Assembly: GCA_017458335.1 (NCBI GenBank) | Contig: JAFTFT010000042.1 | Location: forward strand, 1 to 55,994 | Direction of reading: 5' to 3' | Length of the DNA stretch: 55,994 bases | DNA from: Oscillospiraceae bacterium | GTDB lineage: Bacteria > Bacillota > Clostridia > Oscillospirales > Oscillospiraceae | Part shown: piece after piece, positions 1-55,994 of the stretch | Numbering within the stretch: the first letter of the stretch is position 1 | Layout of the letters: every line of letters begins with the position of its first letter | Translations under genes and position numbers: made by a program | The notes under the pieces: generated by a model | Seen by the model: the letters and a program-made list of their open reading frames with translations, nothing else | The model's database searches: none | Told to the model about the DNA's origin: nothing

Positions 1-921
1 GGTGCTGCCCAGATGGACGGCGCAATCCTTGTTATCGCTGCCTCCGACGGCCCGATGGCCCAGACCCGTGAGCACCTTCTGCTTGCCCGTCAGGTTAACG
101 TTCCTTCCGTCCTGGTGTTCCTGAACAAGTGCGACCAGGTCGACGATGAGGAGCTGCTTGAGCTCGTCGAGATGGAAGTCCGCGAGCTGCTTGACTTCTA
201 CGGCTTCCCCGGCGATGACACTCCGATCATCCGCGGCAGCGCTCTGAACGCCCTCGTCAGCGAGTCCACCGATCCCAACGCCCCCGAGTATGCCTGCATC
301 AAGGAACTCATGGACGCTGTCGACAGCTGGATCCCGACCCCGGACCGCAAGGCGGATCAGCCGTTCCTGATGCCCATTGAGGACGTCTTCACCATTTCCG
401 GCCGCGGCACCGTCGTTACCGGCCGTGTCGAGCGTGGCCGTGTCAAGATCGGCGACAAGGTCGAGATCGTCGGCCTGAAGGACGAGAGCACCGAGACCAC
501 CGTCACCGGTACCGAAATGTTCCACAAGACCCTCGAGTATGCAGAAGCCGGCGACAACGTTGGCTGCCTGCTGCGCGGCATCGACAAGAAGGCTGTTGAG
601 CGTGGCCAGGTTCTGGCTGCTCCGAAGAGCATCCACCCCCACACCAAGTTCAAGGGCCAGGTCTACGTCCTGTCCAAGGAAGAGGGCGGCCGTCACACCC
701 CGTTCTTCAACAACTACAGACCGCAGTTCTATTTCCGTACCACTGACGTTACCGGCGTCATCTCCCTCCCCGAGGGTGTTGAGATGTGCATGCCCGGCGA
801 CAACGTCGATATGGACGTCGAGCTGATCACCCCGATCGCCATTGAGAACGGCCTTCGCTTCGCTATCCGTGAAGGCGGCCGTACCGTCGGCTCCGGTGTT
901 GTCATCGGCATCAACGAGTAA
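1..921 (+). CDS. tuf: Elongation factor Tu, 5' end outside the window
   Basis: Elongation factor Tu is the cytoplasmic GTPase that delivers aminoacyl-tRNA to the ribosomal A site. The frame is already open at base 1, so the start and roughly the first 95 residues, including the P-loop and the DxxG switch, are missing. Visible are the G4 motif NKCD at fragment residues 42-45, the start of domain 2 around [13 protein letters not shown], and a domain 3 that ends in the normal way. Codon use is strongly biased, as expected for a highly expressed gene. A strong terminator follows 17 bases after the stop. The family assignment is certain. Confidence 0.97.
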
Positions 922-937
922 TTTATAACTTCTGTCG

Positions 938-967
938 ATTCACCCGCCCCAAGAGGGGCGGGTGAAT
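938..967 (+). terminator. Intrinsic terminator after tuf
   Basis: A 13-bp perfect stem (938-950 with 955-967) with an AAGA loop, GC-rich in the middle. The T-rich stretch after it is weak (TTGAGTTTTGG), but position and stability fit termination of tuf. Confidence 0.75.
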
Positions 968-990
968 TGAGTTTTGGTGCATTTTGAAAG

Positions 991-1039
991 AATCAGCAAG
1001 GCCTGCTTCACGTTTTCCGTAAAGCAGGCCTTGCTGATT
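991..1039 (-). terminator. Intrinsic terminator after the DUF362 gene
   Basis: An 18-bp perfect inverted repeat (991-1008 with 1022-1039) around a 13-base loop. It lies 39 bases behind the stop of the minus-strand DUF362 gene, and read on that strand it is followed by TTCTTTC. It sits between two convergent genes and may act in both directions. Confidence 0.75.
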
Positions 1040-1077
1040 GCAACGTGTGATTTTTCGTCGGATAATCTTGCGTTCGC

Positions 1078-2043
1078 TCAGGAGTTCTGAATATCCACCA
1101 GGGTGTAGGTCCGGTTGCCGAGGCCGATTTCCACTGCGTGTTCCAGGGTGTGGAGACCGTCCAGCTCCTGGATGCGGTTGAGGAGCTTTTCATTGCCATC
1201 CGCTTCCCAGACCAGATCGATGCAGGCCTGATCCAGCGCCACCGGATCGTAAGAAGCCAGGATGCCGATGTCATGGATATCGGGCTCTTCGGGGTACCCG
1301 TCACAGTCACAGTCGATCGAGATCCGGTTCATCACGTTGATATAGACAATCCGGTCGCCGAGATAGTCCGCGATGCCTTTGCCGGCTTCGGCCATGCTCT
1401 CCAAAAACTCGGTATGCAGCTCATCGTGCCAGTGTGTGTCGCTGGTGCCGCCGGAGTGGATGCGGACCTTTCCCATGCCGGAAGCGAGACCGATGGAAAT
1501 ATTCTTAATCGCGCCGCCGTATCCCGCCATGCCGTGCCCCTTGAAATGGGAGAGAATGACATAAGACTCATATTCCGGAAAATGTGCGCCGACAAGATCG
1601 CCGGTCAGATGCGTGCCTCCGGTTACGGGAATCTCGATGGAGCCATATTCATCCAGAATCTGGAAATCCGCAATGTCGGTAAATCCGTGATCCTCCGCAA
1701 CCTGATAGTGCTCCGCCGTTGCGGCGCGTGATCCACCATAGGCCGTGTTGCATTCCACGATCGTCGCATCCAGCAGCTGTACCAGGTCCTTGATCAGTTC
1801 GGGACGCAGATAATTGCTGGCGGGCGGCTCTCCGGTGGACAGCTTGACCGCCATCTTCCCCGAAGGCTCCCAGTTCAGCGCCTGATAGACCGCGACAAGC
1901 CCCTCCGGAGAGATGTCGCTGGTAAAGTACACGACGGGCGGTTCTGCTTCCGCGGCGGCATCCTCCGCAAAGGCCGTGAGCATGCAGGTGCTCAGAACGC
2001 AAAGGCAGAGAAAAAGAGTCAGAATCTGTTTCATGTTTTCCAT
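1078..2043 (-). CDS. Secreted DUF362-domain protein
   Basis: A 321-residue protein with a Sec-type signal peptide (residues 1-26, cleavage near AFA-ED) followed by a DUF362 domain. Recognisable parts are the HGMAGYGGAIKNISIG stretch and the later ILASYDPVALDQACIDLV stretch. DUF362 proteins are often iron-sulfur proteins of unclear function; this one lacks an added ferredoxin domain and is predicted outside the membrane. The start chosen is the ATG at 2043, three bases behind an AGGAGG that overlaps the stop of the upstream permease gene; an ATG at 2034 is the alternative. The eight-base gap shows one operon with the permease. The biological role is unknown. Confidence 0.8.
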   Translation of the reverse strand: MENMKQILTLFLCLCVLSTCMLTAFAEDAAAEAEPPVVYFTSDISPEGLVAVYQALNWEPSGKMAVKLSTGEPPASNYLRPELIKDLVQLLDATIVECNTAYGGSRAATAEHYQVAEDHGFTDIADFQILDEYGSIEIPVTGGTHLTGDLVGAHFPEYESYVILSHFKGHGMAGYGGAIKNISIGLASGMGKVRIHSGGTSDTHWHDELHTEFLESMAEAGKGIADYLGDRIVYINVMNRISIDCDCDGYPEEPDIHDIGILASYDPVALDQACIDLVWEADGNEKLLNRIQELDGLHTLEHAVEIGLGNRTYTLVDIQNS

Positions 2044-2051
2044 ACGCCTCC

Positions 2052-2960
2052 TCATAATGAAAAGATAAGATTGACAACAAGCCCTGCGATGAGGGCAAAA
2101 ACGACGGTGAAAGCGAGGTAGAGAATAAAATTGCGGAGTCCCAGGATGATCTTGACGGCGCCGAGATTGGTGATCTTTGTCGCGGGGCCGGTGAGCATAA
2201 ACGCGGCTGCACTCCCGTAGCTCATCCCGTCCCAGAGCCATTGCCGCAGGAGGGGTATGGTTCCACCGCCGCAGGCATAGAGCGGTACGCCGATGGTTGC
2301 CGCCATCAGGACGCCCCAGGCCTTGTTTCCGGCGAAGATCTTTGTCATCAGATCCTGAGGGACATAGCGTTGAAACATCGCGGAGAGCAGGATACCGAAG
2401 AGAAAGTACAGGCCCGTCGCCTTCAGATTCCGCCAGACATTCAGAAGATAGCGGACCAGCAGGTTCGGGTGCGTGTCATGGCTGGCCCGTTCCTCAAAGC
2501 CGGAAAAGTCGAAAAAAGACCTGTCCCGACAGAAGAACCAGAGTAGCAGCCCGGCCGCAACGCCGCAGAGGAAACAGCTCACGATGCGAATGGCCAGTAC
2601 AGCCGGTCCGAGGGAAGCACTGTAGATGATCAGCTGCGGATTGAGCAGGATCGAGGACATCATGAACGCGGCGAGCCAGTCCTCCCGCATCCCCTGCTTT
2701 GCAAAGGAGGCCGCGATCGGGATGGTTCCGTACATACAGAGCGGGGAGGCGATCCCGAGCAGGCAGGACGGAATAATCCCGAGCAGGCCCCATTTCTTAT
2801 CCCGCATCCCACGGAAAAGATTGTAGATCCCGTCCTTGGCAAACACCGAGACGAAGGAGCCGATGGCGATGCCCAGCAGCCAGTACCAGAAAATCTGTTT
2901 AAACTGGAGCTCAAAATAGTATCGAAGGTAGATAAATTCCCTGTGCAGAATCTTAAGCAT
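2052..2960 (-). CDS. Permease of the DUF318/ArsP-like family
   Basis: A 302-residue integral membrane protein with about eight hydrophobic segments in two halves. Each half contains a similar conserved loop: GIASPLCMYGTIPIAAS in the first and GVPLYACGGGTIPLLRQWL in the second. This repeat, with its Cys and Gly-Gly/Thr-Ile-Pro residues, is typical of the DUF318 permease family, some members of which export organoarsenicals or other metal and metalloid compounds. The two Cys residues in these loops could bind a thiophilic substrate (inference). It is first in an operon with a secreted DUF362 protein, and the substrate is not known. The ribosome site is weak (AAAGGCGG). Confidence 0.82.
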   Translation of the reverse strand: MLKILHREFIYLRYYFELQFKQIFWYWLLGIAIGSFVSVFAKDGIYNLFRGMRDKKWGLLGIIPSCLLGIASPLCMYGTIPIAASFAKQGMREDWLAAFMMSSILLNPQLIIYSASLGPAVLAIRIVSCFLCGVAAGLLLWFFCRDRSFFDFSGFEERASHDTHPNLLVRYLLNVWRNLKATGLYFLFGILLSAMFQRYVPQDLMTKIFAGNKAWGVLMAATIGVPLYACGGGTIPLLRQWLWDGMSYGSAAAFMLTGPATKITNLGAVKIILGLRNFILYLAFTVVFALIAGLVVNLIFSL

Positions 2961-3131
2961 ATGCCGGTAACCGCCTTTTTCGAAAGAAGCACAAGCATCA
3001 GATGTAATATTTTATCATATAAGAGTTTCTTTCACAAGTTTTTATTCAATGCCGTCTCAGAAAACGACAGCTATACTGCTTAACGGTATTGTAAGCCGTG
3101 TGAGGGATATCGTGAAACAGAATATCGTCGG

Positions 3132-3160
3132 TTGAAGAATACATAGTTTTTTGATATACT
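3132..3160 (+). promoter_or_regulatory. Promoter of the small membrane protein gene
   Basis: TTGAAG at 3132-3137, a 17-base spacer, and TATACT at 3155-3160. Predicted transcription start is near 3167, about 20-30 bases ahead of the gene. Confidence 0.65.
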
Positions 3161-3185
3161 GTATTCATATATTATTTAAAGGATC

Positions 3186-3488
3186 GTGAACACAGCGATG
3201 AAAAAATCCGAATTTATCAATCCGATCAAGGAATTTGTGGAAGAAGTACACAATGATACGGTGGGAGATGCCGTGAAGTTCTATTCCAATGTCGCGAAAA
3301 AGGCGGATAAAAATGCCAAGGCTGCCAAGGCTCGGGCGAAAGCCAGACAGGAAGAGGTCCGGCGGCAGCAGGAAGAGATGAAAAAGCACCGCAAGGCGAT
3401 GATGAAACGGGCAACGATCCTCTTTGCGGTCATCGTCGTAGCGGCGTTGATTGCCGTATCCGTTGTGCTGCACGTCAGAGGCGGTTGA
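3186..3488 (+). CDS. Small coiled-coil protein with a C-terminal membrane anchor
   Basis: A protein of 100 residues (GTG start at 3186) or 96 residues (ATG at 3198). An AAAGGA lies 2-3 bases before the GTG and 14 bases before the ATG, so the start is unsure. Residues ~35-72 are very rich in Lys, Ala, Arg, Glu and Gln and should form a charged helix. Residues ~75-95 form one hydrophobic segment ending in VRGG. It is monocistronic, with its own promoter and terminator. I do not recognise a family; a tail-anchored or single-pass protein with a cytoplasmic helix is all that can be said. Confidence 0.6.
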   Translation: MNTAMKKSEFINPIKEFVEEVHNDTVGDAVKFYSNVAKKADKNAKAAKARAKARQEEVRRQQEEMKKHRKAMMKRATILFAVIVVAALIAVSVVLHVRGG

Positions 3489-3519
3489 ACAAATCAGAAA
3501 ACGGACATCATAAAGAGAG

Positions 3520-3549
3520 AAAAGAAGCGGGGGAGACTCCGCTTCTTTT
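3520..3549 (+). terminator. Intrinsic terminator
   Basis: An 11-bp stem (3520-3530 with 3539-3549) whose right arm ends in TTCTTTT; it ends the small membrane protein transcript. Confidence 0.8.
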
Positions 3550-3666
3550 CCAATCATGGCATTGAATATGTTTTAATGCCAATGTGACAAAGATTGAATT
3601 CTATTTTGAATTGAGGGGCGATATAATGAAAGCACGAAATCAAATACTTACAGGAGGTACAAAGTA

Positions 3667-5361
3667 ATGAGCAAGAACATTTCCCGCAGAGACTTTCTGA
3701 AGGGTTCCGCAGCCGGTGCGGCAGCCATGGCCGCCGCAGGTGTCCTCAGCGGCTTCGGCGTGACTGCGTTTGCGGCAGATGCACCTGTTGATGAGGCGCT
3801 GGAAACCAAGTACTGCAACGGCTATGACAATGCCGACGGAATCGGCATCGTTTCCGAACCGGATTCCAAAGAGGAAGCGGACATTGTTGTCGTCGGTTCC
3901 GGAATAGCCGGATTTATGGCCTCCATGATCGCGAAAGAGCAGGGACCGGATCTTAAAGTCGTCCTGCTCGAGAAGAATGGATTCTGGGGCGGCTCGACCT
4001 TGTTTGCCGAGTGCAACGGCCCCGCCACCGTGAAGACGCCGGCAGAGGCACGCGAGGTGGCTGCGTCCCATTTGAAGAGCACAAACTATATTGCCAACCC
4101 CATGCTCTGGTACGAGCAGGCCCTGGATGCCGGCTATAACTCCGCGTGGCTGTTCGGCAAGCACAATGTCGGCTGGTATCAGGGAATGGGTCCTGCCTTC
4201 TATGAAGGAGGCAACGGCTCGAGCGCAATCAACAAGTACCTGGCTCCCGACGCGGAAGCGCTGGGCATCGACATGCGCAAGAACGCCCGTGCCAAAGCGC
4301 TTGTGATGGCGGACGAATATACCTGCACCGGCGTGCAGTATATCGACGCAGACAAGAAGATCGTCGAGATCGACGCCAAGGCGGTAATCCTCTGCACCGG
4401 CGGCATGTCTACCAACAAGGCGCTGCTGGCCTATTATTCCTCTCAGGATATGGACAAGATCATCGGCTGGGGCGCCGGCCAGGACGGCGACGGCCACCTG
4501 ATGGCGGAACAGACGGCACACGGCCGGGCCAATCACCTGACGGTTTCCTCTCTATTCAACAATGTCGCGGGCTTCGCCTATGACTCCCCGCTCGGCGTGG
4601 CGGCTACGATGCAGTACACCGACCTCTTTGTCAATGAAGACGGTGTCCGCTTCGCGGACGAGTCCCAGGGCGGCAACCTCGGCACCTCCGAGTCCGGCAA
4701 GCTGATCGAGGGAGAAGGCTATGTCTGGAGCATTCTGGATCAGTCCATGATCGAAAAGTACGAAGCCGGCGGATGCACCCGTCACTATTCCGGATTTGCC
4801 GATGCCTGTGTCGGAGCGGAGCTGGATCTGCAGACGGAGCTTGACGCGGCGCTTGCGGATGAAAAGCTCTCCAAGGTTGTCTTCAAGGCGGACACCATTG
4901 AGGAACTGGCCGAAATGATCGGTGTAGATCCCGCGACACTGAAAGAGACGGTAGAGAAGTACAACAGCTATGCCGCTTCCGGCGTTGACGAAGAGTGGGG
5001 CAAGGCCGCGGAGAACCTCTGGGCCTGCGACACCGCGCCCTTCTATGCCATGTGCGTCTCCTCCGGCATGCTGAACACCAACGGCGGTATCCGCATCAAC
5101 CGTAACGCCCAGGTGGTCGACGCCCGCTTCAAACCCATCACCGGTCTTTATGCCGCCGGTGTCTGCACCTCCGGCTGGGACGGCGAACTCTACGGCGGCG
5201 GCTCCTGCCAGACCGTCGGTATGTGGGCCGGTTCCAAGGCTGCCCGCCATGCGCTTGAGACTCTCTGCGGCGTGACGGTCGCCGAGGACTGGTACGGTGA
5301 ACTCCTGGACAACGACAAGGATGCCGCACCCAGCGCAGAGAACCTGAACAACAAGGGCTGA
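3667..5361 (+). CDS. Tat-exported FAD flavoprotein of the fumarate reductase family
   Basis: A 564-residue protein. It begins with a twin-arginine signal (SRRDFLKG, residues 6-13, then a hydrophobic Ala/Gly stretch to ~36), so it should be folded with FAD in the cytoplasm and then exported. The FAD-binding Rossmann motif DIVVVGSGIAG is at 72-82, and the C-terminal FAD contact is near GLYAAGVCTSGWDG. The fold is that of soluble fumarate and urocanate reductases, but the usual His before the TMGG-like loop is replaced: the loop reads SSGMLNTNGG. Fumarate is therefore an unlikely substrate; another enoate or a dehydrogenation is more likely (inference). No FMN or cytochrome domain is present. 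An AGGAGG stands nine bases before the ATG, and a TATAAT lies at 3622-3627 with no convincing -35. Confidence 0.85.
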   Translation: MSKNISRRDFLKGSAAGAAAMAAAGVLSGFGVTAFAADAPVDEALETKYCNGYDNADGIGIVSEPDSKEEADIVVVGSGIAGFMASMIAKEQGPDLKVVLLEKNGFWGGSTLFAECNGPATVKTPAEAREVAASHLKSTNYIANPMLWYEQALDAGYNSAWLFGKHNVGWYQGMGPAFYEGGNGSSAINKYLAPDAEALGIDMRKNARAKALVMADEYTCTGVQYIDADKKIVEIDAKAVILCTGGMSTNKALLAYYSSQDMDKIIGWGAGQDGDGHLMAEQTAHGRANHLTVSSLFNNVAGFAYDSPLGVAATMQYTDLFVNEDGVRFADESQGGNLGTSESGKLIEGEGYVWSILDQSMIEKYEAGGCTRHYSGFADACVGAELDLQTELDAALADEKLSKVVFKADTIEELAEMIGVDPATLKETVEKYNSYAASGVDEEWGKAAENLWACDTAPFYAMCVSSGMLNTNGGIRINRNAQVVDARFKPITGLYAAGVCTSGWDGELYGGGSCQTVGMWAGSKAARHALETLCGVTVAEDWYGELLDNDKDAAPSAENLNNKG

Positions 5362-5596
5362 GAACCGGAAGTACAATTCCACAGAAAACAGCAAGGACTG
5401 CTTTGCCGACATCGGTGAAGCAGTCCTTATCACTGCCGGTCAGATCGCCGAGTGCATGGGACTGCACACAGTCCACCACGAGCGGGAAAACTGGAAGGAT
5501 ATTCTGGTTTCCAAATGCACGCTGCTCACCGGTATTGACACTTCTTTTGTTCCCATTGGCCGGATTGTGAAAGGCAGCATTCAGACCTTGCAGTAA
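5348..5596 (+). other. Open stretch without a start codon, possible gene remnant
   Basis: Between the flavoprotein gene and the protease promoter, one frame stays open from the TGA at 5345 to the TAA at 5594-5596, 82 codons in all. It has no ATG or GTG until an ATG at 5456. The translation (for example GQIAECMGLHTVHHERENWK) looks like real protein, with mixed hydrophobic and charged residues, and does not look like random sequence. It contains a hairpin (5393-5403 with 5418-5428) that may also terminate the flavoprotein transcript. It could be the end of a deleted gene. No family was recognised. Confidence 0.3.
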
Positions 5597-5634
5597 TATT
5601 CGCTTTTTCTGGGAAAATACACGAAAAAGGTCCA

Positions 5635-5662
5635 TTGACATTTTTGCATCCGGCAATATAAT
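5635..5662 (+). promoter_or_regulatory. Consensus sigma-70 promoter of the clostripain-family gene
   Basis: TTGACA at 5635-5640, a 16-base spacer and TATAAT at 5657-5662. Both hexamers match the consensus exactly, which predicts strong constitutive expression. The leader to the start codon is about 40 bases. Confidence 0.85.
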
Positions 5663-5710
5663 GATAATGTTATGAGGTATCACAGCATTCTTACAAAGGA
5701 GATTTATTTG

Positions 5711-7621
5711 ATGAAAAGAATCATTGCAATTCTGGTCGCGATCATGCTGTGCGTGACTCTCTGCGGAGTTGCCGGCGCGGAGGACAGCTGGACCATCTTT
5801 GTGTACCTCTGCGGAGCAGATCTGGAAAGCGAAAGCTCTTTCGCAACCGACAACATGCAGGAGATGATCGATGCCTCCGCGGCGTCCAACGTTCGCTTTG
5901 TCGTACAGACCGGCGGCGCGGCCGAATGGCATAACGGCGCTTCGGCCAATGAGCTGGACCGCTTCGAGGTCGTCGGCGGTGTCAGCACGATTGTCGACCG
6001 GCAGCCTGTCGCCAGCATGGGCGAATCCACAACGCTGGCGGATTTTCTCCGCTGGGGTCTGGCGGCATATCCCTCCGCCCATAACGGCCTGGTGTTCTGG
6101 GATCATGGCAGCGGCAGCATCAACGGCGTCTGCTTTGATGAGCTCTCCAACCAGGAGAGTCTCACGCTGCGGGATATCGACACCGCGCTCAGCAGCGTAC
6201 AGGGAAGTCTGCCGGGCGGCTTTGACTTCATCGGCTTTGACGCCTGCCTGATGGGTACCGTGGAAACCGCTTCCATTCTCGCCCCCTATGCGAAATACAT
6301 GATCGGTTCTCAGGAACTTGAGCCAGGCACCGGCTGGGACTACATGGCGATCGGTACCTGCCTGGCCGCGAATCCTTCCGCGGATGCGGTCACCCTCGGG
6401 AAAGCGATCTGCGACGGCTTCTATGAGATGTGCGCCGCAAACGAATGCGAGAACTCGGCTACGCTTGCGCTGGTAGACCTGAGCAAAATGGAGGCGCTCC
6501 GCAGTGCGTTCGAGCTCTATGCCCATAATCTTTATGAGGCGACGGACGACGAAGCGAATTTCGTCCCGATTGTCCGTGCGATTATTTCCGCCGAAAACTT
6601 CGGAGGCAACAACCGCAGCGAGGGCTATACCAACATGGTCGACCTCGGCGGCCTGATCGCCGCCGGATCCGTGTGGTCCTCCAACGCCAAGGCGGCCCGT
6701 GATGCCCTGGACGCCGCGATTGCCTACAAGGTGCAGGGAACCGATCATTGGCAGGCGAGTGGACTCTCGGTCTATTATCCGCTTGAAATCCAGGGCTCGC
6801 AGGAACTCAAAATCTTCCGGGATGTCTGTGTCAGCACCCATTATCTGGCCCTGGTGGACAAAATCGCCTACGGGTTTGCCAACGGAGGCAGCTGGGCCGG
6901 GTACAGTGAAGATAAACAATGGGACTGGGATGCCATGGTGCCGGATTCCGAACAAAGCACTGTGATCACCTTCCAGGAGCAGCCCGCTCTTGATGAAGAC
7001 GGGGTCTATTACTTCGTCCTTTCCGAGCAGGGCCTCAACAACACCGTCTCTGTGGAGGCAAAGGTCTATGTGCTCTCGGACGACGGGCAGGACTACATCT
7101 CCCTGGGATATACCAGCGACGTGCTGGCCGACTGGGAGACCGGCTTTGTGAAAGACCACTTCGACGGTTACTGGTTCTCCCTGCCGGATGGACAGAACAT
7201 CAGTGTCTATTACGTTGACACGGGCGACGGCTATGACCTGTTTACCTGCCCGGTCACCGTCAACGGAAAAGACACCAACCTTCGTTTCGCCTGGTATTAT
7301 GACACGGATGAGATCCAGGTTCTGGACCTCTGGGACGGCGTCGACGACAACGGCATTGCCGCCCGGCCGGAAGATTCCCTGAAGCCCGGTGACCGGATTG
7401 TTCCTCGTTTCGATGCGTTTAATCAGGAAACATTCGAGGAAGGGGAGTATTCCGGATGGGAGTATACCTGGGAAGCCGGCGACAACCTTGCATTCGGACT
7501 TCTCCCGGACGGAGATTATCTCTATTCCTTCGTGATCGACGACATCTTCGGCGGCAGCTATGTGACTGACTTTACCGGCTTCGTAATCGAGCAGGGCTAT
7601 ATCTCATACCTTGCGGCCTGA
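5711..7621 (+). CDS. Secreted clostripain-family (C11) cysteine protease
   Basis: A 636-residue protein with a Sec signal peptide (residues 1-23, cleavage near AGA-ED). The peptidase C11 domain covers about 26-400. The His/Cys dyad of clan CD is visible: WDHGSGS with His132 and FDACLMG with Cys179, each after a hydrophobic strand. The C-terminal ~240 residues are acidic, rich in aromatic residues and Asp, and probably form beta-rich modules of unknown role. C11 enzymes usually cleave after Arg or Lys and mature by self-cleavage. No sortase motif or membrane anchor is seen, so the protein should be released. AAAGGAGA lies eight bases before the chosen ATG, and the promoter is at consensus. Confidence 0.9.
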   Translation: MKRIIAILVAIMLCVTLCGVAGAEDSWTIFVYLCGADLESESSFATDNMQEMIDASAASNVRFVVQTGGAAEWHNGASANELDRFEVVGGVSTIVDRQPVASMGESTTLADFLRWGLAAYPSAHNGLVFWDHGSGSINGVCFDELSNQESLTLRDIDTALSSVQGSLPGGFDFIGFDACLMGTVETASILAPYAKYMIGSQELEPGTGWDYMAIGTCLAANPSADAVTLGKAICDGFYEMCAANECENSATLALVDLSKMEALRSAFELYAHNLYEATDDEANFVPIVRAIISAENFGGNNRSEGYTNMVDLGGLIAAGSVWSSNAKAARDALDAAIAYKVQGTDHWQASGLSVYYPLEIQGSQELKIFRDVCVSTHYLALVDKIAYGFANGGSWAGYSEDKQWDWDAMVPDSEQSTVITFQEQPALDEDGVYYFVLSEQGLNNTVSVEAKVYVLSDDGQDYISLGYTSDVLADWETGFVKDHFDGYWFSLPDGQNISVYYVDTGDGYDLFTCPVTVNGKDTNLRFAWYYDTDEIQVLDLWDGVDDNGIAARPEDSLKPGDRIVPRFDAFNQETFEEGEYSGWEYTWEAGDNLAFGLLPDGDYLYSFVIDDIFGGSYVTDFTGFVIEQGYISYLAA

Positions 7622-7654
7622 CACAGTGACGGGAAACGACTGACAGAATGATGG

Positions 7655-7690
7655 AACACCCGGGACAGAAATGCCCCGGGTGTTTCCTTT
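7655..7690 (+). terminator. Intrinsic terminator after the protease gene
   Basis: A 10-bp stem (7655-7664 with 7675-7684) followed by TCCTTT. Confidence 0.75.
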
Positions 7691-7729
7691 CAGGAGTGGC
7701 ATCTGTACGACGCATGGATCTGCTGGGGC

Positions 7730-7758
7730 TTGCAGCAGCGGCTGCGACATGATATTAT
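7730..7758 (+). promoter_or_regulatory. Promoter of the 2-hydroxyacid dehydrogenase/Etf operon
   Basis: TTGCAG at 7730-7735, a 17-base spacer and TATTAT at 7753-7758. An overlapping TATAAT at 7756-7761 would give a 20-base spacer. Confidence 0.5.
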
Positions 7759-7804
7759 AATTGGGAGAAATAAACAAAAATACAGCAATTGGAGGTTCTT
7801 ATAC

Positions 7805-8863
7805 ATGATGCACCTTTCCTACGACCAGCAGATCACCCTGATTAAACGTCTGGTTGCACCCCTGCATGTCGACGAGATTGACGCCAACTATCTGGCCGCT
7901 GTCGTTACCCACTCTGACTTCACCGGCACCTACTCCCACGGGCTGAGCCGACTCTGCATCTATCTGCGACAGTATATGGCCGGGGCCCTCGTGGCGCAGC
8001 CTGACTTCCGCTGTGTAAAGGACCATGACGCCGCTCTTGCCTTCGACTGCGGCGGCGGTTCCGGCATTGCGGCGGTGAACCGCGTCTATGACGCGGTGCT
8101 CGAGCGCGCACGCAAATACGGTGTTGCCGCCGGCGTGGGGCGCAACAGCGCAAACATCGGCTGCGGCGGATACTACGGCCACCGGATGGCGGAGGACAAT
8201 GTGATCGGTATTGTGGTGAGCAACACCTATCCCTGCCAGGCCCCCTTCGGCGGAGCGGACCGTCTCATCGGCACGAACCCCATCATCCTCGGCTGCCCCA
8301 CGACAAACCCGAACCGTCCGATTGTCATCGACGTCTCCACCAGCGGTGTGGCCATCGGCAAGGTGCAGGCCTATCGCCGCGAGAATAAGGAGATGCCGCC
8401 TGACTGGGCCAACGATTATGACGGCAACCCGACGACCGATCCGAACGTCGCATACTGTGTCCGGCCCATGGGCGGCCACAAGGGCTACGGCCTCGCGGTG
8501 TTTGTCGACATGTTCGGCGGCGTGCTGTCTGACGCGCTTACCAGTCCGGAGATCCCGTTCGTGGAGGATATGAGACCCGAGGAAACCGGGTTTGCCGTGA
8601 TTCTTCTGGATATTGCGCACTTCATCGATGTCGACCGCTTCAAGGAGCATGCCTCCCTTTATGCGAGCATGATCAAAAACAGCCGCACCGCTGCCGGCGT
8701 GAAGGAGATCTTCATGCCCGGCGAGATTGAGGCACGGCTGATTGAGGAACGGAAAGTCTCCGGTAATGATTACTCCGATGCCCTCGAAGCGGAGCTGACA
8801 GACCTGGCGCGCCAGATCGGCGCCCTCGGAGCGGACGGCAAGCTGACAGACCTGCTTGCCTGA
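7805..8863 (+). CDS. NAD(P)-dependent malate/lactate-type dehydrogenase (Ldh_2 family)
   Basis: A 352-residue cytoplasmic oxidoreductase of the family that includes malate, L-lactate, L-sulfolactate and ureidoglycolate dehydrogenases, which use an unusual NAD fold. Supporting parts are the N-terminal HSDFTGTYSHGLSRL segment, GVGRNSANIGCGGYYG, GGADRLIGTNPIILGCP and the GGHKGYGLAVFVDMFGG loop. Length is normal. The start is the first of two adjacent ATGs, nine bases behind GGAGG. It is the first gene of an operon with a FAD 2-hydroxyacid dehydrogenase and EtfBA, so it probably interconverts a 2-hydroxy acid and its keto acid at the NAD level. The exact substrate cannot be read from the sequence. 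Confidence 0.88.
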   Translation: MMHLSYDQQITLIKRLVAPLHVDEIDANYLAAVVTHSDFTGTYSHGLSRLCIYLRQYMAGALVAQPDFRCVKDHDAALAFDCGGGSGIAAVNRVYDAVLERARKYGVAAGVGRNSANIGCGGYYGHRMAEDNVIGIVVSNTYPCQAPFGGADRLIGTNPIILGCPTTNPNRPIVIDVSTSGVAIGKVQAYRRENKEMPPDWANDYDGNPTTDPNVAYCVRPMGGHKGYGLAVFVDMFGGVLSDALTSPEIPFVEDMRPEETGFAVILLDIAHFIDVDRFKEHASLYASMIKNSRTAAGVKEIFMPGEIEARLIEERKVSGNDYSDALEAELTDLARQIGALGADGKLTDLLA

Positions 8864-8893
8864 CCGGAAAGACCATGAGGGATGGAGGGTTTT

Positions 8894-10327
8894 ATGGCAA
8901 CATACAACAGAATCACACCTGAAATTGCACAGCAGCTCAGGGCGGTCGTCGGAGAGAGAAGGTTCTTTGCAGGAGAAGACATCGATCCGAACTATTCCCA
9001 TGATGAGATGCCGATTTATGGGAAATATATGCCGGATGCCGCGGTGGATGTGGAGACCACGGAAGAAGTCTCCGAAATCATGAAGATCTGTTCTGCAAAT
9101 AAAATCCCGGTCACCTGCCGCGGCGCCGGAACAGGCCTGGTGGGCGGCTGCGTTCCGCTGGCGGGCGGCCTGGTCCTCTGCACCAGGAGAATGAACAGAA
9201 TTCTGGAATACGATATGGACAACCTGGTGGTGCGCATCCAGCCCGGTGTTCTGCTGAAGGATCTGGCGGCGGATGCCCTGACCCACGGGCTGATGTACCC
9301 GCCTGATCCCGGCGAGAAGACCGCCACCGTCGGAGGAAACATCTCCACCAACGCGGGCGGTATGCGTGCCGTCAAGTACGGCGTCACCCGGGACTATGTG
9401 CTGGCGCTGACCGTCGTGCTGGCGGACGGAAGAATCATCGAACTGGGCAAATCGGTCTGCAAGACCAGTTCCGGCTACAGCCTGCTGCACCTGATGATCG
9501 GGTCGGAAGGAACGCTCGGCATTATCACGGAGATGACCATGAAGCTGATTCCGAATCCCGTCTGCGACATCTCCTGTCTGGTGCCGTTCCGGGATGTGGA
9601 GAGCTGCATCCACTTTGTTCCGAAAATCAAGATGGCAAACCTCGACCGTCAGTCCATTGAGTTCATGGATGCGGATATCGTGACGTCTTCCGCGGCCTTC
9701 ACCGGCAACCCCATCTTCCCGGAGACCGTGAACAACGAGGACGTGGGCGCCTCGGTGCTGGTCACCTTCGTCGGCAGCGACGAGGACGAGCTGGATCAGA
9801 AGCTGATCCGCCTCGGAAAGATTGCGGAAGAGGCCGGCGCACTGGATGTACTGGTGGTGGCAACCACCGCGACCAAGAAAGCTGCCTGGTCCGCCCGCTC
9901 CAGCTTCCTTACGGCGATTGAAGCGGATACGAAACTCATCGATGAGATGGACGTCGTGGTCCCGGTGGACAAGATTCCGGCCTTCCTCATCTATATCCGC
10001 AGACTGGGCGAAGAAGGCGGTATTCGGATCCGCAACTTCGGCCATGCCGGCGACGGGAACCTGCACATCTACTGCTGCTCCAATGACCTGGAGGAGGAAG
10101 AATTCAAGAAGCGGGTCAAAATCATCATGGACAAGGCCTATGCCAAGTGCGCCGAGCTGGAAGGCCAGGTCTCCGGCGAACACTCCATCGGACACGCCAA
10201 GATGGTATATCTGAAAGAGTCGGTCGGAGAAGATGTTTTCAGACTCATGGGAGAGATCAAGAAGGTGTTTGACCCGGATCATATCCTCAATCCCGGCAAA
10301 GTCTGTGATGAAAGCTTAGCCGGCTGA
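8894..10327 (+). CDS. FAD-linked 2-hydroxyacid dehydrogenase (D-lactate/glycolate type, GlcD-like)
   Basis: A 477-residue protein with an N-terminal PCMH-type FAD-binding domain (GAGTGLVGGCVP near residue 75) and a C-terminal FAD-oxidase domain carrying the metal and substrate motifs GHAGDGNLHIY and GEHSIGHAK. It oxidises D-lactate or a related 2-hydroxy acid. Because etfB and etfA follow at once, its electrons should go to the electron-transferring flavoprotein, as in the lactate dehydrogenase/Etf complexes of anaerobes that couple lactate oxidation by NAD to ferredoxin oxidation. The ATG at 8894 was chosen because GGAGGG lies just before it; an in-frame ATG at 8882 has no usable ribosome site. 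Confidence 0.92.
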   Translation: MATYNRITPEIAQQLRAVVGERRFFAGEDIDPNYSHDEMPIYGKYMPDAAVDVETTEEVSEIMKICSANKIPVTCRGAGTGLVGGCVPLAGGLVLCTRRMNRILEYDMDNLVVRIQPGVLLKDLAADALTHGLMYPPDPGEKTATVGGNISTNAGGMRAVKYGVTRDYVLALTVVLADGRIIELGKSVCKTSSGYSLLHLMIGSEGTLGIITEMTMKLIPNPVCDISCLVPFRDVESCIHFVPKIKMANLDRQSIEFMDADIVTSSAAFTGNPIFPETVNNEDVGASVLVTFVGSDEDELDQKLIRLGKIAEEAGALDVLVVATTATKKAAWSARSSFLTAIEADTKLIDEMDVVVPVDKIPAFLIYIRRLGEEGGIRIRNFGHAGDGNLHIYCCSNDLEEEEFKKRVKIIMDKAYAKCAELEGQVSGEHSIGHAKMVYLKESVGEDVFRLMGEIKKVFDPDHILNPGKVCDESLAG

Positions 10328-10339
10328 AAGGAGCGAGAG

Positions 10340-11134
10340 ATGCTGAACATACTTGTCTGTGTCAAACAGATTCCGGATATTGACCTGGTCAGGATGGACC
10401 CGGAAACCGGCAATCTGGTTCGCGCCGGTGTTCCCACACTGACCAACCCGCTGGATCTCAACGCCCTGGAAGCGGCCGTTCAGGTCAAGGAAAAATACGG
10501 CGGAGAGATCACGCTCATCACCATGGGGCCGCCGATGGCGGAGAGCACCCTGCGGGAATGCCTGTCCGTGGGCGGGGATAAGGCGGTTCTGATCTCCGGG
10601 CGTCCTTTCGGCGGCGCGGATACCCTCTCTACCAGCTACTCCATCGTCAAGGCGGCCGATATGGAAGGACAGTTCGATCTGATCTTCTGCGGAAAGGAGT
10701 CTCAGGACGGGGCCACCGGACAGATGGCATCCCAGCTGGCCGAGCGCTTCGATGCGTCCCAGATCTCCTGCTGCTGCAGCATCGACGAGATCGCGGACGG
10801 TAAAATCCGCGCGACACGCACGCTGGAAAGCGGCAAGGAGATCGTCGAAGCGACGCTTCCGTGCCTGATCACCGTGGAGAAAGACAATTTCTACGGACGG
10901 CTGCCAAATCTGAAAGCCTATCTCGCCTCCAAGAAGGCGGAGATTACGACCTATACGGAGAACAACATCGACGGCCTGGATCCGGAGAAGATCGGCGTCC
11001 CCGGCTCCGGCACCATCGTGCCGAAGATCTACCCGCCCGAGCTGCCGGAACCCGGCCAGATCATCCGGACCGGCAGCCCGAAGACCGACGTCGACGAGCT
11101 TCTGAAGCTTCTGGCGGAAAAAGATGCGATCTGA
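10340..11134 (+). CDS. etfB: Electron transfer flavoprotein beta subunit
   Basis: A 264-residue Etf beta subunit. It shows the N-terminal VCVKQIPD, the LNALEAAVQVKE stretch, GKESQDGATGQM and the late GRLPNLKAYLASKK segment. In bifurcating Etfs this subunit binds the FAD that exchanges electrons with NADH. It lies 12 bases behind the dehydrogenase gene, with GAAAGGAG as ribosome site, and 13 bases before etfA. It should form a complex with EtfA and the GlcD-like dehydrogenase. Confidence 0.95.
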   Translation: MLNILVCVKQIPDIDLVRMDPETGNLVRAGVPTLTNPLDLNALEAAVQVKEKYGGEITLITMGPPMAESTLRECLSVGGDKAVLISGRPFGGADTLSTSYSIVKAADMEGQFDLIFCGKESQDGATGQMASQLAERFDASQISCCCSIDEIADGKIRATRTLESGKEIVEATLPCLITVEKDNFYGRLPNLKAYLASKKAEITTYTENNIDGLDPEKIGVPGSGTIVPKIYPPELPEPGQIIRTGSPKTDVDELLKLLAEKDAI

Positions 11135-11147
11135 GGAGGTGGTGCAG

Positions 11148-12155
11148 ATGCAGAAATCCGATTACAGGAACATGTGGGTGTATATCGAGCACGACGGTGT
11201 GACCGCGGCGCCGGTGGGCCTGGAGCTGTGCTGTGAACTGCGAAAGCTCTGCGACACCACGGGAGACCGGCTCTATGCCGTGATCCTCGGGGAACTTCCC
11301 GCAGCAGAGGTGGAAAAGGTGAAGGCGTGCGGCATTGACGGAATTATTTACGTCAGCGGCACCGGGTACGAGTACTTCAATACCGATGCCTATGCCAACG
11401 CCTTCACGGTGCTCTCCCGCAAGTATCTTCCCTCCGCCATTTTTGTGGGCGGTACCATCAACGGCCGTGATTTTGCACCGCGCTTCGCGGTACAGCTGGA
11501 GACCGGCTGTACCTCTGATGCGATGCAGCTGGAGTATGACCCCGCGACAGGGGATATCCAGTTCATCGAGCCGGCTGTCGGCGGCAAAATCATGGCGGTG
11601 ATTACGGTTCCGGTTCTGCGGCCCCAGGTAGGCACCATCCGCCCGGGGACCTTCAAGTACGCCCCTGCAGGGAAAAAAGAGGAGATCGAGGAGATCCGTG
11701 AGGAGATCAGCTTTGACCCGGAAGCAATCCGCTGTAGGCACATCGACTTCATCCCGGATGAGGTCGACCCGGAGATGGACATCGCCAACGCCGACTGCAT
11801 CATCTGTGTGGGCAATGGTCTGAAGGATGCCGAACACCTGGAGCGCTACCGCACCCTGGCCAGGCTCCTGGGCGGCAAGATCGGCTGCACCAGACCGCTC
11901 TATGACCGGGGAATCCTGCCCTATAAGCTGCAGATCGGCCAGTCCGGCGTTATGGTGAAGACGAAACTCTATCTGAGCTTCGGCGTCTCCGGAGCGGTGA
12001 ATCATACGGCGGGTGTGGATACGGATGTATTCGTCGCCGTCGATAAAAACCCGGATGCCCAGATCTTCAACTACTGCGACTACGGCATCGTGGGAGACAT
12101 GGACGAAGTGTGCGACGAGATGATCGACCAGCTCCGGGCGGCCGGGAGAGCCTGA
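11148..12155 (+). CDS. etfA: Electron transfer flavoprotein alpha subunit
   Basis: A 335-residue Etf alpha subunit. The C-terminal FAD-binding domain has CTRPLYDRG, LQIGQSGVMVKTKLYLSFG and GVSGAVNHTAG; the N-terminal domain is the usual alpha/beta fold. It lacks the ferredoxin-like 2[4Fe-4S] extension found on some EtfA proteins of lactate-oxidising acetogens, so if the complex bifurcates, ferredoxin must dock directly (inference). The ATG at 11148 is preceded by AGGAGGT at seven bases. It is the last gene of the operon, with a terminator 71 bases downstream. Confidence 0.95.
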   Translation: MQKSDYRNMWVYIEHDGVTAAPVGLELCCELRKLCDTTGDRLYAVILGELPAAEVEKVKACGIDGIIYVSGTGYEYFNTDAYANAFTVLSRKYLPSAIFVGGTINGRDFAPRFAVQLETGCTSDAMQLEYDPATGDIQFIEPAVGGKIMAVITVPVLRPQVGTIRPGTFKYAPAGKKEEIEEIREEISFDPEAIRCRHIDFIPDEVDPEMDIANADCIICVGNGLKDAEHLERYRTLARLLGGKIGCTRPLYDRGILPYKLQIGQSGVMVKTKLYLSFGVSGAVNHTAGVDTDVFVAVDKNPDAQIFNYCDYGIVGDMDEVCDEMIDQLRAAGRA

Positions 12156-12226
12156 GCCGGAAAAAGGACGCAGCGTCTCAAACGCTGTTTCAGGTCACTC
12201 AGATCACGCCTCTATGACAGGGGAAT

Positions 12227-12266
12227 AAAATGATCCCTTCAGGGTAAGTCCTGAGGGGATCATTTT
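12227..12266. terminator. Bidirectional terminator between etfA and the formate channel gene
   Basis: AAAA, a 13-bp stem (12231-12243 with 12250-12262, one wobble pair), a GTAAGT loop and TTTT. It stands between convergent genes and can serve both. Confidence 0.85.
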
Positions 12267-12336
12267 GCCCAGGTGGAAAGATGACTGTCGTGTGACATGC
12301 ACAACGGAAAGTGCAGAAAACGGTCAAAGGAAGCTG

Positions 12337-12963
12337 TTACGGTGCTGAGCGGACGATCCGGTGCAGCGTGGCGAAAAGAACACCGCCCACTGCATTGCCG
12401 AGAGAAATGACCAGGATGGAAAGAATTGCCCGACCGCTCCAGAGACCGGCCATCCAGAAGTAGAACATGTCGGCCACACAGTGCTCTGTCCCGCAGAGAA
12501 TGAACACCATCACGCCGAAGAAGAGGGAGAGATATTTGCCAAGCTCATGGGGATTGCTTTTATACCCCTCGACGGCAATGTAGATGAAGATGTTGCAGAG
12601 CACACCGAGAAAAAACAGGCTGAGAAGACTGTCATTCAGTTTGATCTGACAGAGGGAAATCGCCTTTTCGTGTACTGCAGGCCCGATCCGGGTCAGAGCG
12701 GCGCAGCCGGCGGTAAGCCCGGTGCCGATCAGATTTCCGAGCCAGATGACAGGGAGATCAAAGGCATAGTTCCGATCATTCTGGAGCGCGTAGCAGACTT
12801 TCCCGGTGAAGAGATGGAAACCAAAGGTGCAGATGACGAAGAGGCCGATGGTGAAGGCGGCCGCGCCGATCACCTTGTTGTCGACCGACAGAAAAACAAT
12901 ACCGCCGAAGCCGACACAGAGACCGGCCAGAACAGCAGAAAGCAATATTTTGGCTCTTTTCAT
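12337..12963 (-). CDS. focA: Formate/nitrite transporter family channel (short form)
   Basis: A 208-residue membrane protein of the FNT family with six hydrophobic segments. The conserved GFHLFTGK loop is present early and CGTEHCVADMFYF with its central His late. It is shorter than the usual 250-290 residues, mostly at the N-terminus. FNT proteins pass formate, nitrite, lactate or hydrosulfide. Formate is the natural guess because this is the last gene of a folate one-carbon operon and formate-tetrahydrofolate ligase is encoded nearby. The start ATG overlaps the fchA stop as ATGA, so the two are translationally coupled. The gene symbol is used by context, not by proof of substrate. Confidence 0.85.
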   Translation of the reverse strand: MKRAKILLSAVLAGLCVGFGGIVFLSVDNKVIGAAAFTIGLFVICTFGFHLFTGKVCYALQNDRNYAFDLPVIWLGNLIGTGLTAGCAALTRIGPAVHEKAISLCQIKLNDSLLSLFFLGVLCNIFIYIAVEGYKSNPHELGKYLSLFFGVMVFILCGTEHCVADMFYFWMAGLWSGRAILSILVISLGNAVGGVLFATLHRIVRSAP

Positions 12964-13592
12964 TTCGGACTCCTCAGATGGTTCATCACAGAATCGGAGA
13001 CGGCCTGGGCACGGGGAAGGTGTTCTTCCAGCATTGCCTGGGCCCTCGTGCTCAGGTTTTTCGCTTCCGTGCTGTCAGGAAGCATCCGGGTATTGACGAA
13101 GACATTCAAGGCGGCGGATTCCAGGGCACAGCGTGCGGCGAGGGCAGCGCAGCCCACATCCGAGAGCAGAAGCACACTGCACTTCCCGCGCAGTTCTTCC
13201 AGAATGGTGATCAGCCTGCAGCAGCACTCCATCATCTCGAAAGGCGCCCGGCAGGCGTTCAGCGTGGCGGTTTCCAGCTGCTCTGCATACCCGGGCGTGC
13301 TCTTGTCCAGCGAGTAGACCCGGGAGAGCGGCTCGAAGGCGGCGGCGTCCTCGTCCATCAGCGCAAGAAGCCGTAAGCGGAGCCGATCGGCCTCTGCAAT
13401 GATCCGGCGGTGATCCTCTTCAAAGGGGAGGAACTTTTTTTTGCCGATGGTGAGGTTCGCGGCCATGGCGCCGAGGGCGGAGGCCAGAGAACCGATCAGG
13501 GCAGCCGCGCCGCCGCCGCCGGGAACAGGGGCCCTGGAGAAAAGCTGTTCGGAGAAGGCCCTGCAGCTCAGATCGGCCAGAGAATCAGACAT
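12960..13592 (-). CDS. fchA: Methenyl-THF cyclohydrolase / formimino-THF cyclodeaminase
   Basis: A 210-residue soluble protein of the FTCD_C family. The motif SRAPVPGGGGAAALIGSLA (residues ~19-37) and the ANLTIGKKK stretch identify it. These enzymes open 5,10-methenyl-THF to 10-formyl-THF or release ammonia from formimino-THF. In Clostridia that use formate, FchA is the cyclohydrolase beside Fhs and FolD. Here it may be the only one, because the neighbouring FolD has lost cyclohydrolase residues. The ATG at 13592 has AAAGGA upstream and lies eight bases inside the end of the folC fusion gene; it overlaps focA by ATGA. Confidence 0.92.
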   Translation of the reverse strand: MSDSLADLSCRAFSEQLFSRAPVPGGGGAAALIGSLASALGAMAANLTIGKKKFLPFEEDHRRIIAEADRLRLRLLALMDEDAAAFEPLSRVYSLDKSTPGYAEQLETATLNACRAPFEMMECCCRLITILEELRGKCSVLLLSDVGCAALAARCALESAALNVFVNTRMLPDSTEAKNLSTRAQAMLEEHLPRAQAVSDSVMNHLRSPK

Positions 13593-15393
13593 AAAAATCA
13601 GTCCTTTCTTCGGTGATAACAGCGTCCATCGAGACATCGGATTCTTCCGTGCAGACCGTGTCCAGACGCTGCGCTTCAAAGGCAATGAGAATCCTTACGG
13701 CATTTCGGCACTGCGGGAGAAAGCGGTCGTAATACCCGGCGCCCATCCCGAGCCGCCGGCCGTCTCTGTCGAAAGCGACACAGGGACAGAGCACAAGATC
13801 GATGTCAGCAGGATCAATTACCGTGGACTGCTCCGGAACCGGAACCGGAATGCCGAAGCGGTCGGCCTTCCAGGCCTCTCCCGGCTTCAGAGCAAGCATA
13901 TGGCTGCGGTCGGGACAATAAGGATAGACCAGCGTCTTGCCGTCCCGCTCTGCCTGTTCCGCAAACAGGGACAGGTCCAGCTCGCTGCGAAATGCGCGGA
14001 AGAGGAAAATCGTCACTGCATTGCGGTACGCCTCCAGCACCAGAAGCTTTTCACAGACGAGCCTGGAAGCAGCGGCACGGGATTCGGCAGGGAGGGCGTC
14101 CCGCTCCTTCAGGACGGCAGTGCGCTGTTTCTTCTTAAGCAGACGGGGGAAGAGGGTACGGACATGCCCGGCCAGATAGAGGGAGCCGAAGGCCATCACC
14201 GGTTTCTCATCATCCAGCGCGAGGCGCAGCCCGTCTTCGATGCTTCCGCAGGAGACAGCGGGAAAGCCCATCCCGGAGATCTCCGCGGCGAGGGCATCTG
14301 CCTGCAGTGCCCGGGGGCTGTCCGGCGTGACGCAGATGAAGCGCCTGGCAAAGGGTGTGAGGAACTGCAGGATCCGATGGTAATCCTTATCGGCAAGAAC
14401 ACCGATCAGGAAGGTGAGTTTCTGACCGGGGAGATAGTCTTCCAGATTTCGTGCCAGCGCTTCCGCACACTGGGGATTGTGGCCTCCGTCGAGAATGAAA
14501 AGCGGATTCCGCCACAGGATTTCAAAGCGGGCAGGCCAGCGGACATCCCGGAGCCCCGAGAAGACGGCTTCCTCCGGAACGGTCCAGCCGCGGCCGCGAA
14601 GCGCTTCGACCGTCTCCAGTACGACAGCGGCGTTGCGCAGCTGATGGGCGCCGAGAAGAGAGAGCATATACTCCTGTCCCTTCCAGGAAAAGCGCTGACC
14701 GTTCAGATCATGGCCGAGATTCTGCAGATCGCGCTCGCGGGAGATCCGATACGGAACCACATGCTCCCGGCAGAGCCGCCGCAGGGTTTCCATAGCCTCC
14801 GCGTCTGAGTCATACAGCACCGCGGTGCAGCCGGGCTTGATGATGCCGCCCTTGGCTTCGGCGATCAAAGAGAGGGTATCTCCGAGATATTCGGTGTGCT
14901 CCAGGCCGAGATTGGTGATGACGGCAACTTCGGGGCAGTCGATGACGTTGGTGGAATCCAGCGCGCCGCCCATCCCGACTTCCAGCACCACGATGTCGCA
15001 GCGCTCTTCCAGGAAGTACTGCATGGCGACGGCGGTTACCAGCTCAAACTGGCTGGGGTGGTCCTCCATGGCGTCGGCATGAATCCGAACCTGCTCCGTA
15101 ATCCGGGCGAGGTCATCCCCGGGAATATTCCGACCGTTTACCCGCATGCGTTCACAGAAGTCCTGAATGTAGGGAGACGTGTAAAGCCCGGTCCGATATC
15201 CGGCGGCACGCAGAATCGCGTCCAGCATGGCACAGGTGGAGCCCTTGCCGTTGCTGCCGGCAACATGGATAAATTTCAGCTGTTTCTGAGGGTCGCCGAT
15301 GGCATGTAAAAGTGCACGCGTCCTGCCAAGGCCGAGACGCGTGGTGCTCCAGGTATAGTTTTCGATGTATGCAATGGCTTCCTGCGGAGTCAT
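13585..15393 (-). CDS. folC: Fusion: folylpolyglutamate synthase + 5-formyl-THF cyclo-ligase
   Basis: A 602-residue bifunctional protein. Residues 1-~418 are FolC, which adds glutamate to folates and may act on dihydropteroate; the P-loop AGSNGKGST is at 45-53, and GMGGALDSTN and LDGGHNPQCAEAL are also present. Residues ~421-602 are 5-formyltetrahydrofolate cyclo-ligase, with the signature GMGAGYYDRF at 549-558 and the charged N-terminal helix expected for the start of a free enzyme. The cyclo-ligase salvages 5-formyl-THF to methenyl-THF using ATP. The frame is continuous with no stop or slip at the join. The gene overlaps folT by ATGA and fchA by eight bases. Confidence 0.92.
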   Translation of the reverse strand: MTPQEAIAYIENYTWSTTRLGLGRTRALLHAIGDPQKQLKFIHVAGSNGKGSTCAMLDAILRAAGYRTGLYTSPYIQDFCERMRVNGRNIPGDDLARITEQVRIHADAMEDHPSQFELVTAVAMQYFLEERCDIVVLEVGMGGALDSTNVIDCPEVAVITNLGLEHTEYLGDTLSLIAEAKGGIIKPGCTAVLYDSDAEAMETLRRLCREHVVPYRISRERDLQNLGHDLNGQRFSWKGQEYMLSLLGAHQLRNAAVVLETVEALRGRGWTVPEEAVFSGLRDVRWPARFEILWRNPLFILDGGHNPQCAEALARNLEDYLPGQKLTFLIGVLADKDYHRILQFLTPFARRFICVTPDSPRALQADALAAEISGMGFPAVSCGSIEDGLRLALDDEKPVMAFGSLYLAGHVRTLFPRLLKKKQRTAVLKERDALPAESRAAASRLVCEKLLVLEAYRNAVTIFLFRAFRSELDLSLFAEQAERDGKTLVYPYCPDRSHMLALKPGEAWKADRFGIPVPVPEQSTVIDPADIDLVLCPCVAFDRDGRRLGMGAGYYDRFLPQCRNAVRILIAFEAQRLDTVCTEESDVSMDAVITEERTDFYV

Positions 15394-15905
15394 GAGGCAG
15401 ATACCTTCTTCCCATAGCGGTTCAGAATCGGAACCATGAGCTGAATGCAGATCAGTTGAACGACGGTGAGGAGAATACACTGGAACACGCGCGTGGCCAG
15501 AAGGGGAACATAGGGGGACCCGTAGAGCACGGAGATCCAGAACGTATTCAGAAACAGCCCGAGAATAAACTGATTGATGCCGACGGCGGCAAGCCCCTGA
15601 AGCCAGCTCTGTTTTTTGTACAGAAACAGCCCAAAAACGACACCCATCAGAAAACTCGACAGGGTGAAACCCGGGAAGTAGGCGCCGATGGGGAAGAGAA
15701 GCGCACCGATGAAATCAGAGAGGGCGCCGACGATGCCTCCCGCCAGCGGGCCGTAAAGAACAGCGGCGATCACCACCGGAATGAAGCCGAAGCCGATCTT
15801 GATGTTCCAGGCGTTGACGGAGAGAAAACGGGACAGAATAACCTCAATGGCGATGAGCATGGCGAGGGTGGTGAGGGTGCGGGTGGAAAACTTCTGCTTG
15901 GACAT
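15390..15905 (-). CDS. folT: ECF transporter S component, folate-specific
   Basis: A 171-residue membrane protein with about six hydrophobic segments, the usual size for ECF substrate-binding (S) subunits. Early it has RTLTTLAMLIAIEVILSRF and NIKIGFGFIPVVIAA; the latter resembles FolT proteins. It binds folate outside the cell and needs the shared EcfAAT module, which is not in this window. The folate assignment rests on family resemblance together with a THF riboswitch directly upstream and folate genes downstream. The ribosome site AAAGGAG lies in the 3' arm of a 12-bp hairpin, so translation can be shut off. Confidence 0.9.
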   Translation of the reverse strand: MSKQKFSTRTLTTLAMLIAIEVILSRFLSVNAWNIKIGFGFIPVVIAAVLYGPLAGGIVGALSDFIGALLFPIGAYFPGFTLSSFLMGVVFGLFLYKKQSWLQGLAAVGINQFILGLFLNTFWISVLYGSPYVPLLATRVFQCILLTVVQLICIQLMVPILNRYGKKVSAS

Positions 15906-15908
15906 ATG

Positions 15909-15947
15909 ACAGCTCCTTTCATGACGGAGCGCCACGAAAGGAGCTGT
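15909..15947 (-). promoter_or_regulatory. Hairpin that hides the folT ribosome site
   Basis: A perfect 12-bp stem (15909-15920 with 15936-15947) around a 15-base loop, directly between the THF riboswitch and the folT start. On the minus strand the 3' arm reads GAAAGGAGCTGT and contains the Shine-Dalgarno sequence. It is the probable expression platform, acting on translation initiation. Confidence 0.75.
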
Positions 15948-15969
15948 TGGGGACAGGATTCCTCCGGTG

Positions 15970-16062
15970 GCAGCGGATGCGAACAAGCATCGCGCACAGA
16001 ACTGTGCTTCGTCCGGCGGCGACCTCCCATCCGCCGGCACTTAACGCGCTTGTTCTACTCTG
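15970..16062 (-). ncRNA. THF (tetrahydrofolate) riboswitch
   Basis: Read on the minus strand, the segment follows the known THF aptamer in order: AGAGTAGA, then CGCGTTAAGTG, GGATGGGAGGTCGCC, ACGAAGC, GCGCGATGC and TTCGCATCCGCT. The P2-type pairing AACAAGC with GCTTGTT and the inner stem GCCGGCGG with CCGCCGG can be drawn. It lies upstream of folT in a folate operon, as expected. It senses reduced folate and represses folate uptake and the downstream genes, here most likely by occluding the ribosome site. Confidence 0.93.
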
Positions 16063-16306
16063 ACAACAAATACAGGGAAATGACCCAGGCCACCCGCCCG
16101 ATGGGCGGGTGCCGGGAATAAAAGACTTGCCCTACTCTGACAACAAATACAGGGAAATGACCCAGGCCACCCGCCCGATGGGCGGGCGCCGGGAATAAAA
16201 AGACTAGTACTACTCTGACAACAAATACAGGGAAATGACCCAGGCCACCCGCCCGATGGGCGGGTGCCGGGAAAAAAAGACTTGTTCTACTCTGACAACA
16301 AATACA
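16055..16306 (-). repeat. Tandem 77-78 bp repeat in the folT leader (three full units and a partial)
   Basis: Units start at 16055, 16132, 16210 and 16287 (77, 78, 77 bp and about 20 bp). Each full unit carries a 9-bp GC hairpin, CACCCGCCC-GAT-GGGCGGGTG on the plus strand, at 16091-16111, 16168-16188 and 16246-16266; the second has one base change in the right arm. On the transcribed minus strand each unit ends with a copy of the 5' end of the THF aptamer (GTCAGAGTAGnnCnAG). Only the last copy continues into the complete riboswitch. The array fills nearly all the leader between the promoter and the aptamer. Confidence 0.93.
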
Positions 16307-16311
16307 CCATG

Positions 16312-16340
16312 TATATAATGGAAAGCTCAGACTTTGTCAA
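16312..16340 (-). promoter_or_regulatory. Promoter of the folT-folC-fchA-focA operon
   Basis: On the minus strand: TTGACA (16335-16340), a 17-base spacer and TATATA (16312-16317). The -35 box overlaps the folD stop codon. Predicted start is near 16305, giving a leader of about 400 bases. Confidence 0.8.
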
Positions 16341-17194
16341 GTGTTTTCCAAGGCTGCTTCTGCCGCTTCAATCACGTGCTTGCACAGCACCGCCGCGGTG
16401 ACCGAACCAACCCCGCCGGGGACCGGTGAGACAGCCCGGACGCACGGTTCCACGTCGTCAAACCGGACGTCGCCGCAGATCCCGCCGCCCGGGGCGGCGT
16501 TGACGCCGACGTCGACAATGATCTGATCAGGATGGATGAAACGATGATCCACAATGCCTGCCTTCCCGGCTGCGACGACGAGAATATCCGCCTGCCGGCA
16601 GATCCCGGCGGTATCTCTCGTCCGGCTGTGGCACATGGTGACGGTGGCGTCCCGGTTCTGCAGCAGCATGGAGACCGGACGGCCGATCACGGTGCTGCGC
16701 CCGATCACGGCGACGTTCTTTCCGCGGAGGGAAACACCATAGTAATCCAGAAGCTCGATGCAGGCCTGGGCGGTGCAGGGAGCAAAACCTTTTCCCTTTC
16801 CGGAGAAAACCGCAGCCTGAGAGCGGGGGGTACTGCCGTCGACATCTTTTTCCGGAAGCAATGCCTCACAGGCAGCAAGCTCATCCAGATGGGGCGGCAG
16901 CGGGCGAAACATCAGGCAGCCGTGAACGGAACGATCCCGATTGATCCCCTCAATGGCAGAGAGCAGTTCAGACTGGGTGCAGGATGCCGGCAGCGTCACG
17001 CAGACGGTCCGGATTCCGATCTTTTCCGCGCGTTTCAGGGCAGCACGCTCGTAGCTCAGATCATCGACCCGCTCTCCCACGCGAAGGATGGCGAGACAGG
17101 GAACAATTCCCTGTTCATTCAGCCGCCGGGTACGGGCGATCAGGTCTTCTGTGATCGCCGCGGCGGCCGCCGCGCCTTTCAACAGTTCAGCCAT
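16337..17194 (-). CDS. folD: Methylene-THF dehydrogenase FolD with altered cyclohydrolase residues
   Basis: A 285-residue FolD of normal length. The NAD(P)-binding segment VIGRSTVIGRPVSMLLQ (163-179) and the C-terminal PGGVGSVTAAVL are intact. In the active site, Tyr48 of the Tyr-x3-Lys motif is present but the catalytic Lys is Ala52 (SYERAALKR). The Gln of the VQLPLP motif is Phe96 (MFRPLP). The Asp of KDVDG is kept (Asp119). In studied FolD enzymes, Lys and Gln at these places are needed for the cyclohydrolase step, so this protein may only be a dehydrogenase. It follows fhs by 11 bases with a weak ribosome site. Confidence 0.92.
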   Translation of the reverse strand: MAELLKGAAAAAAITEDLIARTRRLNEQGIVPCLAILRVGERVDDLSYERAALKRAEKIGIRTVCVTLPASCTQSELLSAIEGINRDRSVHGCLMFRPLPPHLDELAACEALLPEKDVDGSTPRSQAAVFSGKGKGFAPCTAQACIELLDYYGVSLRGKNVAVIGRSTVIGRPVSMLLQNRDATVTMCHSRTRDTAGICRQADILVVAAGKAGIVDHRFIHPDQIIVDVGVNAAPGGGICGDVRFDDVEPCVRAVSPVPGGVGSVTAAVLCKHVIEAAEAALENT

Positions 17195-17205
17195 GGTTCC
17201 GCGGC

Positions 17206-18876
17206 TCAGAACAGCCCTGTGATACGGCCGGTTTCATCCACGTCGATCTTCTCGGCGGCGGGAACCTTCGGGAGACCCGGCATCGTCATGATGTCGCCGG
17301 TCAGGGCGACAATGAAGCCGGCACCGGCGGAAACCTTCAAATTCCGTACGGTGACGGTAAAGCCCCTGGGCGCACCCAGAAGGGCCGCGTCGTCGGAGAA
17401 GGAATACTGGGTCTTGGCCATGCAGATGGGGAGACCGGCAAAGCCGAGCTCGGTCAGCTGCTGGGCCTGCTTCCTGGCGTTCGGGGTCAGCGCGACACCG
17501 TCGGCGTGATAGACACGTTTGCAGATGGCTTCGAGTTTTTCCTCAATGCTCAGATCCAGCGGATAGCTGAAGTCAAAGCGGTTAGGCTCGTCACAGAGGC
17601 GGACAACCTCTTCGGCCAGCGCTTTGCCGCCCTCGCCGCCCTTGGCCCAGACTTCGGACAGGGCGACGTTGACGCCCAGTTCATGGCACCTTGCTTCGAC
17701 GAGATCCAGCTCCGCCTTTGTATCCGTCGGGAAAGCGTTGATGGCCACGACGCAGGGCAGACCGAAAACATCCTTGATGTTGCCGACATGCTGCAGCAGG
17801 TTCGGCAGCCCCTTTTCCAGAGCCTCGAGATTTTCATTGTTCAGATCAGCTTTGGGCACACCGCCGTGATACTTCAGAGCCCGGACCGTAGCGACGACCA
17901 CAACGGCATCCGGGCGGAGACCGGTGACACGGCACTTGATATCGAAAAACTTTTCCGCGCCAAGATCGGCGGCGAAGCCGGCTTCCGTGACGACATAATC
18001 CGCCAGCTTCAGAGCCGTACGGGTGGCGGAGACGGAGTTGCAGCCATGGGCGATGTTGGCAAAGGGACCGCCGTGGATGAAAGCGGGAGTACCTTCCAGC
18101 GTCTGGACGAGGTTCGGCTTGATGGCGTCCTTGAGCAGCGCGGTCATGGCGCCTTCGGCTTTCAGGTCGTGAGCGGTGACGGGTGCTCCGTCATAGGTGT
18201 AGCCGACGATAATGCGGGCGAGACGCGCCTTGAGATCCATCAGATCGGCGGCCAGACACAGTACAGCCATGATCTCACTGGCGACCGTAATGTCAAACCC
18301 GTCCTCACGAGGAACACCCTGTGCTTTGCCGCCGAGTCCGTCGACAATATGACGGAGCTGACGGTCGTTCATATCGACCGCACGTTTCCAGGTGATCTGC
18401 TTCGGATCGATGCCGAGGGCATTGCCCTGCTGAATATGGTTGTCCAGCATGGCGGCCAGCAGGTTGTTGGCGGCACCGATGGCATGGAAATCGCCGGTGA
18501 AATGAAGGTTGATGTCCTCCATGGGAACAACCTGGGCATAACCGCCGCCGGCCGCACCGCCCTTGATGCCGAAGACCGGGCCGAGAGAGGGCTCGCGCAG
18601 TGCGACAACAGCGTTCTTGCCAATTCTGCGAAGACCGTCGGTGAGACCGACGGAGGTGGTGGTTTTCCCTTCGCCGGCCGGAGTGGGAGTAATGGCGGTA
18701 ACGAGGATGAGCTTGCCTTTTTCCGGGAGCTCTTTCAGCGCGTGGAGATCCAGCTTGGCCTTATACTTGCCATAGTTTTCGACAGCGTCGTCGGGGATGC
18801 CGAGGGATGCCGCGATGGCGTTGATGGGCTGAAGACTTGTTTCCTGGGCGATTTCGATGTCGGATTTGAATGCCAT
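17206..18876 (-). CDS. fhs: Formate-tetrahydrofolate ligase
   Basis: A 556-residue cytoplasmic enzyme that makes 10-formyl-THF from formate, THF and ATP. It has the family's normal length. [16 protein letters not shown] holds the nucleotide-binding loop, followed by [22 protein letters not shown], and near the end [16 protein letters not shown]. The ATG at 18876 has AGGAGG upstream. It is the first gene of fhs-folD. An inverted repeat about 90 bases upstream may be an operator. Together with FolD, FchA and the formate channel it gives the full formate to methylene-THF route. Confidence 0.97.
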
Positions 18877-18962
18877 GATCGTCCTCCTGAAATGATAATG
18901 ATTTGATGGTCTCAGAATAGCGGATTTCCACCGAAAGGTATAATACGATACGATTGCCGTGA

Positions 18963-18988
18963 AAATCATAAGCGTCCGGTTATGATTT
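18963..18988. promoter_or_regulatory. Inverted repeat upstream of fhs, candidate operator
   Basis: AAATCATAA, eight bases, TTATGATTT: perfect 9-bp arms in the 390-bp region between fhs and the divergent response regulator gene. The symmetry fits a dimeric DNA-binding protein. Apart from a smaller repeat (CAATATT near 19030-19050) I see nothing else in this region beyond the start-proximal signals. Confidence 0.45.
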
Positions 18989-19267
18989 CCATCATGTTTC
19001 ATTAAGCATAACACAGACCGGGACAGAAGAAAAGCAATATTTGTAAAATATTGAATCCGGACATCCATTCAAGGGCAATAAAGCGGTTATTCTGCCTGTG
19101 CGGACAGAATGCCCGCGGAAAAAATAACTGCTGAGACAACCTGCGCAAAAATGTTCAAAAAAAATTCGCAAAATATCCTGCTATTTTACTCGGATTTTCA
19201 GAAATAATTCAGAGAAAGAGTGTATAATGCGTTAACATGAATAAAAATTAGTAAAGCAGGGGTAAAT

Positions 19268-19945
19268 ATGCGCATCTTGATCATCTCTGAAAACAAAGCA
19301 CTCGCAGGCGGGATCGAGCAGCAGCTGCAGATTAAAAACCTGGAAACAGAAACCGTCTACAGCGGAGAAATTGGAGAAGAATACGCGGAATTGGGAATCT
19401 ATGATCTCCTGATTCTCGATGCCGACCTATCGGAAAGAAATGCCTTTGAAATCGCCCGTTCCCTGCGCATCAAGCACTGCCGCATGCCGATCGTCCTGGT
19501 ACTGCAGAAGTGCGAAACGGAAGACCGCATCAAGGGACTGAAATCCGGTGTTGATTACTTCCTGCTTCAGCCGTATGACGTAAGGGAGCTTCTGGCCTGC
19601 GTCGATGCGCTGCTGCAGCGGATCACGGACCAGGTGGAGGAACCGTTCTATGGAAATACCAGGCTGATCCTGCCTTCCGGAAAACTGTCCACCGGCGATC
19701 AGAGTGTTCGTCTCTCGGCGAAGGAATTTGAAGTGATGCGTCTGCTTCTGCAGGCAAAGGACAGGCTGCTCTCCAAGGAAGTGATTCTGGCGCGCGTCTG
19801 GGGATATGATTCCAACGCGGTAGAGAATCATGTGGAGGTGTATGTCGGTTTCCTTCGAAAGAAGCTCCGCAGCATCGGATCCAACCTGGAGATCAAGGCT
19901 GTACGCCGTATGGGCTATACGCTGGAGATCCGGGAAGAGGACTGA
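19268..19945 (+). CDS. Orphan OmpR-type response regulator with degenerate receiver
   Basis: A 225-residue protein: receiver domain 1-~115 and winged-helix DNA-binding domain ~130-222 (SAKEFEVMRLLLQ, VWGYDSNAVENHVEVYVGFLRKKL). The phosphoacceptor Asp51 is present. The other receiver residues are not: the acidic pair is Ser7-Glu8-Asn9, the switch Thr/Ser is Leu79, and the invariant Lys before Pro is Gln101 (LLQPYDV). No histidine kinase gene is adjacent. It may act without phosphorylation. A TATAAT lies at 19223-19228 without a clear -35. It is monocistronic, ending in a strong terminator. Confidence 0.88.
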   Translation: MRILIISENKALAGGIEQQLQIKNLETETVYSGEIGEEYAELGIYDLLILDADLSERNAFEIARSLRIKHCRMPIVLVLQKCETEDRIKGLKSGVDYFLLQPYDVRELLACVDALLQRITDQVEEPFYGNTRLILPSGKLSTGDQSVRLSAKEFEVMRLLLQAKDRLLSKEVILARVWGYDSNAVENHVEVYVGFLRKKLRSIGSNLEIKAVRRMGYTLEIREED

Positions 19946-19972
19946 GCGGACCTGAAACAGAACAGAAGAAAA

Positions 19973-20015
19973 AAAGATACCGGCCGGAGAAGGTGATTCT
20001 CCGGCCGGTATCTTT
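19973..20015. terminator. Strong bidirectional terminator
   Basis: A 19-bp perfect stem (19973-19991 with 19997-20015) with AAA and TTT flanks, between the convergent response regulator and TetR genes. Confidence 0.9.
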
Positions 20016-20038
20016 ATGGGCAAAACAGCTTATACGGC

Positions 20039-20659
20039 TTATACGGGAGCGGCAGAGCGAGATTCTTCCTCCCGGAGCAGGTGCATCAGAGCCTGAAACC
20101 CGGCTTCGGAGAAGATGCTCATCCGGGCAATCAGACCGCGGACTTCTTCATCCGTGTAGTCGCCATAGATGAGGTCGGTATATTCGTCCAGTTTCATGTG
20201 CAAAATGATTCTGACCAGGGGCGGATCCACCGGTTTTCCCGCACTGCGGTCGAAAAATGCCTGATATCTGGGATAAAAACAGTCTTCTACCAGCCACCGG
20301 CGGAAGCCTGCGTACTTTGTCCCCTCTGCGCAGTCGAGCAGGAGCCGGCACTCCTCCCGGTGATTCCGGGCGAAGGTGATCGAACGGAGCTCGTCCTCGA
20401 CGCTGCCGAGACTTGCCGCATTCCGTTCGGCTGCGGAGTTGAAGAGCTCCCGAAAGGCAGAGACCGACGGTTCCACGATAGAGCAGAACAGATCCTCCTT
20501 TTTTTCAAAGTGAGAATAAAAGGCGCCGGTTGTGACATTGGCGTTCCGACAGATCACACGGAGGGACGCACGGTCAAAGCCGTGTGCCAGAAACTGCTGC
20601 TTGCCGCTCTGGAGAAGAGCGGTCCGGATTTCATCATTCTCAGGAAGCAACTCGGTCAC
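20039..20659 (-). CDS. TetR/AcrR-family transcriptional regulator
   Basis: A 206-residue repressor-type protein. The N-terminal helix-turn-helix includes FLAHGFDRASLRVICRNA and TTGAFYSHFEKKEDLF (residues ~23-58); the rest is a helical ligand-binding and dimer domain that cannot be matched to a ligand. A promoter and a short inverted repeat directly upstream suggest autoregulation. The HAD and alcohol dehydrogenase genes lie behind on the same strand with their own signals, so it may or may not control them. Confidence 0.88.
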   Translation of the reverse strand: MTELLPENDEIRTALLQSGKQQFLAHGFDRASLRVICRNANVTTGAFYSHFEKKEDLFCSIVEPSVSAFRELFNSAAERNAASLGSVEDELRSITFARNHREECRLLLDCAEGTKYAGFRRWLVEDCFYPRYQAFFDRSAGKPVDPPLVRIILHMKLDEYTDLIYGDYTDEEVRGLIARMSIFSEAGFQALMHLLREEESRSAAPV

Positions 20660-20669
20660 CTCGGTGAGC

Positions 20670-20716
20670 TTAGTCTAACTAAACCTGAGAATAGCATACG
20701 AAAAAAGTAAAGTCAA
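20670..20716 (-). promoter_or_regulatory. Promoter and likely operator of the TetR gene
   Basis: On the minus strand: TTGACT (20711-20716), 17 bases, TATTCT (20688-20693). Just downstream, at the expected start, is TTAGT-CTA-ACTAA (20670-20682), a 5-bp inverted repeat of the kind TetR proteins use for autorepression. Confidence 0.7.
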
Positions 20717-20795
20717 GGAAAAAAGTTAGAAAGTCATAACCATAGATAAAATATGCTAATTTCGAGAGCCGTTCCGGTACGAATTAAAAAGTGAA

Positions 20796-20821
20796 CCGGA
20801 TTCTCGGTACAGAGAATCCGG
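20796..20821 (-). terminator. Terminator of the alcohol dehydrogenase/HAD operon
   Basis: A 10-bp stem (20796-20805 with 20812-20821). On the minus strand it is followed by TTCACTTTTTAATTC. Confidence 0.8.
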
Positions 20822-20838
20822 CTTGGAAGGATCCAATT

Positions 20839-21501
20839 TCAGGTTCGGGGAGACCCGGACGGAAGGAGAAAGGACAGCAGCTCGTACAGAGACGGGAAAA
20901 CCTGTTCTGCGAGGGAGCGGATCTCTTCCGTCGGCTGCAGCAGATCGGGAACCATCAGGGGATGGGTTCCGGCGGCCGCCGCGGCCCGGATTCCGTTGAA
21001 GGAATCCTCAATCACGCAACAGTCTTCGGGAGCGGCATGCAAAGCCTCCGCTGCCCGGAGGAAAATCTCAGGGTGCGGTTTGGAGTGCGTTACCATGTCT
21101 CCACCGATCACGACGTCAAAGAAATCCAGAAAACCGGCATCCCGCAATTCCCGCCGTACCAGATCGCTGTGCGTAGAGGAGGCAAGGGCAAGCGGAACAT
21201 GCTTTGCCGCCAGAGAGGAAAGCAGCTCCGGCGCCCCCGGCTTCACAGGGAGTCCTTCACGCTCGTAGTGCTCATGATACAGGTCGCGGATCCGTCCGTC
21301 AAAGGCCTCCCAGGGGAAGGAGACGCCATAGCGCTCGGCGAGAATTTCATGGGTGCGGACTGTGGTGGTTCCGATAACGGAAGGATAGACCTCCGCAATC
21401 CCCGGAATGCCGAGTTCTTGAGCGGCCTGAATCCAGAGACGCATGGCCAGGTGCTCGGTGTCAAAGATCACACCGTCCATGTCGAAGATGACAGCCTGCA
21501 T
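20839..21501 (-). CDS. HAD-superfamily phosphatase (beta-phosphoglucomutase/GPP-like)
   Basis: A 220-residue HAD hydrolase. Motif I is FDMDGVIFDTE (residues 6-16) with the nucleophile Asp; motif II is LASSTHS; the Lys of motif III is in HSKPHPEIF; motif IV is VIEDSFNGIRAAAAAG. The alpha-helical cap of subfamily I lies between motifs I and II. Such proteins remove phosphate from small sugar phosphates or phosphoglycolate; the specific substrate is not predictable. It follows the iron alcohol dehydrogenase by three bases and must be cotranscribed with it. Confidence 0.9.
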   Translation of the reverse strand: MQAVIFDMDGVIFDTEHLAMRLWIQAAQELGIPGIAEVYPSVIGTTTVRTHEILAERYGVSFPWEAFDGRIRDLYHEHYEREGLPVKPGAPELLSSLAAKHVPLALASSTHSDLVRRELRDAGFLDFFDVVIGGDMVTHSKPHPEIFLRAAEALHAAPEDCCVIEDSFNGIRAAAAAGTHPLMVPDLLQPTEEIRSLAEQVFPSLYELLSFLLPSGSPRT

Positions 21502-21504
21502 GGC

Positions 21505-22710
21505 TTATGCCTCACGGATGATGCGGCGGATAACCTTCTCACAGCGCTTTTTGTTATAAACGACCGGAACCGGATAGACCGGGTTGGCCTCAGCAAGGGC
21601 CCACCTGACCATCTGCGGGATATCCTCTTCTTTGATGAAATCAAAGCCGGTTGGGATCTCCATGCGCCTGTTCATGGCGCGGATCTCCGCGATGAAAGCT
21701 TTGGCTTTTTCTTCATCGCTTCCGTCGAACTTCACACCGGTGAGTTCGGCCAGATGAGCCAGTTTTTCGTAGACGGCCTCACCGTAATCCTCCAGAACAA
21801 TCGGCAGAATCACGGCGTTCGCGAGACCGTGGGGCGTATTATAGAGACCGCCCAGGGTGTGGGCGATGGCGTGAACATTGCCGACACCGGCACGGGTGAA
21901 GGCAAAGCCGGCCTTGTATGCCGCGATCAGCATCTGGGTGCGGGCTTCCATGTCGTTTCCGTCGCGATAGGCGCGTTCCAGGTAACGGAAGATCTCACAG
22001 ACGGCTTCTTCGGCGAGCCGGATGCTCTCACCGGTGTTATAGGTCCAGCAGATATAGGCCTCAATGGCATGGGTCAGCGCGTCCATTCCCGTTGTGGAAG
22101 TGATTTTCGGCGGAAGCTCCCGGGTCATCTCGGGGTCCAGAACTGCGTACTTCGGGATGAGATGCAGGTCCATGAGTGCGTACTTATGGTGGGTGTCGCT
22201 GTCGGTGATGACGGCAGCGATGGTTGTCTCAGATCCGGTTCCGGCGGTAGTGGGCACCGCGATGAAAGGAGGGATCTTCTTCATGACTTTCAGAAGGCCT
22301 GCCATCCTGCCGACCTCCGTCTTCGGTCGGACGACGCGGGCGGCCGCGGCTTTTGCCGCGTCCATCGGAGAGCCGCCTCCGACGGCGATGAAGCCCTCAC
22401 AGGCGTTGTCCAGATAAAGCTTCTGGATGCGGTTGACGGTGTTGACAGAGGGGTTGGACTCTACCTCGGCAAAGAGTACATAGGAGATGCCGGCCGCATC
22501 CAGCTCGGAGAGAATTTTCGGGGCGAGCTTTTTGCCGATGGTGGGACCGGTCACGACCATGACCTTTCTGACCTTTTCTTTCCTGAGGAGAGAGGGAATC
22601 TTCTGAATGCTGCCGATGCCGGAAACGGGGACGGGACGGCGCCAGTACAGGCAGCGCGCACCGACGTTGAACACCGCCTGGAAGGAGCGGTAATAAGCCT
22701 TTTTTACCAT
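21505..22710 (-). CDS. Iron-containing alcohol dehydrogenase
   Basis: A 401-residue group III dehydrogenase. The NAD(P)-binding GGGSPMDAAKA and the metal ligands are visible: Asp and His in MDALTHAIEAY, and two His in VHAIAHTLGGLYNTPHG. These enzymes interconvert alcohols or semialdehydes and aldehydes with NAD(P)H. It is divergent from a tungsten aldehyde ferredoxin oxidoreductase gene, so aldehyde handling links the two sides. GGAGG lies eight bases before the ATG. The first ~20 residues are basic and aromatic, slightly longer than in close relatives. Confidence 0.93.
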   Translation of the reverse strand: MVKKAYYRSFQAVFNVGARCLYWRRPVPVSGIGSIQKIPSLLRKEKVRKVMVVTGPTIGKKLAPKILSELDAAGISYVLFAEVESNPSVNTVNRIQKLYLDNACEGFIAVGGGSPMDAAKAAAARVVRPKTEVGRMAGLLKVMKKIPPFIAVPTTAGTGSETTIAAVITDSDTHHKYALMDLHLIPKYAVLDPEMTRELPPKITSTTGMDALTHAIEAYICWTYNTGESIRLAEEAVCEIFRYLERAYRDGNDMEARTQMLIAAYKAGFAFTRAGVGNVHAIAHTLGGLYNTPHGLANAVILPIVLEDYGEAVYEKLAHLAELTGVKFDGSDEEKAKAFIAEIRAMNRRMEIPTGFDFIKEEDIPQMVRWALAEANPVYPVPVVYNKKRCEKVIRRIIREA

Positions 22711-22740
22711 GTGGAAGTCCTCCGAATCATTGATGCTTTT

Positions 22741-22842
22741 ACTTTACCACCGGGGAGATAAAACCGCAAGGACGATTTCCGGATTCTTTCGGAACGCCGG
22801 AAACGAGTGGCTCTTCCAATTTCCCGCTTTTTGGGGTATGAT
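22741..22842. promoter_or_regulatory. Divergent promoter region of the alcohol dehydrogenase and first AOR
   Basis: Minus strand: TTGCGG (22764-22769), 17 bases, TAAAGT (22741-22746). Plus strand: a weak TTCCAA (22814-22819), 17 bases, TATGAT (22837-22842). Between them is a 7-bp inverted repeat TTTCCGG, 14 bases, CCGGAAA (22776-22803), possibly an operator shared by both directions. Confidence 0.4.
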
Positions 22843-22873
22843 GGAGACAGGCTTTCGAAAGGAGCGGAGAACG

Positions 22874-24793
22874 ATGACAAATTACTGCGGATACATGGGG
22901 AAGGTCCTGCTGCTGGATCTGGGAACCCATACAGCGGAAAACTATATCTGGACCGATCTGGACCGCGAAAAGTACATTGGCGGCAAAGCCATGGCGTCCA
23001 AAATCCTCTATGACAACCTGACCGGAGCGGAGAAGCCTTTTGATCCGGAAAACCTCATCGTGATCGCGACAGGCCCTCTGACCGGTACCGGTGCGCCGTC
23101 CTCCAACCGCTTTGACATCTCGTCGCTCTCACCGCTGACGGGCATTACCTCCTCCTCCAACTGCGGCGGAAATTTCGGTCATTATCTCAAAAAAGCCGGA
23201 CTCGACGCCCTGATTATCCGGGGAACGTGTGAGAAACTCAGCTGGATCGAGATCAACAACGGCGAGTTTATCTTCCATGACGCACGGGAGCTGCGGGACC
23301 TGAAGTGCGGAGAAACCCAGGCGGCGCTGCAGGAGAAGCTGAATGCCGAACACGGGAAGAAGGTCAGCTGCGGTATGGTCTGCATCGGACCGGCAGGAGA
23401 AAACCTGGTGCGTTATGCCTCGGTCATCAGCGGAGAGCGCGCCGCGGGCCGGGCCGGGATGGGCGCCGTCTTCGGCAGCAAGAACCTGAAGGCGATTACC
23501 GCCGCGGGAGATGCGGTCCCGTCGATCTATGATAAGGAAGGAGCGGCAGCGCACCGGAAGAAGTGGGTGAACTACATCCGCCGCCATCCGCTGACCGGGG
23601 AACAGCTGCCGAAAATGGGCACCGCCGGGCTGGTGAGTTCGATGCAGGTACACGGCCTGCTCTCGACGCGCAATTACGCCAGAGGGCAGTTTGAGCAGTT
23701 TGAAGCGGTCAGCGGCGAAGCGCTGGCGGAAGAGCTGACTGTCACGAACAGCGGCTGTCTCTCCTGTCCGATCCGCTGCACGAGACGGGTGCCGGTGGAC
23801 GGGAAGACCGTCAAGGGACCCGAGCTGGAGACCCTGGGACTCCTGGGCGGAAATATTGAAAACGCAAATCTGGAACAGATCTGCCACTGGAATTATGAAT
23901 TGGACGAGCTGGGCATGGATACCATTTCAACGGCAGGAACCATTGCCTGGGCCATGGAGGCAGGCGAGAAGGGACTCTGGGAGAGCGGCCTGCGATTCGG
24001 AGAGACAGAAGGACTCTCAAAGATTTTTGACGATATCGCGCACCGGCGCGGCATCGGCGCGGAACTCGCCGAAGGGAGCAAGCGCCTGAGCGAGAAATAC
24101 GGCGGAAAAGACTTTGCCATCCAGTCCAAGGGCATGGAACTGGCCGCTTACGAGCCGCGGCGCGCCGTGGGACAGGGACTCGGCTACGCCGTGGCAAACC
24201 GGGGCGGATGTCACCTGAACGGAGGCTACCTTGTCGTGCTCGAGGGCCTGGGCATGAATGTCAACGGACAGACTCCGCACGGGAAGGCGGACCTCTGCAT
24301 GGTGATGCAGGATCTGATGGAAGCCATCTCCTGCGGCGGTCAGTGCCTCTTTACCTCGTACGGAGTGGTCCCGGCCTTCATGGTCCGCAATCCAAACGGA
24401 ATCCTGCAGCGGGCAGTCAATGCCATCGTCCCCTTTATGGGCCCTGCCGTGCGGATTTACAACAAAATCCCTGAGATCGCCTGCTTCAACATCCCCTTGA
24501 TTCCGTATCCGACAGAGCTCCGATACACCACCGGGATGAAGCTGACTCTGGGCGAGTTTACCCGGATCGGCGAGCGGAGCTATAACGTGGAGCGCGCGGT
24601 GAACGCCCGCTTCGGGGTCAGCGCCGCCAACGACAAGCTGCCGAAGCGCCTGACCGACACGCTGCAGGATCCGGGAAACCCGAAGACGCGGGTGCCGCTG
24701 GAGCAGATGAAACGGACTTATTACCGGGCCCGCGGCTGGGGGAAGAACGGCCTGCCGGGTGAGAAGAAGCTTCGGCGTCTGGGGATCCGCTGA
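22874..24793 (+). CDS. Tungsten aldehyde ferredoxin oxidoreductase (AOR family), first copy
   Basis: A 639-residue AOR-family enzyme that oxidises aldehydes, or reduces acids, with ferredoxin, using a tungsten bis-pyranopterin and a [4Fe-4S] cluster. Cluster ligands Cys295, Cys298 and Cys302 are in GCLSCPIRC, with a fourth Cys likely in GGQCLFTSYG. The N-terminal domain has the expected GGKAMASKILYD and TGPLTGTGAPSSNRF, and the cofactor contacts include AGRAGMGAVFGSKNLK. The start at 22874 is nine bases behind AAAGGAG. It overlaps the MoaD-like gene by one base (TGATG). No signal peptide is present. Confidence 0.93.
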   Translation: MTNYCGYMGKVLLLDLGTHTAENYIWTDLDREKYIGGKAMASKILYDNLTGAEKPFDPENLIVIATGPLTGTGAPSSNRFDISSLSPLTGITSSSNCGGNFGHYLKKAGLDALIIRGTCEKLSWIEINNGEFIFHDARELRDLKCGETQAALQEKLNAEHGKKVSCGMVCIGPAGENLVRYASVISGERAAGRAGMGAVFGSKNLKAITAAGDAVPSIYDKEGAAAHRKKWVNYIRRHPLTGEQLPKMGTAGLVSSMQVHGLLSTRNYARGQFEQFEAVSGEALAEELTVTNSGCLSCPIRCTRRVPVDGKTVKGPELETLGLLGGNIENANLEQICHWNYELDELGMDTISTAGTIAWAMEAGEKGLWESGLRFGETEGLSKIFDDIAHRRGIGAELAEGSKRLSEKYGGKDFAIQSKGMELAAYEPRRAVGQGLGYAVANRGGCHLNGGYLVVLEGLGMNVNGQTPHGKADLCMVMQDLMEAISCGGQCLFTSYGVVPAFMVRNPNGILQRAVNAIVPFMGPAVRIYNKIPEIACFNIPLIPYPTELRYTTGMKLTLGEFTRIGERSYNVERAVNARFGVSAANDKLPKRLTDTLQDPGNPKTRVPLEQMKRTYYRARGWGKNGLPGEKKLRRLGIR

Positions 24794-25047
24794 TGGTGAC
24801 GGTAAAACTCTTCGGAACCCTGCGCCTGGACAGCGACGTCAAAGAACTTACTGCTGAGGCGGATACCATACGGGCGCTGTATCCGCTCGTTCTTGCGGAG
24901 ATCCGGAAACAGAAGCCGGACAGCGGCATCACGGAGAAAGCGCTGAAATCGTGTCTGATCGCCGTGAACGGGAAGCAGGCCACGCCGCAGGCAAAGCTCC
25001 GGGACGGAGATACGGTATATCTCTTCCCGGCGGCGGCAGGCGGATGA
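24793..25047 (+). CDS. MoaD/ThiS-like sulfur carrier protein next to the first AOR
   Basis: An 84-residue ubiquitin-fold protein that starts VTVKLFGTLR and ends in AAAGG. The C-terminal Gly-Gly is the site that becomes a thiocarboxylate. In molybdopterin synthesis MoaD donates the dithiolene sulfur. AOR-associated copies like this are common in tungsten-using anaerobes and may serve the tungsten pterin. Start and stop overlap with the AOR gene, so the two are translated together. An insertion (RKQKPDSGITEK) makes it a little longer than the second copy near 36.5 kb. Confidence 0.88.
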   Translation: MVTVKLFGTLRLDSDVKELTAEADTIRALYPLVLAEIRKQKPDSGITEKALKSCLIAVNGKQATPQAKLRDGDTVYLFPAAAGG

Positions 25048-25084
25048 TCTGCACAGCAGATAAGTGTCATAAAATCAAAAAAGC

Positions 25085-25120
25085 TCAGGGCTGCACGGCG
25101 AAAATGCCGTACAGCCCTGA
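25085..25120 (-). terminator. Terminator of the tup operon
   Basis: A 15-bp stem with one mismatch (25085-25099 with 25106-25120). On the minus strand it is followed by GCTTTTTTGATTTTATG. It may also slow the plus-strand AOR transcript, but the T-run is only on the minus side. Confidence 0.8.
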
Positions 25121-25153
25121 AACTGTTAAGGAAACTCATAAGAACAGAAAGGA

Positions 25154-25807
25154 TCAGATCCCGTAGAACTCGAGAAAGCGGCGAAGCTCTTCCGTCCCGG
25201 GAGAAGAGAGAAGCTGTGAGGCAGCACCCTGTTCCCGGAGCTCGCCCCGGTGGAGAAAGAGCAAATGCTGCGCGATGCGTCGGGCCTGCTGCAGGCTGTG
25301 TGTTACCAGCAGGATCCCGGCGCCGGTGTCGCGGCAGTAATCCGAGAGCAGAGCCTCGGCGGCAAGGGTGGATTCCACATCCATCGCGGCGGTCGGCTCG
25401 TCAAGGATCAGCAGCTCATAGTCGCGCATCAGCAGGCGCGCGAGAGCCATTTTGGCCGTTTCGCCGCCGGAGAGCCGCCTGGCGGACTGACGGGCCAGCG
25501 CGTCGATCTGCAGGCCGCGGAGAAGCTTTTCCCTGCGCCTGGTGTCGCTCCCGTTGAGGGCAAGATTTCGTGCGACGCTCATGCGAAAGGCATAACTTTT
25601 CTGCGGCATATAGCCGACAGAGAGCGTCGTGAGGAGCGGGCACTTCTGATCGGAGCGCTCGATGCCGGCGAGGACCCTGGCCAGAGTGGACTTGCCGCTG
25701 CCGTTCGGGCCGATGACGGCGGTGATGCAGCCATCCGGCAGCTCCAGATCCGGAAAGCGCAGAACCGTCCGGTTGCCGTAGCTTTTGGAGAAAGAGGAGA
25801 TCTTCAT
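25154..25807 (-). CDS. tupC: Tungstate ABC transporter ATP-binding protein
   Basis: A 217-residue ABC ATPase: Walker A GPNGSGKST (residues ~32-40), Q-loop in GYMPQKS, signature RLSGGETAK, Walker B LLILDEPTAAMD, and the switch His in VTHSLQQA. It powers tungstate uptake from the cytoplasmic face. It overlaps tupB by four bases and has GAGGAGG eight bases before its ATG. The tungstate assignment rests on tupB and tupA and on the surrounding tungsten enzymes. Confidence 0.92.
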   Translation of the reverse strand: MKISSFSKSYGNRTVLRFPDLELPDGCITAVIGPNGSGKSTLARVLAGIERSDQKCPLLTTLSVGYMPQKSYAFRMSVARNLALNGSDTRRREKLLRGLQIDALARQSARRLSGGETAKMALARLLMRDYELLILDEPTAAMDVESTLAAEALLSDYCRDTGAGILLVTHSLQQARRIAQHLLFLHRGELREQGAASQLLSSPGTEELRRFLEFYGI

Positions 25808-26490
25808 CGGCTCAGCCTCCTCTGCATCAGGGAAACGGCAATATTGACCGCGAGGGACAGCAGCATCAGGATCAGACCCAGCGCGATGCCGAGGGTGAAG
25901 TTCCCGCGGTTGGTGTACTGCATGATGGCAGTGGTCATGACGTTGGTTTTCCAGGCGATGGCGCCGCCCACCATCGAGACCGCACCCACTTCGGCAATCG
26001 CGCGGGCAAAGGCCAGCAGGTAGACGGAGAAAATGGAATAGACGCATTCGTTCACCAGCAGGAGAAAGCGCTTTCCCCAGCCGAAGCCGAGCCCTCGGGC
26101 AGTTTCCCGAAGTGAAGGGGCGATCTCTGCCACATAGGTTTCCATGTTGCCGATGACGATGGGGGTGATGAGTACCACCTGGGCGATGATCATGAGCTTT
26201 ACGGTGAAGAGCAGCTTCAGGTGGCGGAAGGGACCGACTCCGGAGAAGAGCATATAAAACAGCAGACCACAGACCACAGGCGGCATGCCCATGAGCGTGC
26301 GGTTGAGCACGACCAGCACGCCGCGGCCGGGAAAACGGCCGGCGCCCAGTGCGATGCCGACGGGCAGGCCGATCAGCAGCGCCAGCACCGAGCTTGTAAG
26401 GCACAGCCGCGCCGTTGTGGAGAGAATATTCAGCAGCTCGGGATCTGACGAAAAGATCAGAGCGATTGCCTTTTGGATTGCGGTACCCAT
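25804..26490 (-). CDS. tupB: Tungstate ABC transporter permease
   Basis: A 228-residue permease with about five membrane segments. The cytoplasmic EAA-type loop that contacts the ATPase is ETARGLGFGWGKRF, and the AEVGAVSMVGGAIAWKTNVMT stretch is typical of TupB proteins. The start at 26490 follows AGGAG by seven bases; an upstream in-frame ATG would add a hydrophilic leader without a ribosome site. It lies 108 bases behind tupA, with a hairpin in the gap. Confidence 0.92.
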   Translation of the reverse strand: MGTAIQKAIALIFSSDPELLNILSTTARLCLTSSVLALLIGLPVGIALGAGRFPGRGVLVVLNRTLMGMPPVVCGLLFYMLFSGVGPFRHLKLLFTVKLMIIAQVVLITPIVIGNMETYVAEIAPSLRETARGLGFGWGKRFLLLVNECVYSIFSVYLLAFARAIAEVGAVSMVGGAIAWKTNVMTTAIMQYTNRGNFTLGIALGLILMLLSLAVNIAVSLMQRRLSR

Positions 26491-26515
26491 TCCAACACTC
26501 CTGACAGAGACAGAT

Positions 26516-26550
26516 AAGGATAGCCCTGGGGAATACCCCAAGGCTATCTT
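26516..26550 (-). promoter_or_regulatory. Hairpin between tupA and tupB, likely attenuator
   Basis: A long hairpin: GATAGCC with GGCTATC and GGGG with CCCC around AATA (arms 26516-26531 and 26536-26550). It is followed on the minus strand by CCTTATCTG, a poor T-run. A second smaller repeat (CAAATCA, 26567-26589) lies just behind the tupA stop. Such hairpins often lower permease expression relative to the binding protein. Confidence 0.6.
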
Positions 26551-26598
26551 ACTTGATGTGGAGAGACAAATCAAGAAAATCCTGATTTGACCGGTGGC

Positions 26599-27579
26599 TT
26601 ACATGACGCCGTCGTTGGCAAGGAAGGTGAGGAAGGTAGCCTTGTCGGTGAGAATATAAGCGCCCATCTGCTCTGCCATCACGAGGCAGGCGCCCATGCC
26701 GGTGTTGGCGGAAATGTACCAGTCGGTGTAGTCCTTAAAGGACTCGGGTTCCGCGGTAATGCCCAGCTCTTCGGGCCAGAGGGAGAGCTCCTTGGTGTGG
26801 GTACCGGAACCGTCGCCGCGGGAGACAAAGGTGAACTTGCCGTCGGCGATGGCCTTGAAGGCCGCGAGGACATCCTCCGCGTCCTTGACCCCGGCGGGAT
26901 CGGCGGACGGGCCGCAGAGCACGAAGTAATTATACATATAGGTCAGACGCTCGGATTCCATGCCGTCCAGAACACAGGCGAAGCCATCCGCAACAAAGGC
27001 CTCTTCCTGCTTCTTGGAGTGGACGAGAATCAGGTCGGCGTTGCCCATCTTGGCGTTGGCAATGGCCTTGCCGGTACCGGCGGAATAGACCTCGACCTCA
27101 TAGCCGTATTTCTCTTCAAACATCGGCAGCAGGCTGCCAAGCAGACCGGAGTCATTGACGGAGGTGGTGGTGGACAGACGGATCAGCTTTGTCTCCTCAG
27201 TGGCTTCGGGGATGTCGGCCGTGGAGACAGGGCGGTCTTCCTTGAGATAGAAGAGGTATTCGCCGTACTCGGCAAAGCCGTAGTCCGCCGCGGCAGCCTC
27301 TCCCTCTTCGGAGAGCAGCCAGTTGATCAGGGCAGCGGCGCCGACGGTGTTGAGCGCCACATCCTCGACGGCGTTGCCGTCGGCATCCACGAAGGGAGCC
27401 TCGGGATTCACGGCCAGCAGGGTGTAGTTGTTGATCATGTTGTCGTCGGCTTCCATCAGGATCATCGTGTCAACGACAAGCGCGTCGGTCTCTTCAGCGG
27501 GTGCGTCTGCGGCAAAGGCGGAGATCCCCAGCGAGAAGAGCATGACCAGGGCAAGCAGCAGGGAAAGGGTCTTTTTCAT
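26599..27579 (-). CDS. tupA: Tungstate-binding protein TupA, circularly permuted
   Basis: A 326-residue exported binding protein with a signal peptide (1-23). Residues ~133-326 follow the start and middle of ordinary TupA: TTTSVNDSGLL (138-148), the GTGKAI loop, FVSRGDGSGTHTKE (251-264) and GMGACLVMAEQMGAYILTDK, then the protein stops shortly after TFLTF (315-319). The part that should follow is found at the N-terminus, residues ~33-112: ILMEADDNMINNYTLLAVNP, INWLLSEEG and ADYGFAEYGEYLFYL. The domain order is therefore rotated. The anion-binding motifs TTTS and SRGDGSGTH are intact, so it probably binds tungstate. AGGAGG precedes the ATG. Confidence 0.9.
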   Translation of the reverse strand: MKKTLSLLLALVMLFSLGISAFAADAPAEETDALVVDTMILMEADDNMINNYTLLAVNPEAPFVDADGNAVEDVALNTVGAAALINWLLSEEGEAAAADYGFAEYGEYLFYLKEDRPVSTADIPEATEETKLIRLSTTTSVNDSGLLGSLLPMFEEKYGYEVEVYSAGTGKAIANAKMGNADLILVHSKKQEEAFVADGFACVLDGMESERLTYMYNYFVLCGPSADPAGVKDAEDVLAAFKAIADGKFTFVSRGDGSGTHTKELSLWPEELGITAEPESFKDYTDWYISANTGMGACLVMAEQMGAYILTDKATFLTFLANDGVM

Positions 27580-27594
27580 GATAGTTCCTCCTGT

Positions 27595-27662
27595 AAAAAA
27601 AATACTCTTTCCAGAACAAAACAGACCCAGCATGGCTGTGTCGGTTCTGCTTCCAGAAAGAG
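27595..27662 (-). promoter_or_regulatory. Terminator-like hairpin in the tupA leader
   Basis: On the minus strand CTCTTTC (27656-27662) pairs with GAAAGAG (27605-27611), and inside it CAGAAC (27644-27649) with GTTCTG (27612-27617). Eight T residues follow (27595-27602), and the tupA ribosome site comes directly after. A smaller hairpin, CGCTTTTGAAAAGCG, lies upstream near 27672-27686. The order hairpin, T-run, ribosome site is that of a transcription attenuator or riboswitch platform. I do not recognise a known aptamer. Confidence 0.6.
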
Positions 27663-27702
27663 GCTCGTCCACCGCTTTTCAAAAGCGTATGAAATTGAAA
27701 AA

Positions 27703-27731
27703 ATAGTATCACCCGCAGAACCAAAATACAA
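27703..27731 (-). promoter_or_regulatory. Promoter of tupABC
   Basis: On the minus strand TTGTAT (27726-27731), 17 bases, TACTAT (27703-27708), with TGA just before the -10 giving an extended -10 element. Predicted start is near 27696, so the leader is about 115 bases. Confidence 0.6.
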
Positions 27732-27740
27732 GAATCAAAG

Positions 27741-27753
27741 GCGCGTTCCGCGC
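27741..27753 (-). terminator. Short hairpin behind the moeA/flavoprotein operon
   Basis: GCGCG, TTC, CGCGC: a short but GC-only stem 52 bases behind the last gene of the minus-strand operon, followed on that strand by CTTTGATTCTTGTATTTT. It is a weak candidate terminator, placed just upstream of the tup promoter. Confidence 0.4.
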
Positions 27754-27804
27754 GAAATAAGATGAAGATGAACGAAAATGAACATATAAAGAGGTCCTGC
27801 GGCG

Positions 27805-28749
27805 TTACCGGTAAAGGCCGCGGACTTCCGGAAAAATGTCCGGATCGTGCTTGGACGCGGCAAGGGCGGAAGCGGCCAGCCTGCCGACGGAAGCGGCCTC
27901 GGCGACCGCAGAGTCCACCAGCTCGTGCACATGGTGACAGTTCCCGGCGAAGGAGAGCCAGTCCGGTGAACCGAGACCGGAGACCAGCGTCCGGTCCGGA
28001 ATCAGACCGACCACCGTCACCAGCGTGTCGCAGGGAATATGCGTCTGCGCTCCGGTATCAAGCTGCCGGAGAAGAACGCCGGTGAGTCTTCCGCTGCCGT
28101 AAAGCTCCGTGACCGTGGTCCGCAGGAGCAGCGGAATGCCGCTGGGCTCGAGAAAGCGGTGATAATTGCGGGCGAGTCCGCCGTAATGATCCTCCTGTTC
28201 CGCAACCGCGATGACGTGGGCGCCGGCCTCCTGCAGCCCAGCCGCCATGATCATGCCGAGATCCCCGCTGCCGAGAATGAGGATCTCTCTGCCGGGGAGG
28301 CGGTGCCGGAGATTCAGAAGCTCCTGGGCCTGTCCGGCGGTAAAAACACCGGAGGGACGCGTCCCTGTTACCGGGAGAGAGCCGATGGAGCGCTCGCGGC
28401 AGCCGGCGGCAAGGATCAGGCGCTGGAAACCAAGCTCCCTCAACCCTGTGCGGGAGGACAGAAGGGCACGACGATTCCCGGTGACGGAAAGAACCTCCGT
28501 CTCCGTCAGCAGACGGACACCGGTGTTCTGCAGCCCAGAGAGGAGAAAGGAGGCATATTCCGGTCCAGTTATTTCCGAACCGAAGACGGCCCGGCCGAAG
28601 CCCCGGTGACTGCACTGGCGGAGGATACCGCCGGGAGCAGAGGCACCGTCCACAAGAACCAGGTCACGGACACCCGCCTTCCAAGCGGCGGCAGCGGCGG
28701 ACATCCCCGCGGCGCCCGAACCGATGATCAGAAGTTCACAGTGTTCCAT
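27805..28749 (-). CDS. FAD/NAD(P)-dependent oxidoreductase (GlpB/HcnB-like)
   Basis: A 314-residue two-dinucleotide-binding flavoprotein. The FAD motif IIGSGAAGMSAA is near residues 7-18, and the NAD(P) motif LILGSGDLGMIMAAGL is in the middle. There is no redox-active CxxC, so it is not a thioredoxin reductase. It overlaps the upstream GlpA-like gene by 14 bases and has GGAGG five bases before its ATG, so the two proteins are made together and probably form one complex. Similar pairs occur in glycerol-3-phosphate and amino-acid dehydrogenases. In this operon with moeA genes, electron transfer linked to the tungsten enzymes is possible (inference). Confidence 0.85.
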   Translation of the reverse strand: MEHCELLIIGSGAAGMSAAAAAWKAGVRDLVLVDGASAPGGILRQCSHRGFGRAVFGSEITGPEYASFLLSGLQNTGVRLLTETEVLSVTGNRRALLSSRTGLRELGFQRLILAAGCRERSIGSLPVTGTRPSGVFTAGQAQELLNLRHRLPGREILILGSGDLGMIMAAGLQEAGAHVIAVAEQEDHYGGLARNYHRFLEPSGIPLLLRTTVTELYGSGRLTGVLLRQLDTGAQTHIPCDTLVTVVGLIPDRTLVSGLGSPDWLSFAGNCHHVHELVDSAVAEAASVGRLAASALAASKHDPDIFPEVRGLYR

Positions 28750-30175
28750 CTGCGCCTCCGTACACGAGGGAATCCCCGCCGGACTGCGTGACCGCTTCTT
28801 CCGAAATTCCAAGTGCTTCCGCAAGGATGGGAATCAGCTTCTGCCGGCAGCGGGCTCCCTGGCAGGGCCCCATCCCGGCGCCGAGCCGGTGCTTGAGTCC
28901 GTCCAGCGTCACCGCACCGCGGTGAATCGCCTCCAGAACCTCGCCGCGGGTGATTCCCTCGCAGCGGCAGAGCAGTTCGCCAAAGTCAGGATTCTGCCGG
29001 ACCGCCTTACAGCGTGCGTCAAAACCCAGACGCTTCATGCGGGGGATCCCGCTGCGTCCGGGAAAAAAGTCCGGGTTCGGAGAAAGCCGCAGATCTGCGG
29101 CCGTCTCCCCGGCAAGATATATCCCGAGCTGATCGGCACAGGTCAGACCGGGAGTCTTGACCCCGATCAGACTCCGGAAGCCGGGAGCGGGATGCTCGAT
29201 GACGAAGGTACCGATGCTGCTGCCGTCGGGGCGCTGCGGGTTCGGCCGGAGCGCCGCAAAGGAACGGATGATGTGTTCCTCGGAGAAGCCCGGGAAAACC
29301 TGCCCGGCGAAGCGGCGGACAAAGGAGAGGCCCGCTTCGCTTACGGACCAGTCGATCCCGTTCTCCCGCTCCGAGGGGCCGAGCAGCAGGCTGCCCTCCA
29401 CGGTTGGGACCGCGTTGAGACCTTTCCCGCCATCCTCCGGCTCCACCTGGATGATGTGAGAAGGATGCAGTCCGGCATCCCGGTCAAGAATCAGATAGTC
29501 ACCGGAAGTGGGATGGATGCTGACATCGCAGGGGAAAATGAGCCTCTGAACCTGATCGGCCTGCATGCCGGCGCAGTTGACAATCGCCCGGGCGAAAAAA
29601 TCCCCCTGTGTGGTGATGAGCCGGTAGCCGTCCTGTTCGGGACGAATGGAGAGCACACTTGTGTTCAGGGAAAGCTGCGCCCCGTTCTGCAGGGCGTTTT
29701 CGCAGGCGGCGATGCAGAGCTCCCATGGATTGACCGTGCCGGCGGACGGCGCATACAGGGCGCTGCTGACGCCGGGGGTGAGGCAGGGCTCCATGGCTTC
29801 GGCCTCCCGGCCGGAGACCAGAGAGAGACCAGGCACAGCGCTCTGCAGGCCTCTGTCGTACTTCAAGCGGAGCACGGCGTCCGCCTTCGGCCCGTAACTG
29901 AGCATCAGAGAGCCGCAGCGGGAGAAGGGAACATCCAGCTCCTCGCACAGTCTGCCGAAGGCCTCGTTCCCCCGGACGGTCATCGACGCCTTCAGGGTTC
30001 CAGGCTTGTGGTCATAACCGGGATAGATGATCGCGGAATTGGCCCGCGAGATGCCGGTACAGACATCCTCCCGGGCTTCCAGAAGAAGGACGGAGGCGTC
30101 CCAGCGGCAGAGGTTCCGGGCGGCAAAGCAGCCGAGCAGACCTCCGCCGATGACGGCGACATCGAAACGCTCCAT
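28736..30175 (-). CDS. FAD-dependent oxidoreductase (GlpA-like) with BFD-type iron-sulfur domain
   Basis: A 479-residue flavoprotein. Residues 1-~370 are a DAO-type FAD domain with VAVIGGGLLGCFAARNL at the start. The C-terminal domain is BFD-like, with cysteines at 403, 405, 438 and 443 (CRC and CQGARC), which should hold a [2Fe-2S] cluster. The layout matches the A subunit of anaerobic glycerol-3-phosphate dehydrogenase and relatives; a DUF1667 gene, often the third member, is absent. The ATG lies one base behind the stop of the moeA fusion gene (TGAGATG), so translation is coupled. The substrate is unknown. Confidence 0.85.
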   Translation of the reverse strand: MERFDVAVIGGGLLGCFAARNLCRWDASVLLLEAREDVCTGISRANSAIIYPGYDHKPGTLKASMTVRGNEAFGRLCEELDVPFSRCGSLMLSYGPKADAVLRLKYDRGLQSAVPGLSLVSGREAEAMEPCLTPGVSSALYAPSAGTVNPWELCIAACENALQNGAQLSLNTSVLSIRPEQDGYRLITTQGDFFARAIVNCAGMQADQVQRLIFPCDVSIHPTSGDYLILDRDAGLHPSHIIQVEPEDGGKGLNAVPTVEGSLLLGPSERENGIDWSVSEAGLSFVRRFAGQVFPGFSEEHIIRSFAALRPNPQRPDGSSIGTFVIEHPAPGFRSLIGVKTPGLTCADQLGIYLAGETAADLRLSPNPDFFPGRSGIPRMKRLGFDARCKAVRQNPDFGELLCRCEGITRGEVLEAIHRGAVTLDGLKHRLGAGMGPCQGARCRQKLIPILAEALGISEEAVTQSGGDSLVYGGADGTL

Positions 30176-30176
30176 C

Positions 30177-32087
30177 TCAGACCAGGTCGATGATCTCACC
30201 GGGCTGATCCAGGGTATATCCGCCCATGGCGGTGATGCGCGCTGCAAAGGCCGGGCTCTTCAGCGTTTCGATGAGCTGCCGGACCATGGGGGAAGACCAG
30301 GCGGTCTCGGGGATCAGCAGGTCATATTCTTCCACACAGACGGGGATGAAGTCCAGGTCATAGAGCCGGGCGGTGGAATAAATCCCCATGCCCGCATCGG
30401 CGGAGCCGCTGGCAATCTGAACGGCGACGGAGTTGTGGGTCATCTCCTCACGCTCGTAGCCGTAGATCTGCTCCGGGCGGATGCCGTGTTTCCCGCAGAG
30501 ATAGTCCATCAGGATGCGCGTGCCGGAGCCTTTCTGGCGGTTGACATAGCGGACACCCTCCCGCGCGATGTCGGAGAAGCCCTGAATCCCAAGCGGATTT
30601 CCCTTCTGCAGCATGAGCCCCTGCTGCCGCCCGACGCAGCGGACCAGATAAACGCCGCCGTGGGGGAAGTATTTTCGGATATAACTGCGGTTATAGATAC
30701 CGGTCTCGGTATCCAGCAGGTGGATGCCGGCGGCATGTGCTTCCCCGCGGCGGATGGCCATGATGCCTCCCATGGAGCCGACATGGGCGGAGCTGACATA
30801 CATGCTGTGGTTTGTGGTATGGATCAGGTCGGAGAGCTCATCCAGCAGCGGGTCGTGGCTGCCGATGACGACGAGGGTGTTCTTGAGTTTTTTCTTCGCA
30901 TTCAGCAGGCGGACGCGGACTTCTTCACCGGACTGGAAGCCTTCGGTCCCCTGGGGGACCTCGACGATGCCGTCGGCCTTCATAAAGGAGGAGACCACAC
31001 CGCTGCCGCGGGGCAGAGGAGAGGCGGTGAGCCGGTCGCCGACATAACCCATCCGGACGCGGACGTATTCCTGATACTTTAGACCGGAGACCACCGGCCG
31101 TGTCAGAATGGCACGGGTCCGGCTGCGGCTTTCACTCTCCCGGCCGAGCCACAGTTCAATCAGCGGCCGCAGCAGCTCCTCAATGACGATGATGCCGGAG
31201 ACCGGGTAGCCGGGGACACCGAGAATCGGCTTCGGCCCGCGGCAGCCGAGGATCGCGGGCTTGCCGGGCTTGATGGCGATGCCGTGATACAGCACCTGCC
31301 CGACGTCCCGGATGGAAGCGGTGGAGTAATCGTCACGGCCGGCAGAGGAGCCGGCGTTCAGGATGACCATGTCGCACTCATCCGCAGCCTGCCGGAGCAC
31401 GGCACGGATCTCGTCAAAGCGGTCCGGGACAATGGGATAGGTTTTCGGTACAGCGCCCCAGTCACTCAGCATGGCGGAGAAAATGGAGGAATTGAATTCC
31501 AGGATTTCTCCGGGCTTCGGATCGGCACAGGGCGGGATAATCTCGTCGCCGGTGGGAATGATGGCGACGACGGGCCTGCGGATGACCTCGAGTTCCGTTA
31601 CGCCGCCGGCGATCATGGCGCCGATGGCCGCGGGCGTGATCTCTGTATAGCCGGGGAGAATCATCTCTCCGGCGCAGATGTCCTCTCCGATCTGCCGGAT
31701 ATGCTGCCAGGGAGCGGCCGCGGCATGGATGGTAACGCTGCCGTCATCGTTTTTCACGAGCTCTTCCACCATGATCACCGCATCGCAGCCCTCCGGCACC
31801 GGGTCTCCGGTGTCGACGACGACATACTGGTCCTCCCGAAGCGTAACGGGAGTGGTCTCCGTCGCGCCGAAGCTGTCCCGCGCGTGCAGGGCGATCCCGT
31901 CCATGGCGCTGGCGGCATAGTGAGGGGCGTTGATGTTGGCGTAGACGGCGCGGGAGGTTACGCGGCCGTAGGCATGCTGTACGGCGACCGTTTCGGTCTG
32001 CGGACCGAAGCCGTTTTCGCGCAGCAGGGCGAGGTAGTCTTTTTTCGCCTGCTCCAGCGGGATGTTGGTCAGATATTCAAAGCTCAT
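30177..32087 (-). CDS. moeA: MoeA fused to a periplasmic-binding-protein-like domain
   Basis: A 636-residue protein. Residues 1-~400 are MoeA, the enzyme that inserts metal into adenylylated pterin: SAMDGIAL, VDTGDPVPEGCDAVIMVE, PTGDEIIPP, the NAGSSAGRDDYS loop and GVPGYPVSG. Residues ~403-636 are a PBP-like domain of the type linked to molybdate regulation, with GSHDPLLDELSDLI, NRQKGSGTRIL and IASGSADAGMG. No signal peptide is present, so it works in the cytoplasm. The same domain is in the regulator at the head of the operon. In a tungsten gene region it may select tungstate or sense the cofactor (inference). Confidence 0.92.
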   Translation of the reverse strand: MSFEYLTNIPLEQAKKDYLALLRENGFGPQTETVAVQHAYGRVTSRAVYANINAPHYAASAMDGIALHARDSFGATETTPVTLREDQYVVVDTGDPVPEGCDAVIMVEELVKNDDGSVTIHAAAAPWQHIRQIGEDICAGEMILPGYTEITPAAIGAMIAGGVTELEVIRRPVVAIIPTGDEIIPPCADPKPGEILEFNSSIFSAMLSDWGAVPKTYPIVPDRFDEIRAVLRQAADECDMVILNAGSSAGRDDYSTASIRDVGQVLYHGIAIKPGKPAILGCRGPKPILGVPGYPVSGIIVIEELLRPLIELWLGRESESRSRTRAILTRPVVSGLKYQEYVRVRMGYVGDRLTASPLPRGSGVVSSFMKADGIVEVPQGTEGFQSGEEVRVRLLNAKKKLKNTLVVIGSHDPLLDELSDLIHTTNHSMYVSSAHVGSMGGIMAIRRGEAHAAGIHLLDTETGIYNRSYIRKYFPHGGVYLVRCVGRQQGLMLQKGNPLGIQGFSDIAREGVRYVNRQKGSGTRILMDYLCGKHGIRPEQIYGYEREEMTHNSVAVQIASGSADAGMGIYSTARLYDLDFIPVCVEEYDLLIPETAWSSPMVRQLIETLKSPAFAARITAMGGYTLDQPGEIIDLV

Positions 32088-32102
32088 TTCAAACCCTCCG
32101 TA

Positions 32103-33317
32103 TCAGTTCAGATAGACCTGGACCGGAGCGCCTTTCGGAAGACCCTCGCAGTCCCGTTCAATGCAGAAAAAGCCGTCCGCTCCGGCCAGCTGCGTGATGA
32201 GCCCGGACTTGGAACGGATGGGAAGCGCCAGCACGCGCCCGTCCTGCCGGATCAGGCGGCAGGCGTTCACCTGAGCGCGGCCGTGGTTGGCGCCGACACT
32301 CTCGCTGAGCTCGGCCGTCACGGACCAGAGAGGACGCTCCCGCTCCGCAAGCCGGTCCAGCAGAGGAAGCACAAAGAGCCGGGCAACCACAAAGGCTGCG
32401 ACCGGGTGGCCGGGCAGACCGATGAGAGGCCTGTTTCCGGCACGGCCCATGATGGTGGGCTTGCCCGGCTTGAGGGCAATGCCGTGCAGCAGCAGCTCGC
32501 CGAGCGACTCGATGATGCGGCAGGAGGCGTCCTTGACGCCGACGCTGCTGCCGCCGGAGAGAAGCACCGCATCGCACTCCTGTACGGCGCGGGTGACGGT
32601 TTCATGCAGAAGGCTCTCATCATCGACGACGATGCCGTAAGAATGCGCTTCAGCCCCCTGCTCCGTGAGCAGCGCGCTGAGCAGGGCCGTGTTTACATCA
32701 CGGACCTGACCGGGCAGGGGCTGCTGATCGGGCGGGACGAGCTCATCCCCGGTGGAAATGATGCCGACGTTCAGCCTGCGCTGAACCGGGACAAGCGTCT
32801 TTCCGACGGCGGCCAGCGCTCCGATGTCCTGCGCCGTGAGAACGCGTCCGGCCCGGAGAACGATCTTGCCGGGGCAGACGTCGTCTCCGCGGAAAATGAC
32901 GTTCATGCCGGGGGCGCCCGGCTTCATGATGCCGATGGTGCCGTCTCCGTAGTCTTCGGTATACTCCAGCATGACCGCACAGTCGGCCCCCTCCGGCAGG
33001 GCACCGCCGGTCGGCACATAGGCACAGTTTTCACGAAGAAGGGCAAAGCCTGCGTCCTCGCCCATACGGATTTCCTCCTGGAGGGAGAGAACGGCAGGAA
33101 TCGCGTCGGAGCAGCCGAAGGTATCCGCGGCCCGAAGGGCATAGCCGTCGACGGTGGAGCGGTTGAAGTCGGGCACATATTCCTCCGCGGTGATATCCTC
33201 GGACAGGGTACGCCCTGCCGCCGCCTCGAGCGGAACGAATTCCGTCAGCCCCGGAATGGGTTGAAACTTGTCGTGAATCAAACGAAGGACTTCCTCGGGT
33301 GTCTTAACCTGAAGCAT
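32103..33317 (-). CDS. moeA: Molybdopterin molybdenumtransferase MoeA, stand-alone copy
   Basis: A 404-residue MoeA of normal length with all four domains: VDGYALRAAD, YVPTGGALPEGADCAVMLE, the GDELVPPDQQPLPGQ loop, LSGGSSVGVKD and GLPGHPVAA. It ligates molybdate or tungstate to the pterin dithiolene. It differs from the fused copy in the next gene (for example STVDGYA against SAMDGIA), so the two may handle different metals or steps. It lies three bases behind the regulator gene with GGAGGTG as ribosome site, and 15 bases before the fusion gene. Confidence 0.94.
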   Translation of the reverse strand: MLQVKTPEEVLRLIHDKFQPIPGLTEFVPLEAAAGRTLSEDITAEEYVPDFNRSTVDGYALRAADTFGCSDAIPAVLSLQEEIRMGEDAGFALLRENCAYVPTGGALPEGADCAVMLEYTEDYGDGTIGIMKPGAPGMNVIFRGDDVCPGKIVLRAGRVLTAQDIGALAAVGKTLVPVQRRLNVGIISTGDELVPPDQQPLPGQVRDVNTALLSALLTEQGAEAHSYGIVVDDESLLHETVTRAVQECDAVLLSGGSSVGVKDASCRIIESLGELLLHGIALKPGKPTIMGRAGNRPLIGLPGHPVAAFVVARLFVLPLLDRLAERERPLWSVTAELSESVGANHGRAQVNACRLIRQDGRVLALPIRSKSGLITQLAGADGFFCIERDCEGLPKGAPVQVYLN

Positions 33318-33320
33318 CTG

Positions 33321-34262
33321 TCACACCTCCGCGATGATGGTACCGATATCCCAGTAATTGTTCCCGGTGAAGTGGCTGATTTCCTTCCGGAAGGCGGGAG
33401 AGCGGAGAATCGACAGCAGGCGGTCCGCAGCGTCCGTTTCGAGAAACTCCTTTCGGACCACAAGATCGAAGCGCTCTTCCAGCAGCGGGATGAAGTCGAG
33501 CCCCTCGATCTGCCGGGAAATCCGTTCTGTCCCGATGGCCAGATCGGCCTCTCCGGAGGCAATGGCCGCCGCCATGGTCAGGTGCGAGCGCATCTCACGT
33601 TCATACCCTGCGACCATGCGCGAATCCAGACCCATGCGGCGGAGCTGCCCGTCCAACAGAATCCGGGCGCTGGACCCGGGACGCCGGTTCAGAATGGAAA
33701 GATCCCGCCTGGAGAGGTCGCGCCATCCGTGAATCTCCTTCGGATTCCCGGCGGCGACATAGAAGCCCTGGGTACGGTAGGAGATGTTGATGAGGGCGGC
33801 GGGGACTCCGGGCATGAGCTTCTTCACGAAAGGCGTGTTGAAGGCCTTCTCCTCGGCGTCATAAAGATGGCAGGCGGCCGCGGTGACCCGCTGTTCATAA
33901 AGCGAGAGCAGGCCTTCAAAGCTGCTGAGGTAGCAGCGCTGGGCCGTCACGCCGGCCTGATGGAGATAATTGGTGAGAATGTCGAGCACAACATCCTGTC
34001 CGGAGATCACAAGCGAAGGAAAAGCGTCCTGTTCGGGAGACAGCAGCGCGCTGTGAACATCGACCTGACGCACCGGCTGGACGCTCTGCTCATGTCGGGA
34101 GCGGGCGATGTAGCTGTCCACGTCGTCCTGTGTGAAGCGGACCTTTCGGCCGATTTTATAGGAGTTAATCTCTCCGCGCCGGATCAGGTCATAGATCGTG
34201 GATTTGCTCACATGGAGAATGTCCGCGACCTCCTGGGTGGAGAGGGATTTGTTCTGGGCCAT
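33321..34262 (-). CDS. Excisionase-type HTH regulator with PBP-like ligand domain
   Basis: A 313-residue one-component regulator. Residues 7-57 are a MerR/excisionase-type helix-turn-helix (STQEVADILHVSKSTIYDLI, then the wing YKIGRKVRF). Residues ~83-313 are a PBP-like domain with NRRPGSSARIL and IASGEADLAIG, clearly related to the C-terminal domain of the MoeA fusion two genes later. It heads the five-gene moeA/flavoprotein operon and is divergent from the second AOR. The likely ligand is tungstate, molybdate or a cofactor intermediate (inference). A phased repeat array in the shared upstream region is the best candidate for its binding site. Confidence 0.88.
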   Translation of the reverse strand: MAQNKSLSTQEVADILHVSKSTIYDLIRRGEINSYKIGRKVRFTQDDVDSYIARSRHEQSVQPVRQVDVHSALLSPEQDAFPSLVISGQDVVLDILTNYLHQAGVTAQRCYLSSFEGLLSLYEQRVTAAACHLYDAEEKAFNTPFVKKLMPGVPAALINISYRTQGFYVAAGNPKEIHGWRDLSRRDLSILNRRPGSSARILLDGQLRRMGLDSRMVAGYEREMRSHLTMAAAIASGEADLAIGTERISRQIEGLDFIPLLEERFDLVVRKEFLETDAADRLLSILRSPAFRKEISHFTGNNYWDIGTIIAEV

Positions 34263-34295
34263 GGCGGATCACCTTCAAGAATCATATTCCCGATT

Positions 34296-34324
34296 ATTAT
34301 AGCGGGTTTGCGCTCACGATACAA
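34296..34324 (-). promoter_or_regulatory. Promoter of the HTH-PBP/moeA operon
   Basis: On the minus strand TTGTAT (34319-34324), 17 bases, TATAAT (34296-34301). Confidence 0.75.
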
Positions 34325-34341
34325 GAGTTAGAATGGTCGAA

Positions 34342-34433
34342 CGTACAGACGGTTTCGTACCGATTCGTACAAATTCGCACGGAGAAAGAGACAAAGCGGT
34401 GCTGCGTTCGGGGCACTTCATACCAGTTCGCAC
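34342..34433. repeat. Phased direct repeats TTCGTAC/TTCGCAC, candidate operators
   Basis: Copies at 34354-34360, 34364-34370 and 34374-34380 are spaced exactly 10 bp, one helical turn. A further copy is at 34427-34433 and a half copy CGTAC at 34342-34346. The group lies upstream of the -35 boxes of both divergent promoters, where an activator or a looping repressor would bind. Nothing else in the 298-bp intergenic region is explained beyond the two promoters. Confidence 0.7.
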
Positions 34434-34451
34434 GGAAATGGGGATGGAAGC

Positions 34452-34480
34452 TTGCCAGGAAAGGGAGGAAAAAATATAAT
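34452..34480 (+). promoter_or_regulatory. Promoter of the second AOR operon
   Basis: TTGCCA (34452-34457), 17 bases, TATAAT (34475-34480). The leader to the ATG is about 75 bases and contains a TCAAATACAG direct repeat (34531-34550). Confidence 0.75.
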
Positions 34481-34560
34481 AAAGTCACGCAGATCGAAAC
34501 AAAAGAAATATTGTTTGTAATTACCAGGAATCAAATACAGTCAAATACAGGAGGTACATG

Positions 34561-36378
34561 ATGAGCAACGCTTACTATGAAAAAATTGCCCGCATCAATC
34601 TGACCACCGGTGAGATCAAGGTCGAACCGCTGGACCTCAAAATTGCCCAGAAGTTTATCGGCGGCCGCGGCCTCGGCACCAAGATTCTCTATGACGAGGG
34701 CGTGGCAACTGCAGACCCGCTGTCCGCAGACAACAAACTCGTCTACATCACCGGACCCATGACCGGCTCCAACTCCCCGTCTTCCGGACGTTACATGGTC
34801 GTGACCAAGTCCCCGCTGACCGGCATGATCGCCTGCGCCAACTCCGGCGGCATCTGGGGCGCCAAGCTGAAGTTTGCCGGCTGGGACGCGCTGATCGTGG
34901 AAGGCGTGGCGCCGGAGTGGAGCTACATCAACATCACGGATGACAAAATCGAGATCCTCGACGCCAGAGAGTATCTGGGCATGCTGAGCGAAGAGATGGA
35001 CGACAGGCTGAAGGCGAAGCACGGCGATGCGTGTTCCGTCCTGAACATCGGCCCCGCCGGTGAAAAGCAGGTGCTGCTGGCCGCTGTCATGAACGACAAG
35101 GACCGTGCCGCCGGCCGTTCCGGCACCGGCGCCGTCATGGGCAGCAAGAAGCTCAAGGCCATCGTCGTCACCGCCACCCGCAAGCAGCTGGATGTCATCG
35201 CCGACGTAGAGGCCCTGAAGGAGGCCAACAAGGCCTGCCTCAAGATCATGACCGCCAATCCCCTGACCGGTGAAGGTCTGCGCGCCCTCGGCACCGCTTC
35301 CCTCGTCAATGTCATCAACGGCATCGGCGCCCTGCCCACCAAGAACTGGCAGGAGAGCTACTGCCCCACCGCCGATCAGTTCTCCGGTGAGACGCTGGCG
35401 GAGAAATACCTGGTCAAGCCCGGCGCCTGCTATCACTGCCCGATCGCCTGCGGCCGCATCATCAAGCATGACGACAAGGTCGTCGGCGGCCCCGAGTACG
35501 AGCCTCTGTGGGCTTACGGAAGCGACTGCGGCAACGATGACCTCTACACCATCGATGAGTGCAACCGCCTCTGCAACGAGTACGGCCTGGACGCCATCGG
35601 CGTGCCCTGCACCATCGCGGCGGCTATGGAGCTGTACCAGAACGGCTGCATCAAGGAAGAAGACTGCGCCGGCGTTCCGCTGGAATGGGGCAGCAAGGAA
35701 GCCCTGATCGAGTGGACCAAGCGCATGGGCGACCCCAAGACAGAGCTTGACTGGCTCATGTCCTCCGGCTCTGCCCGGCTCTGCGAGCACTACGGCCACC
35801 CCGAGTTCTCCATGAGCGTCAAGAAGCAGGAGATCCCCGCCTACGACGCCCGCGCCATCCAGGGCATCGGCATCAACTATGCCACTGCCAACTGCGGCGC
35901 CGCCCACGTGCGCGGCTATATGATCGCGCCCGAAGTCCTCGGCATTCCTGCACAGCTGGACCGCACCGTCACCGACGAGAAGGCCGGCTGGGCCAAGACC
36001 TTCCAGGATCTGACAGCCGTCATTGACTCCATGGGCAACTGCCTGTTCACTTCCTTCGCCCTGGGCGCACCCGAGTATGCAAGCCTGCTCAACGCCGCCA
36101 CCGGCACGAACTACACGCCGGAGGAACTGCTGGAGGTCGGTGACCGGATCTTCAACATCGAGCGTATGTTCAACAAGGCCGCCGGCATGAAGCCCGAGGA
36201 TGACCGCCTGCCCAAGCGTCTGCTCACCGAGCCCATCTCCAACGGCCCCTCCAAGGGCATGGTCAACAAGCTCGACATCACCCTGCCGCAGTACTATGCC
36301 GCCCGCGGCTGGGTCAACGCCTTCCCGACAGACGAGACGCTGAAGAAGCTCGGCCTTGACGAGTGCGTAGGGAAATAA
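34561..36378 (+). CDS. Tungsten aldehyde ferredoxin oxidoreductase (AOR family), second copy
   Basis: A 605-residue AOR-family enzyme with tungsten bis-pyranopterin and [4Fe-4S] cluster. Cluster ligands Cys290, Cys293 and Cys297 are in GACYHCPIACGR, and a fourth Cys is likely in GNCLFTSFA. N-terminal cofactor segments are GGRGLGTKILYD, TGPMTGSNSPSSGRY and GRSGTGAVMGSKKLK. Codon use is strongly biased (many C-ending codons), more like tuf than its neighbours, which suggests high expression. The second of two adjacent ATGs was chosen, six bases behind AGGAGG. It is about 30 residues shorter than the first copy. Confidence 0.94.
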   Translation: MSNAYYEKIARINLTTGEIKVEPLDLKIAQKFIGGRGLGTKILYDEGVATADPLSADNKLVYITGPMTGSNSPSSGRYMVVTKSPLTGMIACANSGGIWGAKLKFAGWDALIVEGVAPEWSYINITDDKIEILDAREYLGMLSEEMDDRLKAKHGDACSVLNIGPAGEKQVLLAAVMNDKDRAAGRSGTGAVMGSKKLKAIVVTATRKQLDVIADVEALKEANKACLKIMTANPLTGEGLRALGTASLVNVINGIGALPTKNWQESYCPTADQFSGETLAEKYLVKPGACYHCPIACGRIIKHDDKVVGGPEYEPLWAYGSDCGNDDLYTIDECNRLCNEYGLDAIGVPCTIAAAMELYQNGCIKEEDCAGVPLEWGSKEALIEWTKRMGDPKTELDWLMSSGSARLCEHYGHPEFSMSVKKQEIPAYDARAIQGIGINYATANCGAAHVRGYMIAPEVLGIPAQLDRTVTDEKAGWAKTFQDLTAVIDSMGNCLFTSFALGAPEYASLLNAATGTNYTPEELLEVGDRIFNIERMFNKAAGMKPEDDRLPKRLLTEPISNGPSKGMVNKLDITLPQYYAARGWVNAFPTDETLKKLGLDECVGK

Positions 36379-36392
36379 GTATAATACCCGAC

Positions 36393-36421
36393 AAGGGGAG
36401 GCTTCCCGCCTCCCCTTTTTC
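36393..36421 (+). terminator. Terminator or attenuator after the second AOR
   Basis: A 10-bp stem (36393-36402 with 36408-36417) followed by TTTTTCC. The next gene starts 39 bases later on the same strand, so part of the transcript may read through into the maturation genes. Confidence 0.85.
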
Positions 36422-36459
36422 CTTTACCGGCAAATCAATCTGAAAAGGGAAGTGACACC

Positions 36460-36681
36460 ATGATCGAAGTACGCTTTTTCGCCACACTGCGCGAGGGCCG
36501 GGGCAAGATCGTCCAGGTCCCCGCGGAAGAGGTTTTCACCGCTGCCGACCTGCTCCGCCGCTTTGCGATCCCCTCGGAGGAAGTCGCCATTCTGCTCATC
36601 AACGGCTTTCACTCCAAACCGGAGGATCCCGTGAAAGACGGCGATATCATTTCTCTCTTCCCGCCGGTGGGAGGCGGCTGA
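36460..36681 (+). CDS. MoaD/ThiS-like sulfur carrier protein next to the second AOR
   Basis: A 73-residue ubiquitin-fold protein, starting IEVRFFATLREG and ending PPVGGG with the C-terminal Gly-Gly needed for thiocarboxylate formation. It is followed three bases later by a ThiF/MoeB-like adenylyltransferase gene, the enzyme type that activates such carriers, so the two are natural partners. It probably provides sulfur for the tungsten pterin. Confidence 0.88.
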   Translation: MIEVRFFATLREGRGKIVQVPAEEVFTAADLLRRFAIPSEEVAILLINGFHSKPEDPVKDGDIISLFPPVGGG

Positions 36682-36684
36682 ACA

Positions 36685-37350
36685 ATGGACGAACGCTATG
36701 TCCGCAATCTTGGCGCTCTGACGGAACAGGAGTGCACCCTCCTGCACACGAAGACGGTGTTTGTGGCGGGCTGCGGCGGCCTTGGGGGATACCTCATTGA
36801 AATGCTGCTGCGCCTCGGCGTAGGGACGATCCGCGCCGCCGACGGCGACGTGTTTGAGGCGTCCAATCTGAACCGCCAGCTGCTCTCCTCTCCGTCGTCT
36901 CTGGGGCAGCCCAAGGCGGAGGCAGCGGCCGCGCGCGCTACGCTGGTAAACCCGGACGTGCGCTTTGAGGCGATCCCGGAATTTGTGACGGAGGAAAACG
37001 CCGGCCGGCTGATCCGGGGCTGCGATGCCGTTCTGGACGCGCTGGACAATATCCGGGCGCGCCGGATCCTCGCCTGCGCATGCGCGGAGGAGGATATTCC
37101 CCTGATCCACGGGGCGATCTGCGGCTGGAGCGCACAGGCGGCCGTCGTCATGCCGGGGGGCGATCTCATCGACAAGATTTACCCGGAAAATGCCGTTCTC
37201 GGCAGCAAGACCTCCCTCTCCTTTACACCGCCGTTCTGCGCCGCGATGCAGACGGCGCTCTGCACCAGACTCCTGACCGGACGGCCGCTGGAGACCGGCC
37301 GCCTGTATATGGCGGACCTTCTGGACATGGAACTGGAGAGCCTGTTTTGA
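36685..37350 (+). CDS. ThiF/MoeB/HesA-family adenylyltransferase
   Basis: A 221-residue E1-like enzyme that should adenylylate the C-terminal Gly of a MoaD/ThiS-type carrier. The nucleotide motif GCGGLGGYLIEMLLRLGVG is near residues 30-48, the activation residues are in ASNLNRQLL, and the Asp is in CDAVLDALDNI. The usual CxxC zinc pairs are not seen and the C-terminal part is shorter than in MoeB. It lies between the MoaD-like gene and the radical SAM maturase and may serve both MoaD-like proteins, since the first AOR cluster has no such enzyme. Confidence 0.88.
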   Translation: MDERYVRNLGALTEQECTLLHTKTVFVAGCGGLGGYLIEMLLRLGVGTIRAADGDVFEASNLNRQLLSSPSSLGQPKAEAAAARATLVNPDVRFEAIPEFVTEENAGRLIRGCDAVLDALDNIRARRILACACAEEDIPLIHGAICGWSAQAAVVMPGGDLIDKIYPENAVLGSKTSLSFTPPFCAAMQTALCTRLLTGRPLETGRLYMADLLDMELESLF

Positions 37351-37361
37351 TTAAGGGAAAC

Positions 37362-38498
37362 ATGGACGACCGGATCCAGAAACTGTATGTGGAGGCTTCC
37401 TCCCGCTGTAATCTTCGGTGCAAGATGTGTTTCCGGCACAGCTGGGTCGGCGAGGGTTTCGGCGATCTCGACCCGGCGGCGTTTGCGCGCCTGATGGACG
37501 ATCCTGTCCTGCGGGATACCCGGACCGTCTTTTTCGGCGGCATGGGGGAACCTCTGGTGCATCCGTCGCTCACGGAGATGGCGGCGCTTGCCTCTGCGCA
37601 AGGGAAAAAAGTCGAACTGGTCACGAACGGAACACTGCTGACGCGGGAGAAAGCCGGAGAACTGCTGAAAGCGGGTGTGTCGCGGATCTGGGTCTCCATC
37701 GACGAGCTGTACGAGAACTACGGAAAGATCCAGGTCGGCAGTGATTTCGGCCTGGTCCTCGGGAATCTGGAGGCCTTCAACGAAGTCCGGAGCGGATCGG
37801 ACGTTCGTCTCGGCATGACGGCCGTCGTCATGCGCGACAACATTGCCAGCCTCCGCCGTATCCGGGAATTTGCCGAGCGCTTCGGGGCCGATGATCTGAA
37901 TCTGAGCCATATCATTCCCAACCGCGCGGAGGATATCGAACAGGCGCTCTGGCCCATGTGCGATGTGGCGGCCATCAAGGCGGTTACCGACAAGATCGGC
38001 TATACCTGGCGCTTCGAGGGCTTTGACATGGGGACGGAGATCCCCATGTTCAAATTCTCAAGGCGTTACAAAGATCTGCTCTTTCCGGACGAGGAGAGCC
38101 TGCAGGAGGCGGAGCTGTTCTCCTGGAAGGGAAAGCCCGTCACCCGGCGTACCAACTGGTGCCGCTTCATTGAGGAAGGGCACTGCTTCATTCGCTGGGA
38201 CGGGGACGTCTCTCCCTGTATGGGCCTGCTCCACACGGCGGACACCTACCTTGGTGACCACAAACGCCGCATTCGGCATCACTCCTTTGGAACTATTTAC
38301 GGACAAAGTCTCGGCGAGATCTGGGAGGGCGAAGCGTATCGATCCTTCCGTCAGCGCGTACATGAATTCAAGTATGCGCCCTGCCTGTTCTGCGGCGGCT
38401 GTGAGCTGCTGGAAGAAAACGAAACGGACTGCATCGGTTCCGCCGCGCCGACCTGCGGCGGCTGTCTCTGGGGCCAGGGCTTCGCCGTGTGCCCGTAG
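37362..38498 (+). CDS. Radical SAM/SPASM protein, probable AOR maturase
   Basis: A 378-residue radical SAM enzyme. The SAM cluster ligands are Cys16, Cys20 and Cys23 in CNLRCKMC, followed by FFGGMGEPLVHP and LVTNGTLL. The C-terminal SPASM/twitch region is Cys-rich (CMGLLHTAD, CLFCGGCELL, CGGCLWGQGF), enough for auxiliary [4Fe-4S] clusters. It matches the type of radical SAM protein found beside tungsten AOR genes and taken to be a maturase. The target, either the AOR polypeptide or the cofactor, is not known from sequence. The ATG has AAGGGA just upstream; the gene ends with TAG. Confidence 0.88.
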   Translation: MDDRIQKLYVEASSRCNLRCKMCFRHSWVGEGFGDLDPAAFARLMDDPVLRDTRTVFFGGMGEPLVHPSLTEMAALASAQGKKVELVTNGTLLTREKAGELLKAGVSRIWVSIDELYENYGKIQVGSDFGLVLGNLEAFNEVRSGSDVRLGMTAVVMRDNIASLRRIREFAERFGADDLNLSHIIPNRAEDIEQALWPMCDVAAIKAVTDKIGYTWRFEGFDMGTEIPMFKFSRRYKDLLFPDEESLQEAELFSWKGKPVTRRTNWCRFIEEGHCFIRWDGDVSPCMGLLHTADTYLGDHKRRIRHHSFGTIYGQSLGEIWEGEAYRSFRQRVHEFKYAPCLFCGGCELLEENETDCIGSAAPTCGGCLWGQGFAVCP

Positions 38499-38511
38499 AG
38501 CTCCCGTTGCA

Positions 38512-38553
38512 ATAATAAAAGAGGCTGTCTTTTGAGACAGCCTCTTTTATTAT
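38512..38553. terminator. Bidirectional terminator
   Basis: A 19-bp stem (38512-38530 with 38535-38553) with a TTTG loop and A/T-rich ends, between the convergent radical SAM and HtrA genes. Confidence 0.9.
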
Positions 38554-38651
38554 CAGGTGCGCCGCAAGGGACGCATTTTGTTTCTGCTTTCAGATCCGGC
38601 CTGCCGGAAAAGTGTTCGCGGTCAGGCGATTCCGGAAGTGCGCGGGGGAGA

Positions 38652-39848
38652 TCAATAACCGAAATAGAAGCGGAAGAAGTCCTCCATCGGGTTGTCGCTC
38701 CAGCCCTGGATGCCCTGCTCGGGCTGCTGGGGAGCCTGCTCTTCTTCAGCTGCTTCGGCTTCTTCCTCATCCTTCAGCGCGGACTCGGTCTTGGAGCCGA
38801 TCTCGACGTCCAGCGTGATCTCCTGGCCCTGACGATAGATGTAGAAGGTCAGCACGTCGCCCGGATCGGATTTGGAGATGACCTGAACCAGATCATTGGA
38901 GTCATTGATGTCGGTATCACCGACCTTGACGATGACGTCGTGGTTCTTGAGTCCGGCCTTGTCGGCGGGAGCGTCCGCCGTGACATCCTGAACCACGGCA
39001 CCGGCCTTGATGCCGATGATTTTCGCGGTCTCTTCAGACAGTGGAGATACCGAGATGCCGATGTAGGGCTTCAGAACGTAGCCGTTTTCAATGATGCTGG
39101 TGACGATACGCTTGACGCTGTTAATGGGGATGGCGAAGCCGATGTTGTCAATCTCCGCCTCGCTGCTCATGCCGGAAGAGGAATACTTGGCATTGGTGAT
39201 GCCGATGACCTCGCCGCGGGTGTTGAAGAGAGCACCGCCGGAGTTGCCAGAGTTGATGGCGCAGTCGGTCTGGATGAGGCTCATGGAGGTGCCGGCTTCG
39301 GTCTGAACATTCCGGCTCAGGGCGCTGACAATACCGCCGGTCAGGGAGAAGGTCAGCTCGCCGAGGGGATTGCCGATGGCGTAGACGCTTTCACCGACGC
39401 GCAGGGTATCGGAATCGCCCAGGGTAACCGGCTTCAGATTCTCGGCGTCAATCTTGATGACGGCGATGTCGTTGCTTGCATCATAACCGATGACCTTTGC
39501 ATCGTAGGTGTTGTGATCATAGGTCGCGACCGTGACGGCCTTGGAACCGCTGATGACGTGATAGTTGGTCAGGATATAGCCGTCGGTGGTGATGATGAAG
39601 CCCGAGCCGGAGGCCTGGTAAGTATAACCGTAGCCGTAGCGGCTGGAGGTTTCACCGCTGATGGTGATGCCGACGGTGGAATTGACGTTCTGCTCATAGA
39701 GATCTGCGGGAGAGAGCTCCGCAGACTCGGCGAAGGCGGTCTGGTTCCCGCCGCCGATGGCGACACAGCCCGCAATCAGGCAGGCGAGAAGAACAAGACA
39801 CAGGGTCTTCTGAAGGAAAGGATGCGAAGAAATCGTGGATGCTTTCAT
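38652..39848 (-). CDS. htrA: HtrA/DegP-type serine protease with PDZ domain
   Basis: A 398-residue S1C protease. The N-terminus is a signal sequence with a possible lipobox (LIAGC, Cys28), so it may be a lipoprotein or be cleaved later at AFA-ES. The catalytic triad is His97 (TNYHVISGS), Asp127 (SNDIAVIKI) and Ser203 (GNSGGALFN). One PDZ domain follows (YIGISVSPLS to about residue 355), then a Glu-rich linker and an aromatic tail (DFFRFYFGY). It degrades or holds misfolded proteins at the cell surface. It is monocistronic, with a promoter and a perfect palindrome upstream. Confidence 0.93.
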   Translation of the reverse strand: MKASTISSHPFLQKTLCLVLLACLIAGCVAIGGGNQTAFAESAELSPADLYEQNVNSTVGITISGETSSRYGYGYTYQASGSGFIITTDGYILTNYHVISGSKAVTVATYDHNTYDAKVIGYDASNDIAVIKIDAENLKPVTLGDSDTLRVGESVYAIGNPLGELTFSLTGGIVSALSRNVQTEAGTSMSLIQTDCAINSGNSGGALFNTRGEVIGITNAKYSSSGMSSEAEIDNIGFAIPINSVKRIVTSIIENGYVLKPYIGISVSPLSEETAKIIGIKAGAVVQDVTADAPADKAGLKNHDVIVKVGDTDINDSNDLVQVISKSDPGDVLTFYIYRQGQEITLDVEIGSKTESALKDEEEAEAAEEEQAPQQPEQGIQGWSDNPMEDFFRFYFGY

Positions 39849-39879
39849 GGATCGGAAACCTCTTTTCGTTTGATATTTA

Positions 39880-39948
39880 AAAAAGATATCTTTTTGCTTC
39901 AGGTCTTTGTTTTCCTGTTGTGTATATTGAACCATAAAAAAATGACAA
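39880..39948 (-). promoter_or_regulatory. htrA promoter and 16-bp palindrome in the leader
   Basis: On the minus strand TTGTCA (39943-39948), 16 bases, TATACA (39921-39926). In the leader, 39880-39895 reads AAAAAGATATCTTTTT, a perfect palindrome and a possible operator for stress control. Confidence 0.6.
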
Positions 39949-40073
39949 AATATGTACGGAAATTTGAATAATTTAACAAACAAATTTGAACTGTTTTTGT
40001 CATGCCAAAACTGCATGCCTCGCTGCCTCGCTGCAGAGAAAGCATAAGCGGCACGGACGGAAGGCCGTACCGC

Positions 40074-40259
40074 CTACGGGGAAGCAGAAAAAGAAAAGTA
40101 GCCGAGGGAGGCCGCCACCCATAAGACTGTTTTAGCATGGCCTGCTTCCATAAAAATGCGGATGATGGGTGCGATCTGCGTGTTGACCGCTTTCCGTCCT
40201 GCGACCGGGTTGATAATGAGCAACGCTCTTTTAGAATAGAGATACGGTTGATAATCCAT
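40074..40259 (-). pseudogene. Truncated diacylglycerol/lipid kinase gene
   Basis: Only the start of a DagK/YegS-type lipid kinase is left. The protein begins MDYQPYLYSKRALLIINPVA; GRKAVNTQIAPIIRIFMEAGH follows, which is the nucleotide-binding start of the family. About 41 residues in, the match stops and a short foreign tail (LWVAASLGYFSFSASP) leads to a stop, giving 61 residues where about 300 are expected. The gene follows cdsA by eight bases. The break at about 40,125-40,135 may mark the end of an inserted or deleted segment. Confidence 0.7.
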
Positions 40260-40267
40260 TTTCTTTC

Positions 40268-41062
40268 TCAGGCAAGTCCAAAAATAGTAAGGCATAAATA
40301 GGCAGTCGGAATTGAGAACAGCAGGCTGTCTGCACGATCCATCATTCCGCCATGACCGGGGATCAGATTGCTGAAATCTTTAATACCAAGCATTCTTTTC
40401 ACAGCAGATTCTGCAAGATCTCCGATCTGGCCCATTGTAGAAGCCACAAACGCAGTCAGGACACATACGGCAAGGGAAACGTCGGGAAGCAGTTTTACGC
40501 AATAGATAATTAAGCCCGTTACAAGGGATGAGGCCGCTCCCCACAGACAACCTTCAACCGTTTTGTTGGGGGAAATTTGGGGTGCAACAGCATGCTTTCC
40601 AAAACGCTGTCCGCCAAACATGGCAAAGCTGTCGCAGACCCACGTGGAGAGGCAGGCAAGTGTCAGCGTCTCAAACCAAATCTCACTTACACCGATCTTC
40701 GTAACAGCGGCAAACAAGGTGCAGGGATAGGCCAGGCCTGCTGTGGTGCACAGCGCGCCGCGGCTGGACACGTTCTTCAGAAAGATACCTGTGATCAAAC
40801 AGCAGTAAATGCATCCGATGAAAAGGATTTGGTGGGAAGCGCCATCGACGTGCAGCAGCACGAGAGCGACCTCGCCGGTCACGAAAAGGTACATAACCCA
40901 AGTCACGCAGGCAATGCCTTTTCGGCCAAATTCATGCGCCCACTCATACGCGCAAAGACCTGCCGCCACAGCGAACAGAATTGTGCGAGAGTATTCTGAC
41001 AGCAGAATGCAGGGAAGCGTGATAGACAGAAGAACGATAGCGGAGAACACACGCTTTTTCAT
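40268..41062 (-). CDS. cdsA: Phosphatidate cytidylyltransferase
   Basis: A 264-residue membrane enzyme that makes CDP-diacylglycerol from phosphatidate and CTP. It has about seven to eight hydrophobic segments. The signature is near the C-terminus: STMGQIGDLAESAVKR, then KDFSNLIPGHGGMMDRADSL. Also present are DSFAMFGGQRFGKH and SPNKTVEG, all typical. The ATG at 41062 has AAAAGGA upstream. It lies between a small membrane protein gene and the truncated lipid kinase gene. A second, housekeeping cdsA is expected elsewhere (inference), since this one sits in an accessory-looking block. Confidence 0.93.
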   Translation of the reverse strand: MKKRVFSAIVLLSITLPCILLSEYSRTILFAVAAGLCAYEWAHEFGRKGIACVTWVMYLFVTGEVALVLLHVDGASHQILFIGCIYCCLITGIFLKNVSSRGALCTTAGLAYPCTLFAAVTKIGVSEIWFETLTLACLSTWVCDSFAMFGGQRFGKHAVAPQISPNKTVEGCLWGAASSLVTGLIIYCVKLLPDVSLAVCVLTAFVASTMGQIGDLAESAVKRMLGIKDFSNLIPGHGGMMDRADSLLFSIPTAYLCLTIFGLA

Positions 41063-41082
41063 GGGAATCATCCTTTTACGCA

Positions 41083-41110
41083 GAGAAGCAGCTTGTTGCG
41101 GCTGCTTCTC
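41083..41110 (-). other. Hairpin between the 29-residue gene and cdsA
   Basis: A perfect 10-bp stem GAGAAGCAGC/GCTGCTTCTC with an 8-base loop and no T-run on either side; perhaps an mRNA processing or stability element. Confidence 0.5.
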
Positions 41111-41114
41111 ATTA

Positions 41115-41204
41115 TTATTTATGCTTATTCTTCTTGGAGTTCCACACCAGAAGAAATACCAGTGCGGCGGAAGCTGCGGCAATAGACAGAATTTGACTGA
41201 TCAT
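41115..41204 (-). CDS. 29-residue single-pass membrane protein
   Basis: A very short frame with a full AGGAGG seven bases before the ATG. The product starts MISQILSIAAASAALVFLLV and continues WNSKKNKHK: a polar start, one hydrophobic helix of about 17 residues and a basic cytoplasmic tail. The good ribosome site and clean membrane topology argue that it is real. It is located between metK and cdsA on the same strand. Small proteins like this often bind and tune a membrane enzyme; CdsA is the nearest candidate (inference). Confidence 0.6.
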   Translation of the reverse strand: MISQILSIAAASAALVFLLVWNSKKNKHK

Positions 41205-41259
41205 GGTTCATCCTCCTTGTCGTTTTTGAATGAGAGGCCATATGGTTCAGGCTCCTGGA

Positions 41260-42414
41260 TCATCGAATCAGAATTTCTGCTAAATCGGTTTTTTCCCAAG
41301 GCATTTCAGTCGCATTTCTGCCAAAGTGCCCATAGCAGGAGACCTTTGAGAAATTGGGACTTTTCAGATCGAACTGCCGAATGATAGCAGCGGGTCGTGG
41401 GTCGACCCGGGAAATCAGGATTGCTTGAATAATCTGATCATCCAGCCTTCCGGTTCCAAAGCAATCCACCAGGATGGACGTAGGCTCCGAAAGACCGATG
41501 GCATAGCTTAACTGGATCTCGCATTTTTCGGCCAGACCTGCGGCAACCACATTTTTTGCCATATACCGGGCCATGTACGCGCCGCTGCGGTCTACCTTGG
41601 AGGCATCTTTGCCGGAGAAGGCGCCGCCTCCGTGCCGCGCATATCCGCCATAGGTATCCACGATCAGCTTACGACCGGTCAATCCGGAATCTGCCGCTGG
41701 CCCGCCCTCGACAAAACGTCCGGTGGGATTGATGAAAAACTGGGTATCCCGGTCGATCATAGCGGTAGGCAACGCCGGAAGAATCACATGAGAAAGAATT
41801 CGGTCACGAAGCTCCTCTATGGTAATATCTTTGACATGCTGCGCAGAGAGGACGACAGCGCTGATACGTTTGGGATCGCCGTTTTCATACTCGACGGTAA
41901 CCTGAGACTTCCCGTCCGGCAGCAGGAAAGGCAGTTCGCCATTCCTGCGTACAAGCTCGAGGCGCTTTGTGAGCGCGTGAGCCAACTCAATCGGCAGCGG
42001 CATATAGCAGTCGGTTTGCTTGCAGGCATAACCGAACATCATGCCCTGATCACCAGCGCCGTCATCCAATTCCTCTTCGCTGGACAACCGTCGTACGCCG
42101 CGGGCAATGTCCGGAGATTGTTCGTGCAAATCCACCGTGACCCGGCAGCTCTCCGCGTCAAAGCCGTGGCCGGGCTGCGTATAGCCTACCTCAGTGATAA
42201 CCATTCTTGCGATCGATTCATAGTCAACATGTGCTGAGGATGAGATCTCGCCAAAGATGTGGACCAGATCGGTCGCGCAGGTGACTTCACAGGCGACATG
42301 GGATTCCGGGTCCTGCCGCAGCACCTCATCGAGTATGCGGTCAGCGATCTGATCGCAGAGCTTATCAGGATGTCCTCGAGTGACGGATTCGGAAGTAAAA
42401 AAGCTTTTTGCCAT
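41260..42414 (-). CDS. metK: S-adenosylmethionine synthetase
   Basis: A 384-residue enzyme that makes SAM from ATP and methionine. Clear family motifs are TSESVTRGHPDKLCDQIAD, GDQGMMFGYA and GGGAFSGKDASKVDRSGAY, as well as the C-terminal DLKSPNFSKVSCYGHFGR. Gene order places it directly behind a radical SAM gene (45-base gap) on the same strand, so it may provide SAM for that enzyme. Typical genomes have one housekeeping metK outside such clusters, so this may be a second, pathway-linked copy (inference). Confidence 0.95.
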   Translation of the reverse strand: MAKSFFTSESVTRGHPDKLCDQIADRILDEVLRQDPESHVACEVTCATDLVHIFGEISSSAHVDYESIARMVITEVGYTQPGHGFDAESCRVTVDLHEQSPDIARGVRRLSSEEELDDGAGDQGMMFGYACKQTDCYMPLPIELAHALTKRLELVRRNGELPFLLPDGKSQVTVEYENGDPKRISAVVLSAQHVKDITIEELRDRILSHVILPALPTAMIDRDTQFFINPTGRFVEGGPAADSGLTGRKLIVDTYGGYARHGGGAFSGKDASKVDRSGAYMARYMAKNVVAAGLAEKCEIQLSYAIGLSEPTSILVDCFGTGRLDDQIIQAILISRVDPRPAAIIRQFDLKSPNFSKVSCYGHFGRNATEMPWEKTDLAEILIR

Positions 42415-42459
42415 GGTGTCAACTCCTCATAACGGATCTCATCTGTGAAGATGGTCTGC

Positions 42460-43827
42460 TCACTGCTCTCCCGCCGCGAGACGGGCTTTTTCTTCTTTTC
42501 TTGCCTCCCAGATCTCCTCGGCTTTAGGTGCCCAGCAGGCGGCATAGCTGTCGCACTTGGCACAGAGATGATCCGCCGTCTCCGGAGACTGCATATCGGT
42601 GGACTTCGCTCCGGTCTTTTCCACCATGGCGCGCAGCTTGGCGGGATTCTCCAGCATCGGGCAGGGCTGCATCATGTTCTCATTGAAGGGCTGCCCGTCA
42701 TGGTAGGCCTGGAACAGCGGAGAACGCATGGTCTCCAGCAGAGTCTTCTCCCGGATGTTGGAATCCGAATAGTGGATGAAAACGCATGGATCCACATCGC
42801 CGTTTGCGTTGATGTGCATATAGCGGCGGCCCCCGGCGATGCAGCCGCCCACGAACTCCGCATCGTTCTGGAAGTCCATAGCGAACAGTGGCTTGCGAGT
42901 GCGGTAATCACGGATGCGGTTATAGACCGTCTGCCGCTGCTCCGGCGTGGGCAGCAATTTGGGAGAAGCGTCGTTGCCTACAGGCATGTAGTGGAAGTAC
43001 CAGACGAAATAGGCTCCCATTCGGATGAGCATATCGTAGTATTCCTCGGAGGTGATGGAGTCGTAGTTTGCGCTGGTATAGCAACAGGAGATGCCGTACA
43101 GAAGCTTCCGGCTGTGCAGCAGTTCCATGGCCTGGACAACTTTCATGAACACGCCGTCACCTCGTCTGGAATCCGTGGCCGCCTCGAAGCCCTCCAGAGA
43201 AATGGCTGGAACGAAGTTTTTGACTCGCAGCATCTCATCAGCAAAAGCTTCGTCGATCAGAGTGCCGTTGGTGAAGCAGAGGAAAACACAGTCATTATGC
43301 TTTTCACAGAGCTTGATAATATCCTTCTTGCGCACCAGAGGTTCGCCGCCGGTGTATATGTACAAATAGACGCCCATCTCCTTGCCCTGGCAAATGATGT
43401 CGTCGATCTCGTCAAAGCTCAGGTTCAGCTTGTTGCCATACTCCGCTGCCCAGCAGCCTGTACAGTGCAGATTGCAGGCGGAGGTGGGATCCAGCAGGAT
43501 CGCCCAGGGAATGTTGCAGTTATACTTGTTCCGCAGTTCCTCCTGTTTGTCCCAGCCGATCAGATTGGCATTAATGAAGAAATTGACAGCAACGGTGGTC
43601 AGCACCTCCGGATCCACATCGTTGACCATGTGGCGCACGAAAGGATAATAGGTATTGTCAGGATCTTCGATAGCCGCGCGCACGGCCGCCCGCTGGCTGG
43701 GGAATTCGCCCTTCGAGAATTTATCCGCCCAGTCGATCAATTTCGGCAGGTTCTTTTCCGGATCCTTATAGAGGTACTGAAACGCTTTTTCCAGTCCTAA
43801 TCTTTTGATAGTAGTTGTTGCAGACAT
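42460..43827 (-). CDS. Radical SAM/SPASM protein of unknown target
   Basis: A 455-residue protein. The first ~105 residues form a helical domain of their own. The radical SAM ligands are Cys118, Cys122 and Cys125 (CNLHCTGC), followed by YIYTGGEPLVRK and CFTNGTLIDE. The C-terminal region holds cysteines for extra clusters (GGCIAGGRRY, DPCVFIHYSD, CPMLENP, CAKCDSYAACW), a SPASM-like arrangement. Substrates of such enzymes include peptides and small molecules. The neighbours are metK, cdsA and membrane proteins and no small precursor peptide gene was found, so a lipid or envelope target is possible (inference). AGGAGGGG precedes the ATG. Confidence 0.85.
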   Translation of the reverse strand: MSATTTIKRLGLEKAFQYLYKDPEKNLPKLIDWADKFSKGEFPSQRAAVRAAIEDPDNTYYPFVRHMVNDVDPEVLTTVAVNFFINANLIGWDKQEELRNKYNCNIPWAILLDPTSACNLHCTGCWAAEYGNKLNLSFDEIDDIICQGKEMGVYLYIYTGGEPLVRKKDIIKLCEKHNDCVFLCFTNGTLIDEAFADEMLRVKNFVPAISLEGFEAATDSRRGDGVFMKVVQAMELLHSRKLLYGISCCYTSANYDSITSEEYYDMLIRMGAYFVWYFHYMPVGNDASPKLLPTPEQRQTVYNRIRDYRTRKPLFAMDFQNDAEFVGGCIAGGRRYMHINANGDVDPCVFIHYSDSNIREKTLLETMRSPLFQAYHDGQPFNENMMQPCPMLENPAKLRAMVEKTGAKSTDMQSPETADHLCAKCDSYAACWAPKAEEIWEARKEEKARLAAGEQ

Positions 43828-43845
43828 CTTTACCCCTCCTGCAAT

Positions 43846-44136
43846 TTATGCTTTATCCTGTTGCTGAAGAATTCTTTTCAGCTCTTTTGTCTCTGCTTCC
43901 ACTTCTTTTTTTGCTTTCCGGATGGAGGCCTAGTGCTCTCTTTCGGCCTCGAGTCTTTCCTTGTGGATTTCCTTTTCTACATTCAAAACCTGAGCTTTTT
44001 CGTCCGATACCCTCTTGATTTCCCGGGCTTCTGCCTTTACCTGCTTTTTCAGCTCGTGCATATCCTGCTGAGTTTTCTTTTTTGTATCCCGAAGATCTGC
44101 TTTGATAGCGTGCTCAACTTTTTTGTATTCTTTCAT
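43846..44136 (-). pseudogene. Coiled-coil protein gene interrupted by an in-frame TAG
   Basis: From the ATG at 44136 the frame codes for 68 highly charged residues (Lys, Glu, Asp, Arg rich) and meets TAG at 43930-43932. It then continues in the same frame for 27 more residues of the same kind (ASIRKAKKEVEAETKELKRI, then LQQQDKA) to a TAA. The uninterrupted product would be a 96-residue coiled coil. GAGAGGAG precedes the ATG. Either a nonsense mutation truncates it, or the amber codon is suppressed. The function is unknown; it lies between the membrane protein genes and the radical SAM gene. Confidence 0.6.
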
Positions 44137-44201
44137 TGAAAAGTCTCCTCTCTCAATGTGTTTTTATTGTATCTTGCAAGTATTTTGTCCTCCATATGCA
44201 G

Positions 44202-44240
44202 AAGCGCCAGTTCTCCCAATTCTTGAGAAAACCGGCGCTT
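44202..44240. other. Imperfect hairpin in the gap behind the CmpB-like gene
   Basis: AAGCGCC and GGCGCTT (44202-44208 with 44234-44240) with partial inner pairing TTCTC/GAGAA. On the plus side it is followed by GATTTTTT, but no plus-strand gene ends here; on the minus side there is no T-run. Confidence 0.35.
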
Positions 44241-44293
44241 GTATTCGATTTTTTAGCAAAAGCGTGGTTTTATCTGATTTTTTGGCAATACCG

Positions 44294-45043
44294 TCAGGCC
44301 GCGCGATCGGAATGCTTCCGGCGTATTTTTTCGACAGCCTCCTGCGCCTCCCTCAGATGTTCTGTCAAGGGTCGATCCGAGCGAAAGGCAAAGAAGAAGT
44401 ATACGCGCTTCGACGCCCGCTCCTGGGCGGCGTGAATATGGGCCTTGAGATTCTCGACCTTCACAATCACCCCGTTCTCATCGGCAAAGGCCTTCACGCG
44501 AGCGACCCAATGGGCGCTTGATGCCATGTCAACAAGGAATACGCCGAAGAACAAGCCAATCACAAAAGAAAATGCCAGATTCTCCGAAAGCCAGAAGAGT
44601 GCGGAGAGAATATGCGGATGCACAAGAAAATAGTATCCGGCACCGAGAAGCGCCCAAAAGATGGAAAACAGCGGGCAAATCAGCCCCTGGATGTTACCCC
44701 GGCAGTTGCTGTAGTCCCAAAGGCGGATCTTTGCTCCTTTGAGCAGCATTAGGCCGCCGATGTATTCGATAAGCGTCATGCTGACAGCCATTCCTACAAA
44801 CAATACCGCTTTCCCATACAAACTGTTATCGAGCCCGGTTGCGTTCCCGACACGAGCCAGAAGATACAGCGCACAGAGTCCAAAACCATAGATGGGCAGA
44901 TAGGGACCGGTGCAAAAGCCGGGATTGATCCACTTATGTTCCGGGTTTGAGCTGGAAAAGAATTTCCGAAAAAACAGTTCCAGAACCCAGCCAAATACAG
45001 AGCCGATAAAAAATAGAAAGGCGAGCGTAAGAAACAGATTCAT
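44294..45043 (-). CDS. Membrane protein of the CmpB-like (putative ABC transporter) family
   Basis: A 249-residue protein with about five hydrophobic segments, then a basic cytoplasmic tail of ~60 residues. The family mark is GWVLELFFRKFF followed by WINPGFCTGPYLPIYGFG. Later segments keep TLIEYIGGLMLL and WDYSNCRGNIQGLICPLFS. Despite the family name no ABC partner is present, and the function of the family is not established. It overlaps the upstream TVP38-like gene by ATGA. Confidence 0.82.
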   Translation of the reverse strand: MNLFLTLAFLFFIGSVFGWVLELFFRKFFSSSNPEHKWINPGFCTGPYLPIYGFGLCALYLLARVGNATGLDNSLYGKAVLFVGMAVSMTLIEYIGGLMLLKGAKIRLWDYSNCRGNIQGLICPLFSIFWALLGAGYYFLVHPHILSALFWLSENLAFSFVIGLFFGVFLVDMASSAHWVARVKAFADENGVIVKVENLKAHIHAAQERASKRVYFFFAFRSDRPLTEHLREAQEAVEKIRRKHSDRAA

Positions 45044-45726
45044 AAAGACTTTCCTTCCGTGTTCTTTTTCTTCCGAAGCAGGAAGTATAGGATAACAATC
45101 GCGGCTATGCAGACGAGGATATTAAATGCCAGCGCCCACCAGAACACAGGGGAAGACAGGTCACCAACACTTGTCCCCATGATGGTGTAGGCGGCCATCA
45201 GCGGGAAAATTCCAATAAGGGAACCGAGCAGATAGGACGAGTAACGGCTGTTCACAGCGCCCATGTACAATCCTACCGGCAGCAATGGCAGCCCACAGGC
45301 ACGGAGCAAAAGACTTGTGAGCCATTCCCGCTTAGAAGAGATAGCGGATACTTTCTCTATTATGGGATGTTTTTCCGCGATATACCGAAGCACCGGCGCT
45401 CCCATGGTTCGCCCGATCCAATAGGTAGGCGTAACCATAATCGCAGCTCCGAGTGTGTTAAGCAGCAGGGCGACTGGCAGCGGAAACATAATGCCGTTGG
45501 CCGCATAAAGAACGCCGGAGTGCATCAGAAAATCCACACTTTTCAGGAGGAACAAACCCGCCATGGTCAACAAGGCCAGCAATGTGCTTTCCGGCTGATA
45601 ATTGAGAAGCTCCTGAACGGACAGATTGCCATTGCTTTTCACGAAAAGAACGACGACGCTCGTCCATGCGAAAGCCAATACTGCGCCCCATATCCATTTC
45701 CATCTGGCATCAATGATCGGCTTCAT
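45040..45726 (-). CDS. TVP38/TMEM64 (DedA-related) membrane protein
   Basis: A 228-residue protein with about six hydrophobic segments and the SNARE_assoc core: LLNTLGAAIMVTPTYWIGR, then LLLRACGLPLLPVGLYMGA, where the buried Arg and Pro are typical. Relatives in the DedA superfamily move or flip lipids such as undecaprenyl phosphate or phospholipids. It overlaps the CmpB-like gene and follows the next upstream gene by two bases, so three genes form one unit. Confidence 0.85.
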   Translation of the reverse strand: MKPIIDARWKWIWGAVLAFAWTSVVVLFVKSNGNLSVQELLNYQPESTLLALLTMAGLFLLKSVDFLMHSGVLYAANGIMFPLPVALLLNTLGAAIMVTPTYWIGRTMGAPVLRYIAEKHPIIEKVSAISSKREWLTSLLLRACGLPLLPVGLYMGAVNSRYSSYLLGSLIGIFPLMAAYTIMGTSVGDLSSPVFWWALAFNILVCIAAIVILYFLLRKKKNTEGKSL

Positions 45727-45728
45727 TG

Positions 45729-46928
45729 TTACATCTCTCTATACTTGCTCATCGTAACGCGAAACAGATCTTTTGTGCTCGGAGGTGTGATCGTTATCGC
45801 GTTGGCTCCTGCCAGAATAGTCTCACAGATGCTCTCGTCGCCGCCTCCGCCGGTGGCAATAATAGGGACATCCGGATATTGCGTGCGGATTTTTCGCACG
45901 ATGTCAGGGGTATCTATACCGCCTGCCACATTGATGATAGCCGCGCCCGACTCCAAACGACGGGCAATATTGGTATCTTCATTGACCACTGTGATCACAA
46001 CCGGGATGTCCACAGCCGCTGAGACAGCACGGAGATTGGGGTTGGAAATCGGCGCGTTGAGCACGATCCCCATTGCGCCCTGACCCTCCGCATCCTTGGC
46101 AAGCCCGATGGTCCGGATGCCCTTGGTCGTTCCCCCGCCCACGCCGCAGAAGACTGGCACATAGGCCGCTTTGATGATCGCTTCGCTGATTGCCTGCTGG
46201 GGCGTGAAAGGGTAGACGGCAAAAATGGCGTCTGCATCGCAGTTGCGAATGATGGCAAGATCTGTTGTAAACAAAAGCGATTTTATCCTGCGCCCGTTTA
46301 CGACGATCCCGCTGGCCTCATACACGGCAGTGGGCATTTTCAGAATTTGATGCCGTAAACTGCTTTGAACGGTAGGCGCACTGTTCTTTACAGCGGGCGG
46401 ACGCTTCCCCTCCACAAGCTTTTCCAGTACCGTGCGGGTCTTCTCCAGCGCAGGCTCGGACGACAGAGATTCCGAGGAAAGGACATGGTTCAGAGCGTTT
46501 TGTCGGCGCAAGTTGTCATCCGCTCCTACCAACACTGTTACAGCGGGAAATGGTACTTCTCTCGACGCTCTGCTCAGCAGCATCGACGCGACAGGCTCGG
46601 CGCAAAGGACTAGTTCATATTCCCCATCCCTGATGAAGCGAGCGAGCTCCTTCGCGCATATATTGACCAGCTTGTGAAGGCCGCCCTTTTCAGGAGCTTC
46701 TGCCTCAGATTTGCTCAGGGCGGAAAAACCTTCTGTAAGCAGCTCCTGAACGTGCCGCCGGACGAGCTTACGGGAGTGTGCATTGATTTGCGAAACCGAA
46801 TCCGCCAGGAATGAGAACCAGTCCAGCGCTTCACAGACGTCTCCGTGTGCTTCAAGGCATCCACGAAGAACGGTCAAAGCGTTCCGTTGCTCCTCTGTGC
46901 ATCGACTGCTGAGAATTAATACATGCAT
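45729..46928 (-). CDS. Two-domain protein: MGDG-synthase-like N-terminus and TIM-barrel-like C-terminus
   Basis: A 399-residue protein. Residues 1-~135 (MHVLILSSRCTEEQRNALTV onwards, then a helical part and LVLCAEPVASMLLSRAS) resemble the N-terminal Rossmann domain of monogalactosyldiacylglycerol-synthase-type glycosyltransferases, but without the usual Gly-x-Gly-His. Residues ~170-399 look like a TIM barrel with strands in the order IRNCDADAIFAVYP, YVPVFCGVGGGT, GAMGIVLNAPIS, PVVITVVN, AAIINVAGG, VPIIATGGGG and NAITITPPS. The GVGGG, ATGGGG and TITPP ends suggest phosphate binding. AAAGGAGG precedes the ATG. I do not know an assigned function for this combination. Confidence 0.6.
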   Translation of the reverse strand: MHVLILSSRCTEEQRNALTVLRGCLEAHGDVCEALDWFSFLADSVSQINAHSRKLVRRHVQELLTEGFSALSKSEAEAPEKGGLHKLVNICAKELARFIRDGEYELVLCAEPVASMLLSRASREVPFPAVTVLVGADDNLRRQNALNHVLSSESLSSEPALEKTRTVLEKLVEGKRPPAVKNSAPTVQSSLRHQILKMPTAVYEASGIVVNGRRIKSLLFTTDLAIIRNCDADAIFAVYPFTPQQAISEAIIKAAYVPVFCGVGGGTTKGIRTIGLAKDAEGQGAMGIVLNAPISNPNLRAVSAAVDIPVVITVVNEDTNIARRLESGAAIINVAGGIDTPDIVRKIRTQYPDVPIIATGGGGDESICETILAGANAITITPPSTKDLFRVTMSKYREM

Positions 46929-47059
46929 GGTGATTCCTCCTTTTTTCGCTACGCTTTGAGCAATCGCGCTCAATGTTAAGCATTTTTCGATCTTTGTCCG
47001 TACCAAGCAAAGAGAAAAAATGTTACGCTATGTCTATCTTAATTGTGAGGTGAAAGGCA

Positions 47060-47791
47060 TTGGCCCTGCGCGAATTTGGGGAATCCAAACAGTTGGAACA
47101 GTTTTTGCTCTCCCGTCTTGCCAAACGCGAGGTAACAGATATCGTACACAAATATGCCAAGCCCTATAAAGAACTCATGGCCTACTATCGCTGTGCAATG
47201 ATGGAGGTATCCGCTAAGTTCAACGTGCTCAATGAGGAGCTGTCTCTCCAATACGACCGTAATCCCATCGAAACCATCAAGACCCGGCTGAAATCACCGG
47301 AGAGCATCGTAGAAAAGCTACAGCGCCGCGGTTATCCGTTGACCGTGGAAAGCATAGAAAAGAATCTCAATGATGTGGCCGGCGTTCGGGTGATCTGCTC
47401 CTATACCTCCGACATCTACATGCTGGCCGATGCTTTTATACGCCAGGATGACATTACGCTTCTGGAACGAAAGGATTATATCGAAGATCCGAAGCCAAAC
47501 GGCTATCGGAGCCTCCATTTAATTGTAGAAATCCCCATTTTTCTGCACGATGAAAAACGGATGATGAAAGTGGAAGTGCAGTTTCGCACTATCTCTATGG
47601 ACTTCTGGGCCAGTCTCGAACACAAGATCCGTTATAAAAAAGAGCTTCCTGTCATTGAGGAAGTGGAAAAAGAACTCTATGAATGCGCCATCGTATCGGC
47701 GGAATTGGAGAATCGGATGGAGCGGATCCAGAAGCTGGCTGACCAGTACCGAAGCTACGAGACCGACCGGCAGGGCGGCCGCCCATGGTAA
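47060..47791 (+). CDS. Small alarmone synthetase, GTP pyrophosphokinase family
   Basis: A 243-residue protein with a single RelA/SpoT synthetase domain and no hydrolase, TGS or ACT domain. Family marks are SPESIVEKLQRRGYP, LNDVAGVRVICSY, DYIEDPKPNGYRSLHLIVE and VEVQFRTISMDFWASLEHKI. It transfers pyrophosphate from ATP to GTP or GDP to give (p)ppGpp or related nucleotides in the cytoplasm. The start is a TTG at 47060, behind GAGGTGAAAGG; no ATG or GTG nearby fits the family better. It is alone on the plus strand between two minus-strand units. Confidence 0.9.
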   Translation: MALREFGESKQLEQFLLSRLAKREVTDIVHKYAKPYKELMAYYRCAMMEVSAKFNVLNEELSLQYDRNPIETIKTRLKSPESIVEKLQRRGYPLTVESIEKNLNDVAGVRVICSYTSDIYMLADAFIRQDDITLLERKDYIEDPKPNGYRSLHLIVEIPIFLHDEKRMMKVEVQFRTISMDFWASLEHKIRYKKELPVIEEVEKELYECAIVSAELENRMERIQKLADQYRSYETDRQGGRPW

Positions 47792-47963
47792 CGACTGTCC
47801 TGCCCCGCACAGCTGCGGAATCCGTCGCACTCCTTACGGAAGTGTAAAACCATAGTATCGTCAAACATCCGCAGCCTCAACGGATCAAACCAAATGGATG
47901 TTTAAAAGTTCAAGCATTTCCCTATTTCGCCTGCTTTTTGAGCAACCTTGCTCTTTTGTTTGA

Positions 47964-48848
47964 TTATTCTTCTATCCCATCCGCAAAAGAGACCGCCACC
48001 GCTCCGGCACCACAGCAGCAGGAGACGACAGCGCCCATGGGCAGAATGGGAATCGTTCCTGATAGATGCGGGAAGCAAAGCTCGACAGCATTTTGCAGTC
48101 TCTCCGCACCGCCCTTGTTGTCACAATGGTAGACCACACATTTGTCCGGTCTAGGATGTTTCATCCGATAACTGCGAGAAATATAAAAGATACTCTGCTC
48201 AACAGCTTTCTTCTCATTGTGTGCACGGCTGAAAGACGTCAGTTCCCCGGCTTCATTCAGGCAAAAGAGCGTAAACGGATCCAGCACATGGCTTTTGACA
48301 GGGTATTTTTCCATAAAATCTTCTCGCCGCAGGGTACGAAGATTATCTGTGAACAGGACATGGTGATACCGACTTCGATTATCCAGAAGCCAGTTCATCA
48401 TGCTTTTCCGGGACAAGCCGCGTCGCTTTTGCTCTGCGGCATCCTGCACCAGCATGCCATAGCCAGCGGAGGTGCAGAGAGAATCCACAACCTGTATGCT
48501 TGTACCGGAATTGACCTGCATGAGCAAGTTTGCCACCTCTGTTGCCGTGCTGTATGAACTCGACAGGGCTCCGCTTGGCGCAACATGGATCACGTCGTAT
48601 TGCTCAATCAGTTCTGCAAACAGGACCAGATATTGTGTGAATCCGTTTTTTACAGCGACAGGACTGGCTCCGTGGTAGAGCGCGGCCATGCAGCATTGAT
48701 AGCGCGCCGCCTGCTCTTCAGCGGTGTCTTCCAGGTGCTCCTCACCAATCCGAAAATACTGCTGCAAAACGGGAATCCCCGCTTCCTTTGCGGATGCGGC
48801 GGTGAGGTCTGCGGTTGATTCGCAGGTAATGATATACTCCTTGCTCAT
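47964..48848 (-). CDS. DegV-family fatty-acid-binding protein
   Basis: A 294-residue DegV/FakB-type protein. The N-terminal ITCESTADLT and the HVAPSGALSSSYSTA stretch (the loop that holds the fatty acid carboxylate) are present, and VVDSLCTSAGYGMLV follows the family pattern. FakB proteins bind a fatty acid and present it to the kinase FakA; fakA is not in the window. The C-terminal domain is Cys-rich (VVSCCCGAGAVA). The ATG at 48848 has GGAGGAAGGA upstream. Its presence supports a fatty acid theme in this block. Confidence 0.88.
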   Translation of the reverse strand: MSKEYIITCESTADLTAASAKEAGIPVLQQYFRIGEEHLEDTAEEQAARYQCCMAALYHGASPVAVKNGFTQYLVLFAELIEQYDVIHVAPSGALSSSYSTATEVANLLMQVNSGTSIQVVDSLCTSAGYGMLVQDAAEQKRRGLSRKSMMNWLLDNRSRYHHVLFTDNLRTLRREDFMEKYPVKSHVLDPFTLFCLNEAGELTSFSRAHNEKKAVEQSIFYISRSYRMKHPRPDKCVVYHCDNKGGAERLQNAVELCFPHLSGTIPILPMGAVVSCCCGAGAVAVSFADGIEE

Positions 48849-48966
48849 GATCCTTCCTCCCCAAATGATCTTTGAACCCATTATAAAAAAGGGAGGGCGA
48901 TCGGATATGGATAGAACCGGGGCCGTGGCGCAAAGTTGAACAAACTGCCGGCTTTATCCAAAAAAG

Positions 48967-48996
48967 AAACAGGTACGGCAAATCTGCCATACCTGT
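48967..48996 (-). terminator. Terminator of the XRE regulator gene
   Basis: AACAGGTA and TACCTGTT (48967-48974 with 48989-48996) with inner pairing GGCA/TGCC. On the minus strand TCTTTTTT follows. Confidence 0.75.
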
Positions 48997-49020
48997 TATC
49001 CTGGGGTGTTATCTGGAGTC

Positions 49021-49326
49021 TTACGTTTCCGACAGTGCTGATCGGTTTTTCTCTCTCAGGTGCTTCGCCAAGGCTTGCAGCATTGCAACATCCTTCTCGG
49101 ACAATCCTGCGAGGTCGATCGTCTCTCTCCGATCCAGTCCCAGAAGATAATCCGTCGAAACGTGAAACACACCTGACAGCTTTATCAACACAAGAGGTGA
49201 GGGTGAGCGATCCTGCAGCTCATAGAAGCTGATGACCGACTTTGTTACGCCGATCAGTTGTCCCAATTGTTTTTGGGAAAGGCCTGCGTTTTTCCGCAGT
49301 TCCTTTAAGCGATGGCCAAATTCCAC
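49021..49326 (-). CDS. XRE-family transcriptional regulator
   Basis: A 101-residue protein with an N-terminal Cro/C1 helix-turn-helix: FGHRLKELRKNAGLSQKQLG, IGVTKSVISFYE, then the dimer-forming LSGVFHVSTDYLLGLD. A GTG at 49326 was taken as start because it gives the usual family N-terminus and has GGAG about ten bases ahead; a GTG at 49347 would add seven residues. No signal for the regulated genes is seen; it lies divergent to a TetR gene. Confidence 0.85.
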   Translation of the reverse strand: MEFGHRLKELRKNAGLSQKQLGQLIGVTKSVISFYELQDRSPSPLVLIKLSGVFHVSTDYLLGLDRRETIDLAGLSEKDVAMLQALAKHLREKNRSALSET

Positions 49327-49400
49327 TAATATCACACTCCGTTCCACATTTATTATGCAATAAAGAAGTGCAATATTGGTAGATTCAGAAACTAAAATTG

Positions 49401-49429
49401 TTGACCATCTACTCTAAAACTGCTATACT
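49401..49429 (+). promoter_or_regulatory. Promoter of the TetR gene at 49.4 kb
   Basis: TTGACC (49401-49406), 17 bases, TATACT (49424-49429). A nearby TATAAT at 49430-49435 overlaps. Confidence 0.7.
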
Positions 49430-49458
49430 ATATAATCATTTGAGCAAAGGGGGATTCT

Positions 49459-50040
49459 GTGGCGAATATGAATATCACAAAAAGAGTGATACGAGAAGCC
49501 TTTGTTGAACTCCTGAATGAGCGCGCCCTGAGCAAAATAACGGTCAAGGACATTACAGATCGCTGCGGCATCAACCGCAACACATTTTATTATCATTATC
49601 AGGACGTGCCGGCGCTGGTGGAAGAGATTTGCTCCATTCAGGTAGATCGTATTGTGCAGGATTACCCGACGCTTAACTCCCTTGACGACTGTATTCAAGC
49701 GGCGATGAAATTTGTGCTGGAGAACAAGCGCGCAATCTCCCACCTGTATTACTCTGATAACCGCAGCACCTATGTCAGCGCCTTGTGGCGCATTTGTGAG
49801 CAGGCTGTCCGAACCTATGTCGATACGGCTTTCTCAGAAGACGAACTGTCCGGTCATGATCGGGAAATCATCATTCGCTACCATAAATGTGAATGCTTTG
49901 GTTTGATTATCGACTGGATCAGCAACGGGATGCGGGAGGATCTTCTTGAAGATATGCACCGACTCCTCCAGCTCCGAAAGGGCTCGACAGAGGAATTGAT
50001 CCGAAGAAGTAAACATACCATAAAGTTAGGGAAGCGCTGA
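49459..50040 (+). CDS. TetR-family regulator
   Basis: A 193-residue regulator. The helix-turn-helix is at residues ~8-50 (ITKRVIREAFVELLNE, ITVKDITDRCGINRNTFYYH). The C-terminal part is of the DhaS-like TetR type. The GTG start lies five bases behind AAAGGGGG; an ATG at 49468 is possible. It is the intact relative of the broken TetR gene at 51.2 kb and shares INDIAEDCGINRMTFYYH-like text with it, so it might have taken over control of the local genes. Confidence 0.88.
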   Translation: MANMNITKRVIREAFVELLNERALSKITVKDITDRCGINRNTFYYHYQDVPALVEEICSIQVDRIVQDYPTLNSLDDCIQAAMKFVLENKRAISHLYYSDNRSTYVSALWRICEQAVRTYVDTAFSEDELSGHDREIIIRYHKCECFGLIIDWISNGMREDLLEDMHRLLQLRKGSTEELIRRSKHTIKLGKR

Positions 50041-50444
50041 TTAAATCAAAGCGTGCGGATTGGCGAGCAGATTTTTCACGCAAAGTCGGGCGGAAAAGAT
50101 GCCGTCAAGACGCAAGCGGCGATTTATTCAGCGTCTCCTTATAATTGCAAAAAGGCAGCCGCCCGAGAGAGAACGGACGGCTGCCTTCCCGCATAGTTGG
50201 AACGGAATGCGGTAGCGCTCTGGGGGTGAAGCGCTGCAAATAGCGTACGAGACTTTAGCACGGATTTCAATAATCAGGGAGCTTGAATCGGTGAAGAATT
50301 ATGCGCTCTTTCATGCTGTGTTCAATAATTCAACATTAGTTGAATTATGTATGACTTTTTTCCAAATTGGCTGCCTTGCCTGTGGTCTTTCAGCCCCTTT
50401 GTCACTACGATAGCGCTAAAGTATGTGACAAGGAGGGCGATTCC
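50041..50444. other. 404-bp gap with one hairpin and one palindrome
   Basis: No gene of useful length is seen. The segment holds a hairpin AAGGCAGCCG/CGGCTGCCTT (50152-50161 with 50178-50187), which probably ends the TetR transcript although the T-run is missing, and the palindrome listed next. Confidence 0.5.
50327..50346. promoter_or_regulatory. 8-bp-arm palindrome upstream of the HdeD-like gene
   Basis: AATTCAAC-ATTA-GTTGAATT, a perfect inverted repeat 99 bases before the HdeD-like start, of the size and symmetry of a TetR operator. A partial second copy (TTCAATAATT) lies directly upstream. Confidence 0.5.
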
Positions 50445-51056
50445 ATGCGCTCTGTGACCCCCATGCGGGTAGCTAAAATCGGATATATCGTAATATCTTT
50501 GGTTCTTTGCGGCTTCGGTATTATGCTTATCGTGAATCCCGAAATTTCCCTTGCAGCCTTTGGCGTATTCACCGGTGTTTGTTTGATCATCTTTGGGGCG
50601 GTCAAAATCATCGGGTATCTTTCAAAGGATCTCTATCGTCTTGCATTTCAGTACGACCTGGCGTTTGGCATCTTAATGATCGCACTTGGTATTATGGTGA
50701 TTCTGGAGCCGAATAACGTGATCGACACCATCTGCGTTGCAATCGGGATCGCGTTTTTAACAGATGGCCTTTTGAAGATCCAGATCGCCATCGACGCAAG
50801 GTGCTTCGGCATCAAGCAGTGGTGGCTGGTTCTGTCCATGGCAATTCTCGCGGTGATTGTGGGTGTTCTGCTGATTTTCCGCACGGCAGAGAGCGTGCAC
50901 ACGCTTATGGTGCTGCTCGGAATATCTCTGTTGGCGGACGGTATTCTGAATTTGACCACAGTGCTTACGACAGTGAAAATCATTCACCATCAGTTCCCCG
51001 ATAAAATTGCCGTTGAATATGAAGACGAGGTTCTGGATGATACCTCTTCCGTATAA
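50445..51056 (+). CDS. HdeD/DUF308-family membrane protein
   Basis: A 203-residue protein with six hydrophobic segments arranged as three hairpin pairs, as in the HdeD/DUF308 family: YIVISLVLCGFGIMLIVNP, FGVFTGVCLIIFGAVKIIGY, FGILMIALGIMVILEPNN and so on. The repeated pattern Gly-Ile-x-x-Leu-x-Asp-Gly marks pairs of helices. In enterobacteria HdeD takes part in acid resistance; in Gram-positives the role is unknown. AGGAGGG precedes the ATG. The acidic tail EYEDEVLDDTSSV is cytoplasmic. Confidence 0.85.
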   Translation: MRSVTPMRVAKIGYIVISLVLCGFGIMLIVNPEISLAAFGVFTGVCLIIFGAVKIIGYLSKDLYRLAFQYDLAFGILMIALGIMVILEPNNVIDTICVAIGIAFLTDGLLKIQIAIDARCFGIKQWWLVLSMAILAVIVGVLLIFRTAESVHTLMVLLGISLLADGILNLTTVLTTVKIIHHQFPDKIAVEYEDEVLDDTSSV

Positions 51057-51159
51057 AGAATAACATATTTCATTCTGTCGTTCCTTGGCCCCTCTGTTAT
51101 GCTCTCACGCAAATAATGGAGGGGCTGCTTATATTATCTTTATCGAGGAGGATAGCGCC

Positions 51160-51741
51160 GTGTCCCAAATAACGAAAAGAGCTCTGGAACAGTCCCTGAA
51201 GAACCTGCTCCTTCAAAAGCCGATCACAAAGATCACGATCAACGATATCGCGGAGGATTGCGGCATCAACCGTATGACCTTCTATTATCATTTCAAAGAT
51301 ATTTATGACTTGGTGGAATGGTCATGCGAAGAGGATGCCCGCAAGGCTATCGAAGGGAATAAGACCTATGGAACCTGGGAGCAAGGATTTCTGAACGTCT
51401 TTTATGCCGTCCGGGATAATAAGCCCTTCATCCTGAACGTCTAACGACATGTCAGCCGTGAGCAGATCGAGCAATATCTCTATCGTGTCGTATATGATCT
51501 GCTGATGAATGTGATCGAAGAGTGTTCGCAGGGAATGGTCGTCAGAGAAGAGGATAAGGTCTTTATCGCGGATTTCTATAAATATGGATTTGTTGGCCTG
51601 ATGCTCGAATGGATTCATCAGAATATGGAGCCGAATCCGGAAGAGATCGTATCCCGGCTCAGCATTTTGATCGAGGGAGATGTAAAACGTGCTTTGGAGA
51701 AGCACCGCATGGATGCTTCTCCATCAACGGAGCCGATTTGA
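51160..51741 (+). pseudogene. TetR-family regulator with an in-frame TAA
   Basis: The frame starts at GTG 51160 behind AGGAGG and codes for a TetR helix-turn-helix (ITKITINDIAEDCGINRMTF). After residue 94 it meets TAA at 51442-51444, inside FILNV-stop-RHVSREQIEQ. The same frame then runs on for 98 codons of normal DhaS-type C-terminal domain to 51741. The whole would be 193 codons, the same size as the TetR at 49.5 kb. A Tyr codon has probably become TAA. It ends 121 bases before the oleate hydratase gene and may once have controlled it. Confidence 0.8.
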
Positions 51742-51862
51742 TAAAAAACTTTTCAGTTCCATTCTCGATGATGGATTCTTGATCATCAGCGCTTGCCTGC
51801 TTATGGTAGCCCTCCGTTTTTCAGCGTATGATGAGGGCACAAAATCAAAAGGAGGTAATCGC

Positions 51863-53638
51863 ATGTACTATTCTAGTGGAAATTATGAAGCCTTTGCCCG
51901 CCCGTTGAAGCCGGAAGGAATCGAGCACAAGTCCGCCTATTTCGTAGGGACCGGGCTTGCCGCCCTCTCGGCCGGATGCTTCCTGGTCCGTGACGCACAG
52001 ATGCCCGGAAAGAACATCCACTTCTTTGACCGTGATCCAATTGCCGGCGGTGCCTGCGATGGATGGAACTATCCGGAGATCGGCTACGTCATGCGCGGCG
52101 GCAGAGAAATGGATAACCATTTTGAGGTGATGTGGGATCTGTTCCGCTCTATCCCGTCGATCGAGACGGAGGGCGTCAGTGTGCTCGACGAGTATTACTG
52201 GCTGAACAAGGCCGATCCCAACTATTCGCTTTGCCGTGTGACAGAGAAGCGAGGCCAGAATGCTCACACGGATGGGAAGTTCTGCCTGAGTGATAAGGCC
52301 GCCCTGCAGTTAACGCACCTCATCTTCACGCCGGATGAGGATCTGGAGGAAAAGCGCATCACGGATGTGCTGGATGCTGAGGTGCTGAACAGTAACTTCT
52401 GGACATACTGGAGGACGATGTTCGCGTTCTACGACTGCAACAGCGCTTTGGAAATGAAGCGCTATATGCAGCGCTTCATCCACCACATCGACGGTCTACC
52501 TGACCTGCGGGCTCTGCGTTTCACGAAGTACAACCAGTATGAGTCCATGATTCTCCCCATGGTCAAGTACCTGGAGAGCCATGGTGCGCAGTTCCATTTC
52601 AACACCCAGGTCATGGATGTCCGCTTTGATATCCACGATGGGAGAAAGGTCGCAAAACGTGTGGAGCTTCTCGTGGACGGCCGACAGGAGTTCCTGGATC
52701 TGACCGAAAGCGACTATCTTTTCATCACGAACGGCAGTAATGTGGAGAACTCTTCGATCGGCGGGCAGGATAAGACCTGCGAGTATATCAAGGAGATTCG
52801 TCCCGGCGGGTCCTTCGACCTGTGGCGCAAGATCGCCGCGCAGGATCCCTCCTTCGGTCACCCGGAGAAGTTCTATGGCAATCCGGAAGAGTGCAACTGG
52901 ATGGGCGTTACCGTCAACACGCTGGATGAGAAGATCCTGCCCTATATCAAGAACATCTGCCAGCGCGATCCCCTGTCGGGCAAGGTCGTCACAGGCGGCA
53001 TCGTGACCGCCAGAGATTCCGGCTGGCTTCTGAGTTGGACGATTAACCGCCAGCCGCAGTTCCATTCCCAGCCGAAGGATCAGTGCCTGGTGTGGCTCTA
53101 TGGGCTGTTCACCGATCGCCCCGGCGATTACGTCAAGAAGAACATGCGCGATTGCACCGGCAAGGAGATCTGTATGGAGTGGCTGTATCATCTTGGTGTT
53201 CCTGTAGATCAGATCGAGGAGCTGGCTTCCAACAGCGCCAGGACAATTCCCGTTATGATGCCGTTCGCCAGCGCGTATTTCATGCCGCGCACCGCAGGCG
53301 ACAGACCTGAAGTCGTACCGGAAGGTGCAGTGAACTTCGCCTTCCTCGGTAATTTCGCGGAGGTTCCGAGAGATACCGTATTCACCACGGAGTATTCCAT
53401 GCGCACGGCCATGGTGGCGGTCTACACCCTCATGAACGTGGACCGCGGCGTCCCGGAGGTCTGGGGCAGCATCTACGATGTCCGTGATCTTCTGAAGGCA
53501 ACGATCAGCATGCGGGATGGCAAGCCTCTCACCGAGATGAAGCTTGGCTTCAAGGAAAAGATTGCCGTTGGCAAAGCACTTGACTTCATCAAAGGAACCG
53601 ATGTGGAAAAACTGCTGAAGGAATACCACGTGATCTGA
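51863..53638 (+). CDS. ohyA: Oleate hydratase
   Basis: A 591-residue FAD enzyme that adds water to the cis-9 double bond of oleic and related acids to give 10-hydroxy fatty acids. The FAD-binding start is GTGLAALSAGCFLVRDA, followed by IHFFDRDPIAGGACDGW and the MRGGREMDNHFEVMWDLF segment with the catalytic-loop glycines and Glu. Length and start fit the family. AGGAGG lies eight bases before the ATG, and a weak promoter TTGATC-17-TATGGT is at 51779-51807. It detoxifies free unsaturated fatty acids. The start chosen avoids a long upstream extension with no ribosome site. Confidence 0.95.
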   Translation: MYYSSGNYEAFARPLKPEGIEHKSAYFVGTGLAALSAGCFLVRDAQMPGKNIHFFDRDPIAGGACDGWNYPEIGYVMRGGREMDNHFEVMWDLFRSIPSIETEGVSVLDEYYWLNKADPNYSLCRVTEKRGQNAHTDGKFCLSDKAALQLTHLIFTPDEDLEEKRITDVLDAEVLNSNFWTYWRTMFAFYDCNSALEMKRYMQRFIHHIDGLPDLRALRFTKYNQYESMILPMVKYLESHGAQFHFNTQVMDVRFDIHDGRKVAKRVELLVDGRQEFLDLTESDYLFITNGSNVENSSIGGQDKTCEYIKEIRPGGSFDLWRKIAAQDPSFGHPEKFYGNPEECNWMGVTVNTLDEKILPYIKNICQRDPLSGKVVTGGIVTARDSGWLLSWTINRQPQFHSQPKDQCLVWLYGLFTDRPGDYVKKNMRDCTGKEICMEWLYHLGVPVDQIEELASNSARTIPVMMPFASAYFMPRTAGDRPEVVPEGAVNFAFLGNFAEVPRDTVFTTEYSMRTAMVAVYTLMNVDRGVPEVWGSIYDVRDLLKATISMRDGKPLTEMKLGFKEKIAVGKALDFIKGTDVEKLLKEYHVI

Positions 53639-53661
53639 TCTCATTCAACATCAACATAGTT

Positions 53662-53690
53662 GGGGCTGTCTTAAAAGGCAGCCCCCTTTT
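53662..53690 (+). terminator. Terminator of the oleate hydratase gene
   Basis: GGGGCTG and CAGCCCC (53662-53668 with 53679-53685) followed by CTTTT. The group II intron begins two or three bases behind it. Confidence 0.85.
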
Positions 53691-54589
53691 CAGTGCGCCC
53701 GGCGAGCGCACGTTCTATAGGGTGAAAGTCCCGAACGCGCCCGGCAGTGGGAAGCGTTAGCCAAAGCCAAGGGTGTCCGTCGTGAGGCGGAATCTGAAGG
53801 AAGGCAGCGGCAAAACTCTGACCTGACGAACAGAAATCATAAAGGCCGAATGCGAGGGTAAGACTGCTGAACAAGCCAAAGCCCAATAGCTGCACGGAAT
53901 CGCAGGCGGTAATTATGGCAGGTATAAGAGGGAAAGAATGTGTGAGTACCCGGGGAGGCCTCATGGACGTGGGAAGCTACCTGCGAACCACGGTTGAAAC
54001 AAGATTTACCATGAGGAGTCAGACGAGCCCATAGTGTGCGCCAGGAAAGCAGAAATGCTTCACTCAGCACTGGAAGGTGCTGTTTGTAAGGTGCTTGTGC
54101 ATAGCAGGGAGGGCCCTGCACGATAAAGTTTAGCCAACAGTCGTTACCGAGTCCTTGGAGCTGAAGTCGCGAGATCAGGTTTAAGCGTAGGACAGGGAGC
54201 TGTGAAAGCCAAAACGAAAGTGAAGTTCCGTAAGCTCCGAAAAGGCTGTCAACCGGCCGAGAGGTCGGCGTAAATTCCAGTGCTGAGGCTGTATTATGGG
54301 CCGAAGGCAGAAGCAGACAGATCGTCATGGCAAGAGATGTATGCACTGGGCGTAGTATAGGGCTTGGCGAGCGCAGCAACGATGCATAAGTACAACCTGG
54401 GAGGTCTCGATGTCCCAATGAAAATTGTAAGGGTGGACAAGACGTGAAGAATCAAGGAAGCCTGAAGGACACCGAGAAGTCAGAATCACTGATAGTAGTG
54501 TAGAAGCCTATGAAAATAGGTGGAGCGAAGCGGTGATGTTATGTAGTGCTCAGCGTATGAGTTATCTTACACACAAAGAGGTGAAAATA

Positions 54590-55906
54590 ATGAATAGCTA
54601 TACGTTGAGCGTAGGCAAATTTGTATCTGAGCATCCTGAGAAAAAAGTGCAGAATATTGCGAGATATTTGAATGAGAGCAATCTGAAAGAAGCCTTCAAG
54701 AGGCTGCGCAGTAACAGCGCAAGTGGAATAGACAAGATGACGAAGGCGGAATATGCAGAAAACCTTGAGGAGAACATCAGAAATCTGCATTGCAGGCTTG
54801 TACATATGACATACATGCCGAAACCGTCGAAGAGAGTCTACATACCAAAGCCGGGGTCTGAAAAGAAAAGGCCGCTCGGAATTCCTGCGATTGAAGACAA
54901 GATAGTACAGTACATAATTGCGGATGTGCTAAATGCAATCTATGAGCCTATGTTTGTGAATGAGTCATATGGATTCAGGCCGAACAGAAGCTGTCATGAT
55001 GCGATTATCTATCTAAGAAACACAATTACGACGCGCAAAGTAAACTATGTCGTAGATGCTGATATTCGCGGATTCTTTGACAATATAGATCACGAATGGA
55101 TGATGAGGTTTCTGGAATACAGGATAGAAGATAAGCGCTTTCTCGAGATCATCAGGAGATTTCTGAAGGCTGGAATCATAGAAGATGAAATGTTTTATGA
55201 TTCTGACAAAGGGTCCCCGCAAGGTGGCGTAATATCTCCAATACTTGCAAACATATACCTGCATTTCGTTCAGGATCTGTGGGTGGAGAAGATTGTGAAA
55301 CCGAGAGCAAGAGGCGAGGTATACTACGTCAGGTATGCGGACGATAGTCAAGTCTGCTTCCAATACAAAGACGATGCACAAAGGTATTATGAGGGGTTAA
55401 AAGCAAGACTGGGAAAGTTTGGACTTGAGGTTGCAGAAGAAAAGACCAGAATTGTGAAATTTGGTAGATTTGCAAAGAGTGATATACGAAAGGTGAATAA
55501 GAAAGGAAATCCGGAGGTGTTCAGCTTTCTGGGATTTACGTTCTACTGCTCTGAAACTAAATCTACACATAAGTTCACAGTCAAGATCAAGACCGATGCA
55601 AAGAAACTTCATGCCAAAATGAAGAAAGCTTCAGCATGGCTAAGAAGCGTCAGACACAAACCTGTGGGGTGGATAATAGACATGATTAACGCATCCCTTC
55701 GGGGGCACTATCGCTATTACGGAGTATCTGACAACTCAAACTCCATGTTCAAGTTCAGATCGCACATAATAAGAATGTTGTACAAAAATTTGAAAAGAAG
55801 AGGAAACAGGCACCCACTGACATGGGAGCGTTTCCTGACAATACTGGAATATAACCCTATCATGAATCCAAAGATATACCTCAGGCTGTATCACGATACG
55901 ATTTGA
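54590..55906 (+). CDS. ltrA: Group II intron reverse transcriptase/maturase
   Basis: A 438-residue intron-encoded protein. The reverse transcriptase core has KRPLGIPAIEDKIVQ, SYGFRPNRSCHDAI, DADIRGFFDNIDHEWM, KGSPQGGVISPILANIYL and the active site YVRYADDSQV. The maturase (X) domain follows with RGHYRYYGVSDN. No HNH endonuclease is seen at the C-terminus. It helps the intron RNA splice and copies it into new sites. GAGGTG lies eight bases before the ATG at 54590; upstream in-frame ATGs lack a ribosome site. A-rich codon use differs from the host genes, as expected of a mobile element. Confidence 0.95.
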   Translation: MNSYTLSVGKFVSEHPEKKVQNIARYLNESNLKEAFKRLRSNSASGIDKMTKAEYAENLEENIRNLHCRLVHMTYMPKPSKRVYIPKPGSEKKRPLGIPAIEDKIVQYIIADVLNAIYEPMFVNESYGFRPNRSCHDAIIYLRNTITTRKVNYVVDADIRGFFDNIDHEWMMRFLEYRIEDKRFLEIIRRFLKAGIIEDEMFYDSDKGSPQGGVISPILANIYLHFVQDLWVEKIVKPRARGEVYYVRYADDSQVCFQYKDDAQRYYEGLKARLGKFGLEVAEEKTRIVKFGRFAKSDIRKVNKKGNPEVFSFLGFTFYCSETKSTHKFTVKIKTDAKKLHAKMKKASAWLRSVRHKPVGWIIDMINASLRGHYRYYGVSDNSNSMFKFRSHIIRMLYKNLKRRGNRHPLTWERFLTILEYNPIMNPKIYLRLYHDTI

Positions 55907-55920
55907 CGAATACATAATCG

Positions 55921-55953
55921 GAGCCGTATGCGGGAAATCTGCACGTACGGTTC
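55921..55953 (+). ncRNA. Group II intron domain V
   Basis: A 33-base hairpin beginning GAGCCGTATGCGGGAAATC and ending GTACGGTTC, with the catalytic AGC at 55922-55924 and the usual two-base bulge side. The following sequence, with the pairing AGGTG/CACCT, is domain VI with its branch-site adenosine. Confidence 0.88.
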
Positions 55954-55994
55954 TAAAGGGGGCTAAGGTGGCAACACCTCAGTCTACCAACTAC

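Follow-up and report, generated by a model that had tools for sequence, protein, structure and literature searches.

The window analysed here is a stretch of 55,994 nucleotides from an Oscillospiraceae bacterium, and it contains a gene whose product carries the motifs of TupA, the receptor of the tungstate ABC importer, in an unusual order. The initial annotation read this protein as circularly permuted, which raises the question of whether a complete TupA domain has indeed been rotated, how such a rotation would have arisen, and what it would mean for the permease that the receptor serves.

The gene, permuted tupA, occupies 26599..27579 on the minus strand and encodes 326 amino acids plus a stop: the start codon is at 27579, the last sense codon ends at 26602 and the stop lies at 26599-26601. 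The protein opens with a signal peptide of residues ~1-23 (27511..27579, minus strand), which ends in AFA at a cleavage site judged by eye and is without a lipobox cysteine. Residues 36-112 (27244..27474, minus strand) are the equivalent of the C-terminal segment of ordinary TupA, as placed by phmmer, the rotation test and profile comparison; from about residue 39 to residue 111, behind the signal peptide, the 326-residue translation reads 'ILMEADDNMINNYTLLAVNPEAPF...AALINWLLSEEG...YGFAEYGEYLFY'. Alignments of permuted proteins delimit a linker, residues 113-131 (27187..27243, minus strand), that runs from the old C-terminus to the old N-terminus and in which P117, I123, A126, T127 and T130 are invariant or nearly so (27 and 29 aligned permuted proteins). 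The linker is followed by 'IRLSTTTSVNDSGLL', containing TTTS at residues 137-140, and the same three comparisons assign residues 132-322 (26614..27186, minus strand) to the N-terminal and middle part of ordinary TupA. ILTDKATFLTF spans residues 309-319, and the protein ends with LANDGVM at residue 326, so that it does stop soon after TDKATFLTF, as annotated.

Searches with single models find mainly the second of these parts. The best Pfam match is PBP_like_2 over residues 129-319, and the NCBIfam TupA model (NF041772) aligns residues 133-322 with profile positions 17-192 of 266 at 132.1 bits; its curated cut-off of 400 bits is not reached by the window protein. None of nine proteins scanned reaches 400 bits, including five ordinary-order TupA that score 190-244 bits, and automatic annotation with this cut-off may miss many Clostridia TupA. 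No other TupA-like gene was found in the window's genome, which is 84% complete in 44 contigs: 25 further matches at E ≤ 1, of which the lowest value is 3.2e-4, mostly cover the signal peptide region only, and the longest of them (L004, query 4-121) is a protein of the phosphonate-binding type.

Among solved structures compared by phmmer, the best match is the ordinary TupA of Geobacter sulfurreducens (3lr1): query residues 132-319 align with chain residues 6-178 and query residues 36-64 with chain residues 183-212, in swapped order; the latter stretch is weak in this single-sequence comparison, at 4.5 bits. Profile-profile comparison gave a far clearer picture. The N-terminal segments of 94 permuted proteins match the C-terminal segments of 41 ordinary ones with a probability of 99.6% and an E value of 1.5e-24 over 70 columns (41 of 55 ordinary rows were used, the other rows being without the anchor pattern), which confirms the annotated position of the ordinary last segment, now at about 36-112 behind the signal peptide. 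The remainder of the permuted protein matches ordinary N-terminal parts at an E value of 1.3e-74. In the crossed controls, probabilities were 0.2% for permuted N-terminal segments against ordinary N-terminal parts, and 0.5%. This comparison carries the main weight of the case for permutation and, as sequence evidence goes, we regard it as decisive. TupA homology covers the whole domain, both parts matching within one frame, and the description of the protein as a rotation and not a truncation stands: a truncated TupA is ruled out by the presence of both parts, and an unrelated N-terminal domain by the profile comparison with its crossed controls.

The rotation test agrees. When the mature protein was compared by global alignment, in all its rotations, with 12 of the 64 ordinary TupA open frames, the best rotation scored above the original order against all 12, by 64 to 138 points, with the best cut at residues 113-133. 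It also exceeded the best of 50 shuffled-segment controls in each case, by 34 to 103 points; against L131, for example, the score rose from 476 to 614 on rotation, and the best of 50 shuffled controls reached 511. Moving the segment to the C-terminus before alignment, a check proposed with the initial annotation, thus improved the match to every ordinary TupA tried. Once rotated, the protein matches NCBIfam TupA as a single stretch (18-253 of 266, 141.3 bits, versus 17-192 and 132.1 bits unrotated) and likewise 3lr1 (chain residues 7-212 of 236, 159.3 bits versus 152.2). Rotation gains only 7 to 9 bits against these single known models, the moved segment being both short and diverged, and the 3lr1 match ends at chain residue 212 of 236. 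The canonical TupA order, with the TTTS part first and the ILVEGD...LF segment last, is not found here; because the segments are swapped, the protein is a permuted variant and not a canonical member of the family. Together, these comparisons confirm the swapped order in the sequence and support the predicted circular permutation of a complete TupA domain.

A search for the same order in other genomes, also suggested at the outset, returned 96 further distinct proteins, or 97 with the window's. In the family sample, 36 of 250 genomes match at E ≤ 1e-15, of which 27 are permuted (the window's own included, in one piece), 8 are ordinary and 1 is diverged (G041). At the same threshold, none of the 27 permuted family genomes carries an ordinary TupA alongside. 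G025 has a further match (71% identity, truncated by the end of its contig), which ends at the point where permuted proteins do. In the order sample, seven of 295 genomes match: the window, one further permuted case (G344), one genome with a permuted and an ordinary copy (G356) and four ordinary ones. The class sample has 47 matches among 391 genomes, with permuted forms in the window and in three other families (G558, G714 and G871); the other 43 start at model position 83 or later, as ordinary proteins do, or have the moved segment as a separate stretch behind, and the match in G691 is cut by a contig end. Across the phylum sample 187 of 398 genomes match and, among the matches listed, all but the window's are in ordinary order, starting at model position 91 at the earliest. 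Among named genomes, the best 80 of 368 candidate loci are all permuted; 46 of these loci are titled Oscillospiraceae or Ruminococcaceae, many are from ruminant gut and one is from Flavonifractor sp. An92. Four genomes of the window's own genus in the family sample (G004, G109, G174 and G224) are without a TupA match at E ≤ 1e-15, and the tungsten locus looks patchy within this genus.

These numbers bear on two ways in which the swapped order might mislead. It could result from faulty assembly or binning of an ordinary tupA, since the window's genome is fragmented and incomplete (44 contigs, 84%) and most relatives are, judging by their titles, metagenome-assembled. We give this virtually no credence. 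An assembly error is excluded because 97 distinct proteins have the same order; the aligned permuted proteins also share their linker and end points, and the permuted gene is present in a single-contig genome of 4.3 Mb (G078, one of the 27 permuted family genomes) and in the Flavonifractor sp. An92 record (L096), which is not marked as a metagenome-assembled genome. The other possibility is a domain replacement, in which the N-terminal segment derives from a different solute-binding protein and not from TupA's own C-terminus; the authors of TpMglB-2 considered such an event for their protein (PMC4990184). An insertion of about 11 residues (61-71) within the segment, found in fewer than 20% of ordinary rows, would fit a foreign source, but the segment specifically matches the C-terminal segments of ordinary TupA, and its 46% identity to L136 (the same gene as L131) is near that of the remaining protein (53% to L131). 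We therefore consider replacement very improbable and retain circular permutation of TupA itself.

Both the receptor and its permease were placed in trees, which were quick searches with SH-aLRT support only. For TupA, 153 rows were reduced to 123 by dropping, among the permuted rows, near-copies above 93% identity and 4 that had no clean anchor. In the resulting tree of 123 rotated sequences, the 64 permuted ones are set apart by a single branch (support 100, stem length 0.81); the nearest ordinary TupA come from G468 (L131/L136), G050 (L035/L039), G1176 and G1256, with a support of only 92. The tree of partner TupB (58 permuted-linked, 38 ordinary) likewise has the permuted-linked sequences on one branch (support 100, stem 1.51), with those of G468, G1176 and G1256 as the nearest ordinary TupB (support 98). 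The 9.5 kb locus of G050 contains no TupB-like frame. Thus the permuted branches of TupA and TupB share their nearest ordinary relatives, and because each forms one branch, one event, inherited with the transporter, is indicated. Judged by these trees, the permutation is not a one-off; it is a single event common to a clade found for the most part in the same taxonomic family as the window. L130, L137 and L138, which come from other families, are nested inside the permuted clade, a placement that suggests either transfer between families or metagenome bin errors.

We propose that the permutation arose once within Clostridia-like bacteria. A tandem duplication of tupA followed by trimming of both ends is a plausible and probable route, though no duplicated intermediate was encountered among the sequences examined. 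Tandem pairs of ordinary tupA-like genes occur in other lineages (L143:1291-3331 and L182:191-2238), and such pairs are the raw material needed for permutation by duplication. The permuted TupA would then have been inherited, and probably transferred, together with its own TupB, and would have replaced the ordinary TupA in nearly all sampled hosts (G356 keeps both).

How the rotation maps onto the two lobes can be read against Desulfovibrio alaskensis TupA, in which lobe A consists of A2-R76 and Y201-E251, lobe B of A91-Q200, and the anion site of T9-T11, S12, H59, R118, T124 and D170 (PMC5517513). The equivalents in the window protein, from alignment to 5my5 with an offset of 23, are T137-T139, S140, H187, R254, T260 and D312. 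We take 5my5 to be the TupA entry of D. alaskensis G20, whose numbering fits the published one with that offset. On the minus strand, the TTTS motif (T137-S140; placed by sequence, alignment and the published site) lies at 27160..27171, the SRGDGSGTH loop (residues 253-261, with R254 for R118 and T260 for T124) at 26797..26823, and D312, the counterpart of D170 within LTDKATF by structure-chain alignment, at 26644..26646. TTTS and the His, Arg, Thr and Asp of the site are all present in the window protein, and each motif recurs in 96 or 97 of the 97 distinct permuted proteins; the anion-binding motifs are as intact as was first claimed.

Mapped through the alignments and the published lobe limits, the new termini would lie within lobe B, at D. 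alaskensis positions between ~180 and ~188, and the tether would therefore have moved from lobe A to lobe B; the signal peptide or lipid tether is predicted to be on lobe B instead of lobe A. By the same limits (PMC5517513), residues 36-112 would comprise the end of lobe B, the crossing strand and the C-terminal part of lobe A. We picture the conserved linker of ~19 residues as joining the two original termini, which both belong to lobe A of the clam-shell, and the chain as having been opened in lobe B, between 'TDKATFL' and 'ILVEGD', the latter being the stretch by which the chain returns to lobe A. The chain path would now be lobe B - lobe A - lobe B, with lobe A built from one stretch. Such a rotation should preserve the fold, both crossings between the lobes and the residues of the anion site (TTTS, a His, the Arg and Thr of SRGDxSGTH, and the Asp of LTDK), and the permuted TupA should still close on tungstate and pass it to TupB.

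The clade is marked by short insertions at 61-71, 202-208 and 280-285 and by linker columns 119-124. In a table of sites with 55 ordinary rows kept (four long-branch ordinary rows were dropped), Ala97 is found in 96% of permuted rows, versus isoleucine in 98% of ordinary ones. A lipobox cysteine is present in 73 of the 97 permuted TupA and absent from 19, the window's included; 3 are unclear and 2 were not scored. The calls were made with a simple pattern, and L095, counted as having a lipobox, is doubtful. On the permuted TupA tree the lipobox state changes at least 10 times, and the members without a lipobox would be non-lipidated receptors of cells that presumably have a single membrane.

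The window also carries genes of tungsten metabolism. An aldehyde:ferredoxin oxidoreductase family gene, for a tungsten-type enzyme, lies at 22709..24793 (plus strand) and a second at 34558..36378 (plus strand, AFOR_N at 34582-35175); these are the two such genes found in the genome, and both sit in the window. The former is adjoined by a gene for a ThiS/MoaD-like small protein (24793..25047, plus strand), and a MoeA with a C-terminal PBP_like (PF12727) fusion is encoded at 30177..32087 on the minus strand. MoeA inserts metal into the pterin cofactor. A separate ModA is encoded elsewhere in the genome. Among the 80 named permuted loci, many of which end short, 28 have an oxidoreductase homologue and 50 a MoeA-fusion homologue. 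From this setting and the conserved site residues, tungstate is the likely ligand of the permuted TupA.

Directly downstream of tupA are tupB, for the permease (25804..26490, minus strand; start read as the ATG at ORF residue 29, the longest ORF starting at 26574), and tupC, for the ATPase (25154..25807, minus strand; start assigned by reading), which overlaps the tupB stop. Of 104 permuted open frames whose sequence extends far enough, some of them duplicates of the same gene, 100 show this arrangement with tupB directly downstream; in the remaining 4, tupB is also downstream on inspection, and L021 is the same gene as L040. Between tupA and tupB (26490..26602, minus strand) are two strong stem-loops (z -5.2, 0 of 200 shuffles as stable), a possible attenuator, giving more receptor than permease, or mRNA stabiliser. 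An Rfam scan of 20000-36000 returned just two hits at E ≤ 0.5, each to a eukaryotic family and short of the gathering score, and an upstream RNA switch is thus not supported.

The initial annotation called these neighbours otherwise normal. That tupB and tupC adjoin the receptor gene is correct, but TupB is not quite normal: it belongs to its own branch, and two otherwise invariant residues are replaced. Ordinary TupB was picked up for 42 of the 64 ordinary open frames (window TupB as query, 40 bits, within 400 bases) and 37 distinct sequences were kept; 'invariant' refers to those 37. Three of the 22 positions at least 95% constant among them are replaced in the permuted clade: N205, Asn in 37/37 ordinary sequences, is Ala in 84 of 85 permuted partners and Gly in one; R211, Arg in 37/37, is Asn in 85/85; and G117 is Arg in 74/88. 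The window TupB carries A, N and R at ORF positions 205, 211 and 117 (ordinary N, R and G). Hydropathy and family knowledge place all three in predicted loops outside the membrane. Clade-specific sites in external loops number 5-6 of 12, an enrichment that is not significant (p 0.09-0.13, with loop limits drawn by hand). No obvious insertions or deletions are seen in permuted-clade TupB among 17 aligned sequences displayed. The median ratio of TupB to TupA distance is 1.70 for permuted-ordinary pairs, 1.95 for ordinary-ordinary pairs and 2.33 for permuted-permuted pairs (L133 and L110 were left out of this comparison, and L133 of the site table). By these ratios, TupB changed no more than TupA when the clades parted, and excess TupB divergence between clades as a sign of adaptation is not supported (1.70 versus 1.95). 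Within the permuted clade, TupB is relatively faster against TupA than among ordinary pairs (2.33 versus 1.95).

What remains to be weighed is the function of the permuted form. It might keep the fold and serve another oxyanion, such as molybdate, or act as a sensor. Asn292 would speak for this, being present in 94/94 permuted rows where 55/55 ordinary rows have glycine, as would a diverged relative in G041 (L038:2968-4068). This lipoprotein-like frame aligns colinearly with permuted TupA (26% identity over query 53-324), but the TTTS and SRGDxSGTH motifs have been lost and the 8 kb around it contain no frame resembling TupB or TupC; it is possibly a permuted receptor reused for another role. 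For the clade as a whole we think a different ligand unlikely, given that all published site residues are kept, that tupB and tupC adjoin in the window and tupB in the relatives, that oxidoreductase and MoeA-fusion homologues are frequent in the named loci, and that the genome has its separate ModA. Tungstate import being the preferred role, the permutation could still be functionally neutral, fixed by chance, with docking unaffected by a tether on lobe B. Periplasmic binding proteins often still fold after engineered permutation, and the permuted clade's TupB is neither obviously gapped nor disproportionately diverged from ordinary TupB; the replacement of two otherwise invariant TupB residues throughout the clade, and the permuted form standing alone in the 27 family genomes that have it, argue against neutrality, to which we give a little less than an even chance. 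The adaptive counterpart, that the tether was re-sited to lobe B while the receptor-facing loops of the permease co-evolved and lost the otherwise invariant Asn and Arg of a GGN..TR motif, we regard as tentative and rather doubtful. Because the loop enrichment is not significant and TupB shows no excess change, changed docking is offered as a hypothesis. If it is true, receptor and permease of the clade would pair exclusively with each other, in an altered geometry of docking or retention, and the clade would be a natural experiment on chain topology and tethering in ABC import.

Taken together, these observations make it highly probable that the window protein is a permuted TupA receptor of a tungstate ABC importer, which would have arisen once and been inherited with its own TupB. 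Because local matches cover mainly the TTTS-to-LTDK part, a permuted TupA can look truncated and, as it also misses the NCBIfam cut-off, tungsten users may be undercounted among such bacteria. A tungsten-enzyme survey scored the presence of tupA by BLASTp (PMC13328260).

The closest known systems are the ordinary TupA of G. sulfurreducens (3lr1) and D. alaskensis G20, to which the protein is homologous along both parts, with the same anion-site residues; it differs from them in segment order, in the ends, which would have moved from lobe A to lobe B, and in the linker and the three clade-marking insertions. The window TupB is a homologue (query 41-250) of ModB of a molybdate/tungstate transporter (2onk chain C). 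The receptor partner of that ModB is presumably unpermuted. A looser parallel is found in the imelysin-like proteins of Bacteroidales, described as a natural, clade-restricted permutation in uptake-associated proteins with close unpermuted relatives (PMC3143127); these are all-helical and not of the solute-binding-protein fold.

For the permutation itself, the nearest precedent is TpMglB-2 (Tp0684) of Treponema pallidum, a glucose receptor of type I that is naturally permuted and retains ligand binding and closure; its authors proposed the name 'Type Ic' and suggested tethering as a possible explanation (PMC4990184). Both cases are natural permutations of a two-lobed ABC receptor common to a clade. 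In TpMglB-2, three strands of the N-lobe moved to the C-terminus and there are four lobe crossings, whereas in permuted TupA a C-terminal segment moved to the N-terminus and two crossings are predicted. Nor is the type I fold shared, the window protein being homologous to TupA and PBP_like_2. We take TupA to be a solute-binding protein of the type II class. In the open-licence literature, among the papers listed and at the level of titles and the starts of abstracts, no natural permuted TupA and no permuted ABC receptor besides TpMglB-2 were found; as far as these searches showed, this would be the second, independent natural permutation of an ABC-importer receptor. In the tungstate receptor, the permutation is represented by 97 distinct proteins and accompanied by a separate permease lineage and by unpermuted relatives. 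With this clade it can be tested whether docking depends on the topology of the receptor and on where its tether is attached.
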